A DNA stretch of 64,000 nucleotides from the NCBI RefSeq assembly GCF_000196435.1, contig NC_010161.1:1116001-1180000 (forward strand), written 5' to 3'. This document shows, piece by piece, positions 1 through 64,000 of this stretch (position 1 is its first letter; the number at the start of each line of letters is the position of its first letter). This DNA comes from Bartonella tribocorum CIP 105476. GTDB lineage: Bacteria; Pseudomonadota; Alphaproteobacteria; Rhizobiales; Rhizobiaceae. Below the pieces are notes generated by a model. The model had not been told where the DNA came from. It ran no database searches and saw only the letters and a program-made list of their open reading frames with translations. Made by a program: the position numbers and the translations under genes.

Positions 1-3000
1 GATAGCACCGAAAGCAATTGGAGTGATAATGCTAACAACACTTGTGATGGTCAAGAAGTTCGTATTCAACAGATTAATCTGTTTGATTTAGAAAACAGTC
101 AAATTGATTGGGGCGCTTATAAAGAACGAGGACAAGCCGTCCTTAAAGAGCAACCGAAAAAAAAGCTTTTAGATCATCAGATAGAAGCGCTTGAAAGAGT
201 TTGTGAAGGTTTACAAGAAGCAGACCGTGGCAAGCTTATTATGGCATGTGGTACGGGTAAAACATTCACCAGTCTTAAGATAGCAGAAACCATAGCAGGA
301 AAAGGCAAGCGTGTGTTGTTTTTAGTGCCCTCCCTTGCTTTGATGTCACAAACAATCCGTGAATGGACCCTTGATACAGAAATCCCCTTGCGTTCCTTTG
401 CGGTGTGTTCGGATACACAAGTAGGCAAGCGTCGTAAAGGCAAACATGATGATGAATCTGGTCTTGATGCATCAGATCTTGTCTTGCCGGCGACCACGGA
501 TTCACAAGAGCTTGCGCGTAAAGCCAATAAGACCTCTCTTGATGTGATGACGGTGGTCTTTTCAACTTATCATTCCATTCAAGTGATTTCGGATGCACAA
601 AAGGAATATGATTTACCCGAATTTGATTTAATCATTTGCGATGAAGCGCATAGAACAACTGGGGTTGTGTTAGGAACAGACAAGCATGAATCTGAATTTA
701 TCAAGGTTCATGATAACAGCATCATTCGGGGTAAAAAACGTCTGTATATGACTGCAACGCCTAAGATCTTTGCTGATAGTGCTAAAAAACAAGCCCATGA
801 AATGAATGGCATTTTAGCGTCTATGGATGATGAAGCCCTCTATGGAAAAAATCTTTACACCTATACATTCTCAAAAGCCGTTAAGAATGAACTCTTAGTT
901 CCTTATAAGATTATTATCTTAGGCGTTAATGAAGAGGAAGTGAGTGAATCCATTCAACATCTGATGACCGATGAGAATTATGAACTTACTCTTGATGATA
1001 AAACCAAAATCATAGGCTGTTATCAAGCTCTTAGCAAAATAGATCTAAAAGTTGATCTGAGTGATGACCCTAACCCTATGCGTCGGGCTTTGGCTTTTTG
1101 TAAAGATATCAAGACTTCTGAACGTATCCGTGACACATTCAATTCTCAAGAAATACAGAAAGAATTATATAATCTTCATAAGCTCTATAAAGAGACGCCG
1201 CCTCTTCAGTGTACCTTTGCTCATATTGATGGAACGCAAAGTGCCAAGAAGCGCAATGAAGCCCTTGATTGGTTAAAGGAAGATGCGGGGGAAAATACTT
1301 GTCGTGTGCTGACCAATGTAAGATGTCTTTCTGAGGGTGTTGATGTTCCTGCTCTTGATGCGATCATGTTTTTACACCCGCGCAAAAGCCAAGTGGATGT
1401 GATACAGGCGGTGGGGCGTATCATGCGCCGTGCCAAAGGCAAGAAAAGAGGCTATATCATTTTACCCGTTGGGGTGCCGGCTGGGATTTCTGCTGAAGAG
1501 GCTTTAAAATACAACAAGAGATACAGTGTTGTCTGGCAAGTGATCAATGCTTTGCTTGCTCATGATGAGAATTTCGAAATCACCCTTAACCAGATGATTT
1601 TAGGGCAAGACGTTAGTGATGTTTTGGAGATTAGCGCCTTAAAGAGCATGACAGCGGTTGAGGATAAAATCTATGTTTATGAGAAACCAGAAAGCGCGGG
1701 GCTTGAGATTGGAAAAGCAGCCTATGAACCACAAAAATACATTCATAGTGTTACAGGAAGATTACCCTTTTATAAAGAGTTTCCCAATGCCCTTAAAACC
1801 CTTTTGGCTAAGAAATTTACCCTTGCCGATTACTGGGGCATATGGGCGGGCAATGTTGCTGAAATTGCTCAAAACCATATCAATCGTCTTAAAGATATAC
1901 TTTCTGATGAAACCAGTGAAGCTTTTCATGCTTTTGAGAGCTTTCACAAAGAACTCAAAAACAACTTAAACAGTGAAATAAAACAAGAGGAAGCGCTTGA
2001 GATGTTAGCACAACATCTTGTGACGCGTCCCGTATTTGAAGCCTTGTTTGATGGCAATGAATTTGTGCAAAACAATGCCATTTCGCAAGCGATGGAAAAG
2101 ATTTTAGCTGAGTTGGATAAAACCAATATCAAGCAAGTATCAAAAGAGTTACAAGAGTTTTATGACAGTGTGAAATTCCGTGCCTCTGGGATTACCTCCC
2201 CCCAAGCAAGACAAAACCTTATTATCAAGCTTTATGAAGATTTTTTTACCAAGGCATTTAAGAAAACTACGGATAGGCTTGGGATTGTTTATACGCCCGT
2301 TGAGGTTGTTGATTTTATCATTCATTCTGTTGATGATGTATTGCGGAATGAGTTTGGAAAAAGCCTTGGGTCACGTGGTGTTTCTATTCTTGACCCTTTC
2401 ACTGGAACTGGAACCTTTATCACAAGGCTTTTACAATCCAATCTCATCAAACCAGAGGATATGGAATATAAGTTCCGTCATGATATCCATGCCAATGAGA
2501 TTGTTTTGCTTGCTTATTACATAGCAGCGATTAACATTGAATCGACTTATCATAGTCTTATGAAAGGTGAATATATCCCTTTCAAGCATATTGGTTTGAC
2601 CGATACGTTCCGAATGCTTGAAGAGAAGAACCTGCTACAGGAATTATTCAAAGAAAACAGTGAATATTTAGAGCATCAAAAGAAACTGGATATCAAAGTT
2701 ATCCTTGGTAACCCTCCTTATTCAACAAAGCAAAAAAACGAAAATGATAATGCAAAGAATACTCCTTATCCTATTTTAGATAAACGTATTAGTGAAACTT
2801 ATGCTGCTCATTCAAAAGCAACCAATATGCAAGCTCTTTACGATAGCTATATCCGTGCTATACGCTGGGCTAGTGACCGTATTGGTAATGCTGGGGTAAT
2901 CGGATTTGTTACAAATGCCGGTTTTATTACTGGACATTCTATGGATAGTTTACGCAAATGCCTCGTTGAGGAATTTTCAAGCCTTTATATTTTCCATTTG

Positions 3001-4602
3001 CGGGGGAATGCTCGGACTTCTGGAGAACAACGTAAGAAAGAAAGTGGTGGAATTTTTGGTTCTGGCTCTCGTGCCCCTATAGCGATTTCTATTTTGGTTA
3101 AAAATCCAAATGCACAGCAGCATGGTAAGATATATTTTCGTGATATTGGCGACTATCTCAATAGAGAAGAAAAACTCACGATAATTGAAAAACTTAGAAG
3201 TATTGATGGCATTACACGAAGCAAAAAAGGTTGGCAAATAATAAAACCGGATAGACATAATGATTGGCTTAGTCAACGCGATGATAGTTTCAAGACGTTT
3301 CTAGCTTTAGGTGTTAAAAAAGGGCATGATCAAAAGCTTTTTGAAAATTTTTCTCGTGGTATTATGACAAGCCGTGATGCTTGGGCATATAACTCAAGCC
3401 GTGAAACACTAGCAAAAAATATGCGTAATATGATTGCCTTTTATAACAGTGAGGTTGAACGTTTTAATAATAGCTATTCACATGCTGATCATAAGTTACG
3501 TACCAATGCTATAGATAGTTTCGTAAACTCAGATGAAAGAAAAATCAGTTGGAGTTATAATCTCAAACGAGACTTGGTAAAAGGAAAGTCTTTCAACTTT
3601 GAAGAAGCTTGCCTTACACAAAGTCTTTATCGCCCTTTTACACGACAGTGGCTTTATTGTGATGCTGCTCTAAATTGCGATGGCGCTTATCAGATGCGAA
3701 TATTTCCGATAGGACAAGCGGTTGAAAACAGAATGATACAAATTACAGGCATAGGAGCAAAGAAAGACTTTTCTGTGCTTATGACTAAAGTTGTATCTGA
3801 TGTTAATATGATGGAAGGTGGTAGTCAATGCTTTCCACGCTATATTTACGAAGACACTACGGTTTCAAAAAATAAAAACAAGGAACAATCCCATTTATTT
3901 ACGAATTCTACAGAAAATAGTAAAACAGCTGGTTTGCAACGCCGTGATGCTATTACTGATGAAGGATTAGCACATTTTAAAGCTGCTTATCCTAATGAAA
4001 AAATCGCTAAAGATGATTTATTCTATTATGTTTACGGTTTACTTCATTCAAAAGATTATCGCTCTCGTTATGCTGATAACCTTTCTAAAGAACTGCCTCG
4101 TATCCCTTGTGTAAAGAGTACTGATGATTTTTGGAAGTTTGTAACAGCAGGACGTGAACTCGGTCATTTGCACGTGAATTATGAAACTGTAGAGCCGTAT
4201 CCAGTAACTTTTAAAAAGGGTAATCCAAAATTTACAGAGATCTCTAATCCCGAAAAATTCTATTATGTGACTGAAATGAAATTCGCAAAAATTAAGAATA
4301 GTAAGGAAAAGGATAAATCAACAGTTATTTATAATAGCAATATTACCATAACAGATATCCCTCTTGAAGCTTATAAGTATATCGTCAATGGAAAACCCGC
4401 TCTTGAATGGGTTATGGGGCGTCAATGTGTAAAGACTGATAAAAAGAGTGGCATTGTTAATGATGCTAATCGCTATGCTGTTGAAACCGTTGGCAACCCT
4501 GCCTACCCTCTAGAATTGTTTCAAAGGGTTATTACGGTAAGTTTAGAGACAATCAAAATTGTTAAGAATTTACCAAAATTAGAAATAAGAGAAACTGAAT
4601 AA
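1..4602 (+). CDS. Type ISP-like restriction-modification enzyme, 5' end cut by window (copy L)
   Basis: The open frame runs from base 1 and corresponds to residues 125-1657 of the complete copy at 17485-22458, to which its protein is identical; the Mrr-like nuclease domain lies before the window. Seen: Walker A ACGTGKT (about residues 206-212), DEAH (about 337), TATP (about 374), motif VI QAVGRIMRR (about 593), N6-adenine methylase motif I DPFTGTGTF (about 922) and catalytic NPPY (about 1028). Known of the family: single-chain Type ISP enzymes translocate on DNA, methylate adenine and cut. It forms one arm of a giant inverted repeat with copy A and is followed by a terminator and a micro-ORF. 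A helicase-methylase defence protein of another class is the alternative. Confidence 0.85.
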   Translation, partial: DSTESNWSDNANNTCDGQEVRIQQINLFDLENSQIDWGAYKERGQAVLKEQPKKKLLDHQIEALERVCEGLQEADRGKLIMACGTGKTFTSLKIAETIAGKGKRVLFLVPSLALMSQTIREWTLDTEIPLRSFAVCSDTQVGKRRKGKHDDESGLDASDLVLPATTDSQELARKANKTSLDVMTVVFSTYHSIQVISDAQKEYDLPEFDLIICDEAHRTTGVVLGTDKHESEFIKVHDNSIIRGKKRLYMTATPKIFADSAKKQAHEMNGILASMDDEALYGKNLYTYTFSKAVKNELLVPYKIIILGVNEEEVSESIQHLMTDENYELTLDDKTKIIGCYQALSKIDLKVDLSDDPNPMRRALAFCKDIKTSERIRDTFNSQEIQKELYNLHKLYKETPPLQCTFAHIDGTQSAKKRNEALDWLKEDAGENTCRVLTNVRCLSEGVDVPALDAIMFLHPRKSQVDVIQAVGRIMRRAKGKKRGYIILPVGVPAGISAEEALKYNKRYSVVWQVINALLAHDENFEITLNQMILGQDVSDVLEISALKSMTAVEDKIYVYEKPESAGLEIGKAAYEPQKYIHSVTGRLPFYKEFPNALKTLLAKKFTLADYWGIWAGNVAEIAQNHINRLKDILSDETSEAFHAFESFHKELKNNLNSEIKQEEALEMLAQHLVTRPVFEALFDGNEFVQNNAISQAMEKILAELDKTNIKQVSKELQEFYDSVKFRASGITSPQARQNLIIKLYEDFFTKAFKKTTDRLGIVYTPVEVVDFIIHSVDDVLRNEFGKSLGSRGVSILDPFTGTGTFITRLLQSNLIKPEDMEYKFRHDIHANEIVLLAYYIAAINIESTYHSLMKGEYIPFKHIGLTDTFRMLEEKNLLQELFKENSEYLEHQKKLDIKVILGNPPYSTKQKNENDNAKNTPYPILDKRISETYAAHSKATNMQALYDSYIRAIRWASDRIGNAGVIGFVTNAGFITGHSMDSLRKCLVEEFSSLYIFHLRGNARTSGEQRKKESGGIFGSGSRAPIAISILVKNPNAQQHGKIYFRDIGDYLNREEKLTIIEKLRSIDGITRSKKGWQIIKPDRHNDWLSQRDDSFKTFLALGVKKGHDQKLFENFSRGIMTSRDAWAYNSSRETLAKNMRNMIAFYNSEVERFNNSYSHADHKLRTNAIDSFVNSDERKISWSYNLKRDLVKGKSFNFEEACLTQSLYRPFTRQWLYCDAALNCDGAYQMRIFPIGQAVENRMIQITGIGAKKDFSVLMTKVVSDVNMMEGGSQCFPRYIYEDTTVSKNKNKEQSHLFTNSTENSKTAGLQRRDAITDEGLAHFKAAYPNEKIAKDDLFYYVYGLLHSKDYRSRYADNLSKELPRIPCVKSTDDFWKFVTAGRELGHLHVNYETVEPYPVTFKKGNPKFTEISNPEKFYYVTEMKFAKIKNSKEKDKSTVIYNSNITITDIPLEAYKYIVNGKPALEWVMGRQCVKTDKKSGIVNDANRYAVETVGNPAYPLELFQRVITVSLETIKIVKNLPKLEIRETE

Positions 4603-4641
4603 CTTATAAAGCATGCTCACATAATGGGTATGATAAACGCA

Positions 4642-4686
4642 TAAGGGGTATAGAGCTTATAACCATAATCTATACCTCTTTTGTTA
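4642..4686 (+). terminator. Rho-independent terminator after the RM gene (copy L)
   Basis: The hairpin arms AAGGGGTATAGA and TCTATACCTCTT surround a 14-nt loop and are followed by TTGTT. The same hairpin follows the RM gene in all four copies. In copy B the stem is perfect GGGGTATAGA/TCTATACCCC, so the pairing is kept while the sequence changes. Confidence 0.7.
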
Positions 4687-4723
4687 AGTTTATTACATCT
4701 AATCTTTAAAAGGATAATTTGTC

Positions 4724-4864
4724 ATGCGTTATTCTAAAAAGAAAAAACTTGCACTTTTAGATACTCTCATTTGGATTGCTTTAAGACTTTTAAGAAACCC
4801 CATCTTAAATAAAATTAGATTTTTTTACATTGCCTTTAAGAGGTTATATCGTAATCTAAAATGA
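4724..4864 (+). CDS. 46-aa basic micro-protein downstream of RM gene (copy L)
   Basis: A short frame starts MRYSKKKK and ends KRLYRNLK. It has an AAAAGGA ribosome binding site 9 nt upstream of the ATG. The protein is strongly basic at both ends with a short hydrophobic stretch (TLIWIALRLL) in the middle. It lies after the RM terminator on the same strand and inside the inverted-repeat cassette. The copy in island B has diverged but keeps frame and length with mostly conservative changes, and the copy in island C carries a 54-bp in-frame deletion. This pattern supports a real gene. I do not recognise the family; a small membrane or nucleic-acid-binding accessory of the RM enzyme is a guess. 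Confidence 0.55.
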   Translation: MRYSKKKKLALLDTLIWIALRLLRNPILNKIRFFYIAFKRLYRNLK

Positions 4865-4911
4865 GTGCTTTATTGTTTTCAAAAGCTTTGTTTAAAGAGA
4901 GTTATATATAT

Positions 4912-5117
4912 TCATTTTGCTTATAGGTTTTGAAGGTGTAAAAACCGTCAAAACCCCCTCAAAACGTATATTATTGGTTGAATTTAGAGGTTGTGTTATC
5001 AATATGGGTTGTTTTTTTAAGGTCTATAAAATCTTAACATATTGAAATATAATGTTTTTACTTTTTATCGTTTTTTTACATAATAGCAGCAACCCTCAAA
5101 ACTCAAAACCCCGTCAA
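4912..5117. repeat. Inverted-repeat arm flanking the RM cassette (copy L, downstream arm)
   Basis: This roughly 205-bp sequence is rich in CAAAACCCC-type runs (GTCAAAACCCCCTCAAAACG and similar). In copy A the same sequence occurs on both sides of the RM cassette in opposite orientation (16970-17175 and 22748-22960). Only the downstream arm of copy L is inside the window. Confidence 0.8.
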
Positions 5118-5910
5118 AACTCATAACTATAATGATCTTGATAGCATCTCTTATGAGTTACAAGCTATCTTTTGAAAAGCTTTAAAGGATCACATGATTT
5201 TCATAAAGCACGTTGTAATCATTCTCTAAAATCATAAGGTTATCATTCAAAAGAACTGATAAAAATTCATAAAAGGGATTTTGATAACGTAATCAGTTTT
5301 TAATTTCATACGCTTTTCATAAGACACGTGTTAATCACTCACTAAAAATATAATTTTATCTTTTAAAAAGAACTAATCAAAATAACAAAAGCCTATTAAA
5401 AGGGACTTTGCTAATCTCTATAATTATCAATCTCTCTTTAGATATTTTCATAACAGTCTATAAATCGTAATTATCCTATTTATCGTTTCTCTTATGAAAA
5501 TGAAAAATGATGCCATGGCTATAAAGCATATAACAGCTATAAAGAATGCATAAAAACAGTAGCTTTGTTTGAATAAAGCAAAAATGCAAATGAATGCATT
5601 GGTTATAAGAGCGCGGTGCCTATTAAGATAGTTCAAATGATAAATGCGTTATAAACAAAATTCACAAAAAAATTAAAATTCATTTAGTGAAAAAAACTGA
5701 TAGTTTATAAAGATAAAAATACGCATTATGAGAGCGTTTCTAAATATTATAAATGTATAGATTCAAAAAACAACGCAATCGTTTTATAAAGCCCATAATA
5801 TAGCTTTAAAAGCACATAAATATAAAAGAAGCAATTCATAAGCACATGATATTATCAATACATAATGTATCTAAAAAAATACAAAAAATATCAAAAAAAT
5901 AAAATATTAA
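5118..5910. other. AT-rich intergenic stretch of the island (copy L)
   Basis: It contains an imperfect tandem duplication of roughly 130 bp (about 5180-5410; both units carry a CACG(T)TGTAATCA-like segment and then AAAAGAACTGAT). On the minus strand a weak 62-codon hydrophobic frame lies at 5448-5636, identical in copy A. No gene can be supported with confidence. Confidence 0.4.
5448..5636 (-). CDS. Possible small hydrophobic protein (copy L)
   Basis: A 62-aa frame with two hydrophobic stretches (CYAFFIAVICFIAMASFFIF-like) is oriented against the RM and beta-helix genes. The last ~35 codons stay open in copy C (near 56840-56942, same stop) and mostly in copy B, where the end is frameshifted. 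Substitutions are not clearly synonymous and I see no good ribosome binding site. It may be a small membrane protein or chance conservation of non-coding DNA. Confidence 0.22.
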   Translation of the reverse strand: MNYLNRHRALITNAFICIFALFKQSYCFYAFFIAVICFIAMASFFIFIRETINRIITIYRLL

Positions 5911-5939
5911 TTGACAATAAATACGTATTTTGTTATATA
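5911..5939 (+). promoter_or_regulatory. Sigma-70-type promoter with palindromic operator (copy L)
   Basis: TTGACA at 5911-5916 and TATATA at 5934-5939 are separated by 17 nt. The spacer holds a perfect 12-bp palindrome, AAATACGTATTT. The arrangement is conserved in copies A and C and, as a remnant, in copy B. It probably drives the structured leader and the beta-helix operon, with a repressor site between the promoter boxes. Confidence 0.7.
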
Positions 5940-5944
5940 AATAA

Positions 5945-6187
5945 TCAAGTGATGAAAAACACTTTAAACAGTAAGCGGATAGGTTACGAAACAATCTTTC
6001 CAAAGCTTTTAAAACTGACTATCTTTTATGCTTTAATTAGCATATATGATGATTTTGTCGGGTGTGGTCACACCATACAATACTCTTTATGAGAAAAGTG
6101 TGACGACGGACTTACTGCCGTGTTTTTCAACGCCCGGCTCCCTTATAGGGTTGTCAATGAAAAACGTATAATCAGTAAGGTTTAAAT
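5945..6187 (+). ncRNA. Structured 5' leader with alternative pairings (copy L)
   Basis: The leader has an upstream element TGAAAAAC (5953-5960) plus CAGTAAG (5969-5975), a central anti-element CTTACTG (6111-6117) plus GTTTTTCA (6122-6129), and a downstream copy TGAAAAAC (6158-6165) plus CAGTAAG (6173-6179). The last one overlaps the AAGG ribosome binding site of the next gene. A separate stem pairs GTCACAC (6067-6073) with GTGTGAC (6098-6104), and CCC (6140) pairs with GGG (6148). Copy C changes all of these with compensation. The central strand can pair with either outer copy, so a translational on/off switch is inferred. No known riboswitch class is recognised. Confidence 0.7.
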
Positions 6188-6847
6188 ATGAAAAATATCT
6201 CAAAAAACACCCCCATTAATAAGAAAAAAACATCTAAAAAATATGAGTTTACTGGCGAAATGGATTTTGTGACTGGTCTCATATTATACCGTATACGTGC
6301 TTTAAGAGATTTTGGGGATGTCAAAGCGGGCGATCTTGGGGGGTATATTGAAAACGAAAGTAACTTATCTCACAAAGGCAATTGCTGGGTGTATGACAAA
6401 GCGCGCGTCTTTCAAAATGCAAGGGTTTCAGGCAATGCTAAAGTAAAAAGCTTTTTTGTTGACGTTTGTGGTAATGCAAGAATTTATGGTAATGCTATTT
6501 TTGAAGGCATGTTATTAAAGGACAATGCAAAGCTTTATGGCAATGCTCATGTTAGCAATGCCGTTGTAATTGAAGGTAATGCTAAAATTTATGATAACGC
6601 CCGCGTCACTAATCATGCTCATATTTGTGATGGCTCGCGTGTTTTTGATGATGCCGTGGTTTGTGGCGCTCTTATCTCTGGCGATTCTTATGTTCATAGC
6701 GCCGCCTCTTTAACTGCTGATGATCATATTTGGGATGAGGCATATCCAGAATTTGGGAGTGAAGATGATTATTACCGTCATGAATATTATGCTGATTGTG
6801 AGGGGTATTATGACGATGATAACGAATATGAAAATGATGCTGCGTAA
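6188..6847 (+). CDS. YdcK-like hexapeptide-repeat protein 1 (copy L)
   Basis: This 219-aa protein has a conserved N-terminal module (KKYEF..., RIRALRDFGDVKAGDLGGYI, then GNCWVYDKA) followed by YGNA/NARV-type imperfect hexapeptides predicted to form a left-handed beta-helix. It ends with an acidic tyrosine-rich tail (EDDYYRHEYYADCEGYYDDD). E. coli YdcK, a putative acyltransferase, has the same N-terminal arrangement as I remember it. No catalytic histidine can be assigned. The start is fixed by AAGG 8-12 nt upstream, inside the RNA switch. It is the first gene of a beta-helix operon, and its protein is identical in copy A. Confidence 0.75.
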   Translation: MKNISKNTPINKKKTSKKYEFTGEMDFVTGLILYRIRALRDFGDVKAGDLGGYIENESNLSHKGNCWVYDKARVFQNARVSGNAKVKSFFVDVCGNARIYGNAIFEGMLLKDNAKLYGNAHVSNAVVIEGNAKIYDNARVTNHAHICDGSRVFDDAVVCGALISGDSYVHSAASLTADDHIWDEAYPEFGSEDDYYRHEYYADCEGYYDDDNEYENDAA

Positions 6848-6851
6848 ATAA

Positions 6852-6885
6852 CGCGCGGGCGCGGCGGGGGCGCCCCTCTTTAAAA
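6852..6885 (+). terminator. GC-rich hairpin element between beta-helix genes
   Basis: The stem GGGCGC/GCGCCC encloses a G-rich loop and is followed by CTCTTTAAA. It is strikingly GC-rich against an AT-rich surround. Near-identical copies lie after each of the first three beta-helix genes in copies L, A and C. It may be an intra-operon attenuator or a REP-like element, and it marks a deletion joint in copy A. Confidence 0.55.
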
Positions 6886-6929
6886 ATCTCATTCTAAAAT
6901 TTATCAAATATAAACTTAGGGAGTTACCT

Positions 6930-7703
6930 ATGTCCACTATAACTGTATCTAAAAAATATGAATTGACTAATGAAAATCACACTTTTGAAGGGATTACTGT
7001 ACACCGCATTCGTGCTTTAAGAGATTTTGATGATGTTAAGGCGGGGGCATTAGGTGGTTTTATTGAAAATGAAAGCAATCTCTCTCATGATGGCAATTGC
7101 TGGGTTTACGATAATGCTACCGTTTTTTGCAATGCCGTCGTTTCTGATAATGCAAAAATACGTAATGACGCCATTATTGCTAGGGGGTCTAAAGTTTATG
7201 GGAATGCCGTGGTTTGTGATAAGGCATGGGTATTCGGTCATGATGCTAGCATTTATGACAATGCAAAAATTAGTAACAATGCTAGGATCTGTGGTCTAGT
7301 TTATGGCAATGCCATGGTTTGTGATAATGCTAATGTTTCTCCTAATGCACATATTTATGATAATGCCCGTGTATATGAAAATGCTCATGTGAGTGGCTTT
7401 GTTTATGGGAATTCCCATGTTTATGGTAAATCACGCATTTATGGGGGGGCGTGTATTTATGGCAATGCCCATGTCTTTTGTAATGCTTGGATTAAGAGTT
7501 TTGCAAGTATTTTTGATGATGCAAAGGTTTCTGGCTCGGCTCGGGTGGGGTCCTTTGCAAGAATTTATGAAAATGCAAAGGTCTATGGTAAATCCAATAT
7601 TGATCATGATGTACAAATCTATGGTAATGCCGTGGTTAATAGTCGTGAAAAAATTACGAATGATATTTGTGATGATAACCAGTCTATAAAAGACGCTGCG
7701 TAA
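6930..7703 (+). CDS. YdcK-like hexapeptide-repeat protein 2 (copy L)
   Basis: A 257-aa protein: N-terminal module KKYELTNEN, RIRALRDFDDVKAGALGGFI and NLSHDGNCWVYDNA (about residues 8-70), then about 25 imperfect hexapeptides of the VYGNAxV type. It has a short hydrophilic end, and the first stretch has no signal peptide. Start: GGGAG 8 nt before the ATG. Copy A has lost this gene through an 856-bp deletion; copy C keeps it with two or three residue changes. Probably a soluble trimeric beta-helix protein; the substrate is unknown. Confidence 0.72.
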   Translation: MSTITVSKKYELTNENHTFEGITVHRIRALRDFDDVKAGALGGFIENESNLSHDGNCWVYDNATVFCNAVVSDNAKIRNDAIIARGSKVYGNAVVCDKAWVFGHDASIYDNAKISNNARICGLVYGNAMVCDNANVSPNAHIYDNARVYENAHVSGFVYGNSHVYGKSRIYGGACIYGNAHVFCNAWIKSFASIFDDAKVSGSARVGSFARIYENAKVYGKSNIDHDVQIYGNAVVNSREKITNDICDDNQSIKDAA

Positions 7704-7708
7704 ATAAT

Positions 7709-7736
7709 GCGCGGGCGCGGCGGGGGCGCCCCCTTT
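7709..7736 (+). terminator. GC-rich hairpin element, second copy
   Basis: GGGCGC/GCGCCC hairpin followed by CCCTTTTAAA, directly after the second beta-helix stop codon. Together with the element at 6852 it provided the homology for the 856-bp loss in copy A. Confidence 0.55.
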
Positions 7737-7784
7737 TAAATTCTTCATTTTAAAATTTAATCTTTTTTATAAAGGAATTGTGCC

Positions 7785-8363
7785 ATGCAAAAAAAGTTTG
7801 CACTCACAAATGAAACGCGTGTATTTGGTAATCATACCCTTTATCGTATCCAAGCATTAAAAGACTTTTCTGATATTAAAGCTGGTGCCTTGGGGGGCTT
7901 TATCGAAAAGGAAGATAACCTCTCTCATGATGGCAATTGCTGGGTTTATGATGATGCTCTTGTGTTTAAAAATGGTCACGTTTATGAAAACGCAAGGGTT
8001 TTTGGCAAGGCTGTCGCTTGTGGTCATATCTATGGTCATGCCCGCGTTTATGAGAATGCTATCGCTGCTGGCTATATTTATGATAATGCGCATGTTTATG
8101 GCAATGCCGTTGTTTCTGATAATTCCCGTGTCTATGGCAATGCTCATGTGTATGGCAAGGCTATTATTTATGATAATGCCTATGTTTATGACAATGCTAG
8201 GGTTTATGAAAACGCGCGTATAGCAAATGACGTGCATATTTATGAAAATGCTCATATCCATGGCATTGCTGTCATTCGTGAAAATGTCGGCGGGTCTACT
8301 AAAATAAAAACCTATACTGAACGTCTCTCTCCTTATGGCGAGTTAGAAATTGTCTGGGTTTAA
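7785..8363 (+). CDS. YdcK-like hexapeptide-repeat protein 3 (copy L)
   Basis: 192 aa. The N-terminal module (KKFALTNETRVFGNHTLYRI, KAGALGGFIEKEDNLSHDGN) is followed by about 17 hexapeptides (YGNAVV, YDNAYV, YENARI) and a distinct non-repeat end GSTKIKTYTERLSPYGELEI. The ribosome binding site AAAGGA precedes the ATG by 9 nt. Copies A and C differ at a few residues (KDFSDI to KDFADV, GHARVYE to GHACVYE or GHARVYD). Role unknown; same predicted beta-helix fold as its neighbours. Confidence 0.72.
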   Translation: MQKKFALTNETRVFGNHTLYRIQALKDFSDIKAGALGGFIEKEDNLSHDGNCWVYDDALVFKNGHVYENARVFGKAVACGHIYGHARVYENAIAAGYIYDNAHVYGNAVVSDNSRVYGNAHVYGKAIIYDNAYVYDNARVYENARIANDVHIYENAHIHGIAVIRENVGGSTKIKTYTERLSPYGELEIVWV

Positions 8364-8375
8364 TCAATAAAGCAG

Positions 8376-8400
8376 CGGCGGGCGCGGCGGGGGCGCCTGC
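8376..8400 (+). terminator. GC-rich hairpin element, third copy
   Basis: GGGCGC/GGCGCC inverted arms lie 12 bp after the stop of beta-helix gene 3, followed by TGCTTTC. It belongs to the same family as the elements at 6852 and 7709. Confidence 0.5.
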
Positions 8401-8468
8401 TTTCAAAATAAATTTTCCATTTCAAATTTTATCAACTGTTTATCACATTAGATTGTGAGGGTACTCCT

Positions 8469-9248
8469 ATGTGCAAAAAATACGAATTAACCAGCGAAAT
8501 CAAAAAAATCAAACATGCTCTTACGCGAAATATCACAAGCCTTTATCGCATTCGGGCTTTAAGAGATTTTGATGATATAAAAGCGGGTGCTTTAGGCGGT
8601 TTTATCGAAAAGGAAGTCAACCTATCCCATGATGGCAATTGCTGGGTCTATGATGATGCTTGTATCTATGGTCATGCCCGTGTTTATGATGATGCAAAAA
8701 TACGGCATTATTCGCAAGTCTGTGGTCTCGTTTATGGCAATGCTGAGGTCTATGGCAAGGCTTTTGTCTCTCAATATGCAAAGATTTATGATCAGGCTTG
8801 TGTTTATGGGAGTGCTCATGTGTATGGCAATGTGTATGGCAATGCTCATGTGAGTGGTGCTGCCCGCGTTCTTGCTGATGCTCATATTTATGACCATGCC
8901 CATGTTTCTTATGATGCTACGGTTTTTAGTTATGCACGCGTCTATGGTCATGCTAGGGTTTGTGGCTCTGCTTGCATTTATAGCCATGCCAAAATTTATA
9001 ATTATGCTGTGATTAATGGTCGTGCAAAGATTTATGGCAAGGTCTAAGGCAATGCGCGCGTGGGGGGCTCTTGTGAGGTTTATGGCTCTGTTTATGGCAA
9101 TGCAAAAATCTTACATTGTGCAACAATCTGGGGGCGTGCTTATGGCAATGCAACAATCAATACAAAAAGCAAAGCAAAGTTGGTTCCCAAAAATTGTGAG
9201 GTTTATCAAAGCGATAATGTCGTTAAGATTATTGATAAAACAGAATAA
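8469..9248 (+). pseudogene. YdcK-like hexapeptide-repeat protein 4, broken by a nonsense codon (copy L)
   Basis: The intact form in copies A and C is 259 aa: N-terminal module KKYELTSEI, YRIRALRDFDDIKAGALGGF and NLSHDGNCWVYDDA, then more than 25 hexapeptides and a short lysine-rich end (NTKSKAKLVPKNCEVYQSDN). In copy L the codon TAT after GGCAAGGTC is TAA (9045-9047), which truncates the protein to 192 aa. The remaining frame to 9248 is still open and matches the other copies, so the change is recent. The truncated beta-helix could still fold. Start: GTGAGGG about 10 nt before the ATG. Confidence 0.7.
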
Positions 9249-9304
9249 AAATAGGCATGGGGTGCCTTCTTGATAGCTATAAACGTATCATAAAAGAGAG
9301 AATT

Positions 9305-9344
9305 CATAAAAGAAAGCCGTGCCAACTGATATGACGCGGCTTTC
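9305..9344 (-). terminator. Terminator facing out of the non-coding module (copy L)
   Basis: GAAAGCCG (9312-9319) pairs with CGGCTTTC (9337-9344). Read on the minus strand, the hairpin is followed by TTTTATG. It would end transcripts that come from the 1.5-kb non-coding module towards the beta-helix genes. It is conserved in copies A and C. Confidence 0.65.
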
Positions 9345-10882
9345 AAATGTCTACCCTTATGAATCATTCCAAATGGAGTAATGAATTCATATATACAAAA
9401 CGTATTATATTGCAAGCGCTCTATTGAGATATGAAAACTTATCAAAAGGAATGTAAATGATGCGTATGATCTTTAATCACTCTTTTGAATGAGAAGCCTA
9501 TAAACGCTTTTCGTTGCCATTAAATATATCAATCATAATGTCTTTAACTTAAAGAGATTCATTGAAAACAAAGCCCATGATCATGATGCTTCTTTAAAAC
9601 ATTTTAAAACACTAAGCTCAAAATTGAGTTGAGTGAATTTCAAATAACGCATTTTCTAAAATCAAAACATATTAAAACGTTTGGTAGCTTTATCAATTCA
9701 ATCAAAAGAAAATGCCTATTAGACTAATATCTTTTTTAAAAACGTTCTTTTTACATTTACAAGCGTTAATTTTTCAAAACAAGCTCTCATAAGACAATAA
9801 ACAACTGCTTTTATCAAATGGAAGGTTTTAAAAATTATTATAAACATCCGTTTCAAACGTTTAAACATTCATTTAGAAAGGCTTTCATAATAAGCGTATT
9901 TTAAACAAAGCTTCTTTGCAAATTAATCGCTCTATTTGGCTAGCAAAATTAAGTAAATCCTGTGCCTTATGATGTTACAACGGTTTTGAATTTTACTTGC
10001 TTATCTTTGTCTAAAATAGATGCCCTCAAATTTGAGGAGATCTCATTTGGTTTCATATTTTAAAACGATAACTTTTAAAACGTTTTTTATACCATGTCTA
10101 AGGTATATAGTATTCTACTTCTATGGCATTATGCGCCTCCATTTTTTTATGGAAGCGAATATAGTTCTGTTCTAAAAACTAGTCTGCAATCTATTCATTA
10201 AAAGGCTTTTCATTTCATAAGATATAAAAGACCTCTTTATCGTTTTCTAAACTTTTAGAAAGCGTTTAAAAGCGATCTTGTCCTTAATCCTTTTATGCAA
10301 TCTTTATAAATTAAACCTATAAGCTTATGAATGCTTCAAACAGTTAATTTCTTTAATGCCATTTTAAAGGTTTTTCCCAATTTGGGGAAAAATTATATGA
10401 TCTCTATTTTCTATAAATGCCTATCTTTTGATACAATTTACCTTATAGCAGTTTCAAACGATTACCCTCTTATAGAATGATCTAATATTGCTATAACACT
10501 CTTTAGATTTTGCGCTCGCCAATTTTGGCGAACGTTAATTTGTTATTTTATGCGATTAACAATCCAATCTTTAAAATAAGAAGTAATCTTTAAAACGTAT
10601 GTTATCGATAATTCCAAACGATTAAATTTTAAACAATGTGATTTGTGCTGTGATAAAAACGTATCATAAAATTTATAAACTGTTATGAGTGATAACTGCT
10701 TTTCATTTCATTTGAACGTTTACATGCGTTATAATATTTGCACCATGATTTGCTTTTTATGGTCTATTCATACATGGCAATCTTCTATAAAAAATGGTCA
10801 AATGAATCACGTATAAAAGGATGGATTCTTAAGTGGATTCATATAAAATAATTACGCTCAAAATATTGACTTTATTGTGTTT
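9345..10882. other. Conserved non-coding end module of the island (copy L)
   Basis: I found no credible gene here. The stretch holds spaced short palindromes, most with an AT core: CTCAAAATTGAG (9608), CCTCAAATTTGAGG (10025), a CTCCA/TGGAAG hairpin near 10135, CCCAATTTGGG (10377) and CGCCAATTTTGGCG (10515). It is repeated at 12071-13589 (inverted) and 51370-52949. It always lies between the beta-helix genes and a broken phage gene, so it forms one end of the island. Function unknown: an integrase or replication site region, or a long RNA. Confidence 0.55.
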
Positions 10883-11126
10883 TTTGATATTATATCTTAC
10901 ATATCAGAACCAAGCGGTCCAAGCCAATGATCAAGTTGCAGCGCTTCAAAGCCGTCAGAATTCTGCGCGAACCTTAACGGCATCTGGTGGAGGAGGGAGT
11001 ACTGGACCAATGACTAAAGAAACTCTTGCGAATATGTCAGAGAAAGAATTTAACGCGTGGATATCCAATCCAAAAAATGAAGCCCGTTTTTATGAAATTA
11101 TGGGTGCAGACCCCGATGAGATATAA
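10833..11126 (+). CDS. Phage protein 3' fragment fused to island end
   Basis: The 97-codon frame begins with GTG one codon after a stop. Its first ~16 codons (DSYKIITLKILTLLCF) come from the island end, and the remainder (from about NQAVQAND) is phage sequence ending NEARFYEIMGADPDEI. It sits directly upstream of the major capsid gene, the usual place for a scaffold or head protein, so it is probably the C-terminal remnant of such a gene cut by island insertion. It has no good ribosome binding site, so expression is doubtful. Confidence 0.45.
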   Translation: MDSYKIITLKILTLLCFLILYLTYQNQAVQANDQVAALQSRQNSARTLTASGGGGSTGPMTKETLANMSEKEFNAWISNPKNEARFYEIMGADPDEI

Positions 11127-11141
11127 GTTTTACAGTATAAT

Positions 11142-11187
11142 CCGCCTTTGAAGCGGGTTTTCCACCGGCTTTTAAGCCGGTTTTTTT
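11142..11187 (+). terminator. Tandem rho-independent terminators before the capsid gene
   Basis: The first hairpin is CCGC/GCGG (11142-11156) followed by GTTTT. The second is CCGGCTTTTAAGCCGG (11165-11180) followed by seven T residues. They lie between the head-gene remnant and the capsid gene and would separate or tune their expression. Confidence 0.8.
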
Positions 11188-11208
11188 ATAGCAAAGAAAG
11201 GTGAAACA

Positions 11209-12096
11209 ATGGCAACAACACATATAGGAACCCATGATCCGCAATCGGTGAAATTGTGGTCACAGAAATTAAGCAATGAAGTTTTGAAAGCAACGAAAAT
11301 TGCCCCTCTGATTGGCAAAAGTTCGAACAGTATTATCCAGCTTTATAACGAAACCCATAAGAGTGCAGGGGATAGTGTCACATTCAGTTTGTTGGTCAAT
11401 CTGTTTGGAGATGGTGTCACGCAAGGTGAAACCTTAGAGGGCAATGAAGAAGCCCTTCAATTTATGAATGATCGGTTGGTTATTAATGAGCTTTTACATG
11501 CGGCGCGTGTTGCCAATAATGACTCGATTGACCAACAGAGAATCCTCCCAAATTTACGTAAGAAAGCCAAAGAAGGCTTGGTTCGCTGGTACGCCAATCG
11601 TTTAAGCATCATGTTCTTTTTGCAGGTGTGTGGTTATACAGCACGTACGATCAGTATTGATGGTCGAGAAGTATATATTAAACCAGTTTATTACGGCTTT
11701 AATGAAATTATGGCACCAAGCAGTGAACGGATTATTCGACCTGATGGGAAAACCAAGGATGAAGACCTTACCGATAAAGCCAAACATAGCTTTAGTTTGA
11801 AGCTTATTGATGAAGCGGTTAAACAAGCGAAACTTGCCAATCCACAAATTTCGCCGGTTCATGTGAATGGTGATGATGTTTACGTTCTCTATTTGCACCC
11901 AACACAAGTAATGCAATTGCGCACCAATACAGAAACCGGTGAATGGTTAGATATCCAAAAATCGGTTTATGCAACCTCTCGTGCGAAGAACCCAATCTTT
12001 GATGGCTCTCTTGGCATGTATAATGGTGTTGTATTACGTGAAGCTATTCATGTCACTCACGGTGTAAAATTCACATTATGCATAAAAACACAATAA
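11209..12096 (+). pseudogene. N4-gp56-type phage major capsid protein, 5' part
   Basis: The protein (MATTHIGTHDPQSVKLWSQK...) resembles the N4-gp56 family of podovirus major capsid proteins: the ETHKSAGDSVTF, INELLHAARV and HPTQVMQLRT stretches are typical. About 287 residues are native, ending ...HVTHGVK; the last eight (FTLCIKTQ) come from the island. The missing C-terminus (STDHTAVKSV...) is at 41742-42007, and joining the parts at a 13-bp direct repeat gives a protein of about 380 aa. Ribosome binding site AAAGG lies 7-8 nt upstream of the ATG. A product of this piece alone should not assemble. Confidence 0.85.
12058..12070. other. Putative attachment core (left) in the capsid gene
   Basis: CACGGTGTAAAAT encodes HGVK and occurs again at 41729-41741. 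The two copies flank the 29.7-kb insertion and restore the capsid reading frame when merged, as expected for attL/attR of a tyrosine integrase. Confidence 0.75.
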
Positions 12097-13589
12097 AGTC
12101 AATATTTTGAGCGTAATTATTTTATATGAATCCACTTAAGAATCCATCCTTTTATACGTGATTCATTTGACCATTTTTTATAGAAGATTGCCATGTATGA
12201 ATAGACCATAAAAAGCAAATCATGGTGCAAATATTATAACGCATGTAAACGTTCAAATGAAATGAAAAGCAGTTATCACTCATAACAGTTTATAAATTTT
12301 ATGATACGTTTTTATCACAGCACAAATCACATTGTTTAAAATTTAATCGTTTGGAATTATCGATAACATACGTTTTAAAGATTACTTCTTATTTTAAAGA
12401 TTGGATTGTTAATCGCATAAAATAACAAATTAACGTTCGCCAAAATTGGCGAGCGCAAAATCTAAAGAGTGTTATAGCAATATTAGATCATTCTATAAGA
12501 GGGTAATCGTTTGAAACTGCTATAAGGTAAATTGTATCAAAAGATAGGCATTTATAGAAAATAGAGATCATATAATTTTTCCCCAAATTGGGAAAAACCT
12601 TTAAAATGGCATTAAAGAAATTAACTGTTTGAAGCATTCATAAGCTTATAGGTTTAATTTATAAAGATTGCATAAAAGGATTAAGGACAAGATCGCTTTT
12701 AAACGCTTTCTAAAAGTTTAGAAAACGATAAAGAGGTCTTTTATATCTTATGAAATGAAAAGCCTTTTAATGAATAGATTGCAGACTAGTTTTTAGAACA
12801 GAACTATATTCGCTTCCATAAAAAAATGGAGGCGCATAATGCCATAGAAGTAGAATACTATATACCTTAGACATGGTATAAAAAACGTTTTAAAAGTTAT
12901 CGTTTTAAAATATGAAACCAAATGAGATCTCCTCAAATTTGAGGGCATCTATTTTAGACAAAGATAAGCAAGTAAAATTCAAAACCGTTGTAACATCATA
13001 AGGCATAGGATTTACTTAATTTTGCTAGCCAAATAGAGCAATTAATTTGCAAAGAAGCTTTGTTTAAAATACGCTTATTATGAAAGCCTTTCTAAATGAA
13101 TGTTTAAACGTTTGAAACGGATGTTTATAATAATTTTTAAAACCTTCCATTTGATAAAAGCAGTTGTTTATTGTCTTATGAGAGCTTGTTTTGAAAAATT
13201 AACGCTCGTAAATGTAAAAAGAACGTTTTTAAAAAAGATATTAGTCTAATAGGCATTTTCTTTTGATTGAATTGATAAAGCTACCAAACGTTTTAATATG
13301 TTTTGATTTTAGAAAATGCGTTATTTGAAATTCACTCAACTCAATTTTGAGCTTAGTGTTTTAAAATGTTTTAAAGAAGCATCTTGATTATGGGCTTTGT
13401 TTTAAATGCATCTCTTTAAGATAAAGACATTCTCATTCAAAAGAGTGATTAAAGATCATATGCATAATTTACGTTCCTTTTGATAAGTTTTCATATTTTT
13501 AATAGAGCACTTGAAATATGATACATTTTTTATATATGCATTCATTACTCCATTGTAGGTGGTTATTTTTATCATAAGAATCATTCTTT
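12071..13589. other. Conserved non-coding end module of the island (copy A)
   Basis: This is the inverted counterpart of 9345-10882. Palindromes: CGCCAAAATTGGCG (12439), TTTTCCCCAAATTGGGAAAA (12578), a CTTCCAT/ATGGAGG hairpin (12812), CCTCAAATTTGAGG (12932) and CTCAATTTTGAG (13340). The copy is a few per cent diverged from copy L, and the palindromes persist. No coding frame is supported. Confidence 0.55.
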
Positions 13590-13628
13590 GAAAGCCGCGT
13601 CATATCATTTGGCACGGCTTTCTTTTAT
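13590..13628 (+). terminator. Terminator at inner end of the non-coding module (copy A)
   Basis: GAAAGCCG (13590-13597) and CGGCTTTC (13615-13622) form an 8-bp stem followed by TTTTAT on the plus strand. It is oriented to stop transcription coming out of the module before it meets the convergent beta-helix operon. Confidence 0.68.
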
Positions 13629-13686
13629 GAATTCTCTCTTTTATGATACGTTTATAGCTATCAAGAAGGCGCTCCCATACCTATTT

Positions 13687-14466
13687 TTATTCTGTTTTAT
13701 CAATAATCTTAACGACATTATCGCTTTGATAAACCTCACAATTTTTGGGAACTAACTTTGCTTTGCTTTTTGTATTGATTGTTGCATTGCCATAAGCACG
13801 CCCCCAGATCGTTGCACAATGTAAGATTTTTGCATTGCCATAGACAGAGCCATAAACCTCACAAGAGCCCCCCACGCGCGCATTGCCATAGACCTTGCCA
13901 TAAATCTTTGCACGACCATTAATCACAGCATAATTATAAATTTTCGCATGGCTATAAATACAAGCAGAGCCACAAACCCTAGCATGACCATAGACGCGTG
14001 CATAACTAAAAACCGTAGCATCATAAGAAACATGGGCATGGTCATAAATATGAGCATCAGCAAGAACGCGGGCAGCACCACTCACATGAGCATTGCCATA
14101 AACATTGCCATACACATGAGCACTCCCATAAACACAAGCCTGATCATAAATCTTTGCATATTGAGAGATAAAAGCCTTGCTATAGACCTCAGCATTGCCA
14201 TAGACGAGACCACAGACTTGAGAATAATGCCGTATTTTTGCATCATCATAAACACGGGCATGACCATAGACACAAGCCTCATCATAGACCCAGCAATTGC
14301 CATCATGGGATAGGTTGACTTCCTTTTCGATAAAACCGCCTAAAGCACCCGCTTTTATATCATCAAAATCTCTTAAAGCCCGAATGCGATAAAGGCTTGT
14401 GATATTTCGCGTAAGAGCATGTTTGATTTTTTTGATTTCACTGGTTAATTCGTATTTTTTGCACAT
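13687..14466 (-). CDS. YdcK-like hexapeptide-repeat protein 4, intact (copy A)
   Basis: A 259-aa protein with the conserved N-terminal module (KKYELTSEI, FDDIKAGALGGFIEKE) and a long run of hexapeptides (VYGNAEV, IYDQACV, VYGSAHV). The lysine-rich end finishes VVKIIDKTE. It is the full-length version of the gene that is cut by a stop codon in copy L. It is last in the operon and converges on the terminator at 13590. No membrane segment or signal peptide is seen. Confidence 0.75.
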   Translation of the reverse strand: MCKKYELTSEIKKIKHALTRNITSLYRIRALRDFDDIKAGALGGFIEKEVNLSHDGNCWVYDEACVYGHARVYDDAKIRHYSQVCGLVYGNAEVYSKAFISQYAKIYDQACVYGSAHVYGNVYGNAHVSGAARVLADAHIYDHAHVSYDATVFSYARVYGHARVCGSACIYSHAKIYNYAVINGRAKIYGKVYGNARVGGSCEVYGSVYGNAKILHCATIWGRAYGNATINTKSKAKLVPKNCEVYQSDNVVKIIDKTE

Positions 14467-14535
14467 AGGAGTACCCTCACAATCTAATGTGATAAACAGT
14501 TGATAAAATTTGAAATGGAAAATTTATTTTGAAAG

Positions 14536-14557
14536 CAGGCGCCCCCGCCGCGCCCGC
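14536..14557 (-). terminator. GC-rich hairpin element (copy A)
   Basis: Same GGGCGC/GCGCC family element between beta-helix genes 3 and 4. The flank on the gene-3 side differs from copies L and C (AAATAAAATGC in place of CAATAAAGCAGC), showing local exchange at this element. Confidence 0.5.
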
Positions 14558-14579
14558 ATTTTATTTACGTTACATTAGG

Positions 14580-15158
14580 TTAGACCCATACAATTTCTAA
14601 CTCACCATAAGGAGAGAGACGTTCAGTATAGGTTTTTATTTTAGTAGAGCCGCCGACATTTTCACGAATAACAGCAATGCCATGGATATGAGCATTTTCA
14701 TAAATATGCACGTCATTTGCTATACGAGCGTTTTCATAAACCCTAGCATTGTCATAAACATAAGCATTATCATAAATAATAGCCTTGCCATAGACATGAG
14801 CATTGCCATAGACACGGGAATTATCAGAAACAACGGCATTGCCATAAACATGCGCATTATCATAAATATAGCCAGCAGCGATAGCATTCTCATAAACGCA
14901 GGCATGACCATAGATATGACCACAAGCGACAGCCTTGCCAAAAACCCTTGCGTTTTCATAAACGTGACCATTTTTAAACACAAGAGCATCATCATAGACC
15001 CAGCAATTGCCATCATGAGAGAGGTTATCTTCCTTTTCGATAAAGCCCCCCAAGGCACCAGCTTTAACATCAGCAAAGTCTTTTAATGCTTGGATACGAT
15101 AAAGGGTATGATTACCAAATACACGCGTTTCATTTGTGAGTGCAAACTTTTTTTGCAT
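14580..15158 (-). CDS. YdcK-like hexapeptide-repeat protein 3 (copy A)
   Basis: 192 aa, same architecture as the copy L gene: N-terminal module KKFALTNETRVF, ALKDFADVKAGALGGFIEKE, about 17 hexapeptides and a non-repeat end GSTKIKTYTERLSPYGELEI. In copy A it directly follows gene 1 because gene 2 has been deleted. The upstream region is a hybrid of two spacers yet keeps the TAAAGGAATTGTGCC ribosome binding context, so translation should be unaffected. Confidence 0.72.
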   Translation of the reverse strand: MQKKFALTNETRVFGNHTLYRIQALKDFADVKAGALGGFIEKEDNLSHDGNCWVYDDALVFKNGHVYENARVFGKAVACGHIYGHACVYENAIAAGYIYDNAHVYGNAVVSDNSRVYGNAHVYGKAIIYDNAYVYDNARVYENARIANDVHIYENAHIHGIAVIRENVGGSTKIKTYTERLSPYGELEIVWV

Positions 15159-15209
15159 GGCACAATTCCTTTATAAAGAAGATTAAATTTTAGAATGAGA
15201 TTTTTAAAG

Positions 15210-15235
15210 AGGGGCGCCCCCGCCGCGCCCGCGCG
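15210..15235 (-). terminator. GC-rich hairpin element at the deletion joint (copy A)
   Basis: The 5' side matches the element after gene 1 of copy L and the 3' side passes into the leader of gene 3 (AATCTTCTTTATAAAGGAATTG). It is a recombinant element left by loss of 856 bp including gene 2. Confidence 0.65.
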
Positions 15236-15239
15236 TTAT

Positions 15240-15899
15240 TTACGCAGCATCATTTTCATATTCGTTATCATCGTCATAATACCCCTCACAATCAGCATAA
15301 TATTCATGACGGTAATAATCATCTTCACTCCCAAATTCTGGATATGCCTCATCCCAAATATGATCATCAGCAGTTAAAGAGGCGGCGCTATGAACATAAG
15401 AATCGCCAGAGATAAGAGCGCCACAAACCACGGCATCATCAAAAACACGCGAGCCATCACAAATATGAGCATGATTAGTGACGCGGGCGTTATCATAAAT
15501 TTTAGCATTACCTTCAATTACAACGGCATTGCTAACATGAGCATTGCCATAAAGCTTTGCATTGTCCTTTAATAACATGCCTTCAAAAATAGCATTACCA
15601 TAAATTCTTGCATTACCACAAACGTCAACAAAAAAGCTTTTTACTTTAGCATTGCCTGAAACCCTTGCATTTTGAAAGACGCGCGCTTTGTCATACACCC
15701 AGCAATTGCCTTTGTGAGATAAGTTACTTTCGTTTTCAATATACCCCCCAAGATCGCCCGCTTTGACATCCCCAAAATCTCTTAAAGCACGTATACGGTA
15801 TAATATGAGACCAGTCACAAAATCCATTTCGCCAGTAAACTCATATTTTTTAGATGTTTTTTTCTTATTAATGGGGGTGTTTTTTGAGATATTTTTCAT
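15240..15899 (-). CDS. YdcK-like hexapeptide-repeat protein 1 (copy A)
   Basis: A 219-aa protein identical to the copy L product: N-terminal YdcK-like module, about 15 hexapeptides and an acidic tail with many Tyr, Asp and Glu residues. It is first in the operon, and its ribosome binding site AAGG is inside the switchable leader at 15900-16142. The acidic tail is unique to gene 1 and conserved in copy C, which suggests a partner-binding function not shared by genes 2-4. Confidence 0.75.
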   Translation of the reverse strand: MKNISKNTPINKKKTSKKYEFTGEMDFVTGLILYRIRALRDFGDVKAGDLGGYIENESNLSHKGNCWVYDKARVFQNARVSGNAKVKSFFVDVCGNARIYGNAIFEGMLLKDNAKLYGNAHVSNAVVIEGNAKIYDNARVTNHAHICDGSRVFDDAVVCGALISGDSYVHSAASLTADDHIWDEAYPEFGSEDDYYRHEYYADCEGYYDDDNEYENDAA

Positions 15900-16142
15900 A
15901 TTTAAACCTTACTGATTATACGTTTTTCATTGACAACCCTATAAGGGAGCCGGGCGTTGAAAAACACGGCAGTAAGTCCGTCGTCACACTTTTCTCATAA
16001 AGAGTATTGTATGGTGTGACCACACCCGACAAAATCATCATATATGCTAATTAAAGCATAAAAGATAGTCAGTTTTAAAAGCTTTGGAAAGATTGTTTCG
16101 TAACCTATCCGCTTACTGTTTAAAGTGTTTTTCATCACTTGA
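15900..16142 (-). ncRNA. Structured 5' leader with alternative pairings (copy A)
   Basis: Sequence-identical inverted copy of 5945-6187. Upstream element CAGTAAG is at 16112-16118, central anti-element CTTACTG at 15970-15976 and ribosome-binding-site element CAGTAAG at 15908-15914 (all read on the minus strand). The copy C version shows the compensatory changes. Confidence 0.7.
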
Positions 16143-16147
16143 TTATT

Positions 16148-16176
16148 TATATAACAAAATACGTATTTATTGTCAA
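16148..16176 (-). promoter_or_regulatory. Promoter with AAATACGTATTT operator (copy A)
   Basis: On the minus strand TTGACA, a 17-nt spacer containing the 12-bp palindrome, then TATATA. It is identical to the copy L promoter and drives the beta-helix operon leader. Confidence 0.7.
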
Positions 16177-16969
16177 TTAATATTTTATTTTTTTGATATT
16201 TTTTGTATTTTTTTAGATACATTATGTATTGATAATATCATGTGCTTATGAATTGCTTCTTTTATATTTATGTGCTTTTAAAGCTATATTATGGGCTTTA
16301 TAAAACGATTGCGTTGTTTTTTGAATCTATACATTTATAATATTTAGAAACGCTCTCATAATGCGTATTTTTATCTTTATAAACTATCAGTTTTTTTCAC
16401 TAAATGAATTTTAATTTTTTTGTGAATTTTGTTTATAACGCATTTATCATTTGAACTATCTTAATAGGCACCGCGCTCTTATAACCAATGCATTCATTTG
16501 CATTTTTGCTTTATTCAAACAAAGCTACTGTTTTTATGCATTCTTTATAGCTGTTATATGCTTTATAGCCATGGCATCATTTTTCATTTTCATAAGAGAA
16601 ACGATAAATAGGATAATTACGATTTATAGACTGTTATGAAAATATCTAAAGAGAGATTGATAATTATAGAGATTAGCAAAGTCCCTTTTAATAGGCTTTT
16701 GTTATTTTGATTAGTTCTTTTTAAAAGATAAAATTATATTTTTAGTGAGTGATTAACACGTGTCTTATGAAAAGCGTATGAAATTAAAAACTGATTACGT
16801 TATCAAAATCCCTTTTATGAATTTTTATCAGTTCTTTTGAATGATAACCTTATGATTTTAGAGAATGATTACAACGTGCTTTATGAAAATCATGTGATCC
16901 TTTAAAGCTTTTCAAAAGATAGCTTGTAACTCATAAGAGATGCTATCAAGATCATTATAGTTATGAGTT
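16177..16969. other. AT-rich intergenic stretch (copy A)
   Basis: Same content as 5118-5910, inverted. It includes the weak 62-codon hydrophobic frame at 16451-16639 on the plus strand and the ~130-bp imperfect duplication. No firm gene. Confidence 0.4.
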
Positions 16970-17175
16970 TTGACGGGGTTTTGAGTTTTGAGGGTTGCTG
17001 CTATTATGTAAAAAAACGATAAAAAGTAAAAACATTATATTTCAATATGTTAAGATTTTATAGACCTTAAAAAAACAACCCATATTGATAACACAACCTC
17101 TAAATTCAACCAATAATATACGTTTTGAGGGGGTTTTGACGGTTTTTACACCTTCAAAACCTATAAGCAAAATGA
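16970..17175. repeat. Inverted-repeat arm, downstream side of RM cassette (copy A)
   Basis: It pairs with 22748-22960 in opposite orientation. Shared blocks are AAAACGTATATT, TCAATATG, TTTTTTTAAGGTCTATAAAAT and CAATATAATG-like segments plus runs of CAAAACCCC. The arms bracket the micro-ORF and RM gene as one ~6-kb cassette. Confidence 0.8.
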
Positions 17176-17222
17176 ATATATATAACTCTCTTTAAACAAA
17201 GCTTTTGAAAACAATAAAGCAC

Positions 17223-17363
17223 TCATTTTAGATTACGATATAACCTCTTAAAGGCAATGTAAAAAAATCTAATTTTATTTAAGATGGGGTTTCTTAAAAG
17301 TCTTAAAGCAATCCAAATGAGAGTATCTAAAAGTGCAAGTTTTTTCTTTTTAGAATAACGCAT
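17223..17363 (-). CDS. 46-aa basic micro-protein downstream of RM gene (copy A)
   Basis: Identical to 4724-4864. It lies 39 bp beyond the RM terminator on the same strand, with AAAAGGA before the ATG, inside the inverted-repeat cassette. Charged N-terminus (RYSKKKK), hydrophobic centre and basic C-terminus (FKRLYRNLK). Family not recognised. Confidence 0.55.
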   Translation of the reverse strand: MRYSKKKKLALLDTLIWIALRLLRNPILNKIRFFYIAFKRLYRNLK

Positions 17364-17401
17364 GACAAATTATCCTTTTAAAGATTAGATGTAATAAACT
17401 T

Positions 17402-17445
17402 AACAAAAGAGGTATAGATTATGGTTATAAGCTCTATACCCCTTA
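17402..17445 (-). terminator. Rho-independent terminator after the RM gene (copy A)
   Basis: AAGGGGTATAGA/TCTATACCTCTT hairpin followed by TTGTT on the minus strand, 40 bp past the RM stop codon. Confidence 0.7.
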
Positions 17446-17484
17446 TGCGTTTATCATACCCATTATGTGAGCATGCTTTATAAG

Positions 17485-20400
17485 TTATTCAGTTTCTCTT
17501 ATTTCTAATTTTGGTAAATTCTTAACAATTTTGATTGTCTCTAAACTTACCGTAATAACCCTTTGAAACAATTCTAGAGGGTAGGCAGGGTTGCCAACGG
17601 TTTCAACAGCATAGCGATTAGCATCATTAACAATGCCACTCTTTTTATCAGTCTTTACACATTGACGCCCCATAACCCATTCAAGAGCGGGTTTTCCATT
17701 GACGATATACTTATAAGCTTCAAGAGGGATATCTGTTATGGTAATATTGCTATTATAAATAACTGTTGATTTATCCTTTTCCTTACTATTCTTAATTTTT
17801 GCGAATTTCATTTCAGTCACATAATAGAATTTTTCGGGATTAGAGATCTCTGTAAATTTTGGATTACCCTTTTTAAAAGTTACTGGATACGGCTCTACAG
17901 TTTCATAATTCACGTGCAAATGACCGAGTTCACGTCCTGCTGTTACAAACTTCCAAAAATCATCAGTACTCTTTACACAAGGGATACGAGGCAGTTCTTT
18001 AGAAAGGTTATCAGCATAACGAGAGCGATAATCTTTTGAATGAAGTAAACCGTAAACATAATAGAATAAATCATCTTTAGCGATTTTTTCATTAGGATAA
18101 GCAGCTTTAAAATGTGCTAATCCTTCATCAGTAATAGCATCACGGCGTTGCAAACCAGCTGTTTTACTATTTTCTGTAGAATTCGTAAATAAATGGGATT
18201 GTTCCTTGTTTTTATTTTTTGAAACCGTAGTGTCTTCGTAAATATAGCGTGGAAAGCATTGACTACCACCTTCCATCATATTAACATCAGATACAACTTT
18301 AGTCATAAGCACAGAAAAGTCTTTCTTTGCTCCTATGCCTGTAATTTGTATCATTCTGTTTTCAACCGCTTGTCCTATCGGAAATATTCGCATCTGATAA
18401 GCGCCATCGCAATTTAGAGCAGCATCACAATAAAGCCACTGTCGTGTAAAAGGGCGATAAAGACTTTGTGTAAGGCAAGCTTCTTCAAAGTTGAAAGACT
18501 TTCCTTTTACCAAGTCTCGTTTGAGATTATAACTCCAACTGATTTTTCTTTCATCTGAGTTTACGAAACTATCTATAGCATTGGTACGTAACTTATGATC
18601 AGCATGTGAATAGCTATTATTAAAACGTTCAACCTCACTGTTATAAAAGGCAATCATATTACGCATATTTTTTGCTAGTGTTTCACGGCTTGAGTTATAT
18701 GCCCAAGCATCACGGCTTGTCATAATACCACGAGAAAAATTTTCAAAAAGCTTTTGATCATGCCCTTTTTTAACACCTAAAGCTAGAAACGTCTTGAAAC
18801 TATCATCGCGTTGACTAAGCCAATCATTATGTCTATCCGGTTTTATTATTTGCCAACCTTTTTTGCTTCGTGTAATGCCATCAATACTTCTAAGTTTTTC
18901 AATTATCGTGAGTTTTTCTTCTCTATTGAGATAGTCGCCAATATCACGAAAATATATCTTACCATGCTGCTGTGCATTTGGATTTTTAACCAAAATAGAA
19001 ATCGCTATAGGGGCACGAGAGCCAGAACCAAAAATTCCACCACTTTCTTTCTTACGTTGTTCTCCAGAAGTCCGAGCATTCCCCCGCAAATGGAAAATAT
19101 AAAGGCTTGAAAATTCCTCAACGAGGCATTTGCGTAAACTATCCATAGAATGTCCAGTAATAAAACCGGCATTTGTAACAAATCCGATTACCCCAGCATT
19201 ACCAATACGGTCACTAGCCCAGCGTATAGCACGGATATAGCTATCGTAAAGAGCTTGCATATTGGTTGCTTTTGAATGAGCAGCATAAGTTTCACTAATA
19301 CGTTTATCTAAAATAGGATAAGGAGTATTCTTTGCATTATCATTTTCGTTTTTTTGCTTTGTTGAATAAGGAGGGTTACCAAGGATAACTTTGATATCCA
19401 GTTTCTTTTGATGCTCTAAATATTCACTGTTTTCTTTGAATAATTCCTGTAGCAGGTTCTTCTCTTCAAGCATTCGGAACGTATCGGTCAAACCAATATG
19501 CTTGAAAGGGATATATTCACCTTTCATAAGACTATGATAAGTCGATTCAATGTTAATCGCTGCTATGTAATAAGCAAGCAAAACAATCTCATTGGCATGG
19601 ATATCATGACGGAACTTATATTCCATATCCTCTGGTTTGATGAGATTGGATTGTAAAAGCCTTGTGATAAAGGTTCCAGTTCCAGTGAAAGGGTCAAGAA
19701 TAGAAACACCACGTGACCCAAGGCTTTTTCCAAACTCATTCCGCAATACATCATCAACAGAATGAATGATAAAATCAACAACCTCAACGGGCGTATAAAC
19801 AATCCCAAGCCTATCCGTAGTTTTCTTAAATGCCTTGGTAAAAAAATCTTCATAAAGCTTGATAATAAGGTTTTGTCTTGCTTGGGGGGAGGTAATCCCA
19901 GAGGCACGGAATTTCACACTGTCATAAAACTCTTGTAACTCTTTTGATACTTGCTTGATATTGGTTTTATCCAACTCAGCTAAAATCTTTTCCATCGCTT
20001 GCGAAATGGCATTGTTTTGCACAAATTCATTGCCATCAAACAAGGCTTCAAATACGGGACGCGTCACAAGATGTTGTGCTAACATCTCAAGCGCTTCCTC
20101 TTGTTTTATTTCACTGTTTAAGTTGTTTTTGAGTTCTTTGTGAAAGCTCTCAAAAGCATGAAAAGCTTCACTGGTTTCATCAGAAAGTATATCTTTAAGA
20201 CGATTGATATGGTTTTGAGCAATTTCAGCAACATTGCCCGCCCATATGCCCCAGTAATCGGCAAGGGTAAATTTCTTAGCCAAAAGGGTTTTAAGGGCAT
20301 TGGGAAACTCTTTATAAAAGGGTAATCTTCCTGTAACACTATGAATGTATTTTTGTGGTTCATAGGCTGCTTTTCCAATCTCAAGCCCCGCGCTTTCTGG

Positions 20401-22458
20401 TTTCTCATAAACATAGATTTTATCCTCAACCGCTGTCATGCTCTTTAAGGCGCTAATCTCCAAAACATCACTAACGTCTTGCCCTAAAATCATCTGGTTA
20501 AGGGTGATTTCGAAATTCTCATCATGAGCAAGCAAAGCATTGATCACTTGCCAGACAACACTGTATCTCTTGTTGTATTTTAAAGCCTCTTCAGCAGAAA
20601 TCCCAGCCGGCACCCCAACGGGTAAAATGATATAGCCTCTTTTCTTGCCTTTGGCACGGCGCATGATACGCCCCACCGCCTGTATCACATCCACTTGGCT
20701 TTTGCGCGGGTGTAAAAACATGATCGCATCAAGAGCAGGAACATCAACACCCTCAGAAAGACATCTTACATTGGTCAGCACACGACAAGTATTTTCCCCC
20801 GCATCTTCCTTTAACCAATCAAGGGCTTCATTGCGCTTCTTGGCACTTTGCGTTCCATCAATATGAGCAAAGGTACACTGAAGAGGCGGCGTCTCTTTAT
20901 AGAGCTTATGAAGATTATATAATTCTTTCTGTATTTCTTGAGAATTGAATGTGTCACGGATACGTTCAGAAGTCTTGATATCTTTACAAAAAGCCAAAGC
21001 CCGACGCATAGGGTTAGGGTCATCACTCAGATCAACTTTTAGATCTATTTTGCTAAGAGCTTGATAACAGCCTATGATTTTGGTTTTATCATCAAGAGTA
21101 AGTTCATAATTCTCATCGGTCATCAGATGTTGAATGGATTCACTCACTTCCTCTTCATTAACGCCTAAGATAATAATCTTATAAGGAACTAAGAGTTCAT
21201 TCTTAACGGCTTTTGAGAATGTATAGGTGTAAAGATTTTTTCCATAGAGGGCTTCATCATCCATAGACGCTAAAATGCCATTCATTTCATGGGCTTGTTT
21301 TTTAGCACTATCAGCAAAGATCTTAGGCGTTGCAGTCATATACAGACGTTTTTTACCCCGAATGATGCTGTTATCATGAACCTTGATAAATTCAGATTCA
21401 TGCTTGTCTGTTCCTAACACAACCCCAGTTGTTCTATGCGCTTCATCGCAAATGATTAAATCAAATTCGGGTAAATCATATTCCTTTTGTGCATCCGAAA
21501 TCACTTGAATGGAATGATAAGTTGAAAAGACCACCGTCATCACATCAAGAGAGGTCTTATTGGCTTTACGCGCAAGCTCTTGTGAATCCGTGGTCGCCGG
21601 CAAGACAAGATCTGATGCATCAAGACCAGATTCATCATCATGTTTGCCTTTACGACGCTTGCCTACTTGTGTATCCGAACACACCGCAAAGGAACGCAAG
21701 GGGATTTCTGTATCAAGGGTCCATTCACGGATTGTTTGTGACATCAAAGCAAGGGAGGGCACTAAAAACAACACACGCTTGCCTTTTCCTGCTATGGTTT
21801 CTGCTATCTTAAGACTGGTGAATGTTTTACCCGTACCACATGCCATAATAAGCTTGCCACGGTCTGCTTCTTGTAAACCTTCACAAACTCTTTCAAGCGC
21901 TTCTATCTGATGATCTAAAAGCTTTTTTTTCGGTTGCTCTTTAAGGACGGCTTGTCCTCGTTCTTTATAAGCGCCCCAATCAATTTGACTGTTTTCTAAA
22001 TCAAACAGATTAATCTGTTGAATACGAACTTCTTGACCATCACAAGTGTTGTTAGCATTATCACTCCAATTGCTTTCGGTGCTATCAACGAGAATACGAC
22101 GCGTAAAAATCTTTTTCCCTGAGGCAGCGATAAAGCTATCAATATCTTCTTTTTTAATGATGTGAGAAGCATCATAGCATTTACATTGAATAGCCGCATA
22201 TCCTCCTTGATCACGGATTGTAGCCACCAAATCAATCCCAATATCACGCCCATCTTCATCATGTTCCTTAGCCCATTCCAAATAAGTTTGAACCTTTTCG
22301 TATTCTTGCTTTTGCAACGGGTCTTCACTCAAATAAACCATGACAAGGTTTTCAAACAGCGTTCCCAATTCACGGGGTGATTTAGCTTGTTGACGATAAT
22401 ATTCCAACAGAGAGCGTAGCGTGACATGTTCATGATCAGACTTAAGAGATTGCAGCAT
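17485..22458 (-). CDS. Type ISP-like single-chain restriction-modification enzyme (copy A)
   Basis: 1657 aa. Mrr-like nuclease domain at about 30-125 with GID (74-76) and QCK (91-93); SF2 translocase with Walker A ACGTGKT (206-212), DEAH (about 337), TATP (about 374) and QAVGRIMRR (about 593); coupler with helical repeats; N6-adenine methylase with DPFTGTGTF (about 922) and NPPY (about 1028); then a variable region (about 1080-1330) and a conserved C-terminal part. Length and order fit Type ISP enzymes such as LlaBIII, which bind an asymmetric site, methylate one strand and cut after collision. The start MLQSLK is shared by all copies; TATAAT directly precedes the ATG, and the ribosome binding site is weak. 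All motifs are intact, so it is probably active. Confidence 0.88.
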   Translation of the reverse strand: MLQSLKSDHEHVTLRSLLEYYRQQAKSPRELGTLFENLVMVYLSEDPLQKQEYEKVQTYLEWAKEHDEDGRDIGIDLVATIRDQGGYAAIQCKCYDASHIIKKEDIDSFIAASGKKIFTRRILVDSTESNWSDNANNTCDGQEVRIQQINLFDLENSQIDWGAYKERGQAVLKEQPKKKLLDHQIEALERVCEGLQEADRGKLIMACGTGKTFTSLKIAETIAGKGKRVLFLVPSLALMSQTIREWTLDTEIPLRSFAVCSDTQVGKRRKGKHDDESGLDASDLVLPATTDSQELARKANKTSLDVMTVVFSTYHSIQVISDAQKEYDLPEFDLIICDEAHRTTGVVLGTDKHESEFIKVHDNSIIRGKKRLYMTATPKIFADSAKKQAHEMNGILASMDDEALYGKNLYTYTFSKAVKNELLVPYKIIILGVNEEEVSESIQHLMTDENYELTLDDKTKIIGCYQALSKIDLKVDLSDDPNPMRRALAFCKDIKTSERIRDTFNSQEIQKELYNLHKLYKETPPLQCTFAHIDGTQSAKKRNEALDWLKEDAGENTCRVLTNVRCLSEGVDVPALDAIMFLHPRKSQVDVIQAVGRIMRRAKGKKRGYIILPVGVPAGISAEEALKYNKRYSVVWQVINALLAHDENFEITLNQMILGQDVSDVLEISALKSMTAVEDKIYVYEKPESAGLEIGKAAYEPQKYIHSVTGRLPFYKEFPNALKTLLAKKFTLADYWGIWAGNVAEIAQNHINRLKDILSDETSEAFHAFESFHKELKNNLNSEIKQEEALEMLAQHLVTRPVFEALFDGNEFVQNNAISQAMEKILAELDKTNIKQVSKELQEFYDSVKFRASGITSPQARQNLIIKLYEDFFTKAFKKTTDRLGIVYTPVEVVDFIIHSVDDVLRNEFGKSLGSRGVSILDPFTGTGTFITRLLQSNLIKPEDMEYKFRHDIHANEIVLLAYYIAAINIESTYHSLMKGEYIPFKHIGLTDTFRMLEEKNLLQELFKENSEYLEHQKKLDIKVILGNPPYSTKQKNENDNAKNTPYPILDKRISETYAAHSKATNMQALYDSYIRAIRWASDRIGNAGVIGFVTNAGFITGHSMDSLRKCLVEEFSSLYIFHLRGNARTSGEQRKKESGGIFGSGSRAPIAISILVKNPNAQQHGKIYFRDIGDYLNREEKLTIIEKLRSIDGITRSKKGWQIIKPDRHNDWLSQRDDSFKTFLALGVKKGHDQKLFENFSRGIMTSRDAWAYNSSRETLAKNMRNMIAFYNSEVERFNNSYSHADHKLRTNAIDSFVNSDERKISWSYNLKRDLVKGKSFNFEEACLTQSLYRPFTRQWLYCDAALNCDGAYQMRIFPIGQAVENRMIQITGIGAKKDFSVLMTKVVSDVNMMEGGSQCFPRYIYEDTTVSKNKNKEQSHLFTNSTENSKTAGLQRRDAITDEGLAHFKAAYPNEKIAKDDLFYYVYGLLHSKDYRSRYADNLSKELPRIPCVKSTDDFWKFVTAGRELGHLHVNYETVEPYPVTFKKGNPKFTEISNPEKFYYVTEMKFAKIKNSKEKDKSTVIYNSNITITDIPLEAYKYIVNGKPALEWVMGRQCVKTDKKSGIVNDANRYAVETVGNPAYPLELFQRVITVSLETIKIVKNLPKLEIRETE

Positions 22459-22747
22459 ATTATAACAGAGCTCCGTTTTGGTATGAGAGGGTTAATTCTT
22501 TTCAAAAGAATCAAAATGAAGCTTATTAAATCCATTTTGAACGAATTGAGAAAAAATGCAGAAAAATGCATAAAAACGGATAATTTTTTTCAAAAGGGGT
22601 TTTTAAAGGTTGTTTATCCACAGCCTATGATGCATGGTTAGATCAGCAAAGTAGTAAAATTTGCTATTCATTTCACGGGTTAATCAAGATAAATGCACTT
22701 ATGTTCTTTAAAATATCAGAATGAGTATTTTGATAAGTTTTATTACG
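22459..22747. other. Upstream region of the RM gene (copy A) with DnaA-type box
   Basis: It contains direct repeats TGCATTTTT/TGCATTTTTT on the minus strand and a consensus DnaA box TTATCCACA at 22614-22622. The same region is present before copy C (box at 62715-62723); copy B has TTATCAACA instead. Promoter position uncertain. Confidence 0.45.
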
Positions 22748-22960
22748 AATTTTGCTTATAGGTTTTGAAGGTGTAAAAATCGTCAAAACCCCCTCAAAAC
22801 GTATATTGTTAGTTGAATTTAGAGATTGCATTATCAATATGAGTTGTTTTTTTAAGGTCTATAAAATATTAACCTATTGAAATATAATGTTTTTATTTTT
22901 TTATCGTTTTTTTACATAATAGCAGCAACCCTCAAAACTCAAAACCCCTTCAAAACCTAT
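22748..22960. repeat. Inverted-repeat arm, upstream side of RM cassette (copy A)
   Basis: Reverse complement of 16970-17175 with small differences. It begins ATTTTGCTTATAGGTTTTGA and ends in CAAAACTCAAAACCCC. It differs markedly from the arms of copies B and C, whereas the two arms within one copy match. Confidence 0.8.
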
Positions 22961-23126
22961 AGAGGTTGTGTTTTGGATATCTTTAGACACAAGATTTAAA
23001 AGAACCTCTGTATGTCTTTTTTTTTAAAAATGATAAAACAAAAACCCTCAAAGATACTACGTAAACCCTTTGTTGGTACGATAAGATCTTTGAAGGTTTT
23101 AAGGATAACAAAAGATGACAATGACT

Positions 23127-24132
23127 TCATTGTTTGATGCTGTTGTTTTTAACGAAAGGATGCCATTCATAACGTATGGTAGGGCGACCGCTTTGAGAGC
23201 TATTTTCATTGGCTATTGGACGAATATGATTGGAGCGACATAAGAGCTCTAAAGCTTGCTTAACGGTTTGATTATCTTTTAAATGCGTCCAACTTCTTTG
23301 ATGAATATCACGTAAAGTAAAGACATCGGGTAAATGATCACAGCGCTCGACAATCAATTTTGCCCCCTCTGTTGCTAGGCTATCCGCCGCCGCATAGAGC
23401 CTTTTGACATGACTGAACAAATATTTTTCCCATCGCAAGGCTGTTTGAAGGGCATCTTTATTGATTTCAAAACGCCCCCCTTCAGTTAATTCAAAAATCA
23501 ATGCAAGACTTACTATGGTCTTAGGCATTTTCAAAAGATGCGCTTGTAAGCTTTCAGAAAGGTTGTTCTCTTTGGCTTCTTTAAAAATCTTTTGCATCCA
23601 TTCACGAAAGATCTCTTGAGCTTCAGCAGAAAAGCGCATCACAAGCGGATATTCTGGTGAACCAAGGGGGTTATCATAAAGAGAACGAAATGCCCCTTCA
23701 TACGTTTCCCATGCCTCTTGATTGGGAGGTCTATCAACCCATTTCCAATCTTTTGTCTCATCGGGAAAGACCAGCATTTGAAAGCGTTGTAAGAAACCAT
23801 CATTGCCTTTGCCATATAAAACATTGCGTATAAAGGGGAGAATGCGAGAGGGTTGAATGCCCCCTATAATAGAAACGGTTGCATTAGGAATAAAAATGGT
23901 TCCACGCCCAATCCGGTCATAAGTAAATTGACCATCTCCATTAAAAGCTTCCAAATAAAAGGCACGCTCTGTTTGATATTCCTTGCGTTCCATATCTGTT
24001 AAGAAACCGGATAATTCATCACGCACCATCAAGAGACCGCGGGGATTTTCTTTTAAGAGTTCCCCAAGCTTTTCCACGCTCGTATCATTGACAATAAAAC
24101 GAGAGACATCATCGTCACTTTTACGAGTAAGA
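23127..24132 (-). pseudogene. DUF3987-type island ATPase, 5' truncated (copy A)
   Basis: Corresponds to about the last 330 residues of the copy B protein (38064-39551): VEKLGELLKENPRGLL, DELSGFL, IGRGTIFIPNATVSIIGGIQ and a C-terminal winged-helix-like part. An in-frame TAG lies just before FLTRKSDDD (about 24133), and the P-loop half of the protein is missing. The family is common in phage-like and satellite replication modules next to AlpA and primase genes. The upstream side has been replaced by a toxin-antitoxin pair. Non-functional as an ATPase. Confidence 0.75.
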
Positions 24133-24275
24133 AACTAAATGGTGTGCAAAGCGATCATGCAATCATATTCTCGCAATATTAGAAAAGTAATAATTTATCA
24201 TTACTTACTGATATAGAGTGCAGTATTTAAAAAAATAATTTGCTTCAATTACCAAATAAATAAAAATACAGTTGA

Positions 24276-24548
24276 TTAAGGGAATTTTTGCTTTGTATGA
24301 AGCACACGTAAAATACGAACAACGCCATCTGAAATATCATAAATCATGATATAATTTGGATGTACAATAAATTCACGTGTATTTACAACTCGTCCTAAAC
24401 GACCAAGAGTAGAAAACTTAACGAGTTTTTCTATCTTTTCAGATAAAAGTTGATCAAACTTTAAGGCAGCAGAAGGATTATTTTGTGATATGTATTCACG
24501 TATCTTTTTGCGGTCAACGCGTGCTACTTGTGTCCAAATTAGCTTCAT
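24276..24548 (-). CDS. RelE/ParE-family toxin
   Basis: 90 aa. Typical ParE/RelE layout: N-terminal WTQVARVDRKKIREYIS helix region, GRLGRVVNTREF turn, and C-terminal HPNYIMIYDISDGVVRILRV strands ending near LHTKQKFP. Known members poison gyrase or cleave mRNA at the ribosome; which applies here cannot be told. It overlaps the antitoxin gene by 4 bp (ATGA), so the two are translationally coupled. The pair sits where the first half of the DUF3987 gene should be. Confidence 0.8.
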   Translation of the reverse strand: MKLIWTQVARVDRKKIREYISQNNPSAALKFDQLLSEKIEKLVKFSTLGRLGRVVNTREFIVHPNYIMIYDISDGVVRILRVLHTKQKFP

Positions 24549-24835
24549 AAAGTTGATCTATCTAGTTTACTTTGTATTTTTAAGCGCCATTCCTTTGCTT
24601 CTGCTTCGATTTCCTCAGAAGATATTATATCGCCTGCATTAGCAGAATTTATCCCTAATTGAACCTGTTCCCGAAACCATAAATCGTGTGCACTTCTTTC
24701 TTTTTGTTCTTTTACGATATCGCGCATATAATCTCGCAACAATTGTGCACCAGATCTATCACACGCTTTTGCTGCTTTGGAAAATTCATTTTTCAATACA
24801 TCATCAACGCGAAAGGTAAATGTCGTCTCAGCCAT
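24545..24835 (-). CDS. Ribbon-helix-helix antitoxin of the RelE/ParE pair
   Basis: 96 aa. Residues 1-45 (TTFTFRVDDVLKNEFSKAAK...) fit a RelB/DinJ or CopG-type ribbon-helix-helix DNA-binding domain; the C-terminal half is charged, as expected for toxin wrapping (SSEEIEAEAKEWRLKIQ). First gene of a two-gene operon. Palindromic operators TGTGTTACA and TGTAATACA lie just upstream, consistent with autoregulation. Confidence 0.78.
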   Translation of the reverse strand: MAETTFTFRVDDVLKNEFSKAAKACDRSGAQLLRDYMRDIVKEQKERSAHDLWFREQVQLGINSANAGDIISSEEIEAEAKEWRLKIQSKLDRSTL

Positions 24836-24850
24836 TTTATTACCTCTTAA

Positions 24851-24898
24851 TGTGTTACAAAATAATTCTAATGTAATACATTTTGACTATTTCTTCAA
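24851..24898 (-). promoter_or_regulatory. Promoter and operator of the toxin-antitoxin pair
   Basis: On the minus strand TTGAAG (24898-24893), a 17-nt spacer and TACATT (24875-24870). TGTGTTACA (24851-24859) and TGTAATACA (24872-24880) form an inverted repeat overlapping the -10 box. Confidence 0.55.
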
Positions 24899-25292
24899 TA
24901 GGTACTGTTAGAATAGATATTTTCTATCTATCTTGCATTTTCATATCCAAAACATGATTGTTGTTTACATATAAAAAACTTATAATTTAATTCACATTAT
25001 TTTATGGGATAAAATATTAATTTTGATCTAAATTAATATTTTTACTTAATATGATACAATTTTGTGCATATTTATGAGTTTCTCGTGATTACAAGATACA
25101 GAAAATCAAAAACTTGGATTGTTAGAATACGCTAACAAAAATGATTTTGCTTCACTCCATATTGAATAGAAACTGTAAATAGAAGGAAAGCTTGGTGCTT
25201 TAATCGAAAAAACAGAGCAGGGGATTGTTATTGACACTTGAGTTTTTTGTATAGCCAATTTTCTCTTGATGTTTTAGAACTTCTTAAGGACG
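24899..25292. other. Decayed spacer of island A
   Basis: AT-rich sequence with short broken coding traces (for example a plus-strand stretch reading KLGLLEYANKNDFASLHIE then stop, 25107-25163). I cannot assign an origin. It replaces the DNA between the primase remnant and the DUF3987 gene of copy B. Confidence 0.3.
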
Positions 25293-25442
25293 TTAGTGAG
25301 CGTAATTTATAAGGTACGCCAATTTATTAAGGAATAACAGCCTATCATCATGAGCGGGGCAATGAGTAAGTCCATAACGCCCATGCCAAGTACCACGCAA
25401 GGCACGTGTAATGCCCCGCGCATTCTTAAAAGAACACATCAT
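25293..25442 (-). pseudogene. Primase zinc-finger remnant (copy A)
   Basis: A 49-codon frame beginning MMCSFKNARGITRALRGT contains HGRYGLTHCPAHDDR. The CPAHDDR signature belongs to the CHC2/P4-type zinc-binding N-terminus of satellite primases. Homology stops after DDR, where the sequence drifts into decayed DNA. The primase and Toprim parts are gone. Its position between AlpA and the DUF3987 remnant fits a P4-like replication module. Confidence 0.6.
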
Positions 25443-25538
25443 TTTAAATCCTATAACGTTGCGTCACAGGACGGATTGTGCTAGCTCTAAGGTGATGAGT
25501 TTGAGAAAGCCTTGTCCGTCCTTACGTGACAAGTTTTT

Positions 25539-25739
25539 TTATGCCGCGTCGTTATAACGTTGCTGTTTCGCTTGTTCGATTACATTCAAAAGATCCGATT
25601 GTAACCAACGGGATAAAAAACCAAATTTTAAAGGTTTTGGGAGAGAGCCATTGGTAACATGACGGCGGAAAGTTGAGACACTCATATGAAGCAATTTTGC
25701 ACTTTCACGGTCTGTTAAAAGACTATCATTTTCTGTCAT
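25539..25739 (-). CDS. AlpA-family regulator / excisionase (copy A)
   Basis: 66 aa with a MerR/AlpA-like winged helix-turn-helix: LLTDRESAKLLHMSVSTFRRH, then GSLPKPLKF and a wing (RWLQSDL). AlpA proteins activate integrase genes or act as excisionases in P4-like satellites. It differs by two residues from the copy B protein. Ribosome binding site AAAGGA lies 8 nt before the ATG. It is 200 bp downstream of the integrase pseudogene on the same strand. Confidence 0.8.
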   Translation of the reverse strand: MTENDSLLTDRESAKLLHMSVSTFRRHVTNGSLPKPLKFGFLSRWLQSDLLNVIEQAKQQRYNDAA

Positions 25740-25904
25740 TCTAAAATCCTTTTATTTTCAAAAAATGGAAACAAATTATGCCTATTTATTAAGCACATTT
25801 TGGTTTATTTTTGAAGGTATTTTATTTATAGAAAACAGTATTTTATCATATAATTTCTGATGTGATAATTTATGAGTCTTATTGATAAAGAATGAGAGAG
25901 AAAG

Positions 25905-25913
25905 TTATCCACA
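25905..25913 (+). promoter_or_regulatory. DnaA box near the integrase 3' end (copy A)
   Basis: Perfect TTATCCACA followed by a GGGGTTATGCACCCC palindrome (25920-25934). The same pair occurs in copy B (40353-40361). It may belong to an island replication origin, or the palindrome may terminate the integrase transcript. Confidence 0.4.
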
Positions 25914-25939
25914 GATCATGGGGTTATGCACCCCATATC

Positions 25940-27104
25940 TTAAGATTGACCGGTGACATAAGCCGCCCATTTATCCATATAGACACGACGCTGTTCTAAA
26001 TAGTCAGTACGACGATAGGCACGCTCTACTTTACCCCCTACCGTATGAGCTAAAATGGTTTCAGCGACCTCATAGGGGGCATCGGTTGTTTCAGCAAGCC
26101 AATCGCGTAAACTAGAGCGAAATCCATGCGGGCAGGCATCAAGTTTATTTTTTTCATATATTTTGACATAACATTCTCAGCAAGGGGACCTCGACCAGTT
26201 GCAGAAAAAAAGAAATCATTACGAGAAAGCAGACGCGCTTGTTCAATAATTTTCAGTGCTTCTGTTGATAGAGGCACGCGAAATTCTTTTGTTGTATCAC
26301 CCTTCCTTTCATATTCTCAGCAGGAATAGTCCATATATTCCCATCAACCTGATCCTTATGAATATAACGTAAGGAATGCGTACGAACGCCTGTCAAGATG
26401 AGCAAACGCAAAGCCAGTTGTGTTATAGCTGTTGTTTGGCAAAGTGTTTTATAAAAAGCGGGTATATCTCTCCAATCCATTGCTGGTCTATTAGTGATCT
26501 TATGACGTTGTTTTCCTAAAAGAGCGCGTGCTTTTTCTGTTGCTTGTAAATCAACATCCAAACCCAAAGCAGCCGCATGTTTGAGACAAAGTTTGAGACG
26601 CATCAGTGCTGTCCGAGCAGCTCCAGCTTTTGTATGCCAAATAGGGGCAAGGGTATCGCGTATCTCTGTTTGCGTAATTTCTGAAACGGGTAAACAGCCT
26701 AATTTAGGGAGAATATGAAGGCGTAAAGGTAAAAACCAAATTCCATCTTTCCCATCCCCTTTTAATTCAGCTTTATGGCTTTCAAAAGCATCTAAAGCAA
26801 TATCTTTTAAATAATGGAGATTGCTTATTGTCTCACGCTTTTGTTTATTGCGTTCTTTAATAGGGTCACGCCCCTCACGTAATACAGAACGCCACCCAGT
26901 TGCCAATTCACGGGCTTGTTTTAAAGAAACATGTCTTAAAGCACCCAAGCCCATTTCACGACGACGCCCGTGAAGGGTATACCGTAAAATCCATTGAGCA
27001 CCTCCATCTTTACGCTTATGAAGTAACAAGCCAGCACCATCATTATATTTGCCAGCCCCCAATGTTGCGACAGATCTTGCATTAAGACGGTTCATAAGAG
27101 CCAT
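25940..27104 (-). pseudogene. Tyrosine integrase, frameshifted twice (copy A)
   Basis: Closely related to the intact 389-residue integrase of copy B. N-terminal DUF4102-like domain (YNDGAGLLLHKRKDGGAQWI), SAM-like core, and a catalytic domain with the first arginine in LTGVRTHSLR. The frame is lost at about 26310 (one base missing in GGAAGGGTGAT versus GGAAAGCGTGAT) and shifts again in a poly-A run near 26155. The catalytic HxxR and tyrosine regions are present only out of frame. Island A can therefore move only with help, for example from the copy B enzyme. Confidence 0.85.
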
Positions 27105-27216
27105 TTTTTAATCCTTTCTTATACAAATTTGATCCACACACTCATCCCACTTGTTATGTGCAAATGAGTGGTTTTGATTGATTCAAGATAAGCAGGTTTG
27201 AAATGAGAGAATCTTA

Positions 27217-27250
27217 CGTTATTCGGGACTCTCACTCAACATGAATAACG
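27217..27250. promoter_or_regulatory. Inverted repeat CGTTATTC upstream of integrase (copy A)
   Basis: CGTTATTC (27217-27224) and GAATAACG (27243-27250) surround an 18-bp centre, between the integrase start and the island end. Conserved at 41666-41699. Likely an integrase arm-type or operator site. Confidence 0.5.
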
Positions 27251-27299
27251 CTAGATTATCATTATAAATCAATACGTTGTATCTTTAAGGAGAAAATTA

Positions 27300-27938
27300 G
27301 TTCCTTTATATGAAGTGATCAATGATCGTTCAGATGATGTGGTGAATTTTTTTCGGGTGTTGCAACGCCATTATTACCCTTTCATGGATCTGTTGGAGTT
27401 CCAGGTGAGTAGCCGTGAGGCGTTTGAACGGTTACGCACCCAAGATCCCAAGAGCCTGACAGATTTAGAGCGGGCATTGCGGTTTTTATATCTGCAGCGG
27501 TTGAGTTTTGGTGGCAAAGTGGCAAAACAGACGTTTGGAGTTGATCCACACCGTGGTGCACGGTTTAATAGTCTCAAACTTGAATCCTCCTTAAAGCTTA
27601 TTTACCGTCGTTTAGCAGGTGTGACCATTGAACATTTAGATTGGTTTGAGTTTATTAGGCGCTATGATCGTCCCAACATCTTGTTTTACCTTGATCCGCC
27701 TTATTGGGGTGTTGAGGATTACTATGGCAAGGATTTTTTTAAGCGAGAGGATTATCAGAGGATGTCCACACTGCTTGCACAATTAAAGGGAAAGTTTCTT
27801 CTGTCACTCAATGATGTGCCGGAGATTCGCAAAAGCTTTAGCCCATTTAAGATAAAAGAGGTCACCATATCTTATACATGCAGTTCAAATAATCCAATTC
27901 CAGCTCAAGAACTCATCATCTCAAATTGCGACTTTTAG
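27300..27938 (+). pseudogene. D12-class DNA adenine methylase (Dam), 5' truncated by island A
   Basis: The open frame begins inside the family (VPLYEVINDRSDDVVNFF is the conserved segment after the lost N-terminal FxGxG SAM-binding motif). It contains the catalytic DPPYWG about 130 residues on and ends near ELIISNCDF. The 207-residue open reading starts at a GTG that is an internal codon. The island end lies about 15-25 bp upstream, so insertion cut the gene. Without SAM motif I it should be inactive. Probably a phage methylase. Confidence 0.82.
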
Positions 27939-27959
27939 CAAAGGAGAAAAAGCTGCCTT

Positions 27960-28023
27960 AAAGGGTCTTTAAATGATCTTTGAAAGGTCTTTGAAGACCC
28001 TTTGAAAACCCCTTTAATTTTTT
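27960..28023 (+). terminator. Possible terminator after the Dam fragment
   Basis: AAAGGGTCTT (27960-27969) can pair with AAGACCCTTT (27994-28003); a shorter alternative hairpin lies inside. A T-rich stretch follows after 12 bp. The long loop makes it a weak prediction. Confidence 0.4.
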
Positions 28024-28448
28024 AAAAAAGACGTGAATTTTAAAAATGAATTGCTGCAAAACCTGCTGTCAAATTCTGCAAAACCTGCTGACAAGCTACA
28101 TACAAGACATATAGAATCAATAATTTATAGCACGACAAAAGTGCTGTGGCGGAGGGGGTAGGAATGCTATATTTATATAAAATCAATAGATTATATAGAA
28201 GTTCGGGAATTTTGATTCCGTTGATTCTTTTAACTTATTTTCTGCCTATCCCGAACCTTTTTAGAGCTTATTCTCGATCATTTAGTTCTAAATTTATCTT
28301 TTATTTTCTCTTCTTTCAGATATTAAGAAAGATGGCTGTGAGAGAAGGAATTGTGTTAGAGATCTGCTAAGGTTATTGTGTTTCAAAGGTTGCTTTTTAA
28401 CACCTTTTGAACTATATTACCACCTTATTGTAGGGTAGGAGTATAGTC
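28024..28448. other. Intergenic stretch with a 15-bp direct repeat
   Basis: CTGCAAAACCTGCTG occurs at 28054-28068 and exactly again at 28076-28090 (22-bp period), perhaps iterons or operators. A 74-codon hydrophobic frame at 28146-28370 has a GGAGG-like stretch near its start but no recognisable family, and I do not count it as a gene. Confidence 0.35.
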
Positions 28449-28667
28449 ATGGCTACAACTGTTAAACTGTCTGATGATCTCATTAATGAGGCTAAGCGTT
28501 ACGCGTCTGTTTATAGCCGCTCGGTTCCTAAGCAAATTGAATATTGGTCGCGTATGGGCAAAATAGCCGAAGAAAATCCAGATCTCTCCTTTCAATTTAT
28601 TCAAGCAATCTTACTTGGACAACAAGAAAATGCAGATGGCGATGTAACAGCATTCGAATTTGGCTGA
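28449..28667 (+). CDS. ParD-like antitoxin
   Basis: 72 aa: TVKLSDDLINEAKRYASVYS, then RSVPKQIEYWSRMGKIAEEN. This is the pattern of ParD-like antitoxins (DUF3423 type), with a ribbon-helix-helix start and the conserved QIEYWSRMG helix. Ribosome binding site GTAGGAG is 8-9 nt upstream of the ATG. It precedes and nearly overlaps a RelE/ParE toxin, forming a two-gene addiction unit in the stretch between islands A and B. Confidence 0.8.
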   Translation: MATTVKLSDDLINEAKRYASVYSRSVPKQIEYWSRMGKIAEENPDLSFQFIQAILLGQQENADGDVTAFEFG

Positions 28668-28671
28668 ATCT

Positions 28672-28944
28672 ATGCAAGTTTTACAAACCCATTCATTTAA
28701 AAAAACTGTCAAAAAACTGCATGCCAACCAAAAACAAGATCTAGACCAAGCTGTTCGCGTCATTATGAAAACGCCCACCATTGGTCAAGCCAAAACAGGT
28801 GATCTTTCTGGTGTTTTTGTCTATAAATTTAAAATGGCCAAGCAATTGACGCTGCTTGCTTACAGCTATGAAGATCACACGATTACTTTGACCTTGTTAG
28901 CACTTGGCTCTCATGAAAATTTTTACCGAGATCTTAAAGCATAA
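28672..28944 (+). CDS. RelE/ParE-family toxin partner
   Basis: 90 aa when started at ATG 28672 (a TTG at 28660 would overlap the antitoxin by 8 bp). SFKKTVKKLHANQKQDLDQA forms the helical N-terminus, TGDLSGVFVYKFKMAKQLTL the central strands, and the end is LALGSHENFYRDLK. The terminal GSHENFYRDL is typical of RelE-like mRNA interferases paired with ParD-like antitoxins. Intact and probably functional. Confidence 0.8.
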   Translation: MQVLQTHSFKKTVKKLHANQKQDLDQAVRVIMKTPTIGQAKTGDLSGVFVYKFKMAKQLTLLAYSYEDHTITLTLLALGSHENFYRDLKA

Positions 28945-29716
28945 TATATTTTACAACTTGATAGAGGCACACAGCATTAATTTTACTAAAGTTCTCCAGT
29001 GCTAAAGGTATTAAACCAAAATTTATAGACATGATCAAGCTATATTGGGCACCTAATTGCGGCATAATATTTTTAGCTAAACCGATTGGAGGACTTTGCA
29101 GCAAAGGAGTACTGCACTCATCTGCTATTACATACCTCTAACTTGAGTTAAAAACAAAGCTCTTCCGTACACCCCAACAAATGGCTTTGTCATGATAGAA
29201 CTTTACTAGATTAGAGGTAAGTCAGTAGCATCTGTTATAAATTAACGCTTCGCACTTTCCTCGGTAAATTCAAGCCGCAAAATACTAAATACAACTAAGT
29301 CCTATAGCTCAATGCGCACATAATCATGCATGGTGTTTCTACGCTCAACAAGTTACACCTCAGTTCTCTTGCGCAAATACGAATAAGAAGGGTTTAATTT
29401 GCTAATTTTAGCTCAGTCTTAAGTACAACGTCTGGAAAGGCTACACGTGCCTGCTGCATCAACGTAATATTAATGCCATAGAAAAATCCCTTACTATCTG
29501 CTATAGCTTCATAAGGATTGCCTATAATGTAAAAAATGAAAAATAATATAAAATAAATTTACAAAAATGATTGACTAGGATATTAAAGCACGATAACGAT
29601 TCATGCAACGCAAGTCCGCAAGAGGAGATAAGGTATTGCATTTTAATTGAAGGTTTAGTTTTTAAGGAAAGTAAAAGCCTTATCCAACTAAGGCTCCGTG
29701 GGGAGGGGGCCGTTAC
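28945..29716. other. Degenerate stretch with coding fossils
   Basis: No intact gene. A minus-strand run at about 29521-29396 reads GNPYEAIADSKGFFYG... and ends in ELKLAN then stop. It looks like the C-terminus of a lost protein I cannot name. The rest is interrupted in all frames. Confidence 0.35.
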
Positions 29717-29897
29717 ATGCAAGAACAAACATTTGTAAATTATAAGAAAAATGCTTATGAATTGGGCGTGGAGCGTTTACGCTCTATGGAATTGGTCGAG
29801 CCCCTTCGATTCTTGAAGAAATGGTCGATCTTGCCCCTGATCTCGCAAAATTCATCATCTCTTTTGTGTATGGAGAAATTTATGAGCGACCTCACTT
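29717..29897 (+). pseudogene. Carboxymuconolactone decarboxylase-like fragment
   Basis: The first part (YKKNAYELGVERLRSM) and, after a frameshift near 29790, a second part (RAPSILEEMVDLAPDLAKFI...GEIYERPHL) together resemble the N-terminal half of a carboxymuconolactone decarboxylase/AhpD-like protein. The C-terminal half is missing and the sequence runs directly into an unrelated dehydrogenase tail. Chromosomal gene remnant. Confidence 0.55.
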
Positions 29898-30108
29898 AAC
29901 AAGCCGTGTTTGTTCAATCCAAGTTGATAAAGTTAATACGGATTTTCGTCGCAATTTTAAAGGATTCCCAGAGATACCTCCAGAGAATTTTGCCAAAATG
30001 CTTCACCCAGATGACATTGCTTCCGCGGTCAACTTTATTCTTTCCTCATCTAATACCGCACAAATTTCTTCTATACGTCTCGATGCTCCACTTTGGTATC
30101 AAGTATAA
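29898..30108 (+). pseudogene. Short-chain dehydrogenase C-terminal remnant
   Basis: RVCSIQVDKVNTDFRRNF, then MLHPDDIASAVNFILSSSNT and SSIRLDAP: the usual C-terminal signature of SDR oxidoreductases (NTDF after the active-site region, then P-D-D-I-A-x-A-V-x-F). The Rossmann fold and YxxxK region are absent. It is fused by deletion to the preceding decarboxylase fragment and ends 11 bp before the transporter gene. Confidence 0.55.
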
Positions 30109-30119
30109 GGATCTATCCA

Positions 30120-31052
30120 ATGAAAATCACGCCCAGAATAGCTCTTGTCTTAACCCTCGTAGGAACCTTTTTTTGGGGTTCCAATTTCCAAGCCACTAAG
30201 ATAGCTTTAACGACTGTTTCTCCATGGACAGCTTCTTTTGAGCGGTTTCTCATTGCCGTAATCGCCATATTTTTAATTATGATTTTCAAAGAAGGCTTGC
30301 GGTGGCATGTTTTATCGCAAAATTTTATTTCTTATATTTTCCTAGGGATTATCGGTGTGGCAGGGTTTAATGGCGCTTTATTTGTTGGCTTGCAAACGTC
30401 AAATCCCATAACAGCCTCCCTCATCATGGCGACAACCCCTATTAGTGCTAATATTATTGAAGCTATCATGAATAAATCTTTCCCAACCTGTGAGAGGGTT
30501 ATAGGGATGCTCATTAGCATGTTCGGGGTCTATTTAGTCATAACAAATGGGAGATTTTTGTCTAACCATGTTTCCTTTGCCAAAGGAGATATTATGATTC
30601 TTTTAGGTTCCATTGGTTGGGCGTTCTATACCGTGGGCACGCGGTCATTTGTCAAGAACGCAACCCCGCTTGAAACAACAAGCTGGACGATGCTCTCTGG
30701 CACCGTCGCCCTTGGCGTCCTAACCTTTTTATTCGAATCCCCTCTTCAAGAAACGATGTCTATGTCCGGCGCTAGTTTATTCGCACTCCTTTGGATAGGG
30801 GTTGCAGGATCAGTTTTAGCCTACCTATTTTGGAATATTGGAATAGCGATCCGAGGTCCGGGTAAGACGGCGATATTTTTCAATTTTGTACCTATTTCAG
30901 CCTTATTGGTGCAAATCCTGTTCGGCTTCATCCCTCAAATCATGCAAATCATAGGCGTTTTTGTTACGATTTTTGGAGTTCTAATCGGACAAGGCTATAT
31001 ATTCAGCTTACTAGGATCTAGAAAAGCCGTTCCCAATGCGCATAAAGAGTAA
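30120..31052 (+). CDS. EamA/DMT-family inner-membrane transporter
   Basis: 310 aa with about ten transmembrane segments and two EamA repeats (first: LVGTFFWGSNFQATKIAL; second: GDIMILLGSIGWAFYTVGTR, ending in the GPGKTAIFFNFVPISALLV segment typical of the family). It exports or imports an unknown small metabolite. ATG 30120 is preferred because it follows AAGGATC; earlier starts would lie inside the dehydrogenase tail. Apparently intact, and the only complete metabolic-type gene in the window. Confidence 0.85.
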   Translation: MKITPRIALVLTLVGTFFWGSNFQATKIALTTVSPWTASFERFLIAVIAIFLIMIFKEGLRWHVLSQNFISYIFLGIIGVAGFNGALFVGLQTSNPITASLIMATTPISANIIEAIMNKSFPTCERVIGMLISMFGVYLVITNGRFLSNHVSFAKGDIMILLGSIGWAFYTVGTRSFVKNATPLETTSWTMLSGTVALGVLTFLFESPLQETMSMSGASLFALLWIGVAGSVLAYLFWNIGIAIRGPGKTAIFFNFVPISALLVQILFGFIPQIMQIIGVFVTIFGVLIGQGYIFSLLGSRKAVPNAHKE

Positions 31053-31065
31053 TATACTTTTTAAG

Positions 31066-31143
31066 ATGAATGGAAATTGGCGTGTTATTTTTCGCTTTAT
31101 CGGAACAGATGTGGAGCTTGTTGATTATCAAGATTACCATTGA
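31066..31143 (+). pseudogene. HigB-like toxin C-terminal fragment
   Basis: NGNWRVIFRFIGTDVELVDY then QDYH and stop is the C-terminal signature of HigB/RelE-type toxins. The first ~65 residues are missing; the fragment abuts the transporter end. It precedes a truncated HigA by 18 bp. Confidence 0.6.
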
Positions 31144-31161
31144 TGAAAGGAATGAAAACAA

Positions 31162-31287
31162 ATGACGCATAACCCCGCCCATTCTAGTGAAGTTCTAAAA
31201 GTAGCTTTTTTAGAAGAAATGGGGATAACAATAAAAAAATTAACGTATCGTCTTCATATAACAAAATACGTATTTATTGTCAAATAA
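31162..31287 (+). pseudogene. HigA antitoxin cut by the island B boundary
   Basis: HNPAHSSEVLKVAFLEEMGI followed by TIKKLTYRL is the start of a HigA/XRE antitoxin. At about 31247 the sequence becomes island DNA (CATATAACAAAATACGTATT), and the frame stops at 31287. Ribosome binding site AAAGGAATG lies before the ATG. This pins the left edge of the island B remnant. Confidence 0.65.
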
Positions 31288-32090
31288 TATTTTATATTTT
31301 TTTGTATTTTTTAAATACGTTGTGTATTGATAATATCTTATGCTTATGAATTGCTTCTTTTATATTTATATGCGTTTAAAGCTATATTATGGGCTTTATG
31401 AAACGATTGCGTTATGTTTTGAATCTATACATCTATAATATTTAAAAAGGCTCTCATAATGCGTATTTTTATCTTTATAACCTATCAGTTTTTTTACTAA
31501 ATGAATTTAATTTTTTTTGTGAATTTTGTTTATAATACATTTAAAATTTAATAGCCTCTTATAGGTGCTCTCTTTATAATCAATGCGTTCATTTACAGTT
31601 TAGTTATTTGAAGCTGCTGTTTTTACGCATTTTCTATAGCTGTTATATGCTTTATGGCCATGGCATCATTTTTCATTTTCATAAGAGAAATGATAAATAG
31701 AATATATGATAATTGCGATTTATAGACTGTTATGAAAACATCTAAAGAGAGATTGATAATTATAGAGATCAGTAAAATTCCTTTTAATAGGCTTTTGTCA
31801 GTTCTTTTTAGACCCTCTATTATTTTTTTGAATGGTAAAAAATTAAAATCAATATATTTCAATATGTTAATATCTTTAAAACATAACTTATATCAAGAAT
31901 ACAATCTTTAAAGATAACCAATGATGTGAGTTGAATAAAACTTGTCAGTTATGTGTCAGTAAATTGAACCGACAAAAGTGATCATTTTAGTGAGTGATTA
32001 ACACGTGTCTTATGAAAAGCATATGACCCTTTAAAGCTTTTAAAAAGATAGCTTGTAACTCATAAGAGATGCTATCAAGATCATTAGGTT
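31247..32090. other. Left remnant of island B, non-coding
   Basis: Corresponds to about 16150-16970 of copy A. It retains the promoter boxes and AAATACGTATTT palindrome (31265-31276), now reading into the HigA fossil. The leader RNA, beta-helix genes and end module are gone. The 62-codon hydrophobic frame of the other copies is frameshifted at its end here (about 31615-31740). Confidence 0.5.
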
Positions 32091-32284
32091 ATGAGTTTTG
32101 GGGGTGCTTTTTATAGGTATTATTTTATTTTTTTAATTAGAAATAAAAGTTATTATATTTCAATATGTTAATGTTTTAAAGAAACAACCTATATTAAATA
32201 CAATCCGTAAATACAATCTATAATATATATAAAAAGGGGTTTTGTAGGGGTTTTGGGGGTTTTAAGAACCGACAAAACCTATAA
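32091..32284. repeat. Inverted-repeat arm, downstream side of RM cassette (copy B)
   Basis: Pairs with 37809-38002. It includes GGTATTATTTTATTTTTTT, AATTAGAAATAAAAG and GGGGTTTTGTAGGGGTTTTG. Positions where B differs from C (AATTAGAAATAAAAG versus AAACAAAAACAAAAG) are matched in the opposite arm. Confidence 0.82.
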
Positions 32285-32340
32285 GTAAAATGAATATATA
32301 TAACTCTCTTTAAACAAAGCTTTTGAGAACAATAAAGCAC

Positions 32341-32481
32341 TCATTTTAGATTACGGTATAATCTCTTAAAGGCAATGTAAAAAAATCTAACTCTATTTAA
32401 GATGGGGTTTCTTATAAATCTTAAAGCAATCCAAAGTAGAGTATCTAAAAGTGCAAATGATTTCTTTTTAGAATAACGCAT
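32341..32481 (-). CDS. 46-aa basic micro-protein downstream of RM gene (copy B)
   Basis: Same length as copies L/A with conservative changes (KKKKLAL to KKKSFAL, LIWIALRLLRN to LLWIALRFIRN, NKIRF to NRVRF). Start, stop and the AAAAGGAG ribosome binding site are kept. The pattern of change argues for selection on protein sequence. Located between terminator and inverted-repeat arm. Confidence 0.6.
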   Translation of the reverse strand: MRYSKKKSFALLDTLLWIALRFIRNPILNRVRFFYIAFKRLYRNLK

Positions 32482-32521
32482 ATAAACACTCCTTTTAAAG
32501 ATTAGATGTAAGCAATTTATA

Positions 32522-32560
32522 AAGGGGGTATAGATTATGGTTATAAGCTCTATACCCCTT
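32522..32560 (-). terminator. Rho-independent terminator after the RM gene (copy B)
   Basis: Perfect stem AAGGGGTATAGA.../...TCTATACCCCCTT (minus strand) with a TATAACCATAA-type loop. The T tail is short. Confidence 0.65.
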
Positions 32561-32600
32561 ATGCGTTTATCATACCCAGTATGTGAGCATGCTTTATAAG

Positions 32601-35600
32601 TTATTCAGTTTCTCTAATTTCTAATTTTGGTAAATTCTTAACAATTTTGATTGTCTCTAAACTTACCGTAATAACCCTTTGAAATAACTCTAGAGGGTAG
32701 GCGGGGTTGCCAACGGTTTCAACAGCATAACGATTGGCATCATTAACAATGCCACTCTTTTTATCTGTTTTTACACATTGACGCCCCATAACCCATTCAA
32801 GAGCAGGCTTGCCATTGACGATATACTCATAAGCTTCAAGAGGGATATCTGTCATGGTAATATTGCTATTGTAAAAAACAGTTGATTTATCCTTTTCGGA
32901 TTTTCCTTTCTCTTTAGCTGCTTTTGCGAATTTCATTTCAGTTACATAATAGAATTTTTCGGGATTAGAGATCTCTGTAACTTTTGGATTGCCTTTTTTA
33001 AAGGTCACGGGGTAAGGCTCTATGCTTTCGTAATTCACATGCAAATGACCCAATTCACGCCCTGCTGTTACAAATTTCCAAAAATCATCAGCACTCTTTA
33101 CACACGGGATACGAGGCAATTCTTTAGAGAGGTTATCAGCATAACGGGCACGATAATCTTCCGAATGCAAAATTCCATAAACATAATAAAAGATATCTTC
33201 TTTTGTTATATTCTCATTAGGATAAGCGGCTTTAAAATGTGCTAATCCCGCATCTGTAATGCCATCACGAACTTTCTTTTTTACACTTGCAGCAAATAAA
33301 CTCTGGTTATGATGTTTTTTTTCATCAGAATATAATAAAAGTGGATAGCATCTCGTTTTTTCCAATGTATCAAAACTGATTGGCTTATTTGTCATAAGAC
33401 AAGAAAATCCTGATCGATTTCCTATTCCAGAAACACAAATTCCAAGGTTGCCAAGAATATTTGAGTTAAAAAATTGATGCGTGTGTCCTAGACCTTCATT
33501 TAAGAATGGTGATGTATAATGCCATAGTGTCATAAACGGGCGATAAAGAATGAGAGCTTTTAGATGAGATTCAAATGTTGCTTCTATGCTCCGTTTTAAT
33601 TTGGAGATAAGAGCATCCGTCCAACTGATTTTTGTAGTATCATAATCAATGATTTTTTTCATAGATATAGACGGATTTTCAGCAACGAGACGCCTTTGTT
33701 CATTAAAAAAATCAATTGTCTTTTGCACAGATGTACTTAGTGCATCTGTTGAAAAATTACAAACCCAAGAATCTCTTGCTGTTCTCATACCAAGCGACAC
33801 TTCCTCAAAAAGCTTAGTATCTATCGACGTATTCCTATCTCCCATAGGCATAAATTGATAAAAATTGACATCTCTTGGTTTTATCCAGTCATGCTTTTCA
33901 TTAGGAGTAATTTCAATAAATTGTTTGGAGTGTGTTATTCCTTTTATACTCTTAAATTCACGCAATTGTTTTAATTTTTCCTTTGTAGAAAGGTTATCCC
34001 CAATATCATGATAGAAAATCTTACAAGGCTGTTGTTTTTTTGGATTACGTACAAAAAGAGTTATTGATATTCCATTTTGACATCCAGAGCCAAAGACGTT
34101 TTGTCCTTCTTTTGCCATTCTGTTCGATAATCTGTTTTTTCGAATATCTCCACGAAGATTAACGATATAAATAGAGGAATATTCATTTTCTAAACAACTA
34201 CGCATACCATCCGCAGAGATTTTATCTATCCATCCATTCCCAGAAATATAAGCGACAATACCTCCTTGTGAACTTAAGCGATTACTTGCCCACCTAATTG
34301 CTCGAATATAGCTATCATAAAGCTTATTTCGATTCATTTTTTCTGATGATCTCGTTATATATTGTTTATAGATACTATCATTAAGCGTATCATAACGCAC
34401 ATTTGGATTATTATCATTGGCATTTTTTTGCCCTACGGAATAAGGAGGGTTGCCAACAATAACTTGGATATCTGCTTCCTGCTGTTTTTTACACCGCTCT
34501 GAATTCTCAAACATATAGCGTGTAAAAAAATCTTTTTCCTCTAACATCAGAAACGTATCAGTTAAACAAATTCCTTCAAAGGGTATATAATCTCCTTTCA
34601 TAAGACTATGATAAGTCGATTCAATGTTAATGGCTGCTATGTAATAGGCTAGGAGAACAATCTCGTTGGCTTTGATTTCATTTCGGAACTTATATTCCAT
34701 ATCCTCTGGTTTTATCAGTCCAGATTGTAAAAGCCTTGTAATAAAGGTTCCTGTACCTGTAAAAGGGTCAAGAATAGAGACGCCTCGAGAACTTAAGCTT
34801 TGTCCAAACTCTTGCTCTAAAACATCATTGACGGAATGTAAGATAAAATCAACTATTTCAATAGGCGTATAAACAATCCCAAGCTTATCTGTTGTCTTTT
34901 TGAATGCCTTGGTAAAAAAATCTTCGTAAAGTTTGATAATAAGATTCTGTTTTGCTCGCGTCTCAATAATCTCCTCTGTATCATCCTTTACACTTTGATA
35001 AAACTTTTCAAGATCTTTGGCTTCGTCTTTAATATTCATCTTATCAAGTTCAGATAAGATCTTTTCCATCGCTTGCGAGATGGCGTTTTTACTCACAAAC
35101 TCATTTCCATCAAACAAGGATTCAAAAATAGGTCGTGTCACAAGGTGTTGCGCCAACATCTCGAGTGCATCCTCTTGTTCGATACTGTCATTTAAACCGT
35201 TCTTTAATTCTTTATGAAAGGCATGAAAGGCGCGATAAGCTTCACTCTTTTTATCAGCGAGTATGCTTTTAAGACGGATAATATGATTTTGTGCAATTGC
35301 AGCCACATTGCCAGCCCATTTTTCCCACTGATTAGGCTCCCCACATTTTTTGACAATGATGGGCTTAATAGCACGCGATAATTCATCAACATAAAACTCG
35401 AATTCTTTTTGTCCTTCATAGCTATGAGAATTTTCACTTGCTACTGAACCAATATGAAGCCCAGCACCTTCCGATTTCGTGTGGAAAGAGAGTTCGTCAA
35501 CAACTGCGGTCATTGCTTGTAAAGCAGGGTCAAAAGTGACTCCTACAATCTCAAACACATGACGAACATTTTGGTCTAGCTCTAAGGCTTTTATTTTGTT

Positions 35601-37532
35601 TTTAAAGTTGTCATCATGAGCACGCAAAGCATTGAGAACTTGCCAGATGACATCATACTTTGTATTGTTTTCTAAAGCCTGTTGTGGTGGAATATTAAAG
35701 GGAATACCAACGGGTAAAATAATATAGCCTGTTGTTTTACCTTCTGCGCGACGCATCACGCGCCCCACCGCCTGTATCACATCCACATGACTTTTACGCG
35801 GGTGTAAAAACATAACCGCATCAAGAGCAGGGACATCGACGCCTTCAGAGAGACAGCGGACATTGGTTAACACACGGCAGTTATTCTCATCTGTATCTTC
35901 TTTAAGCCAATCAAGTAATTTATTACGATTTTTGCCATTAAAAGAGCCATCAATGTGCTTAACATCAAAGATAAGAGAAGTCTTACTTTCTGGAACAAAT
36001 TTATGATATTCATCAATGGCGTCATTGAATAGTTCGCTAACGAGTTGAGACGTTTTGATATTTTTACAAAAAGCCAGAGAACGACGCATAGGTTTTATGC
36101 CATCTTCTTCTTTCTTTTCTATTTGGGAAAGTGCTTTGTAGCAGCCAATGATTTTGGTTGTATCATCAAGGATAAGTTCGGAATTTTTATCTTTAAGGCG
36201 TTTCTGAATCGTTGCGTTAATAATTGCTTCATCAACAGCCAAGACGATAACTTTATAGGGTGTTAAAAGTTTATCTTTTAGAGCTTTTGAAAAAGTATAC
36301 GTGTAAAGATTTTTTCCATAGAGCTTTTCATCATCCATGGACGCCAGAACAGCATCAGATGCGTCAGCCTTCTTTTTCAACTTGTCGGTAAAGATCTTAG
36401 GGGTTGCCGTCATGTACAGACGTTTTTTGCCAAAAATGATACTGTTATCGTGAACCTTGATAAATTCAGATTCACGCTTGTCTGTTCCTAACACAGCTCC
36501 AGTGGTACGGTGTGCTTCATCACAGATGATCAGATCAAATTCGGGTAAATCATACTTTTTTTGCGCATCCGAAATCACTTGGATTGAATGGTAAGTAGAA
36601 AAGACCACAGTCATTACATCAAGAGAAGTTTTATTGGCTTTACGCGCAAGCTCTTTGGCATCGGTCGTAGCCGGTAAAACAAGGTCTGATGCATCGAGAC
36701 CAGCTTCATCATCATTTTTATTCTTACGACGCTTACCTACTTGTGTATCCGAACACACAGCAAAGGAACGCAAAGGCACTTCTGTATCTTCTGTCCATTC
36801 ACGAATTGTTTGAGAGATAAGAGCAAGGGAGGGTACCAAAAATAAAACACGTTTGCCTTGACCTGCTATGGTTTCTGCTATCTTCAAACTGGTGAAAGTC
36901 TTTCCCGTTCCACATGCCATAATGAGTTTGCCACGGTCTGCTTCTTGTAAACCTTCACAGACTTTCTCAAGGGCTTCTTTTTGATGATCTAAAAGCTTTT
37001 TCTTCGGTTTCTCTTTAAGGACAGCTTGTCCTTGTTCTTTATAAGCCCCCCAATCGATTTGACTGCTTTCCAAATCAAATAGATTAATCCGTTGAATACG
37101 AACCTCTTGTCCTTCACAAGTCAGTTCAACATTGTCACTCCAATCTGTTTCGGTGCTATCAACCAGTATGCGACGGGTAAAGATCTTTTTGCCCGAGGCA
37201 GCAATAAAACTATCAATATCTTCTTTTTTTATTATGTGAGAGGCATCATAGCATTTACATTGAATAGCCGCATAACCCCCTTCATCACGGATTGTAGCGA
37301 CCAGATCAATCCCAATATCCGTTCCATCTTCATCATGTTCTTGCGCCCATTCCAAATAAGTTTGAACCTTTTCGTATTCTTGGCATTGAAGAGGGTCTTC
37401 AGCTAAATAAACCTTTACAAGGTTTTCAAACATGGTTCCTAATTCACGGGGTGATTGAGCCTGTTGACGATAATATTCCAACAGAGAGCGTAAAGTGACA
37501 TGTTCATTATCATATTTAACAGATTGCAGCAT
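32601..37532 (-). CDS. Type ISP-like restriction-modification enzyme (copy B)
   Basis: 1643 aa. The N-terminal Mrr-like nuclease (GIDLVA, AIQCKCY) and first helicase half are close to copy A; Walker A ACGTGKT, DEAH, TATP and QAVGRVMRR are present; methylase motifs DPFTGTGTF and NPPYSV are intact. From about residue 1060 to 1330 it is very different from A and C (for example YISGNGWIDKISADGMRS, MGDRNTSIDTKLFEE), then it returns to a nearly identical C-terminus (GRELGHLHVNYE...LPKLEIRETE). Inference: the divergent block holds most of the target recognition, so copy B should see a different site. No frameshift or stop. Confidence 0.87.
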   Translation of the reverse strand: MLQSVKYDNEHVTLRSLLEYYRQQAQSPRELGTMFENLVKVYLAEDPLQCQEYEKVQTYLEWAQEHDEDGTDIGIDLVATIRDEGGYAAIQCKCYDASHIIKKEDIDSFIAASGKKIFTRRILVDSTETDWSDNVELTCEGQEVRIQRINLFDLESSQIDWGAYKEQGQAVLKEKPKKKLLDHQKEALEKVCEGLQEADRGKLIMACGTGKTFTSLKIAETIAGQGKRVLFLVPSLALISQTIREWTEDTEVPLRSFAVCSDTQVGKRRKNKNDDEAGLDASDLVLPATTDAKELARKANKTSLDVMTVVFSTYHSIQVISDAQKKYDLPEFDLIICDEAHRTTGAVLGTDKRESEFIKVHDNSIIFGKKRLYMTATPKIFTDKLKKKADASDAVLASMDDEKLYGKNLYTYTFSKALKDKLLTPYKVIVLAVDEAIINATIQKRLKDKNSELILDDTTKIIGCYKALSQIEKKEEDGIKPMRRSLAFCKNIKTSQLVSELFNDAIDEYHKFVPESKTSLIFDVKHIDGSFNGKNRNKLLDWLKEDTDENNCRVLTNVRCLSEGVDVPALDAVMFLHPRKSHVDVIQAVGRVMRRAEGKTTGYIILPVGIPFNIPPQQALENNTKYDVIWQVLNALRAHDDNFKNKIKALELDQNVRHVFEIVGVTFDPALQAMTAVVDELSFHTKSEGAGLHIGSVASENSHSYEGQKEFEFYVDELSRAIKPIIVKKCGEPNQWEKWAGNVAAIAQNHIIRLKSILADKKSEAYRAFHAFHKELKNGLNDSIEQEDALEMLAQHLVTRPIFESLFDGNEFVSKNAISQAMEKILSELDKMNIKDEAKDLEKFYQSVKDDTEEIIETRAKQNLIIKLYEDFFTKAFKKTTDKLGIVYTPIEIVDFILHSVNDVLEQEFGQSLSSRGVSILDPFTGTGTFITRLLQSGLIKPEDMEYKFRNEIKANEIVLLAYYIAAINIESTYHSLMKGDYIPFEGICLTDTFLMLEEKDFFTRYMFENSERCKKQQEADIQVIVGNPPYSVGQKNANDNNPNVRYDTLNDSIYKQYITRSSEKMNRNKLYDSYIRAIRWASNRLSSQGGIVAYISGNGWIDKISADGMRSCLENEYSSIYIVNLRGDIRKNRLSNRMAKEGQNVFGSGCQNGISITLFVRNPKKQQPCKIFYHDIGDNLSTKEKLKQLREFKSIKGITHSKQFIEITPNEKHDWIKPRDVNFYQFMPMGDRNTSIDTKLFEEVSLGMRTARDSWVCNFSTDALSTSVQKTIDFFNEQRRLVAENPSISMKKIIDYDTTKISWTDALISKLKRSIEATFESHLKALILYRPFMTLWHYTSPFLNEGLGHTHQFFNSNILGNLGICVSGIGNRSGFSCLMTNKPISFDTLEKTRCYPLLLYSDEKKHHNQSLFAASVKKKVRDGITDAGLAHFKAAYPNENITKEDIFYYVYGILHSEDYRARYADNLSKELPRIPCVKSADDFWKFVTAGRELGHLHVNYESIEPYPVTFKKGNPKVTEISNPEKFYYVTEMKFAKAAKEKGKSEKDKSTVFYNSNITMTDIPLEAYEYIVNGKPALEWVMGRQCVKTDKKSGIVNDANRYAVETVGNPAYPLELFQRVITVSLETIKIVKNLPKLEIRETE

Positions 37533-37808
37533 ATTGTAATAAAAATCCCTTGCCTTATGAGATGATCAATAATCATCAAAAGAATCAAAACGAATTCAAT
37601 CAAATTGACTTAAAGCAAATAACGATAAAAATGGAAAAAAACTGATAAAAAAAGCGGATATTTTTTCAAAAGGGGTTTTTAAAGGCTGCTTATCAACAGC
37701 CCATGACATGGAATAAGATCAGCAAAGTAGTAAAATTTGCTATTTGTTTTATGAAAAAAAAGACAAATTTGATATGTGCTTTAAAATATCATAATGAGTA
37801 TTTTGATA
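37533..37808. other. Upstream region of the RM gene (copy B)
   Basis: AT-rich; a TTATCAACA site (about 37690) replaces the DnaA box of copies A and C. No gene. Confidence 0.4.
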
Positions 37809-38002
37809 GGTTTTGTCGGTTCTTAACCCCCCCAAAACCCCTACAAACCCCCTTTTTATATATATCATAGATTGTATTTACTGATTGTATTTAATATAGG
37901 TTGTTTCTTTAAAACATTAACGCATTGAAATATAATAACTTTTATTTCTAATTAAAAAAATAAAATAATACCTATAAAAAGCCCCCCCCAAAACTCATAA
38001 TG
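37809..38002. repeat. Inverted-repeat arm, upstream side of RM cassette (copy B)
   Basis: Reverse complement of 32091-32284 over almost its full length, including the copy-specific segments CTTTTATTTCTAATT and AATACCTATAAAAAG. Confidence 0.82.
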
Positions 38003-38063
38003 GGGAGTGCTTTGAAGAGTTCACTGTTATATTGTTAATGTTCTATAAGATTTCCAAATTGCC

Positions 38064-39551
38064 TCAGTGTGATGTTTTATGGCTTGTCACTAAGGGATTC
38101 CATTCATAGCGTATGGTAGGGCGACCGCCTTGTGAGCTCTTGTCTTCAGAGATTTCACGTATATAGTTACAACGGCATAAAAGCTCTAAAGCTTGCTTAA
38201 CGGCTCCATTATCTTTGAAACATTTCCAATCACGTTTATAAATATCCCTTGTTGTAAAAACATCGGGTAAACAATCACAACGCTCGACAATTAATTTTGC
38301 TCCCTCTGTTGCTAAGCTATCCGCCGCCGCATAAAGCCTTTTGACATGACTTAACAAATATTTTTCCCATCGCAAGGCTATTTCAAGGGCATCTCTATTG
38401 ATTTCAAAACGACCACCATCAGCCAGTTCAAAAATCAACGCAAGGGTTGGTATGGTTTGATTCATTTTCAAAAGATGTGCTTTTAAACTTGATGAGAAAT
38501 GACCATTCTTTATTCTTTTCTGAAAATCTTCCCACCATTCACGAAACATTTCTTGGGCTTCGGCAGAAAAGCGTATAGTTATCGGATATTTTGGTGATCC
38601 AAACGGTTTATCATAAAGAGAACGAAAAACCCCTTGATAACTTTCCCATGCCTTTTGATTGGGAGGTCTATCAACCCATAACTGCTCTTGTCGTTCATCG
38701 GGATAGATCAGCATTTGAAACCGTTGCATAAGACCATCATCGTTTATTCCACGGTGCATGTCTTGAATAATGGGAATAATACGTGCAGGTTGAATACCCC
38801 CTATAATAGAGACAGTTGCATTGGGAATAAAAATGGTTCCCCGCCCTATACGGTCATAGGTGTATGACTTATTACCATTAAAAGCGGTTAGATAGAAAGA
38901 ACGGTCTGATTGATATTCCTTTCTTTCTAGATTAGATAAAAAACCAGCCAGTTCATCACGCACCAACAAGAGACCACGGGGGTTTTCTTTTAAGAGTTCC
39001 CCAAGCTTTTCAACGGTCACATCATTGACGATAAGGCGTCGTTTTATAGAACTATCATCTTCCTCACTTTCTTTGTGTTCAAGAGTTTGTGAAAGAAGAG
39101 CAAGGGCTTGTTCTTCATCATGATCTTTGAGTGCTTTATAGGCTTGTTTTTTCTTTTCTCGTTTATCTAATTCACTAAGAATCTCTTTTGTTTCTTGCTG
39201 TTTTTTCTTCTTTACCCACTCTTGATGCCATTCATCTTGAAATTCATAGAGAGGTTCTAAAGCAGCGTCCATGCTACCTGTTTTCATGGTCGAAGTTTCC
39301 CCCACAATGACACCCCAGAGATTAGGAACAATTTTCCAATTGGCATGTTGTTTTGGGGCAACCCGCACGCCATTGCCAATAACAGCAGCCAAGGCACAGA
39401 GAGCAGAGATAGCAATAAAATCCATAGGGGCTTGTTGGCTATCCGCAACGTCATAAACATAGTTCATTAATGGCGTTGGCAACTGTAATAAGCTAAAAGG
39501 CTTGACGGGTAAGAGAGCCGTATTAATCGATTGCAATTCCCCCCCAACCAT
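38064..39551 (-). CDS. DUF3987-type P-loop ATPase of the island (copy B)
   Basis: 495 aa from ATG 39551. P-loop GETSTMKT (about residues 88-95) inside the DUF3987 signature NLWGVIVGETSTMKT...AALEPLYEF; coiled helical linker (EWVKKKKQQETKEILSELDK); core VEKLGELLKENPRGLL, DELAGFL, TIFIPNATVSIIGGIQPARI; C-terminal winged-helix-like part ending GRPTIRYEW. Such proteins serve as helicases in satellite or phage replication modules. A longer start at 39672 (MIQDNKNILENN...) would join in frame if a run of seven G at about 39539-39545 had six, so the N-terminus may be frameshifted or phase-variable. Confidence 0.75.
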   Translation of the reverse strand: MVGGELQSINTALLPVKPFSLLQLPTPLMNYVYDVADSQQAPMDFIAISALCALAAVIGNGVRVAPKQHANWKIVPNLWGVIVGETSTMKTGSMDAALEPLYEFQDEWHQEWVKKKKQQETKEILSELDKREKKKQAYKALKDHDEEQALALLSQTLEHKESEEDDSSIKRRLIVNDVTVEKLGELLKENPRGLLLVRDELAGFLSNLERKEYQSDRSFYLTAFNGNKSYTYDRIGRGTIFIPNATVSIIGGIQPARIIPIIQDMHRGINDDGLMQRFQMLIYPDERQEQLWVDRPPNQKAWESYQGVFRSLYDKPFGSPKYPITIRFSAEAQEMFREWWEDFQKRIKNGHFSSSLKAHLLKMNQTIPTLALIFELADGGRFEINRDALEIALRWEKYLLSHVKRLYAAADSLATEGAKLIVERCDCLPDVFTTRDIYKRDWKCFKDNGAVKQALELLCRCNYIREISEDKSSQGGRPTIRYEWNPLVTSHKTSH

Positions 39552-39682
39552 TTTGTTGCAATGCTTGTTTATAAAGAATGGCTTCTAAACAAGTATTTTC
39601 GTTTAAAGAGCCGTTATCATTATCATTTAAAGGAGTATTATTCTCTAAAATATTTTTGTTATCTTGTATCATGTTATTTACC

Positions 39683-39880
39683 TTAGAAAATAGAGGAGAT
39701 CGTTAAATATGCATTATGCGGGGTTTGCCTCATAAGGACCTCAAAGGCTTGGCTATAAGCACGCGTAGCAAAGGTAAAATCAGCTAAAGTCTTTTTGATT
39801 GGTTGGCTTCCATAACACCCATGCCAAACCCCACGCAAAGCACGTGTGATGCCCCACGCATTCTTAAAAGAACACATCAT
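39683..39880 (-). pseudogene. Primase N-terminal remnant (copy B)
   Basis: A 65-codon frame starts MMCSFKNAWGITRALRGVWH, like the copy A remnant, but departs before the CPAHDDR zinc motif (HGCYGSQPIKKTLADF). The zinc finger and catalytic primase are missing, so it is a fossil. It could still be translated as a short peptide. It lies between AlpA and the DUF3987 gene. Confidence 0.5.
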
Positions 39881-39978
39881 TTTAAATCCTATAACGTTGC
39901 GTCACAGGACGGATTTTGCTATTGTGAGGGTGATTAGTTTGAGAAAGCCTTGTCCGTCCTTACGTGACAAGGTTTTTT

Positions 39979-40179
39979 TTATGCCACGTCGTTATAACGT
40001 TGCTGTTTTGCTTGCTCGATTACATTTAAGAGATCCGATTGTAACCAACGGGATAAAAAACCAAATTTTAAAGGTTTTGGGAGAGAGCCATTGGTAACAT
40101 GACGGCGGAAAGTTGAGACACTCATATGAAGTAATTTTGCACTTTCACGGTCTGTTAAAAGAATATCATTTTCTGTCAT
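39979..40179 (-). CDS. AlpA-family regulator / excisionase (copy B)
   Basis: 66 aa, differing from copy A at SLLTD/ILLTD and the last residues. Winged helix-turn-helix (SAKLLHMSVSTFRRHV) with RWLQSDL. It lies about 210 bp downstream of the intact integrase. Probably controls integrase expression or excision direction. Confidence 0.82.
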   Translation of the reverse strand: MTENDILLTDRESAKLLHMSVSTFRRHVTNGSLPKPLKFGFLSRWLQSDLLNVIEQAKQQRYNDVA

Positions 40180-40352
40180 TCTAAAATCCTTTCATAATAA
40201 AAAATAGAACCAAATCATGCCTATTTATTAAGCACATTTTGGTTCATTTTTGAAGGTATTTTATTTATAGAAAACAATATTTTATCATAGTTTTATTGAT
40301 GTAATAAATTATGAGTCTTATTGAGAGAGAATGAGAGAGGAGAGAGCTAAAG

Positions 40353-40361
40353 TTATCCACA
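40353..40361 (+). promoter_or_regulatory. DnaA box near the integrase 3' end (copy B)
   Basis: TTATCCACA, followed by the GGGGTTATGCACCCC palindrome just past the integrase stop. Same arrangement as in copy A. Confidence 0.4.
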
Positions 40362-40387
40362 GATCATGGGGTTATGCACCCCATATC

Positions 40388-41554
40388 TTAAGATTGACCA
40401 GTGACATAAGCCGCCCATTTATCCATATAGACACGGCGCTGTTCTAGATAGTCAGTACGACGATAGGCACGCTCTACTTTACCGCCGACCGTATGACTTA
40501 AAATGGTTTCAGCGACCTCATAGGGGGCATCGGTTGTTTCAGCGAGCCAATCGCGTAAACTAGAACGAAATCCATGGGGGCAGGCGTTTAGTCCAGTCTG
40601 TTGCATATATTGAGCCATACAATTTGCAGCGAGGGGACCGCGACCAGTTGCAGAAAAAAAGAAATCATTGCGAGATAAAAGGCGCGCTTGTTTTAAAATA
40701 TCTAATGCCTCTGATGATAAGGGTACACGAAACTCTTTTGTTGTATCACGCTTTCCTTTCATATTTTCGGCAGGAATAGTCCATATATCATCTTCAATCT
40801 GATCTTCACGAATATGACGTAAAGAGTTGGTACGAACCCCTGTAAGGATAAGCAAACGTAAAGCCAGTTGTGTTAGAGTTGATGCTTCACAAAGTGTTTT
40901 ATAAAAAGCTGGAATATCTTTCCAATCCATTGCTGGAAAGTTTTGTGTTTTATGACGTTGTTTGCCTAAGAGAGCGCGTGCTTTTTCTGTTGCTTGTAAA
41001 TCGACATCTAATCCCAAGGCAGCCGCATGTTTGAGACAAAGTTTGAGACGTATCAATGCTGTCCGAGCAGTATCAGCTTTTGTATGCCAAATAGGGGCAA
41101 GCGTGTTGCGTATCTCAGTTTGTGTAATCTCAGAAACGGGAAAGCAGCCTAATTTAGGGAGAATATGAAGTTGTAAAGGCGCAAACCAACGCCCATCTTT
41201 ACCATCATTTTTTAATTCAGCTTTACGACTTTCAAAAGTATCTAGTGCAATATCTTTTAAATAATGGAGATTGCTTATTGCCTCACGCTTTTGTTTATTG
41301 CGCTCTTTAATGGGGTCACGACCTTCACGTAAAACAGAGCGCCACCCAGTTGCCAATTCACGAGCTTGTTTTAAAGATACATCTCTTAAAGCACCCAAGC
41401 CCATTTCACGACGACGCCCGTGAATGGTATAACGGTAAATCCATTGAGCACCTCCATCTTTACGTTTGTGAAGAAGCAAGCCAGCACCATCATTATATTT
41501 GCCAGCCCCCAATGTTGCGACAGCCCTTGCATTAAGACGGTTCATAAGAGCCAT
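40388..41554 (-). CDS. P4-like tyrosine integrase (copy B, intact)
   Basis: 388 aa from ATG 41554 (GGAG 8-11 nt upstream; an earlier in-frame start at 41590 is less likely). N-terminal DUF4102-like domain (KYNDGAGLLLHKRKDGGAQW), core-binding domain (KLGCFPVSEITQTEIRNTLA) and catalytic domain with R in LTGVRTNSLR, HGFRSSLRDW (HxxR), H in LSHTVGG and nucleophile Y in VERAYRRTDYLEQRR. It lies 140-170 bp from the attachment core in the capsid gene, as expected. It could also act on copies A and C. Confidence 0.9.
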   Translation of the reverse strand: MALMNRLNARAVATLGAGKYNDGAGLLLHKRKDGGAQWIYRYTIHGRRREMGLGALRDVSLKQARELATGWRSVLREGRDPIKERNKQKREAISNLHYLKDIALDTFESRKAELKNDGKDGRWFAPLQLHILPKLGCFPVSEITQTEIRNTLAPIWHTKADTARTALIRLKLCLKHAAALGLDVDLQATEKARALLGKQRHKTQNFPAMDWKDIPAFYKTLCEASTLTQLALRLLILTGVRTNSLRHIREDQIEDDIWTIPAENMKGKRDTTKEFRVPLSSEALDILKQARLLSRNDFFFSATGRGPLAANCMAQYMQQTGLNACPHGFRSSLRDWLAETTDAPYEVAETILSHTVGGKVERAYRRTDYLEQRRVYMDKWAAYVTGQS

Positions 41555-41665
41555 TTTTACTCCTTTCTTGTACAAATTTGATCCACACACTCATCCCGCT
41601 TGTGATGTGCAAATGAGTGATTTTAATTGATGCAACATAAACAGATTTGAAATGAGAGAATCTTA

Positions 41666-41699
41666 CGTTATTCGGTGTTCTAATTCAATATGAATAACG
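41666..41699. promoter_or_regulatory. Inverted repeat CGTTATTC upstream of integrase (copy B)
   Basis: CGTTATTC (41666-41673) and GAATAACG (41692-41699) lie 30 bp from the attachment core. Same spacing as in copy A although the central bases differ. Confidence 0.5.
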
Positions 41700-41722
41700 C
41701 TATATTATCATTATAAATCAAT

Positions 41723-42007
41723 GTGTTACACGGTGTAAAATCGACAGATCATACAGCAGTAAAGAGTGTTCGTCGTGCGGTGTTCTTAGGAGCACAGAGT
41801 GCGATTATAGGCTTTGGGAAAAATCACAGTGCAACGAATTATACGCTTGAGGAAGAATATTTTGATTATAAACGTGAACTTGGCGTATGCGCCAAGACAT
41901 TAATAGGAATGAAGAAAACCCGTTTCCAAATGCCAAATAGCGCACAGACAGCCCAAGATTTTGGAACGATTGTTATTCCTACCTACAGCGGTGAAGCAGC
42001 AGCGTAA
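41723..42007 (+). pseudogene. Phage major capsid protein, 3' part
   Basis: Codes for the missing C-terminus of the N4-gp56-type capsid: after the attachment core (HGVK) come STDHTAVKSVRRAVFLGAQS..., NHSATNYTLEEEYFDYKREL and ...FGTIVIPTYSGEAAA. The stretch GAQSAIIGFGK and a terminal VIPTY are usual for the family. Native sequence starts at 41729; the apparent GTG start is island DNA. Joined to 11209-12070 it gives a continuous frame. Confidence 0.82.
41729..41741. other. Putative attachment core (right) in the capsid gene
   Basis: CACGGTGTAAAAT, identical to 12058-12070. The next bases (TCGACAG) are capsid sequence, whereas the left copy is followed by island sequence (TCACATTATG). Confidence 0.75.
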
Positions 42008-42026
42008 TCATTAAGGAGGAAAAGAC

Positions 42027-42407
42027 ATGGCAGATCAACTACCCCCTCCATTACAGGGCAGAAATCTTCACACGCAGCAGGTGAGTTTCTTACGTTTGAA
42101 CATCTCACATAAAGAGAAGCATCTTACAGAGAAAATCGGAATTTTGCCTCGTGGCGCTTTGATTACCTCGATAAAAGCGTTTGTGAAGACAGCGTTTTCT
42201 GAAGCGAAGTTGAAGATTGGCAGTACCTATGGTGGCAATGAGTTTGGGGAAAAAGATATCAAAGCCCAAAATACGCAAGATTTTACCCCCACAGACCAAA
42301 AGGTTTTTGCTCCAGAGGATAAAGAAATGACCCTTTATGCAACAAGAGATAAAACCACAGATGCTGGTGAGTGTGTTGTGGTCGTGCAATTTGTGGCAAA
42401 TCATTAA
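42027..42407 (+). CDS. Phage head-associated protein, tandem paralogue 1
   Basis: 126 aa, MADQLPPPLQGRNLHTQQVS..., with a central LPRGALITSIKAFVKTAFSE segment and a beta-rich end. Directly follows the capsid gene with AAGGAGG 8 nt before the ATG. The next gene is a tandem duplicate of about 55-60% similarity. Position suggests a head decoration or minor capsid protein; no family is recognised. Confidence 0.65.
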   Translation: MADQLPPPLQGRNLHTQQVSFLRLNISHKEKHLTEKIGILPRGALITSIKAFVKTAFSEAKLKIGSTYGGNEFGEKDIKAQNTQDFTPTDQKVFAPEDKEMTLYATRDKTTDAGECVVVVQFVANH

Positions 42408-42418
42408 GGGGACAAGAT

Positions 42419-42799
42419 ATGGCAGATTATTTACCAGAACCCTTACAGGGGAGAAACCTTCATACGCAGCAGGTAAGCTTTTTGCGTCTTAATTTTAGCT
42501 ACCAAGATAAAGAAAAGGTGATGAAGATAGGCACTTTGCCTCGAGGTGCTTTGATTACTTCAATCAAGGCTTTTATTAAGACAGCGTTTTCGGATACGAA
42601 GGTCAAAATAGGCAGCACTGCTGGTGGGACTGAATTTGGTGAGTTAGAGATCAAACAAGCGGGTATTAAAGCAGCAACGATTTCTAATCAGAAGGAGTTT
42701 GTTCCCTCTGATAAAGAGATCACGCTTTATGCGAAAGCCGATAAAACAGTCCAAGCTGGTCAAGCAAGTATCGTCGTTGAATTCGTGACCAATCACTGA
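42419..42799 (+). CDS. Phage head-associated protein, tandem paralogue 2
   Basis: 126 aa, MADYLPEPLQGRNLHTQQVS..., same length and layout as its neighbour (RGALITSIKAFIKTAFSDTK, VVEFVTNH end). ATG 42419 follows AAGGGGAC. The start at 42419 is preferred because it aligns exactly with the first paralogue. Followed by a strong terminator, so this ends the head operon. Confidence 0.65.
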   Translation: MADYLPEPLQGRNLHTQQVSFLRLNFSYQDKEKVMKIGTLPRGALITSIKAFIKTAFSDTKVKIGSTAGGTEFGELEIKQAGIKAATISNQKEFVPSDKEITLYAKADKTVQAGQASIVVEFVTNH

Positions 42800-42807
42800 A
42801 ATTGAAG

Positions 42808-42834
42808 GGAGAGATCTATTAACTCTCCTTTTTA
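42808..42834 (+). terminator. Rho-independent terminator of the head-gene operon
   Basis: GGAGAG (42808-42813) pairs with CTCTCC (42823-42828), followed by five T residues. It separates the head genes from the oppositely oriented toxin-antitoxin pair. Confidence 0.75.
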
Positions 42835-43116
42835 TGAAGTAGCAGATTGTACCGAGAGTTGTAAATTAAGGGCAGATAAGACAGCGACTAAGGTAGAAAG
42901 CTTAGGGTCACCCGTTTTGCTTAAAGAACGATATAATCCACTACGTTCGCGATTGGTTTCTTTTGCTAAGGTGCACATATTTTGAGCGCGAGCAACGATA
43001 CCAATAGCATCCGCTATATGAGCAGCATCACCGGTTTTGAAGGCTTCATTTAAAAAGACTTCTTGAGATTCTGGTGTTGTGAGGTGTTTTTCAAAGTTAA
43101 AGGTTTTCAATTTCAT
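42832..43116 (-). CDS. HigA-like addiction module antidote (HI1420 type)
   Basis: 94 aa with an XRE-like helix-turn-helix in the second half (VARAQNMCTLAKETNRERSG, LYRSLSKTGDPKLSTLVAVL). This matches the putative addiction module antidote family in which the toxin gene lies upstream. It overlaps the toxin gene end by 20 bp. An opposite-strand insertion between phage head and tail genes, i.e. a moron that can be expressed in the prophage state. Confidence 0.82.
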   Translation of the reverse strand: MKLKTFNFEKHLTTPESQEVFLNEAFKTGDAAHIADAIGIVARAQNMCTLAKETNRERSGLYRSLSKTGDPKLSTLVAVLSALNLQLSVQSATS

Positions 43117-43408
43117 TTTTAAGATCCTTTACAAGAGATAAGGCTTTTTGAATATCATTGGATTGTGTGGATTTATCACCACCACAAAGTAATATAATGA
43201 TTCTATCGCCTTTTTGTGTGAAATAAATTCTGTAACCAGCCCCATAATGGATACGTAATTCACCTATGCCATTAAAGAACTTCGCATCACCCAAAAGTCC
43301 TGAACGAATTCTATGAAGTCTTGTAAGAATTATATTAGCAGCTTTTCTGTCTTTAAGCTTTTCTAACCATTCATCGAATTCATCTGTTGTTTTTATTATC
43401 GCTACCAT
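43097..43408 (-). CDS. HigB-like RelE-family toxin (HI1419 type)
   Basis: 103 aa from ATG 43408 (MVAIIKTTDEFDEWLEKLKD...). Conserved family features: ARxxNRL-like RIRSGLLGDAKFFNGIGELR, then IHYGAGYRIYFTQKGDRIII and LLCGGDKSTQSNDIQKA. This type cleaves ribosome-bound mRNA in characterised homologues. An upstream start at 43426 is less likely because it overlaps the promoter. First gene of the pair. Confidence 0.82.
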   Translation of the reverse strand: MVAIIKTTDEFDEWLEKLKDRKAANIILTRLHRIRSGLLGDAKFFNGIGELRIHYGAGYRIYFTQKGDRIIILLCGGDKSTQSNDIQKALSLVKDLKNEIENL

Positions 43409-43414
43409 TAGTGC

Positions 43415-43443
43415 ACTATAATACACATAATATGTAATATCAA
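43415..43443 (-). promoter_or_regulatory. Promoter of the phage toxin-antitoxin pair
   Basis: Minus strand TTGATA (43443-43438), a 17-nt spacer containing the near-palindrome ACATATTATGT, and TATAGT (43420-43415). The transcription start would lie only a few bases from the toxin ATG. Confidence 0.55.
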
Positions 43444-43481
43444 GTTAGTTATAATTTTTGTATCATTGAAAAGGTATTTTG

Positions 43482-44189
43482 ATGACGCGTCATTATATTC
43501 GAGTTAGGACAGGGGGACCAATACCGGCTAGTCAAAATGTTTATCGTCATAGAAAAACGCTTTCGCACTTGGTGTCTGTTATCCAAGATGAGATTGATGA
43601 CACCACGGATGAGTATGTAGCGCAAATCCAAGAAAGTATTTTTGCTGCTATTCGTTTTTGTGAGAGGGAAAGTTTTTACTTTAACGAAAGCCGTGATGTT
43701 ACGTTTCAAACACGGGCGGGGCAGGGGATTTATGATGCAAGCGATACCCGCCATCTTGAAACAGCTGTCAAAATCAAAAGCGTTTATCTTAAGTCCGATC
43801 AACATCATAAGCTTGAACTAGAGCGGAGAAGTCCTTTTGCTCTAGAGGCTTCGTTGTCATCAGAGCAGCAAGGAACACCGGTTTGTTACAGTTATTTTGA
43901 TAGGAAACTGTATCTTTATCCCACACCGGATAAAGCGTATCAGATTCAACTCATCCTCTCTCCACAACGTTTATCAGAGATAGAGCGTGTAGATGAAGAG
44001 CACCCATGGTTTGTGCATGGATTTGACTTGATCAAAGCGCGTGCAAAATATGAACTGTACAAGAATATTCTGAAAGAACCCGATTGTGCAACGGCAGCTT
44101 ATAATGACTTTACCGAGCAATTGCATGAATTACGGGCAGAGACGTCTAAACGTCATAACGTCACGCGGATAATTCCAACGGATTTCTAA
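43482..44189 (+). CDS. Phage head-tail adaptor-like protein
   Basis: 235 aa. The helical N-terminus (TTDEYVAQIQESIFAAIRFC), central strands (YFDRKLYLYPTP) and a C-terminal helix rich in charged residues fit SU10/P22-type adaptor proteins (gp4-like) of podoviruses. ATG 43482 is preferred over TTG 43479. It opens the tail module and is followed after 1 bp by the next gene. Identification rests on size, order and style, not a search. Confidence 0.6.
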   Translation: MTRHYIRVRTGGPIPASQNVYRHRKTLSHLVSVIQDEIDDTTDEYVAQIQESIFAAIRFCERESFYFNESRDVTFQTRAGQGIYDASDTRHLETAVKIKSVYLKSDQHHKLELERRSPFALEASLSSEQQGTPVCYSYFDRKLYLYPTPDKAYQIQLILSPQRLSEIERVDEEHPWFVHGFDLIKARAKYELYKNILKEPDCATAAYNDFTEQLHELRAETSKRHNVTRIIPTDF

Positions 44190-44190
44190 A

Positions 44191-45648
44191 ATGGTTTATT
44201 TTCCAATCGCTGATTACCGCCCCGATGTTGCGGTCGTCAATGGGAGCTTTACGGATACGCTTGTGAATGTTTTACCGGCAGATGGAGGCTACATTCCGAT
44301 GCCTAGTGCAATGGTTGTGTCTCATCCTTTGGAAGAAAAGCCTTTGGGGTGCATAGCGTTTCGAAGTGGCGATGGTGTTAAGATAATCGTAGGAGGCAAG
44401 CAAAAGCTTTATAGTTATGATAGCCAAACCAAGGGTTGGAAAGATATTAGCCAAAGTGGTGTGATGTATCAAGCAAATGAGGATAATCAATGGTCCTTTG
44501 CGTTGTTTGGCGAATCCATTATTGCGGTAAACAAAAATGATAAACCGCAAATTTTCAAGGTTCGTAGTTCTGAACGGTTTGAAGAATTAGGAGGCAATCC
44601 ACCGAAAGCAGGATTGGTCAAGGTTTGGGGTGATTTTGTTTGTTTGATGCAATTGACAGATCATCCCAATCGTATTCATTGGTCGGGTTTGAATGACGCA
44701 ACTCATTGGACGGTAGGTGATAAAGATTGTTATTATCATAATTTTAATGATGGAGAATATGTGCAAGGTGCGACAGAATCGAGCAATCCACTCGTTTTTT
44801 TGCGTTCTGCTATTTATGCTGGTTGTTTTACGTTAGGCTCTAAGGTTCCTTTTATTTTTCAAAAGCTTCAAGACAAGCGCGGGGCGCGCAGTGCAGCTTC
44901 TATAGCTTGTCGAGGGAGTGATGCTTTTTTTGCTGGTGATGGTGGCTTTTATCAGATGAGTGCTGATGGTCAATTTTTACCGATAGGCTTTGAGAAAGTT
45001 GATAGAACGGTTTTTAAAAGCTTTGATAAGTTTGCTCTTGATGAGATGCAAGGGGTTATAGATCCCATTGATAACCGGATTTACTGGTCATTAAAGAGAG
45101 GTAATAACGAGCAAACGACCTTTGTTTATGATTGGGGCTTGCAGAAATGGTCGACGATACAGGGAAAGCCTTTCACATTGTTTCCCGTATTTACGACAGG
45201 TTATACTTTAGAACAGTTAGATGAGATCTCGATCAATCTTGAGTCCTTGCCTGCTTCTTTAGACAGCCCTCGTTGGCAAAGTGGCGCTCCCATGCTTGGT
45301 GCTTTTGATGAAAACAATTGTCTTGTTATGTTTACGGGCGCACCGATGGAGGCAACGGTTGTTTCGCAAGAGATGGGGGCACCGGATGGAAGTTTTAACT
45401 TTATCACGAAGATGTTTGCCGAAGTTGATACGACGCAAGGTCTTTTAAGTATCGGAGAACGTCGTCTTCGCAATCATCAGACGCCGATCACATGGCACAA
45501 GGAGAGAGAATGTTCCTATGCTACAGGTGCTTATCACGGTCGTTCACGCAATCGTTATCACCGGTTTAAATTACGCATTCCTAAAAATGAACCTTGGACG
45601 GCAATTACGGGGTTTGATGTTGATTTACGTCCTTTAGGCAGAGGGTAA
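44191..45648 (+). CDS. Phage tail tube/nozzle or DNA-stabilisation protein (gp10-like)
   Basis: 485 aa, beta-rich, with repeated short blade-like segments (KLYSYDSQTKGW, FDKFALDEMQGVIDPIDNRI, TTFVYDWGLQKWSTI). This resembles P22 gp10-like packaged-DNA stabilisation / tail hub proteins that cap the portal complex. The stop codon overlaps the next start by one base (TAATG). No signal peptide or membrane segment. Confidence 0.6.
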   Translation: MVYFPIADYRPDVAVVNGSFTDTLVNVLPADGGYIPMPSAMVVSHPLEEKPLGCIAFRSGDGVKIIVGGKQKLYSYDSQTKGWKDISQSGVMYQANEDNQWSFALFGESIIAVNKNDKPQIFKVRSSERFEELGGNPPKAGLVKVWGDFVCLMQLTDHPNRIHWSGLNDATHWTVGDKDCYYHNFNDGEYVQGATESSNPLVFLRSAIYAGCFTLGSKVPFIFQKLQDKRGARSAASIACRGSDAFFAGDGGFYQMSADGQFLPIGFEKVDRTVFKSFDKFALDEMQGVIDPIDNRIYWSLKRGNNEQTTFVYDWGLQKWSTIQGKPFTLFPVFTTGYTLEQLDEISINLESLPASLDSPRWQSGAPMLGAFDENNCLVMFTGAPMEATVVSQEMGAPDGSFNFITKMFAEVDTTQGLLSIGERRLRNHQTPITWHKERECSYATGAYHGRSRNRYHRFKLRIPKNEPWTAITGFDVDLRPLGRG

Positions 45649-46073
45649 TGGCAAAAGTCTATTTGACCACGTCTTGGGATATGGAGCGTATAGCGCCTTA
45701 TCTGGAAGACATCATTGCATCCTTTAGAGCATATGTAGAACGTTTTAAACATGAAATCACGTTGCAAGATCTTATTGAAGCGATTTGCAGTGGCAAGAAA
45801 CAGTTATGGCTTGTTTTGGATGATGACGCGCGCTTTTTAGCGGCGGTTACAACCCAGATACAGCAGACAGTTTTAGGAAAGAAGCGCGCACTGATTTGTG
45901 AATGTAGTGGCAAGGGTGTTCTTGATCAAGTTGACAATTTGCAGATTGCAGAGGATTGGGCGCGTGAGAATGGCGCTTTTGAGATAGAGATTTTAGGGCG
46001 TTTAGGCTGGAAACGTGCACTGACCAAACAAGGCTATGGCATAACGATGCTTTATTATAGGAAGGAATTGTAA
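45648..46073 (+). CDS. Phage protein with GNAT-like features
   Basis: 141 aa. LWLVLDDDARFLAAVTTQIQ resembles the central strands of a GNAT fold, and GAFEIEILGRLGWKRALTKQ the terminal one (GRxGWxxxLxxxGY is common in phage-encoded GNAT-like proteins placed between tail genes). Translationally coupled to the previous gene. It could be a structural protein with a borrowed fold; acetyltransferase activity is uncertain. Confidence 0.5.
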   Translation: MAKVYLTTSWDMERIAPYLEDIIASFRAYVERFKHEITLQDLIEAICSGKKQLWLVLDDDARFLAAVTTQIQQTVLGKKRALICECSGKGVLDQVDNLQIAEDWARENGAFEIEILGRLGWKRALTKQGYGITMLYYRKEL

Positions 46074-46074
46074 A

Positions 46075-46998
46075 ATGGGGAGCGAAACACCGTCAACAAC
46101 ACAACAAAAACAGGTGCAGACAAGTGCCCCTCCCGCTTGGATGCAGAATGTCTTTAAGCGAGGTGGTGCTGATGCGTATAATCTGTATGATACAGGGATG
46201 GGTGGGAATGTTTATGGCGGTCCTCGTGTAGCGCCATTAAGTGATCAGACGCTCTATGGAATTGGTGGTCTTGGTAGTATTCCTAACCATTATCAAAATC
46301 GCTCTTTGATGAATACAATTTACAATCCGACATCATCAATGATGAATCTTCGACATGTAGCTTCTGGTGGTATGATGGGAGAAAATTCGTATTTCAAACA
46401 AGCACTTCAAGAAGCATTAGATGATTCAGACACTCAAATTAACAGATATTTCTCAGGGATTGGTCGTTATGCAACTCCTGATCACAGAGAGGAAGTGCGG
46501 AAAGGAAGAGATTCTATCTACGCGCGTGCTATGTTAGAGCAATATAATCGTGATGCGGACCGCATGATGCAAGCCAATGCCATGATAGACCAAGCCAATC
46601 AAAATCAATTGGGAGCCTCCAATAACTTCTTACAGGGTTATGGGAATGCTTATTCCAATGCCATACAGGGGGGAGGAGTGCTTGATACTCACAATCAGAG
46701 AGTTGTTGATGCCAATCGCGAACGTTGGCTGGAGCAAGACAATAGCGGTTGGAATAGGTTGAATATGCTTATGAACGCCGGTCATGGCTTTGCAAGGAAT
46801 TACGGTACGACAACCAACAATAGTACAAGTTCTAAGATGGAGGGTAATAGCCCGTGGAAAAATGCAGGAGTTATAGGTTCTCTGGCACTTCAGGCAGCAC
46901 CTATGGCTTTTGGTTACATGGCAGGTGGTCCAATGGGAGCAGCATTGGCAGCAGGAGCCCCTTATGCTTTTTTAGATTACATGAATAAGAAACAATAG
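46075..46998 (+). CDS. Phage virion protein, probable ejection protein 1
   Basis: 307 aa. N-terminal low-complexity TPSTTQQKQVQTSAPPAWM; a YGGPRVAPLSDQT motif I associate with podovirus prophage ejection genes; long asparagine/glutamine-rich helices; and a glycine/alanine-rich hydrophobic C-terminus (FGYMAGGPMGAALAAGAPYA) that could insert into membrane. One base after the preceding stop. Confidence 0.5.
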   Translation: MGSETPSTTQQKQVQTSAPPAWMQNVFKRGGADAYNLYDTGMGGNVYGGPRVAPLSDQTLYGIGGLGSIPNHYQNRSLMNTIYNPTSSMMNLRHVASGGMMGENSYFKQALQEALDDSDTQINRYFSGIGRYATPDHREEVRKGRDSIYARAMLEQYNRDADRMMQANAMIDQANQNQLGASNNFLQGYGNAYSNAIQGGGVLDTHNQRVVDANRERWLEQDNSGWNRLNMLMNAGHGFARNYGTTTNNSTSSKMEGNSPWKNAGVIGSLALQAAPMAFGYMAGGPMGAALAAGAPYAFLDYMNKKQ

Positions 46999-47037
46999 CT
47001 GTATAATCATTAAAGAATAGTTTTGTAGGAGAATGTG

Positions 47038-48474
47038 ATGGCATTTCCATTATTATTTCCATTAGCTGGGGCAGCTTTTATGGCAGCGAGAGCTGCGCCT
47101 CATATTTTTAGATATATTGCTCCCAAAGCGGTTACAGGGGCGAACAGGTTGGGACAATTAATAACAAAGAGCCCCGTGGGAAAATTCGTAACAAAGAACC
47201 CCAAATCCAGTGCATTTACGGTTGGGGGGGCAGCCATTGAAAGTATGATGACACCAGAGAAAGCACATGCTCCAAACAACCCCTATTTACAGAGTATGCA
47301 GAATCCATATGGACCATTTATGCCCTATACGGTTCCTGGAGTGGAAATGCCACTTGGAGTTGATCAACAGCCACCTATGCCAAATGCACTGGAGGAAGCC
47401 CCAGAAGATCTTAAAACTCATGTTAACGAACAAATGCAATCATTAGCGCCTGCTTCTCAAACACCTCCTCGTGAACCAACAGATGCAGAGAAATTTTTAC
47501 AGTCTAATACTTATAAGTTTTTTCAATCAGATGCGTATCAGAAGCTCAAAGATCTTTTTGCAGGTATGGCGGAATCTTCATCAGACGGTTCAGGATGGGA
47601 TGCGCTTGCAAGTGGTGTGAAGCGTCTTAATGAAGGTGATAAACAAAGAGGGCAGGTTAATCAAACCGTCGAGTATCTAAAGTCCAAAGGCTATAGTGAA
47701 GAAGAAGCTGCTATTATGGCACGTAATCCGCAAATGCTTAGTGCTTTGCTAACAGGTGGTAAGTCCCCAGAAGGCTTTCAATCGTATACCAATCCAGAGA
47801 CAGGTGAACTTGAATATAGACCGGTTAAGGGGTCTATGCAGGAACTTGAATATAATCAGAAGCTACAAGCCCAGAAAGAATGGGAAGGTAGAAGGATAAA
47901 AAATATGTTCACCACCAAGCAGCAGTTGAGAGCTGGTTTAAATGATCTGAAAGCTGCTTTTAAACTCATTCAAAAAGGTAAGGCTACAGGATTTAAGGGG
48001 TGGTTTTCGAAAAAAGCTGGTGGAAGTGATGGGTACAAATTAGACAAATTATTGGAGGGAATTAGAGGTGGTGTTCTAAGGACGGTATTTGAGAACCTAA
48101 AATCAATGAGTTCTAGCGGAACAGTAGGAACTGGTCCTATATCAAATTTTGAAAGTCAGGCACTATCATCAATGTTTGGTTCTTTGGATGTTGGGCGAGA
48201 TAAAGAGGGGTTGGAGAGGACTTTAAAAGTAATTAAAACAGCATTTGATTTTTTCAATAGGCATAATGATCTTCAACTGTACAACGCATTAACAGGTCAA
48301 CCTATAGATACCCCCCAAGAAATCTCTGAAAAATATTTTGTAGATTCACCGGTTTCACAAGGAGGTAGTGCAAGCTTGCCAATTATAAGCAGCAGAGAAG
48401 AGCTAGATCGTTATCCTCTTGGAACAATAGTTAATTATAATGGTCATCCAGTATATAAGGGAGCAAAAAGATGA
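47038..48474 (+). CDS. Phage virion protein, probable ejection protein 2
   Basis: 478 aa from ATG 47038 (GTAGGAGA ribosome binding site; the GTG at 47035 is too close). Hydrophobic N-terminus (FPLLFPLAGAAFMAARAAPH), a proline-rich linker, then helical regions. Overlaps the next gene by 4 bp (ATGA). Order (GNAT-like, ejection proteins, transglycosylase) matches podovirus injection modules. Specific family not recognised. Confidence 0.5.
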   Translation: MAFPLLFPLAGAAFMAARAAPHIFRYIAPKAVTGANRLGQLITKSPVGKFVTKNPKSSAFTVGGAAIESMMTPEKAHAPNNPYLQSMQNPYGPFMPYTVPGVEMPLGVDQQPPMPNALEEAPEDLKTHVNEQMQSLAPASQTPPREPTDAEKFLQSNTYKFFQSDAYQKLKDLFAGMAESSSDGSGWDALASGVKRLNEGDKQRGQVNQTVEYLKSKGYSEEEAAIMARNPQMLSALLTGGKSPEGFQSYTNPETGELEYRPVKGSMQELEYNQKLQAQKEWEGRRIKNMFTTKQQLRAGLNDLKAAFKLIQKGKATGFKGWFSKKAGGSDGYKLDKLLEGIRGGVLRTVFENLKSMSSSGTVGTGPISNFESQALSSMFGSLDVGRDKEGLERTLKVIKTAFDFFNRHNDLQLYNALTGQPIDTPQEISEKYFVDSPVSQGGSASLPIISSREELDRYPLGTIVNYNGHPVYKGAKR

Positions 48475-50696
48475 TAAACAATAAACGTTATCGACCAGGA
48501 GATCGAATTCTTGAACTTGGTGATGATGTTTACGTAGCCGATTATCCTCTTAATCCCAGCAATTCAGGTAAACGTTATCGACCAGGAGATCGAGTTCTTG
48601 AACTTGGTGATGATGTTTATGTAGCCGACTATCCTTTATATAATAATTCTTATGAGGAAGACGCAGAACATCCCGAAATCACGCAAAGTGAGGCTTTTTG
48701 GAACTCTTTAAAGCATGGATTGAGTTTTAATTTAGATGATGAGATTGCGGGGATTACAGCGGCAGGACGTGATTCTGATGATCAGTGGGCAATAAGTGCT
48801 TTTTTGAATGGGCTTTACAACTATTGGACTGGAGATAAGCAAGCCATAGAGAAGTATGAGAAAGAAGCCAATAGACTACGTGATTATTATCGTAGGATGA
48901 GTGATCAACATTATTGGACGTCTTTGTTAGGAAATGTTGTAGGGGCTGCTTTACCTTCACTTGCGACGTTAGGAACAGGAGCGGTTGCAGGACTAGCGGG
49001 GCGGATAGCACCTTCTGCTACTTCAAAATTAGGTCAAGCCTTTTTGAAAGCCGTTCCAACACCGGTAGGTACGGGAGGGAAATGGGTAGGCGCAGGAGTG
49101 AAATATGTAGGTGGGAAAGCCAGTCCGTTTTTAGGCATCACAAAAAACACAACACTTCCTCATTTGCTTAAAGTAGGGGCGGCATCTGGTGCATTACATG
49201 GTGCAGGAGAAGGGGAAGGGTTTGGCAATACACTTACAAGTACGTTATCCGGTGCAGGTTTAGGAGCGGGTGGGGCATTAGCTGGAAGTGCTTTAGGTCA
49301 TTTGGCTGGTTCTACTGTTGGTGGAATAAGAAGACTTTTTTCTCCTTCTCATACAAAAGAAGGAGTTGCAACAGACACGTTAAGAGCAATCAGTAAACAT
49401 TTAGGTAAGGAGGCGTCTGAAGAGCTAGGAGAATCTGTTAAGAATGCAGTTCCTACCGATTACATAGCTGATCATAGTCCTTTTTTACAGGATCTTGTTT
49501 TTGATATCGCGAAAAGAAACCAAGGGGCTTATCTTGATTTAACCAAAAGAGCTGAACAGAGAGCGCTGGGAGGAGGGGAGCGTATTCATCAAGCTGCTGA
49601 TGAACACTTTGTTCCTCGTCAAAATATTACAGGCTTAGAAGGTGATCTTACCGCGAGTAGGGAAGCAGCATCTCATACTCTTTACGAAATAGCTAAGAAG
49701 ACTCCGATAGGAGAAAAATATTATGGCGCGCTTAATGAATTAATGAAACGTCCATACTTCAAACAGGCTTATAAAGAAGGGCTACAGGAGTTCACGAGTA
49801 AAGGCAAAGAAGTTGGTTCATTTTCTTCTGAGAAATTTAATCTCCTAAAAGAAAAACCAAACATGGGGGTTCTCCATGAAACGAAGGTTAAACTTGGGAT
49901 TATGAAAGATGCAGCCGAGAAGATAGGAGATAATAGTAAAGTTCATACTTTAGTTGGCATTCAGAAAAAATTATTAGAGCTTATGGATGATATCTCGTCT
50001 GAATATAAGAAAGGACGGGCATTGTATCATCAATATAGTTCACGTATAGACGCCATGGATGAAGGTTCGAAAATCCTTAGCAAGGCAGTTAATAAGGATG
50101 AATTCAGTAAAATCTTTGATGAATTATCAGAGGGATCACAGGAATACTTTAAAAAGGGATCAAGGGCAGAACTTTTACAGGGCATGGGGCAAACAGGAGA
50201 TAAAGTCTCCAAGGCAAAGGAGATTTTTGATACGGATGATTTATATGAACGATTTGCAAAGATTTATGGAGCCGATAAAGCTTCTGCGGTCAAGAAGGTT
50301 GTCGATAAAGAAGCCGATTATGCCGATTTTTATAACAGAATACCAGGTCGTATAGCAGATAAAGATATATCTTTTACCCATAATATCAGTATACCAACGA
50401 GTACCCGTGATGCCGCCTTTCAAACAGGAAGAGCAGCGGTGAAAGCCTCTTGGATTCCTTTCAAAGAGGCAGCGTTTAGAGAGCGTCAACGGATTGAAAA
50501 GGACGTTGTCAAATTATTAACAGGGGGGACAGAGATTAAGAATGCTCAAATTGTCGATCTCATTCAACGCATGGTGAAAGCGCATCATAATGGATACGCT
50601 ACAAAAGAATGGGTGAAAAAACTATCTGCTGCTTTGTTTGGAGGTGGAGGGAAAGCCTTAACAGAGGAATTGAATGTCCTGAGTGCATTTGAATAA
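48471..50696 (+). CDS. Phage internal virion / ejection protein 3 with N-terminal tandem repeat
   Basis: 741 aa. It starts with two nearly identical 29/23-residue units (KRYRPGDRILELGDDVYVAD...). A conserved SEAFWNSLKHGLSFNLDDEI segment follows, then a glycine/alanine-rich hydrophobic stretch (about 150-275) and long helices to the end. Large helical, partly hydrophobic proteins of this type are injected to form a trans-envelope channel. Its gene precedes the transglycosylase by 17 bp. Confidence 0.55.
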   Translation: MINNKRYRPGDRILELGDDVYVADYPLNPSNSGKRYRPGDRVLELGDDVYVADYPLYNNSYEEDAEHPEITQSEAFWNSLKHGLSFNLDDEIAGITAAGRDSDDQWAISAFLNGLYNYWTGDKQAIEKYEKEANRLRDYYRRMSDQHYWTSLLGNVVGAALPSLATLGTGAVAGLAGRIAPSATSKLGQAFLKAVPTPVGTGGKWVGAGVKYVGGKASPFLGITKNTTLPHLLKVGAASGALHGAGEGEGFGNTLTSTLSGAGLGAGGALAGSALGHLAGSTVGGIRRLFSPSHTKEGVATDTLRAISKHLGKEASEELGESVKNAVPTDYIADHSPFLQDLVFDIAKRNQGAYLDLTKRAEQRALGGGERIHQAADEHFVPRQNITGLEGDLTASREAASHTLYEIAKKTPIGEKYYGALNELMKRPYFKQAYKEGLQEFTSKGKEVGSFSSEKFNLLKEKPNMGVLHETKVKLGIMKDAAEKIGDNSKVHTLVGIQKKLLELMDDISSEYKKGRALYHQYSSRIDAMDEGSKILSKAVNKDEFSKIFDELSEGSQEYFKKGSRAELLQGMGQTGDKVSKAKEIFDTDDLYERFAKIYGADKASAVKKVVDKEADYADFYNRIPGRIADKDISFTHNISIPTSTRDAAFQTGRAAVKASWIPFKEAAFRERQRIEKDVVKLLTGGTEIKNAQIVDLIQRMVKAHHNGYATKEWVKKLSAALFGGGGKALTEELNVLSAFE
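48483..48638 (+). repeat. 87-bp in-frame tandem duplication
   Basis: Unit 1 spans 48483-48569; unit 2 from 48570 repeats its first 69 bases with two or three changes. It encodes two copies of KRYRPGDRxLELGDDVYVAD plus YPL. Confidence 0.85.
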
Positions 50697-50713
50697 GAGA
50701 AGAGATTTAAGCT

Positions 50714-51394
50714 ATGCCTCGTTATAATCCTTCAGTTGATCAAGCGATCCGTCAAGCAGCAGCGCGATATGGTTTGCCCGAAAGCTATTTGTACCGTGTT
50801 GCGCAAGTTGAAAGTGGCGGCAATCCCAATGCAAGGAATCCCCGTTCTTCTGCGGGTGGGTTGTACCAATTTATAGACAGCACAGCCAAACAATATGGTT
50901 TGCAAGACCGTTTTGATCCCATGCAGGCAGCCGATGCCATGGGGCGTTTGACCCTTGATAATCGCAATCATTTAAGCCGTGTTTTGGGAAGAGCGCCTAC
51001 TGATGCAGAATTGTATTTAGCCCATCAACAAGGGGCAGGTGGAGCCGCGCGTCTTTTGCAAAATCCCCATGCTAATGCAGCGCAATTGGTTGGAAGTAAT
51101 GCGGTTGGTTTGAATGCAGGCAATAACGCAATGCGCGCAAGTGATTTTGTTAATCGTGTGTTACAGATGTATGGGGGACAGCCTTATCGAGCAAGCCCTA
51201 TTGTGCAAGGTGGTTTTGGCAATAGAGACAACATGTTAGAGGTTTTACGGGCATTATTAGCGTCACAAGAAGAGTCTTCGGAAGAAGAAGAGAGTGATGA
51301 AGATGATAACCCTTTAATGACGCCATTCATGCGGGCATTTTACGGACCATTTTACCCGAAATTAGGATTCATATTATACAGAAAAATACAATAA
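50714..51394 (+). CDS. Phage lytic transglycosylase, 3' end cut by island C
   Basis: 226 codons. SLT domain at residues 1-150: catalytic glutamate in RVAQVESGGNPNARN, SSAGGLYQFIDSTAKQYG and LAHQQGAGGAARLL are typical. An acidic linker (EESSEEEESDEDD) follows. The last ~12 residues (FILYRKIQ) come from the island end; the phage gene should continue beyond. The enzyme digests peptidoglycan during DNA entry. The SLT domain is complete, so the truncated product may still be active. Ribosome binding site AAGAGA is weak. Confidence 0.8.
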   Translation: MPRYNPSVDQAIRQAAARYGLPESYLYRVAQVESGGNPNARNPRSSAGGLYQFIDSTAKQYGLQDRFDPMQAADAMGRLTLDNRNHLSRVLGRAPTDAELYLAHQQGAGGAARLLQNPHANAAQLVGSNAVGLNAGNNAMRASDFVNRVLQMYGGQPYRASPIVQGGFGNRDNMLEVLRALLASQEESSEEEESDEDDNPLMTPFMRAFYGPFYPKLGFILYRKIQ

Positions 51395-52949
51395 AGTCAA
51401 TATGTTGAGTGTAATTATTTTATATGAATCCACTTAAGAATCCATCCTTTTATACGTGATTCATTTGACCATTTTTATATAAGATTGCCATGTATGAATA
51501 GATCATAAAAAGCAAATCATGATGTAAATATTATAACGCATGGGTGCATTCAAATGAAATGAAAAACAGATATCATTCATAACAGTTTATAAATTTTATG
51601 ATACGTTTTTATCACAGCACAAATCGCATTGTTTAAAATTTAGTCGTTTGGAACTATCGATAACATATGTTTAAAGATTACTTCTTATTTTAAAGATTGG
51701 ATTGTTAATCGCATAAAATAACAAATTAACGTTCGCCAAAATTGGCGAGCGCAAAATCTAAAGAGTGTTATAGCAATATTAGATCGTTCTATAAGAGGTA
51801 ATCGTTTGAAACTGTTATAAGGTAAATTGTATCAAAAGATACGCATTTATAGAAAATAGAGATCATATAGTTTTCCCCAAAATTGGGTAAAACCTTTAAA
51901 ATGGCATTAAAGAAATTAACAGTTTGAAGCATTCATAAGCTTATAGGTTTAATTCATAAAGATTGCACAAAGGATTTAAAGACAAGATTGATTTTATAAC
52001 CACGGTATTTTTTTACCGAGGTAGGAAATAAAGGTAATGAAATTCAAAACATCATATCTTATGAAATTGAAAGCCTTCTAATGAGATAACGCAAGCAAGC
52101 AAAAAACGTTTTAAGAGCATAATATGAAAGCAAACGAGGTTACCCCAAATTTGGATTGAGTGATTTTAGTCTCCTCAAATTTGAGGGCACCTATTGAGAT
52201 AAAGATAAGCAAACAAATTTCAAAATCGTTATAACATCATAAGGTACGGAATTTTTCTAAATTTTTAGACAAAACGCCATTGTTTAAAGAATGCTCTATT
52301 CTAAAGATAACGAGCTCGAATTTGAGCTGGTTGATTTTGCCAACTCAAAATTAAGCCAGCTTATTTGTAAAAAGTTACATTTAATGAAAAGTAAAAATAC
52401 GCTTATGAGAGCCTCTCTAAATACACGTTTAAACATTTGAAACATAAAATGAGATTTTTATAAGAAACGTTTGAAACGGATGTTTATAACAGTTTTTAAA
52501 GCCTTACCTTTGATAAAAGCGGTTGTTTATTTGTCTTATGAGAGATTGTTTTAAAAGCCAACGCTCGTAAATGTAAAAAACGGATTTTGTTAAAGCTACC
52601 AAGTATTTTGATTTGTTTGATAGGCTTTGACTTTAGACAATGCGTTATTTCAATTTACTCAACTCAATTTTAAAGCCAGTATATTGAAACGTTTTAAAAG
52701 AAGCATTTTGATCATGTGCTTTATTTCAAATGACCACCTCACAAATGAGGGCGTTATGATTGATATATTTAATAGCAACGAAAAGCGTTTATAGGCTTTC
52801 TCATTCAAAAGAGTGATTAAAGATCATACGCATCATTTACATTTCTTTTGATAAGTTTTCATATCTCTAATAGAGCGCTTGTAATATAATACGTTTTGTA
52901 TATATGTGTCATTACCTTGATTAGGGTTGATTCATAAGGATAGACATTT
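51370..52949. other. Conserved non-coding end module of the island (copy C)
   Basis: Third copy, more diverged. Palindromes kept or replaced by others of the same style: CGCCAAAATTGGCG (51735), CCCCAAAATTGGG (51875), CGGTATTTTTTTACCG (52002), CCAAATTTGG (52145), CCTCAAATTTGAGG (52173), AGCTCGAATTTGAGCT (52311) and CCTCACAAATGAGG (52737). No open frame is supported. Starts inside the transglycosylase gene at the island end. Confidence 0.55.
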
Positions 52950-52986
52950 GAAAGCCGCGTCATATCATTTGGCACGGCTTTTTTTT
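52950..52986 (+). terminator. Terminator at inner end of the non-coding module (copy C)
   Basis: GAAAGCCG/CGGCTTT stem followed by a run of T (TTTTTTTT), the strongest T tract of the three copies, oriented away from the module. Confidence 0.75.
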
Positions 52987-53044
52987 GCATTCTCTCTTTT
53001 ATGATGGGTTTATAACCATCAAGAAGGCGCTCCCATACCTATTT

Positions 53045-53824
53045 TTATTCTGTTTTATCAATAATCTTAACGACATTATCGCTTTGATAAACCTCACAAT
53101 TTTTGGGAACCAACTTTGCTTTGCTTTTTGTATTGATTGTTGCATTGCCATAAGCACGCCCCCAGATTGTTGCACAATGTAAGATTTTTGCATTGCCATA
53201 GACAGAGCCATAAACCTCACAAGAGCCCCCCACGCGCGCATTGCCATAGACCTTGCCATAAATCTTTGCACGACCATTAATCACAGCATAATTATAAATT
53301 TTCGCATGGCTATAAATGCAAGCAGAGCCACAAACCCTAGCATGACCATAGACGCGTGCATAACTAAAAACCGTAGCATCATAAGAAACATGGGCATGGT
53401 CATAAATATGAGCATCAGCAAGAACGCGGGCAGCACCACTCACATGAGCATTGCCATAAACATTGCCATACACATGAGCACTCCCATAAACACAAGCCTG
53501 ATCATAAATCTTTGCATATTGAGAGATAAAAGCCTTGCTATAGACCTCAGCATTGCCATAGACGAGACCACAGACTTGAGAATAATGCCGTATTTTTGCA
53601 TCATCATAAACACGGGCATGACCATAGACACAAGCATCATCATAGACCCAGCAATTGCCATCATGGGCTAGGTTGACTTCCTTTTCGATAAAACCGCCTA
53701 AAGCACCCGCTTTTATATCATCAAAATCTCTTAAAGCCCGAATGCGATAAAGGCTTGTGATATTGCGAGTAAGAGCATGTTTGATTTTTTTGATTTCACT
53801 GGTTAATTCGTATTTTTTGCACAT
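53045..53824 (-). CDS. YdcK-like hexapeptide-repeat protein 4 (copy C)
   Basis: 259 aa, almost identical to the copy A protein (NLSHDG reads NLAHDG here). N-terminal module, about 30 imperfect hexapeptides and a lysine-rich end finishing VVKIIDKTE. Last gene of a four-gene operon in copy C, the only complete beta-helix operon in the window. Cytosolic by lack of signal peptide. Function unknown. Confidence 0.75.
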   Translation of the reverse strand: MCKKYELTSEIKKIKHALTRNITSLYRIRALRDFDDIKAGALGGFIEKEVNLAHDGNCWVYDDACVYGHARVYDDAKIRHYSQVCGLVYGNAEVYSKAFISQYAKIYDQACVYGSAHVYGNVYGNAHVSGAARVLADAHIYDHAHVSYDATVFSYARVYGHARVCGSACIYSHAKIYNYAVINGRAKIYGKVYGNARVGGSCEVYGSVYGNAKILHCATIWGRAYGNATINTKSKAKLVPKNCEVYQSDNVVKIIDKTE

Positions 53825-53893
53825 AGGAGTACCCTCACAATCTAATGTGATAAACGTTTTCTAAAATTTGAAATGGAAAATTGGATTGAAAGC

Positions 53894-53916
53894 AGGCGCC
53901 CCCGCCGCGCCCGCCG
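53894..53916 (-). terminator. GC-rich hairpin element (copy C, genes 3/4)
   Basis: Same GGGCGC...GGCGCC element as in copy L after gene 3, in the spacer between beta-helix genes. Confidence 0.5.
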
Positions 53917-53928
53917 CTGCTTTATTGA

Positions 53929-54507
53929 TTAAACCCAGACAATTTCTAACTCGCCATAAGGAGAGAGACGTTCAGTATAGGTTTTAATTTTAGTAGACCC
54001 GCCGACATTTTCACGAATAACAGCAATGCCATGGATATGAGCATTTTCATAAATATGCACGTCATTTGCTATACGCGCGTTTTCATAAACCCTAGCATTG
54101 TCATAAACATAGGCATTATCATAAATAATAGCCTTGCCATACACATGAGCATTGCCATAGACACGGGAATTATCAGAAACAACGGCATTGCCATAAACAT
54201 GGGCATTATCATAAATATAGCCAGCAGCGATAGCATTATCATAAACGCGGGCATGACCATAGATATGACCACAAGCGACAGCCTTGCCAAAAACCCTTGC
54301 GTTTTCATAAACGTGACCATTTTTAAACACAAGAGCATCATCATAAACCCAGCAATTGCCATCATGAGAGAGGTTATCTTCCTTTTCGATAAAGCCGCCC
54401 AAGGCACCAGCTTTAACATCAGCAAAGTCTTTTAATGCTTGGATACGATAAAGGGTATGATTACCAAATACACGCGTTTCATTTGTGAGTGCAAACTTTT
54501 TTTGCAT
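53929..54507 (-). CDS. YdcK-like hexapeptide-repeat protein 3 (copy C)
   Basis: 192 aa. Same layout as copies L and A: KKFALTNETRVF start, ALKDFADVKAGALGGFIEKE, hexapeptides and the non-repeat end SPYGELEIVWV. The differing residues are scattered over the repeat faces. Ribosome binding site AAAGGA. Confidence 0.73.
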   Translation of the reverse strand: MQKKFALTNETRVFGNHTLYRIQALKDFADVKAGALGGFIEKEDNLSHDGNCWVYDDALVFKNGHVYENARVFGKAVACGHIYGHARVYDNAIAAGYIYDNAHVYGNAVVSDNSRVYGNAHVYGKAIIYDNAYVYDNARVYENARIANDVHIYENAHIHGIAVIRENVGGSTKIKTYTERLSPYGELEIVWV

Positions 54508-54558
54508 GGCACAATTCCTTTATAAATAGATTTAAATTTTAAAATGAAGAATTTAAAA

Positions 54559-54583
54559 GGGGGCGCCCCCGCCGCGCCCGCGC
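54559..54583 (-). terminator. GC-rich hairpin element (copy C, genes 2/3)
   Basis: GGGCGC/GCGCCC hairpin with CCCCCTTTTAAA following on the minus strand. Confidence 0.5.
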
Positions 54584-54588
54584 ATTAT

Positions 54589-55362
54589 TTACGCAGCGTC
54601 TTTTATAGACTGATTATCATCACAAATATCATTCGTAATTTTTTCACGGCTATTAACCACGGCATTACCATAGATTTGTACATCATGATCAATATTGGAT
54701 TTACCATAGACCTTTGCATTTTCATAAATTCTTGCAAAGGACCCCACCCGAGCCGAGCCAGAAACCTTTGCATCATCAAAAATACTTGCAAAACTCTTAA
54801 TCCAAGCATTACAAAAGACATGGGCATTGCCATAAATACACGCCCCCCCATAAATGCGTGATTTACCATAAACATGGGAATTCCCATAAACAAAGCCACT
54901 CACATGAGCATTTTCATATACACGGGCATTATCATAAATATGTGCATTAGGAGAAACATTAGCATTATCACAAACCATGGCATTGCCATAAACTAGACCA
55001 CAGATCCTAGCATTGTTACTAATTTTTGCATTGTCATAAATGCTAGCATCATGACCGAATACCCATGCCTTATCACAAACCACGGCATTCCCATAAACTT
55101 TAGACCCCCTAGCAATAATGGCGTCATTACGTATTTTTGCATTATCAGAAACGACGGCATTGCAAAAAACGGTAGCATTATCGTAAACCCAGCAATTGCC
55201 ATCATGAGAGAGATTGCTTTCATTTTCAATAAAACCACCTAATGCCCCCGCCTTAACATCATCAAAATCTCTTAAAGCACGAATGCGGTGTACAGTAATC
55301 CCTTCAAAAGTGTGATTTTCATTAGTCAATTCATATTTTTTAGATGCAGTTATAGTGGACAT
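54589..55362 (-). CDS. YdcK-like hexapeptide-repeat protein 2 (copy C)
   Basis: 257 aa, differing from copy L by only a V/A change near the start (TITVSKK to TITASKK). N-terminal module at 8-70, about 25 hexapeptides, hydrophilic end DDNQSIKDAA. GGGAG ribosome binding site. Its presence here and in copy L shows that the copy A deletion is derived. Confidence 0.74.
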   Translation of the reverse strand: MSTITASKKYELTNENHTFEGITVHRIRALRDFDDVKAGALGGFIENESNLSHDGNCWVYDNATVFCNAVVSDNAKIRNDAIIARGSKVYGNAVVCDKAWVFGHDASIYDNAKISNNARICGLVYGNAMVCDNANVSPNAHIYDNARVYENAHVSGFVYGNSHVYGKSRIYGGACIYGNAHVFCNAWIKSFASIFDDAKVSGSARVGSFARIYENAKVYGKSNIDHDVQIYGNAVVNSREKITNDICDDNQSIKDAA

Positions 55363-55415
55363 AGGTAACTCCCTAAGTTTATATTTGATAAATTTTAAAA
55401 TGAGATGTTTAAAGA

Positions 55416-55440
55416 GGGGCGCCCCCGCCGCGCCCGCGCG
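55416..55440 (-). terminator. GC-rich hairpin element (copy C, genes 1/2)
   Basis: GGGCGC/GCGCCC hairpin followed by CCTCTTTAAAC on the minus strand, just past the stop of gene 1. Confidence 0.5.
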
Positions 55441-55444
55441 TTAT

Positions 55445-56215
55445 TTACGCAGCGTCACTTTCATATTCGCTGTCATTATCATCATCATAATACCCCTCAC
55501 AATCAGCATAATATTCATGACGGTAATAATCATCTTCACTCCCAAATTCAGGATATGCATCATCACAAACATCTTCATTGGCAGTTAAAGAGGCATTGCT
55601 ATGAATATAAGAATTCCCTGAGATAAGAGCATCACAAACCATGGCATCATCAAAAACCCGTGCATCATCACAAATATAAGCAGAGCCACTTATTTTTGCA
55701 TTGCCCCCGACATGAGCATTATCACAAATCACGGCGTTATCAGAAATATGAGCATAATCAGTTACATAGGCATTATCATAAAGTTGTGCATTGCCTTCAA
55801 TTACAACGGCATTGCTAGCATGAGCATTGCCTGAAAGTTTAGCATTGTCCTTTAATGTTCTTCCTTCAAAAATAGCATTACCATAAATTTGAGCATTGCC
55901 ATAAACGTCAACAAAAAAGCTTTTTACTTTAGCATTTCCAAAGACGCGTGCATTTTGAAAGACCCTTGCTTTATTATAAACCCAGCAATTTCCCTCATGA
56001 GAGAGATTATCTTCACTTTCAATATAGCCACCTAAGTCCCCTTTTTTGACATCATCAAAATCTCTTAAAGCTCTAATTCGAGTTAAGAAATGACCATCGA
56101 TATATTCACAATCATCAATAAATTCGTATTTTTTTGCAGGTTCTTTTTGATTAACAGATGCAATTTCATTTGAAATGTTAGAGAGAAGGGGGGTGTTTTT
56201 TAAGATATTTGTCAT
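55445..56215 (-). CDS. YdcK-like hexapeptide-repeat protein 1 (copy C, longer form)
   Basis: 256 aa versus 219 in copies L and A. Two in-frame differences: a longer N-terminal extension (LLSNISNEIASVNQKE) and about three extra hexapeptide rungs (HISDNAVICDNAHVGGNAKI). The acidic tyrosine-rich tail (EDDYYRHEYYADCEGYYDDD) is conserved. First gene of the operon, controlled by the structured leader at 56216-56455, with AAGG in the pairing element. Repeat-number change suggests slipped-strand evolution of helix length. Confidence 0.75.
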   Translation of the reverse strand: MTNILKNTPLLSNISNEIASVNQKEPAKKYEFIDDCEYIDGHFLTRIRALRDFDDVKKGDLGGYIESEDNLSHEGNCWVYNKARVFQNARVFGNAKVKSFFVDVYGNAQIYGNAIFEGRTLKDNAKLSGNAHASNAVVIEGNAQLYDNAYVTDYAHISDNAVICDNAHVGGNAKISGSAYICDDARVFDDAMVCDALISGNSYIHSNASLTANEDVCDDAYPEFGSEDDYYRHEYYADCEGYYDDDNDSEYESDAA

Positions 56216-56455
56216 AATTAAAACCTTGATGTTAATGACGTTTCTATTGACACTCGATAAGAGCGCCGGGCGCTAGAAACACGGCATCAAGTCCGTTGTT
56301 ACGCTTTTCTCATAAGAGTATTGTATGGCGTAACTACACCCGACAAACTCATTATATGCTAATCATAACATAAAAGACAGTCAGTATTTTAAAAGATGGG
56401 AAAGATTGTTTCGTAATCTACCCGCTTGATGTTTAAGTGTTTCTATCACTTGATT
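56216..56455 (-). ncRNA. Structured 5' leader with alternative pairings (copy C, diverged)
   Basis: Minus-strand elements: upstream TAGAAAC (56445-56439) plus CATCAAG (56431-56425); central CTTGATG (56291-56285) plus GTTTCTA (56280-56274); downstream TAGAAAC (56246-56240) plus CATCAAG (56231-56225), which overlaps the AAGG ribosome binding site. Stem GTTACGC/GCGTAAC replaces GTCACAC/GTGTGAC of copy L, and CTC/GAG replaces CCC/GGG. Every pairing keeps complementarity through double changes. Confidence 0.72.
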
Positions 56456-56458
56456 ATT

Positions 56459-56487
56459 TATATAACAAAATACGTATTTATTGTCAA
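56459..56487 (-). promoter_or_regulatory. Promoter with AAATACGTATTT operator (copy C)
   Basis: TTGACA (56487-56482), a 17-nt spacer and TATATA (56464-56459) on the minus strand. The palindrome between the boxes is unchanged although the leader has diverged. Confidence 0.7.
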
Positions 56488-57137
56488 TTAATATTTTATC
56501 TTTTTTGATATTTTTTTGTATTTTTTTAAATGCATTGTGTATTGATAATATCTTATGCTTATGAATTGCGTCTTTTATATTTATGCGCTTTTAAAGCTAT
56601 ATTATAGGCTTTCTGAAACAATGGCGTTATTTTTTGAATCTATACATTTATAATATTTAGAAATGCTCTCATAATGCGTTTTTTTAACTTTATAACCTAT
56701 CAGTTTTTTCACTAAATGAATTTAAATTTTTTTGTGAATTTTGTTTATAACACATTTATCATTTGCACTATCTTAATAGGCACCGCGCTCTTATAACCAA
56801 CCCTTTCATTTGCATTATGAATATAAGACCTTGCTGTTTTACGCATTCTTTATAGCTGTTATCTTCTTTATAACCATGGCATCATTTTTTATTTTCATAA
56901 GAGAAACGATAAATAGGATAATTGCGATTTATAGACTGTTATGAAAACATTTAAAGAGAAACTGATAACTATAGAGATTAGCAAAATCCCTTTTATTGAA
57001 TTTTATCAGTTCTTTTGAATGATAACCTTATGATTTAGAGAATGATTACAACGTGCTTTTATAAAAAGCATATGATCCTTTAAAGCTTTTCAAAAGATAG
57101 CTTGTAACTCATAAGAAATGCTATCAAGATCATTAGG
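56488..57137. other. AT-rich intergenic stretch (copy C)
   Basis: Homologous to 16177-16969 with deletions (one unit of the ~130-bp duplication is missing). The last 35 codons of the hydrophobic frame persist near 56840-56942. No firm gene. Confidence 0.4.
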
Positions 57138-57332
57138 TTATGAGTTTTGGGGGGGCTTTTTGTACGTATTATTTTATTTTTTTAAACAAAAACAAAAGTT
57201 ATTATATTTCAATATGTTAATGTTTTAAAGAAACAACCTATATTAAATACAATCCGTAAATACAATCTATAATATATATAAAAAGGGGTTTTGTAGGGGT
57301 TTTGGGGGTTTTAAGAACCGACAAAACCTATA
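57138..57332. repeat. Inverted-repeat arm, downstream side of RM cassette (copy C)
   Basis: Pairs with 62833-63029. Same family as copy B arms but with TTTTTGTACGTATTATTTT and AAACAAAAACAAAAG, both mirrored in the partner arm. Confidence 0.82.
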
Positions 57333-57389
57333 AGTAAAATGAATATATATAACTCTCTTTAAACAAAGCTTTTGAGAACAATAAAGCAC

Positions 57390-57476
57390 TCATTTTAGAT
57401 TACGGTATAACCTCTTAAAGGCAATCCAAATGAGAGTATCTAAAAGTGCAAGTTTTTTCTTTTTAGAATAACGCAT
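57390..57476 (-). CDS. 28-aa deleted form of the RM-linked micro-protein (copy C)
   Basis: Starts RYSKKKKLALLDTLIWIA and ends FKRLYRNLK. A 54-bp deletion between ATTGC repeats removed the middle 18 residues but kept the frame, both charged ends and the AAAAGGA ribosome binding site. This may be inactive or a shortened functional variant. Confidence 0.45.
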   Translation of the reverse strand: MRYSKKKKLALLDTLIWIAFKRLYRNLK

Positions 57477-57519
57477 GACAAATTATCCTTTTAAAGATTA
57501 GATGTAATAAACTTAACAA

Positions 57520-57557
57520 AAGAGGTATAGATTATGGTTATAAGCTCTATACCCCTT
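57520..57557 (-). terminator. Rho-independent terminator after the RM gene (copy C)
   Basis: Same hairpin as copy A (AAGGGGTATAGA/TCTATACCTCTT), followed by TTGTT on the minus strand. Confidence 0.7.
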
Positions 57558-57597
57558 ATGCGTTTATCATACCCATTATGTGAGCATGCTTTATAAG

Positions 57598-60500
57598 TTA
57601 TTCAGTTTCTCTTATTTCTAATTTTGGTAAGTTTTTTACGATTTTCATTGTCTCTAAACTTACGGTAATAACCCTTTGAAACAACTCTAGAGGGTAGGCG
57701 GGGTTGCCAATGGTCTCAACAGCATAGCGATTGGCATCATTCACAATGCCACTCTTTTTATCAGTCTTAACACATTGACGCCCCATAACCCATTCAAGAG
57801 CGGGTTTACCATTGACAATATATTCATAAGCTTCAAGAGGGATATCTGTTATGGTAATATTGCTATTATAAATAACTGTTGATTTATCCTTTTCCTTACT
57901 ATTCCCAGCGAATTTCATTTCAGTTACATAATAGAATTTTTCTGGATTAGAGATATCAGTTAATTTTGGATTACCCTTTTTAAAAGTTACTGGATAAGGC
58001 TCTACATCTTCATAATTCACGTGCAGATGACCCAGTTCACGCCCTGCTGTTACAAACTTCCAAAAGTCATCAGCATTCTTTACACAAGGGATACGAGGTA
58101 ATTCTTTGCATAAATTATCAGCATAACGGGCGCGATAATCTTCCGAATGAAGCAAACCGTAAACATAATAGAATAGATCATCTTTAGTGATTTTTTCATT
58201 AGGATAAGCCGCTTTAAAATGCGCTAATCCTTCATCAGTTATGGCATCACGGCGTTGTAAACCAGCTGTTGTGTTTGCTTCTGTAAATAAATGGGATTGC
58301 CTCTCATTTTTGCTTTCTGAAACCGTAGTATCTTCGTAAATATAGCGTGGAAAGCATTGACCAGTATCTATTGCATGAAGGTTAGGTAAATCCTTACTCA
58401 TCAAAACAGAAAAACCACTCATAGTTCCTACAGAAGCAACTTGTATTACCATATTTTCAACTACCTTCTCCATAGGGAATATACGCGGGATTTGATAAAC
58501 CATTTCATTGAAGGTTCGACTATAATAGAGCCACTGTCGTGTAAATGGGCGATACAAACTTTGCGTAAGGTATGTCTCTTCAAATTCAAAAATTTTTCCT
58601 TTTACCAAATCTTGTTTAAGTGCACGGCTCCAACTTATCTTTCTCTCATCTGTATTGACGAAATCATTTACAGCCTTTGCACGTTTTTTACGGTCAGTAT
58701 CTGTGTAAGCATCATTAAAACGCTCCACTTCACTGTTATAAAAGGCAATCATATTACTCATGTTGTTAGCTAAAGCCTGATGGCTTGCATTATATGCCCA
58801 AATATCGCGAGTGGTTATAATTCCACGAGAAAACGTTTCAAAGAGCTTTTTATTATTATTACCTTTCTTATCACCCAAGGTTAGAAAGGTAGCAAAACTG
58901 TCATCACGTTGCTTAATCCAGTCGCCATGCTCGTCTGGTTTAATCAATTGCCAACCGCTTTCACGCATGACACCACCAATACTACCAAAGTATTCGAGAG
59001 CTGTAAGTTTTTCTTTTGTTGTGAGATTATCACCAATGTCGTGATAGTAAATTTTACAATCTCCAGAAACATTGGGATTTTTGATAAATAGTGTCACAGC
59101 AATACCCGTCATACTTCCATTGCCAAAAACATTTTCTCCTTCTTGGGCGTTATTTTTATTCATCATATTTTTACGGATATCCCCCCGTAAATTAAGTACA
59201 TAAATACTCGTAAATTCTTTGGCTAAAGATTTTCGTAAACTGTCCATTGTTGGCTTGTCTATGTAACCAGATCCAGAGACAAAGCCGATTACCCCCGCAT
59301 TATCAATACGGTCACTAGCCCAGCGTATAGCACGAATATAACTGTCATAAAGCGCTCGTATATTCGTTACTTTAGATTGAGCAGCATAGGTTTCACGAAT
59401 ACGATTATCGAGTATAGGATAAGGGGTATTCTTCGCATTATCATTTTCATTTTTTTGTCCTACCGAATAAGGAGGATTACCAAAGATAACTTTGATATCC
59501 AGTTTCTTTTGATATTCCAAATATTCACTGTTTTCTTTAAACAATTCCTGTAGCAGATTCTTCTCTTCAAGCATGCGGAATGTATCGGTCAAGCCAATAT
59601 GCTTGAAAGGGATGTACTCACCTTTCATAAGACTATGATACGTCGTTTCAATGTTAATCGCTGCTATGTAATAGGCTAGCAAAACAATTTCATTGGCATG
59701 GATATCATGACGGAACTTATATTCCATATCCTCTGGTTTGATGAGATTGGATTGTAAAAGCCGTGTGATAAAAGTACCCGTTCCCGTAAAGGGGTCAAGA
59801 ATAGACACACCACGTGACCCTAAGCTTTTTCCAAATTCATTACGCAACACATCATCAACAGAATGAATGATAAAATCAACAACCTTAACGGGCGTATAAA
59901 CAATTCCAAGCTTATCCGTGGTTTTCTTAAATGCCTTGGCAAAAAAACTTTCATAAAGTTTGATAATAAGATTCTGTTTTGCATGAGTTTCGGTGATGCC
60001 TGCTGTACAGAATGTGACACTTTTGTAGAATTTATCAAGATCTTTCGTTTTCTCTTCGATATTCGTTTTATCCAGTTCCGTTAAGATCTTATCCATAGCT
60101 TGCGAAATGGCATTGTTCTGTACAAATTCATTACCGTCAAATAAAGCTTCAAACACGGGACGCGTGACAAGATGTTGGGCTAACATCTCAATGGCTTCCT
60201 CTTTTTTGATTTCACTGTTGACGTTGTTCTTTAATTCCTTATGAAAGGCATCAAAAGCATGAAAGGCTTCACTCTTTTCATCGGAAATCATATCTTTAAG
60301 ATGATTGATATGGTTTTGAGCAATCTCAGCAACATTGTTCGCCCATATGCCCCAATAATCCGTGATTTTAAAACTATCCAGAAAAATGGCTTTGACAAAA
60401 TCAAAAAATTCAGAACGGGGGAATAAGTCTCCTTGTCCTCCAGATACCGATTGAGTTTTGCTTTCTGCTGTTCCAATGGTATGCCCAGAACTTTCTGTTT

Positions 60501-62559
60501 TTGATGGTATCGAGATCTCATCAACCGTTGTGGTGAGTTCTTGTAATTCATTGGCACGCTTAATCTCTATAATCTCAATCGTATGGCTGCTATCTTGTCC
60601 TAAAGACATTTGATTAATCGTCCGAGCAAGTCTTTCATCATGAGAATGTAAAGCATCCAAAACTTGCCAAATAACACGGTATCTCTTATTGTTTTTTAAA
60701 GCCTTTTTGGCTTCTAAGTGTGAAGGAATGATAATGGGTAAAATGATATAGCCTGTTTTCTTATTTGGAGCACGACGCATCACACGCCCTACCGCCTGTA
60801 TCACATCGACTTGGCTATTGCGCGGGTGTAAAAACATGATGGCATCAAGAGCAGGAACATCAATCCCTTCAGACAGACACCGAACATTGCTTAAAATCCG
60901 ACAAACGTTTTGACCCGTATCTTCTTTAAGCCAATCCAATTCCTCATTGCGTTTTTTGACGCTTTGCGTTCCGTCGATATGTCTTACTTCACAGTTCAAA
61001 AAAGGAACGGTTTGAAGGAAATCATCAATATGAGATTTGATAATTTTATTGAAGAGCTTTGTAATATATTGAGAGGTGTTGATGTCTTTGCAAAAAGCTA
61101 AAGCACATTGCATGGGCTCTGTATCATCATCATCGATAGCTGCTTGCTTATCTATTTTAGTCAGTGCTCTATAACAACCAATAATTTTTGCCGCATCATC
61201 TAAATCAATTTCACGGTTTTCATTGGCAATAATCTCCTGTATGGCTGGTGTGATATAGGTTTCATTAATACCCAAGACCACAATCTTGTAAGGAGTTAAA
61301 AGTTCATTATCGACAGCTTCCGCGAAGGTATAATGATGGAGTTGTTTTCCAAAAAGCGTTTCGTCATCCATAGATGCGAGAACGGCATTAATCTCATCAG
61401 CACGCCTTTTGGCAGTGTCACTAAAGATACGAGGCGTTGCAGTCATATACAGACGTTTTTTGCCCCGAATGATGCTGTTATCGTGAACCTTGATAAATTC
61501 GGATTCATTGTCTTCACTTCCCAATGAAGCCCCAGTCGTTCTATGCGCTTCATCACAGATGATCAAATCAAATTCGGGTAATCCATGCTCTTTTTGCGCA
61601 TCCGAAATCACTTGGATAGAATGGTAAGTTGAAAAAACCACCGTCATTGCATCTTCTAGGTTTTCACAAGCTTCTTTGGCAAGGGCTTGGGCATCCGTGG
61701 TAGCAGGGAGAACAAGATCTGATGTTTCCATGCCAACAATATCCTCTTGGTTTTTACGACGCTTGCCTACTTTTGTATCCGAACACACCGCAAAGGAACG
61801 CAACGGGACTTGTGCATCGGTTGTCCATTCACGGATTGTTTGTGAGACTAAAGCCAGAGAAGGAACCAGAAACAAAACACGCTTGCCTTTCCCAGCAAGG
61901 GTTTCTGCTATCTTCAAACTGGTGAAAGTTTTCCCCGTACCACATGCCATAATGAGCTTGCCACGGTCTGCTTCTTTTAAACCTTCACAGACTTTCTTGA
62001 TAGCTTCTTCTTGATGGGGACGAGGCTTTTTTGTTGATTTAAGAAGAACTTCTTTTTTGGTTGCATAGATTTGCCAATCTATCCGACTGTTTTCCATATG
62101 ACGAAGGTCAATGCGATAAACGGGTATCGCTTGTCCTTTAATCATGGCATTCACATTGTCACTTAATTCCACTTCCGTACTATCAACAAGAAGACGATAT
62201 TTAAAGATGTCTTTTCCAGATGCCGCGATAAAGCTATCAATATCCTTTTTACTAATCTGGTGGTCTGCTTGATAAAACTTACATTGAATAGCGACATAGC
62301 CCTCTTGATTGCGAAGCTTAGCAACCAGATCAATACCGATATCATTTTTATTCCAACCTTCACGCTCTTTCGCCCATTCATAATAGGTTTCTACCTTTTC
62401 GTAGCGTCCATAATGGAGAGGGTCTTTCGTCAAATAAGCTATGACAAGGTTTTCAAACAGAGTTCCTAATTCACGAAGTGATTTTGCTTGTTGACGGTAA
62501 TATTCCAACAGAGAGCGTAGCGTGACATGTTCATGATCAGACTTAAGAGATTGCAGCAT
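57598..62559 (-). CDS. Type ISP-like restriction-modification enzyme (copy C)
   Basis: 1653 aa. All motifs are intact: nuclease GIDLVA and AIQCKFY, Walker A ACGTGKT, DEAH, TATP, QAVGRVMRR, DPFTGTGTF and NPPYSV. It is mosaic: the nuclease domain and connector (about 45-195) are clearly diverged from A and B (EREGWNKNDIGIDLVAKLRN, KSTKKPRPHQEEAI), the methylase core is nearly identical to A, the variable block after NPPY starts B-like (GYIDKPTMDSLRK, NLRGDIRKN) and becomes A-like (FSRGIITTRDIWAY), and the C-terminus is common to all. Complete and probably active, with its own specificity. Confidence 0.87.
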   Translation of the reverse strand: MLQSLKSDHEHVTLRSLLEYYRQQAKSLRELGTLFENLVIAYLTKDPLHYGRYEKVETYYEWAKEREGWNKNDIGIDLVAKLRNQEGYVAIQCKFYQADHQISKKDIDSFIAASGKDIFKYRLLVDSTEVELSDNVNAMIKGQAIPVYRIDLRHMENSRIDWQIYATKKEVLLKSTKKPRPHQEEAIKKVCEGLKEADRGKLIMACGTGKTFTSLKIAETLAGKGKRVLFLVPSLALVSQTIREWTTDAQVPLRSFAVCSDTKVGKRRKNQEDIVGMETSDLVLPATTDAQALAKEACENLEDAMTVVFSTYHSIQVISDAQKEHGLPEFDLIICDEAHRTTGASLGSEDNESEFIKVHDNSIIRGKKRLYMTATPRIFSDTAKRRADEINAVLASMDDETLFGKQLHHYTFAEAVDNELLTPYKIVVLGINETYITPAIQEIIANENREIDLDDAAKIIGCYRALTKIDKQAAIDDDDTEPMQCALAFCKDINTSQYITKLFNKIIKSHIDDFLQTVPFLNCEVRHIDGTQSVKKRNEELDWLKEDTGQNVCRILSNVRCLSEGIDVPALDAIMFLHPRNSQVDVIQAVGRVMRRAPNKKTGYIILPIIIPSHLEAKKALKNNKRYRVIWQVLDALHSHDERLARTINQMSLGQDSSHTIEIIEIKRANELQELTTTVDEISIPSKTESSGHTIGTAESKTQSVSGGQGDLFPRSEFFDFVKAIFLDSFKITDYWGIWANNVAEIAQNHINHLKDMISDEKSEAFHAFDAFHKELKNNVNSEIKKEEAIEMLAQHLVTRPVFEALFDGNEFVQNNAISQAMDKILTELDKTNIEEKTKDLDKFYKSVTFCTAGITETHAKQNLIIKLYESFFAKAFKKTTDKLGIVYTPVKVVDFIIHSVDDVLRNEFGKSLGSRGVSILDPFTGTGTFITRLLQSNLIKPEDMEYKFRHDIHANEIVLLAYYIAAINIETTYHSLMKGEYIPFKHIGLTDTFRMLEEKNLLQELFKENSEYLEYQKKLDIKVIFGNPPYSVGQKNENDNAKNTPYPILDNRIRETYAAQSKVTNIRALYDSYIRAIRWASDRIDNAGVIGFVSGSGYIDKPTMDSLRKSLAKEFTSIYVLNLRGDIRKNMMNKNNAQEGENVFGNGSMTGIAVTLFIKNPNVSGDCKIYYHDIGDNLTTKEKLTALEYFGSIGGVMRESGWQLIKPDEHGDWIKQRDDSFATFLTLGDKKGNNNKKLFETFSRGIITTRDIWAYNASHQALANNMSNMIAFYNSEVERFNDAYTDTDRKKRAKAVNDFVNTDERKISWSRALKQDLVKGKIFEFEETYLTQSLYRPFTRQWLYYSRTFNEMVYQIPRIFPMEKVVENMVIQVASVGTMSGFSVLMSKDLPNLHAIDTGQCFPRYIYEDTTVSESKNERQSHLFTEANTTAGLQRRDAITDEGLAHFKAAYPNEKITKDDLFYYVYGLLHSEDYRARYADNLCKELPRIPCVKNADDFWKFVTAGRELGHLHVNYEDVEPYPVTFKKGNPKLTDISNPEKFYYVTEMKFAGNSKEKDKSTVIYNSNITITDIPLEAYEYIVNGKPALEWVMGRQCVKTDKKSGIVNDANRYAVETIGNPAYPLELFQRVITVSLETMKIVKNLPKLEIRETE

Positions 62560-62832
62560 ATTATAACAGAGCTCCGTTTTGGTATGAGAGGGTTAATTCT
62601 TTTCAAAAGAATCAAAATGAAGCTTATTAAATCCATTTTGAACGAATTGAGAAAAAATGCAGAAAAATGCATAAAAACGGATAATTTTTTTCAAAAGGGG
62701 TTTTTAAAGGTTGTTTATCCACAGCCTATGATGCATGGTTAGATCAGCAAAGTAGTAAAATTTGCTATTCGTTTCACGGGTTAATCAAGATAAATGCACT
62801 TATGTTCTTTAAAATATCATAATGAGTATTTT
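62560..62832. other. Upstream region of the RM gene (copy C) with DnaA-type box
   Basis: Nearly identical to 22459-22747 of copy A, with TTATCCACA at 62715-62723. The similarity to A ends at the inverted-repeat arm, which is B-like. Confidence 0.45.
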
Positions 62833-63029
62833 GATAGGTTTTGTCGGTTCTTAAAACCCCCAAAACCCCTACAAACCCCCTTTTTATATATATCATAGAT
62901 TGTATTTACGGATTGTATTTAATATAGGTTGTTTCTTTAAAACATTAACATATTGAAATATAATAACTTTTGTTTTTGTTTAAAAAAATAAAATAATACG
63001 TACAAAAAGCCCCCCCCAAAACTCATAAT
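62833..63029. repeat. Inverted-repeat arm, upstream side of RM cassette (copy C)
   Basis: Reverse complement of 57138-57332, including CTTTTGTTTTTGTTT and AATACGTACAAAAAG. Confidence 0.82.
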
Positions 63030-63091
63030 GGGGAGTGCTTTGAAGAGTTCACTGTTATATTGTTAATGTTCTATAAGATTTCCAAATTGCC

Positions 63092-63522
63092 TCAGTGTGA
63101 TGTTTTATGGCTTGTCACTAAGGGATTCCATTCATAGCGTATGGTAGGGCGACCGCCTTGTGAGCTCTTGTCTTCAGAGATTTCACGTATATAGTTACAA
63201 CGGCATAAAAGCTCTAAAGCTTGCTTAACGGCTCCATTATCTTTGAAACATTTCCAATCACGTTTATAAATATCCCTTGTTGTAAAAACATCGGGTAAAC
63301 AATCACAACGCTCGACAATTAATTTTGCTCCCTCTGTTGCTAAGCTATCCGCCGCCGCATAAAGCTTTTTGACATGACTTAATAAATATTTTTCCCAATA
63401 CAAGGCTCTTTCAAGGGCATCTCTATTGATTTCAAAATGACCATCCTCAACCAGTTCAAAAATCAACGCAAGGGTTGCTATGGTCTTAGGCATTTTTAAA
63501 AGATGCGATTGTAAACTTTCTG
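63092..63522 (-). pseudogene. DUF3987-type ATPase, C-terminal fragment (copy C)
   Basis: Only the last ~143 residues remain (SESLQSHLLKMPKTIATLAL... to TIRYEWNPLVTSHKTSH). The final 100 residues are nearly identical to copy B. Homology ends at about 63522, where unrelated sequence begins, so the P-loop and core are missing. This marks the right edge of the recognisable island C in the window. Confidence 0.75.
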
Positions 63523-63946
63523 AGTGAGCCCTCCATTATGATTTTTTATTAAAGGAAAAAAATAACAGTAATCATTTCAGATTTACACAATGAAAGAAAA
63601 CTTTTTAGTTTTTCTGTTAGTGATGAAAATGTATTTCAAACAATAATGAGTATGTTTTCAATTAATTTAAGTGATCCATAATTACATTTCGAATACGAAT
63701 TTGGTATATACAAAAATGACTTTAGACTTAGCTAAATATTGCTATGAAGAATACAAACAGAACTAAGAAAATGAGAAATAAAGATTTTTTTGATTTTATG
63801 AAGAAAGAAATAGCATGACTAATATCCAGTAGAAATATTTCGTTTGGTAGTTTTGCCCTTCAAAAAAGCTATATAAACGAGAGATTTTCATTTAACCATT
63901 ATTTTTAAAGATGTGTAAAAACCTTTGTTATAAGTACTTTATTGAG
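63523..63946. other. Unassigned AT-rich stretch at the window end
   Basis: Short plus-strand open pieces (for example ISDLHNERKLFSFSVSDENV ending at about 63681) look like a gene tail, but no family is recognised. No island sequence is detected. Confidence 0.3.
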
Positions 63947-64000
63947 TTAGAAATCTATACCAATAGCTTTGGCTTGCATTTTTTCGTAGAGTTTTTGCAT
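63947..64000 (-). CDS. C-terminal end of a minus-strand gene running off the window
   Basis: The last 17 codons (MQKLYEKMQAKAIGIDF then stop) are open to the window edge. Too short to identify; it could also be a chance frame. Confidence 0.3.
   Translation of the reverse strand: MQKLYEKMQAKAIGIDF

Follow-up and report, generated by a model that had tools for sequence, protein, structure and literature searches.

Anatomy and genomic setting of the leader

Why does the leader in front of a row of solenoid genes in Bartonella tribocorum carry the same two short elements twice, with the complements of both between them? Within the window, i.e. the whole 64,000-nt stretch of DNA that was analysed, the direct copies a1-b1 and a2-b2 flank a central part that contains the antisense elements b' and a' (Table 1). 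The original prediction had read this arrangement as a new RNA switch that buries a ribosome binding site, and it had pointed to a second leader, copy C, in which the elements and two further stems (GTCACAC/GTGTGAC to GTTACGC/GCGTAAC and CCC/GGG to CTC/GAG) are changed in a compensatory manner. The duplicated elements and their central complement lie in the window where they had been placed, and all compensated changes of copy C are present. The core by itself folds as a three-way junction with -28.8 kcal/mol. The 3' end of b2, which contains the AAG of the AAGG, is 8 nt away from the ATG at 6188, and the first gene is followed by further solenoid genes at 6930-7703, 7785-8363 and 8469-9047.

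Table 1. Features of the leader and of its copies in window coordinates, with the kind of evidence for each.
Feature	Position	Strand	Description and evidence
Putative sigma-70-like promoter	5911..5939	+	TTGACA 5911-5916, TATATA 5934-5939, spacer 17 nt; sequence
Palindrome AAATACGTATTT	5919..5930	+	Between -35 and -10; sequence
a1 element TGAAAAAC	5953..5960	+	Loop of 5-bp hairpin AAGTG/CACTT; sequence, fold, pair counts
b1 element CAGTAAG	5969..5975	+	CGG directly 3'; sequence, code test, pair counts
RF02221 (sRNA-Xcc1) core, three-way junction	6057..6146	+	cmscan, pair counts, fold
Core helix P1	6057-6065/6130-6138	+	
Core helix P2	6067-6073/6098-6104	+	Inner stem 6083-6085/6091-6093
Core helix P3	6106-6109/6118-6121	+	
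b' antisense element CTTACTG	6111..6117	+	P3 loop; sequence, code test, pair counts
a' antisense element GTTTTTCA	6122..6129	+	P3-P1 junction; sequence, pair counts
a2 target element TGAAAAAC	6158..6165	+	Sequence, pair counts
b2 target element CAGTAAG	6173..6179	+	Overlaps Shine-Dalgarno AAGG (6177-6180); sequence, code test
First downstream gene, 219-aa YdcK-type beta-solenoid protein	6188..6847	+	Pfam PF18836
Identical leader copy	15900..16142	-	Same over 243 nt; precedes identical gene 15240-15899
Copy C, leader with different code	56217..56453	-	TAGAAAC/CATCAAG twice, complements CTTGATG/GTTTCTA between; precedes solenoid gene 55445-56215

The promoter hexamers resemble the sigma-70 consensus. 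With up to 3 mismatches allowed, the promoter 31-mer occurs at 12 sites in the same genome; RF02221-type leaders follow 11 of these, and the palindrome between the hexamers is found at all 12, although the site on the small contig C1 deviates from it at one position. By analogy with the operator Oc4 that is annotated at the c4 promoter of phage P1, this palindrome is a possible operator. The twelfth promoter site (31253-31283, minus strand) has one mismatch, an intact palindrome, and no solenoid-type leader behind it.

A perfect inverted repeat of 6,903 nt carries the leader in one arm and the identical copy in the other; the copy is a recent duplicate within this repeat and, because of this position, not independent evidence. 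The arms (1-6903 and 15184-22086, 100% complementary) carry a Type ISP restriction-modification gene in addition to the leader, and three shorter inverted repeats of 1,354, 884 and 693 nt lie between them. Runs of YdcK-type beta-solenoid paralogues are found at 6188-9047 and 13687-15899 (minus strand), and they match phrog_5070 and phrog_7964, as does the product of the first downstream gene; both of these families are of unknown function.

In the complete genome (2.64 Mb, two contigs), 23 copies of the leader are present, with RF02221 scores of 42.9-55.2 bits and two copies above the cut-off. The 18 non-redundant copies carry 15 different b' codes, and the duplex energy is best with the own target for 15 of the 18 cores downstream and likewise for 15 of 18 upstream. 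Within this genome, sites for the exact joint a'/b' code of the window leader are confined to the three copies that are identical. Three leaders of the same genome are mosaics, with a code that differs from that of the core at the upstream site (L045, L046) or at both sites (L039).

Code matching and covariation among Bartonella leaders

For the genus Bartonella, 92 loci were examined, of which 91 could be parsed (all except L053) and 11 were redundant, leaving 80 non-redundant leaders. The exact reverse complement of the b' 7-mer was sought within 170 nt upstream and downstream, anchored on the elements. A perfect complement was found upstream in 75/80 leaders, downstream in 75/80, and on both sides in 71/80, while cores of another code found such a site in only 0.7% of cases upstream and 0.2% downstream. 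The remaining leaders deviate in distinct ways: the downstream site of L032 involves a G-U pair and is thus inexact, L113, L125 and L141 have no downstream site at all, an exact upstream site is absent from L045, L072, L073 and L126, and L039 has neither of the two exact flanking sites. In total, b' represents 29 codes in the 80 leaders, which become 56 joint codes when a' is included, and a leader tree built without the elements requires 51 or more changes of the b' code. Within this diversity, the first two letters of b' are invariably CT, and their partner AG forms the start of the Shine-Dalgarno sequence. A Shine-Dalgarno AGG with the AG supplied by b2 is present in 69/75 leaders, and an ATG follows 8-10 nt after b2 in 66/75.

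The pairings covary strongly. Cells in which both partners of a pair have changed number 222 in the upstream-central pairing (shuffle mean 74), 212 in the central-downstream pairing (shuffle mean 82) and 78 in the junction fold (shuffle mean 24). For these three helix sets, none of 500 shuffles reaches any of the observed values, be it for double-change cells, percentage of paired cells or covariation score. The core helices are paired in 99.6% of cells across the 80 leaders, with ten pairs that show double changes, and exceed the 500 shuffles in all measures. Two coarser counts, of the pairs that show at least one double change and of the different pair types, fail to exceed the shuffles for the upstream-central pairing (311/500 and 451/500) and for the central-downstream pairing (485/500 and 498/500), because the columns of these two pairings are so variable. 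Moreover, MAFFT splits b2 in some rows, and the a2-b2 pair counts thus understate the central-downstream pairing. The leader observation is hence real, strongly covarying and functional-looking: three covarying elements, as originally predicted, are upheld by the shuffle tests and the swapped-code control, the central strand indeed has two mutually exclusive partners, and the burial of the ribosome binding site agrees with the AG that b2 contributes, so that control of this site by alternative pairing is supported.

Relationship to Rfam families

The only strong Rfam match of the leader is RF02221 (sRNA-Xcc1), with which the core aligns over model positions 1-87 of 87, i.e. with the full-length fold and the conserved letters. 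The cmscan score of 43.2 bits (E 1.6e-6) does not reach the gathering cut-off of 53. Judged by its predicted fold, the leader belongs with RF02221, though formally below the cut-off, and the idea of a new RNA class is not supported in view of this match, which is weak here and above threshold in sibling leaders; the original prediction had itself named a match to a known Rfam class as refuting. The family was found in 50/71 Bartonella genomes, in 38/71 above the cut-off, and in 58/398 sampled genomes of the phylum, representing 37/212 genera (the own genome counted).

Membership in RF01695, the C4 family, was rejected on the basis of its covariance model, which gave no match at E up to 10 in 5890-6260 and none in the 71 Bartonella genomes, in a search that matched no control genome either; C4 of phage P1 itself scores 68.8 bits with this model. 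The fold is not new, and the mechanism considered below is of a known kind that is, as far as searched, newly assigned to RF02221. What is new is the claim that the RNAs of the RF02221 family are C4-type antisense systems, each with two target sites that covary. In the open-licence literature searched, no paper connects Xcc1 with Bartonella, nor 'C4 antisense RNA' with Bartonella, and one paper, in its available passages, gives C4 and sRNA-Xcc1 next to each other as two distinct Rfam annotations but makes no connection between them there.

Other genera, viral contigs and downstream genes

The matching of codes extends beyond Bartonella. From 90 RF02221 loci of other genera, 86 were used (4 were left out due to short flanks or redundancy), and the score of the cores was 14.50 with their own upstream regions versus 10.76 with swapped ones (highest of 10,000 permutations 11.49), and 11.65 versus 9.68 downstream (highest of 10,000 permutations 10.33). 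A strict shuffle at each locus (p<0.01), for which 85 of the 90 distant loci were used and about one of the 85 is expected by chance, supported an upstream site at 45/85, a downstream site at 19/85, and neither at 36/85; some of the weakest Rfam matches among these distant loci look false. A CGG directly follows b1 in 48/64 distant loci, as compared to 8% at random places. A hairpin that presents a1 was considered as strong evidence and rejected, since it is found in 62/64 distant loci but also at 67% of random places, and the CGG after b1 is therefore the better mark.

Contigs from IMG/VR were selected by the internal core pattern only. Among the matches listed, 85 were reduced to 72 by removal of 13 redundant ones, and 14 of these 72 have a Bartonella-type P3 whereas 58 do not. 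For the latter 58 of the listed matches, own scores exceeded every permutation both upstream (14.05 versus 10.69 swapped) and downstream (13.33 versus 10.24 swapped). The strict shuffle supported an upstream site in 32 and a downstream site in 38 of the 72 listed viral matches, and neither in 25. The RF02221 cut-off was passed by 8 of 10 viral loci that were scanned.

Downstream open reading frames were chosen by a script that uses a Shine-Dalgarno score and were not curated. In Bartonella, the Pfam scan covered 70 of 78 distinct proteins (8 short or doubtful ORFs were left out), and the leaders precede genes for AntA (36), Rha (8) or YdcK solenoid proteins (22). Among 29 downstream proteins of other genera, Bro-N (5), Rha (3), SymE (2), P22_AR_N (1) and KilA-N (1) were found, with anti-repressor-type domains in at most 10 of the 29. 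The 64 viral downstream proteins among the matches listed include AntA (13), Rha (9), Bro-N (9), KilA-N (8), P22_AR_C (8) and P22_AR_N (6), counts that may overlap. The leader thus recurs in front of anti-repressor genes, and the window leader precedes a row of solenoid genes, not an anti-repressor gene.

Not every unit has a downstream target. The Bartonella units L113, L125 and L141 consist of the core and a matching upstream site, and instead of a downstream target they have a similar AT-rich sequence containing TTGACAG after the core. Several distant loci resemble this layout. Second targets for units without downstream site were sought nearby, with nothing convincing found there, and the exact joint code of such units gave only one further site, which is located in genome G052 and corresponds to the code of L141, a unit of genome G032.

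A probable C4-type antisense leader

Which known system does this arrangement resemble? In the annotated record of phage P1, the order is a promoter with operator, a1, b1, c4, a2, b2 and icd, and by our reading of its sequence the loop of P3 holds b', the junction holds a', and b2 adjoins the Shine-Dalgarno sequence. C4 of the phages P1 and P7 (RF01695, with c4-a1b1 RF03163) therefore shares with the leader the order of parts, the junction topology, the position of b2 at the Shine-Dalgarno sequence, and the upstream promoter. The next gene in phage P1 lies on the anti-repressor route (icd-ant); siblings of the leader precede AntA or Rha genes, and the window leader itself precedes a solenoid gene. 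Differences exist as well: P2 of the Bartonella leader is longer and has a conserved ATACAATAC internal loop, the sequences of the elements differ, and phage P1 has icd before ant where the window leader has solenoid genes. According to the accessible passages of a paper on C4-like RNAs, RNase P releases C4 from a longer precursor, after which the loops of C4 base-pair with target mRNAs so that ribosome binding sites become partly covered (PMC5320573). Both steps are described for phage P1, and for the leader they are predictions.

For sRNA-Xcc1, the available part of one report describes an 88-nt RNA that was mapped by RACE (PMC2996969). This RNA has the same core fold and conserved letters as the leader, and its 88 nt approximately correspond to the core without target sites; in the passages at hand, the sRNA-Xcc1 literature regards it as a free sRNA whose targets were predicted, and does not mention flanking target sites, and the Rfam model comprises only the core. 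The Group 1 C4-like sRNAs of Acinetobacter baumannii resemble the leader in that they occur in many copies per genome, have a variable a' and are called phage-derived, whereas they were found by a motif of the RF01695 type, and the accessible passages discuss the specificity of a', not two covarying flanking sites (PMC5320573).

Based on the part order and topology of phage P1, the RNase P cutting of C4 as retold in the literature, and the length of sRNA-Xcc1, we consider it very likely that the leader is of phage origin and contains an antisense RNA of the C4 type, which would here control YdcK-like solenoid genes. One promoter would give rise to a transcript that carries a1-b1, the three-way-junction RNA with the RF02221 fold, and a2-b2 over the Shine-Dalgarno sequence. 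The core would expose both antisense elements, b' in the loop of P3 and a' where P3 meets P1. Either as a free RNA or within the same transcript, it would pair through a'-a2 and b'-b2 and thereby switch off translation of the next gene. In the fresh or intact precursor, a1-b1 would hold the core, so that the release or processing of the core would set the repressed state. As the a and b codes diversify while the fold stays, copies within one genome would largely ignore each other.

Alternative explanations

What alternatives exist for a C4-type mechanism? The original prediction envisaged a translational switch. In a purely cis-acting form of it, b1 as the partner of b' would mean on and b2 would mean off, a signal or processing would shift the balance, and the core would never become a separate RNA. 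In nested foldings, which were calculated without pseudoknots, b' of the full leader pairs with b1 in 68/71 cases and helix P1 forms in only 1/71, and when the upstream arm is omitted, b2:b' pairing exceeds 0.5 in 47/75 and helix P1 forms in 28/75. These modelled foldings fit a role of a1-b1 as a holder until release and equally well the cis model, for which the joint presence of the three elements on one transcript in most Bartonella leaders also speaks. The alternative pairing of this model stands, but the core is a self-contained junction of C4 topology that is conserved and covarying, a feature that would be superfluous in a simple two-state switch, L113, L125, L141 and several distant loci retain core and upstream site without a downstream site, and sRNA-Xcc1 was found as a free RNA according to the part of the report cited above (PMC2996969), so that we regard a purely cis-acting switch as unlikely. 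The triggered switch of the original prediction is not supported, and nothing pointed to a ligand. With regard to a riboswitch aptamer, no match in the window attained the gathering score of an Rfam family, and the alternating letters are hypervariable.

A transcription attenuator or riboswitch with a terminating 3' hairpin would be expected to show a U-run, and the longest T-run within 18 nt after b2 is 4 in the 75 leaders, which makes a plain terminator unlikely; an intrinsic terminator after b2 was rejected on these grounds. In genome G023, which we take to be B. henselae Houston-1, 11 RF02221 leaders are located within 39 kb (372.8-411.6 kb) in front of AntA/Rha-type proteins, the type being assigned by eye. 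Such an attenuator or riboswitch has been proposed for the Brt RNAs of Bartonella henselae, which in the available passages are multi-copy leaders before regulator genes and resemble our leader in the genus, the length of about 230 nt and the position before a regulatory gene (PMC5387305). The downstream protein family is a different one, as the Brt partner trp1 is BH12870, a member of an HTH family of 108-152 aa, where the leaders studied here are followed by solenoid, AntA or Rha types, and the loci differ as far as can be told. The words Rfam, Xcc1 and antirepressor do not occur in the text of that paper. An identity of the leaders with Brt RNAs was rejected by the locus tag and protein type of trp1 and the positions of the leaders in G023, the comparison being one of loci and proteins, and an attenuator appears quite improbable. 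The sRNA-Xcc1 papers assume an sRNA that acts in trans on host or virulence targets, which would render the flanking complements incidental; target predictions are published for sRNA-Xcc1 and its Xylella relatives in the passages available, yet the tests on Bartonella, on other genera and on viral contigs show that the variable part of the RNA tracks the two sites that flank it, and the window leader's joint code is confined to its own identical copies in the genome, which makes this explanation highly improbable. Finally, direct repeats might have been generated by gene conversion, with the complement arising by chance. The locus is indeed heavily duplicated, and two of the three window copies are identical. 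Conversion between direct repeats, however, cannot yield a matching reverse complement between them, and the 29 codes, whose changes involve the three elements in step in most leaders, as well as the swapped-code control speak against a duplication artefact, the likelihood of which is negligible.

Implications and further observations

A C4-type reading of the leader suggests how the sRNA-Xcc1 family may work and that its target lies next to it; the literature passages at hand present this RNA as a free sRNA for which targets have only been predicted. The leaders also constitute a natural collection of matched and selective antisense/target codes that is useful for studying how the specificity of RNA immunity evolves, and YdcK-type solenoid proteins are pointed to as cargo that is locked in the same way as phage anti-repressors. 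More speculatively, and in our view less probably than not, RF02221 could be a large second class of C4-type immunity RNAs in Pseudomonadota and their phages, with fast-diversifying a and b codes on a fixed scaffold and with Bartonella genomes holding repertoires of codes that are largely blind to each other. Units without a downstream target could then be stand-alone RNA immunity genes that silence incoming phages of the same code in trans.

Two RF02221 units, L082 and L102, are located in front of SymE-type proteins, with PF08845 being clearest in L082, and the accessible part of a study on Xanthomonas integron cassettes reports the same pairing of RF02221 with SymE (PMC12444791). A BLAST search of an annotated phage collection gave no match. 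Six Bartonella plasmids carry relatives.
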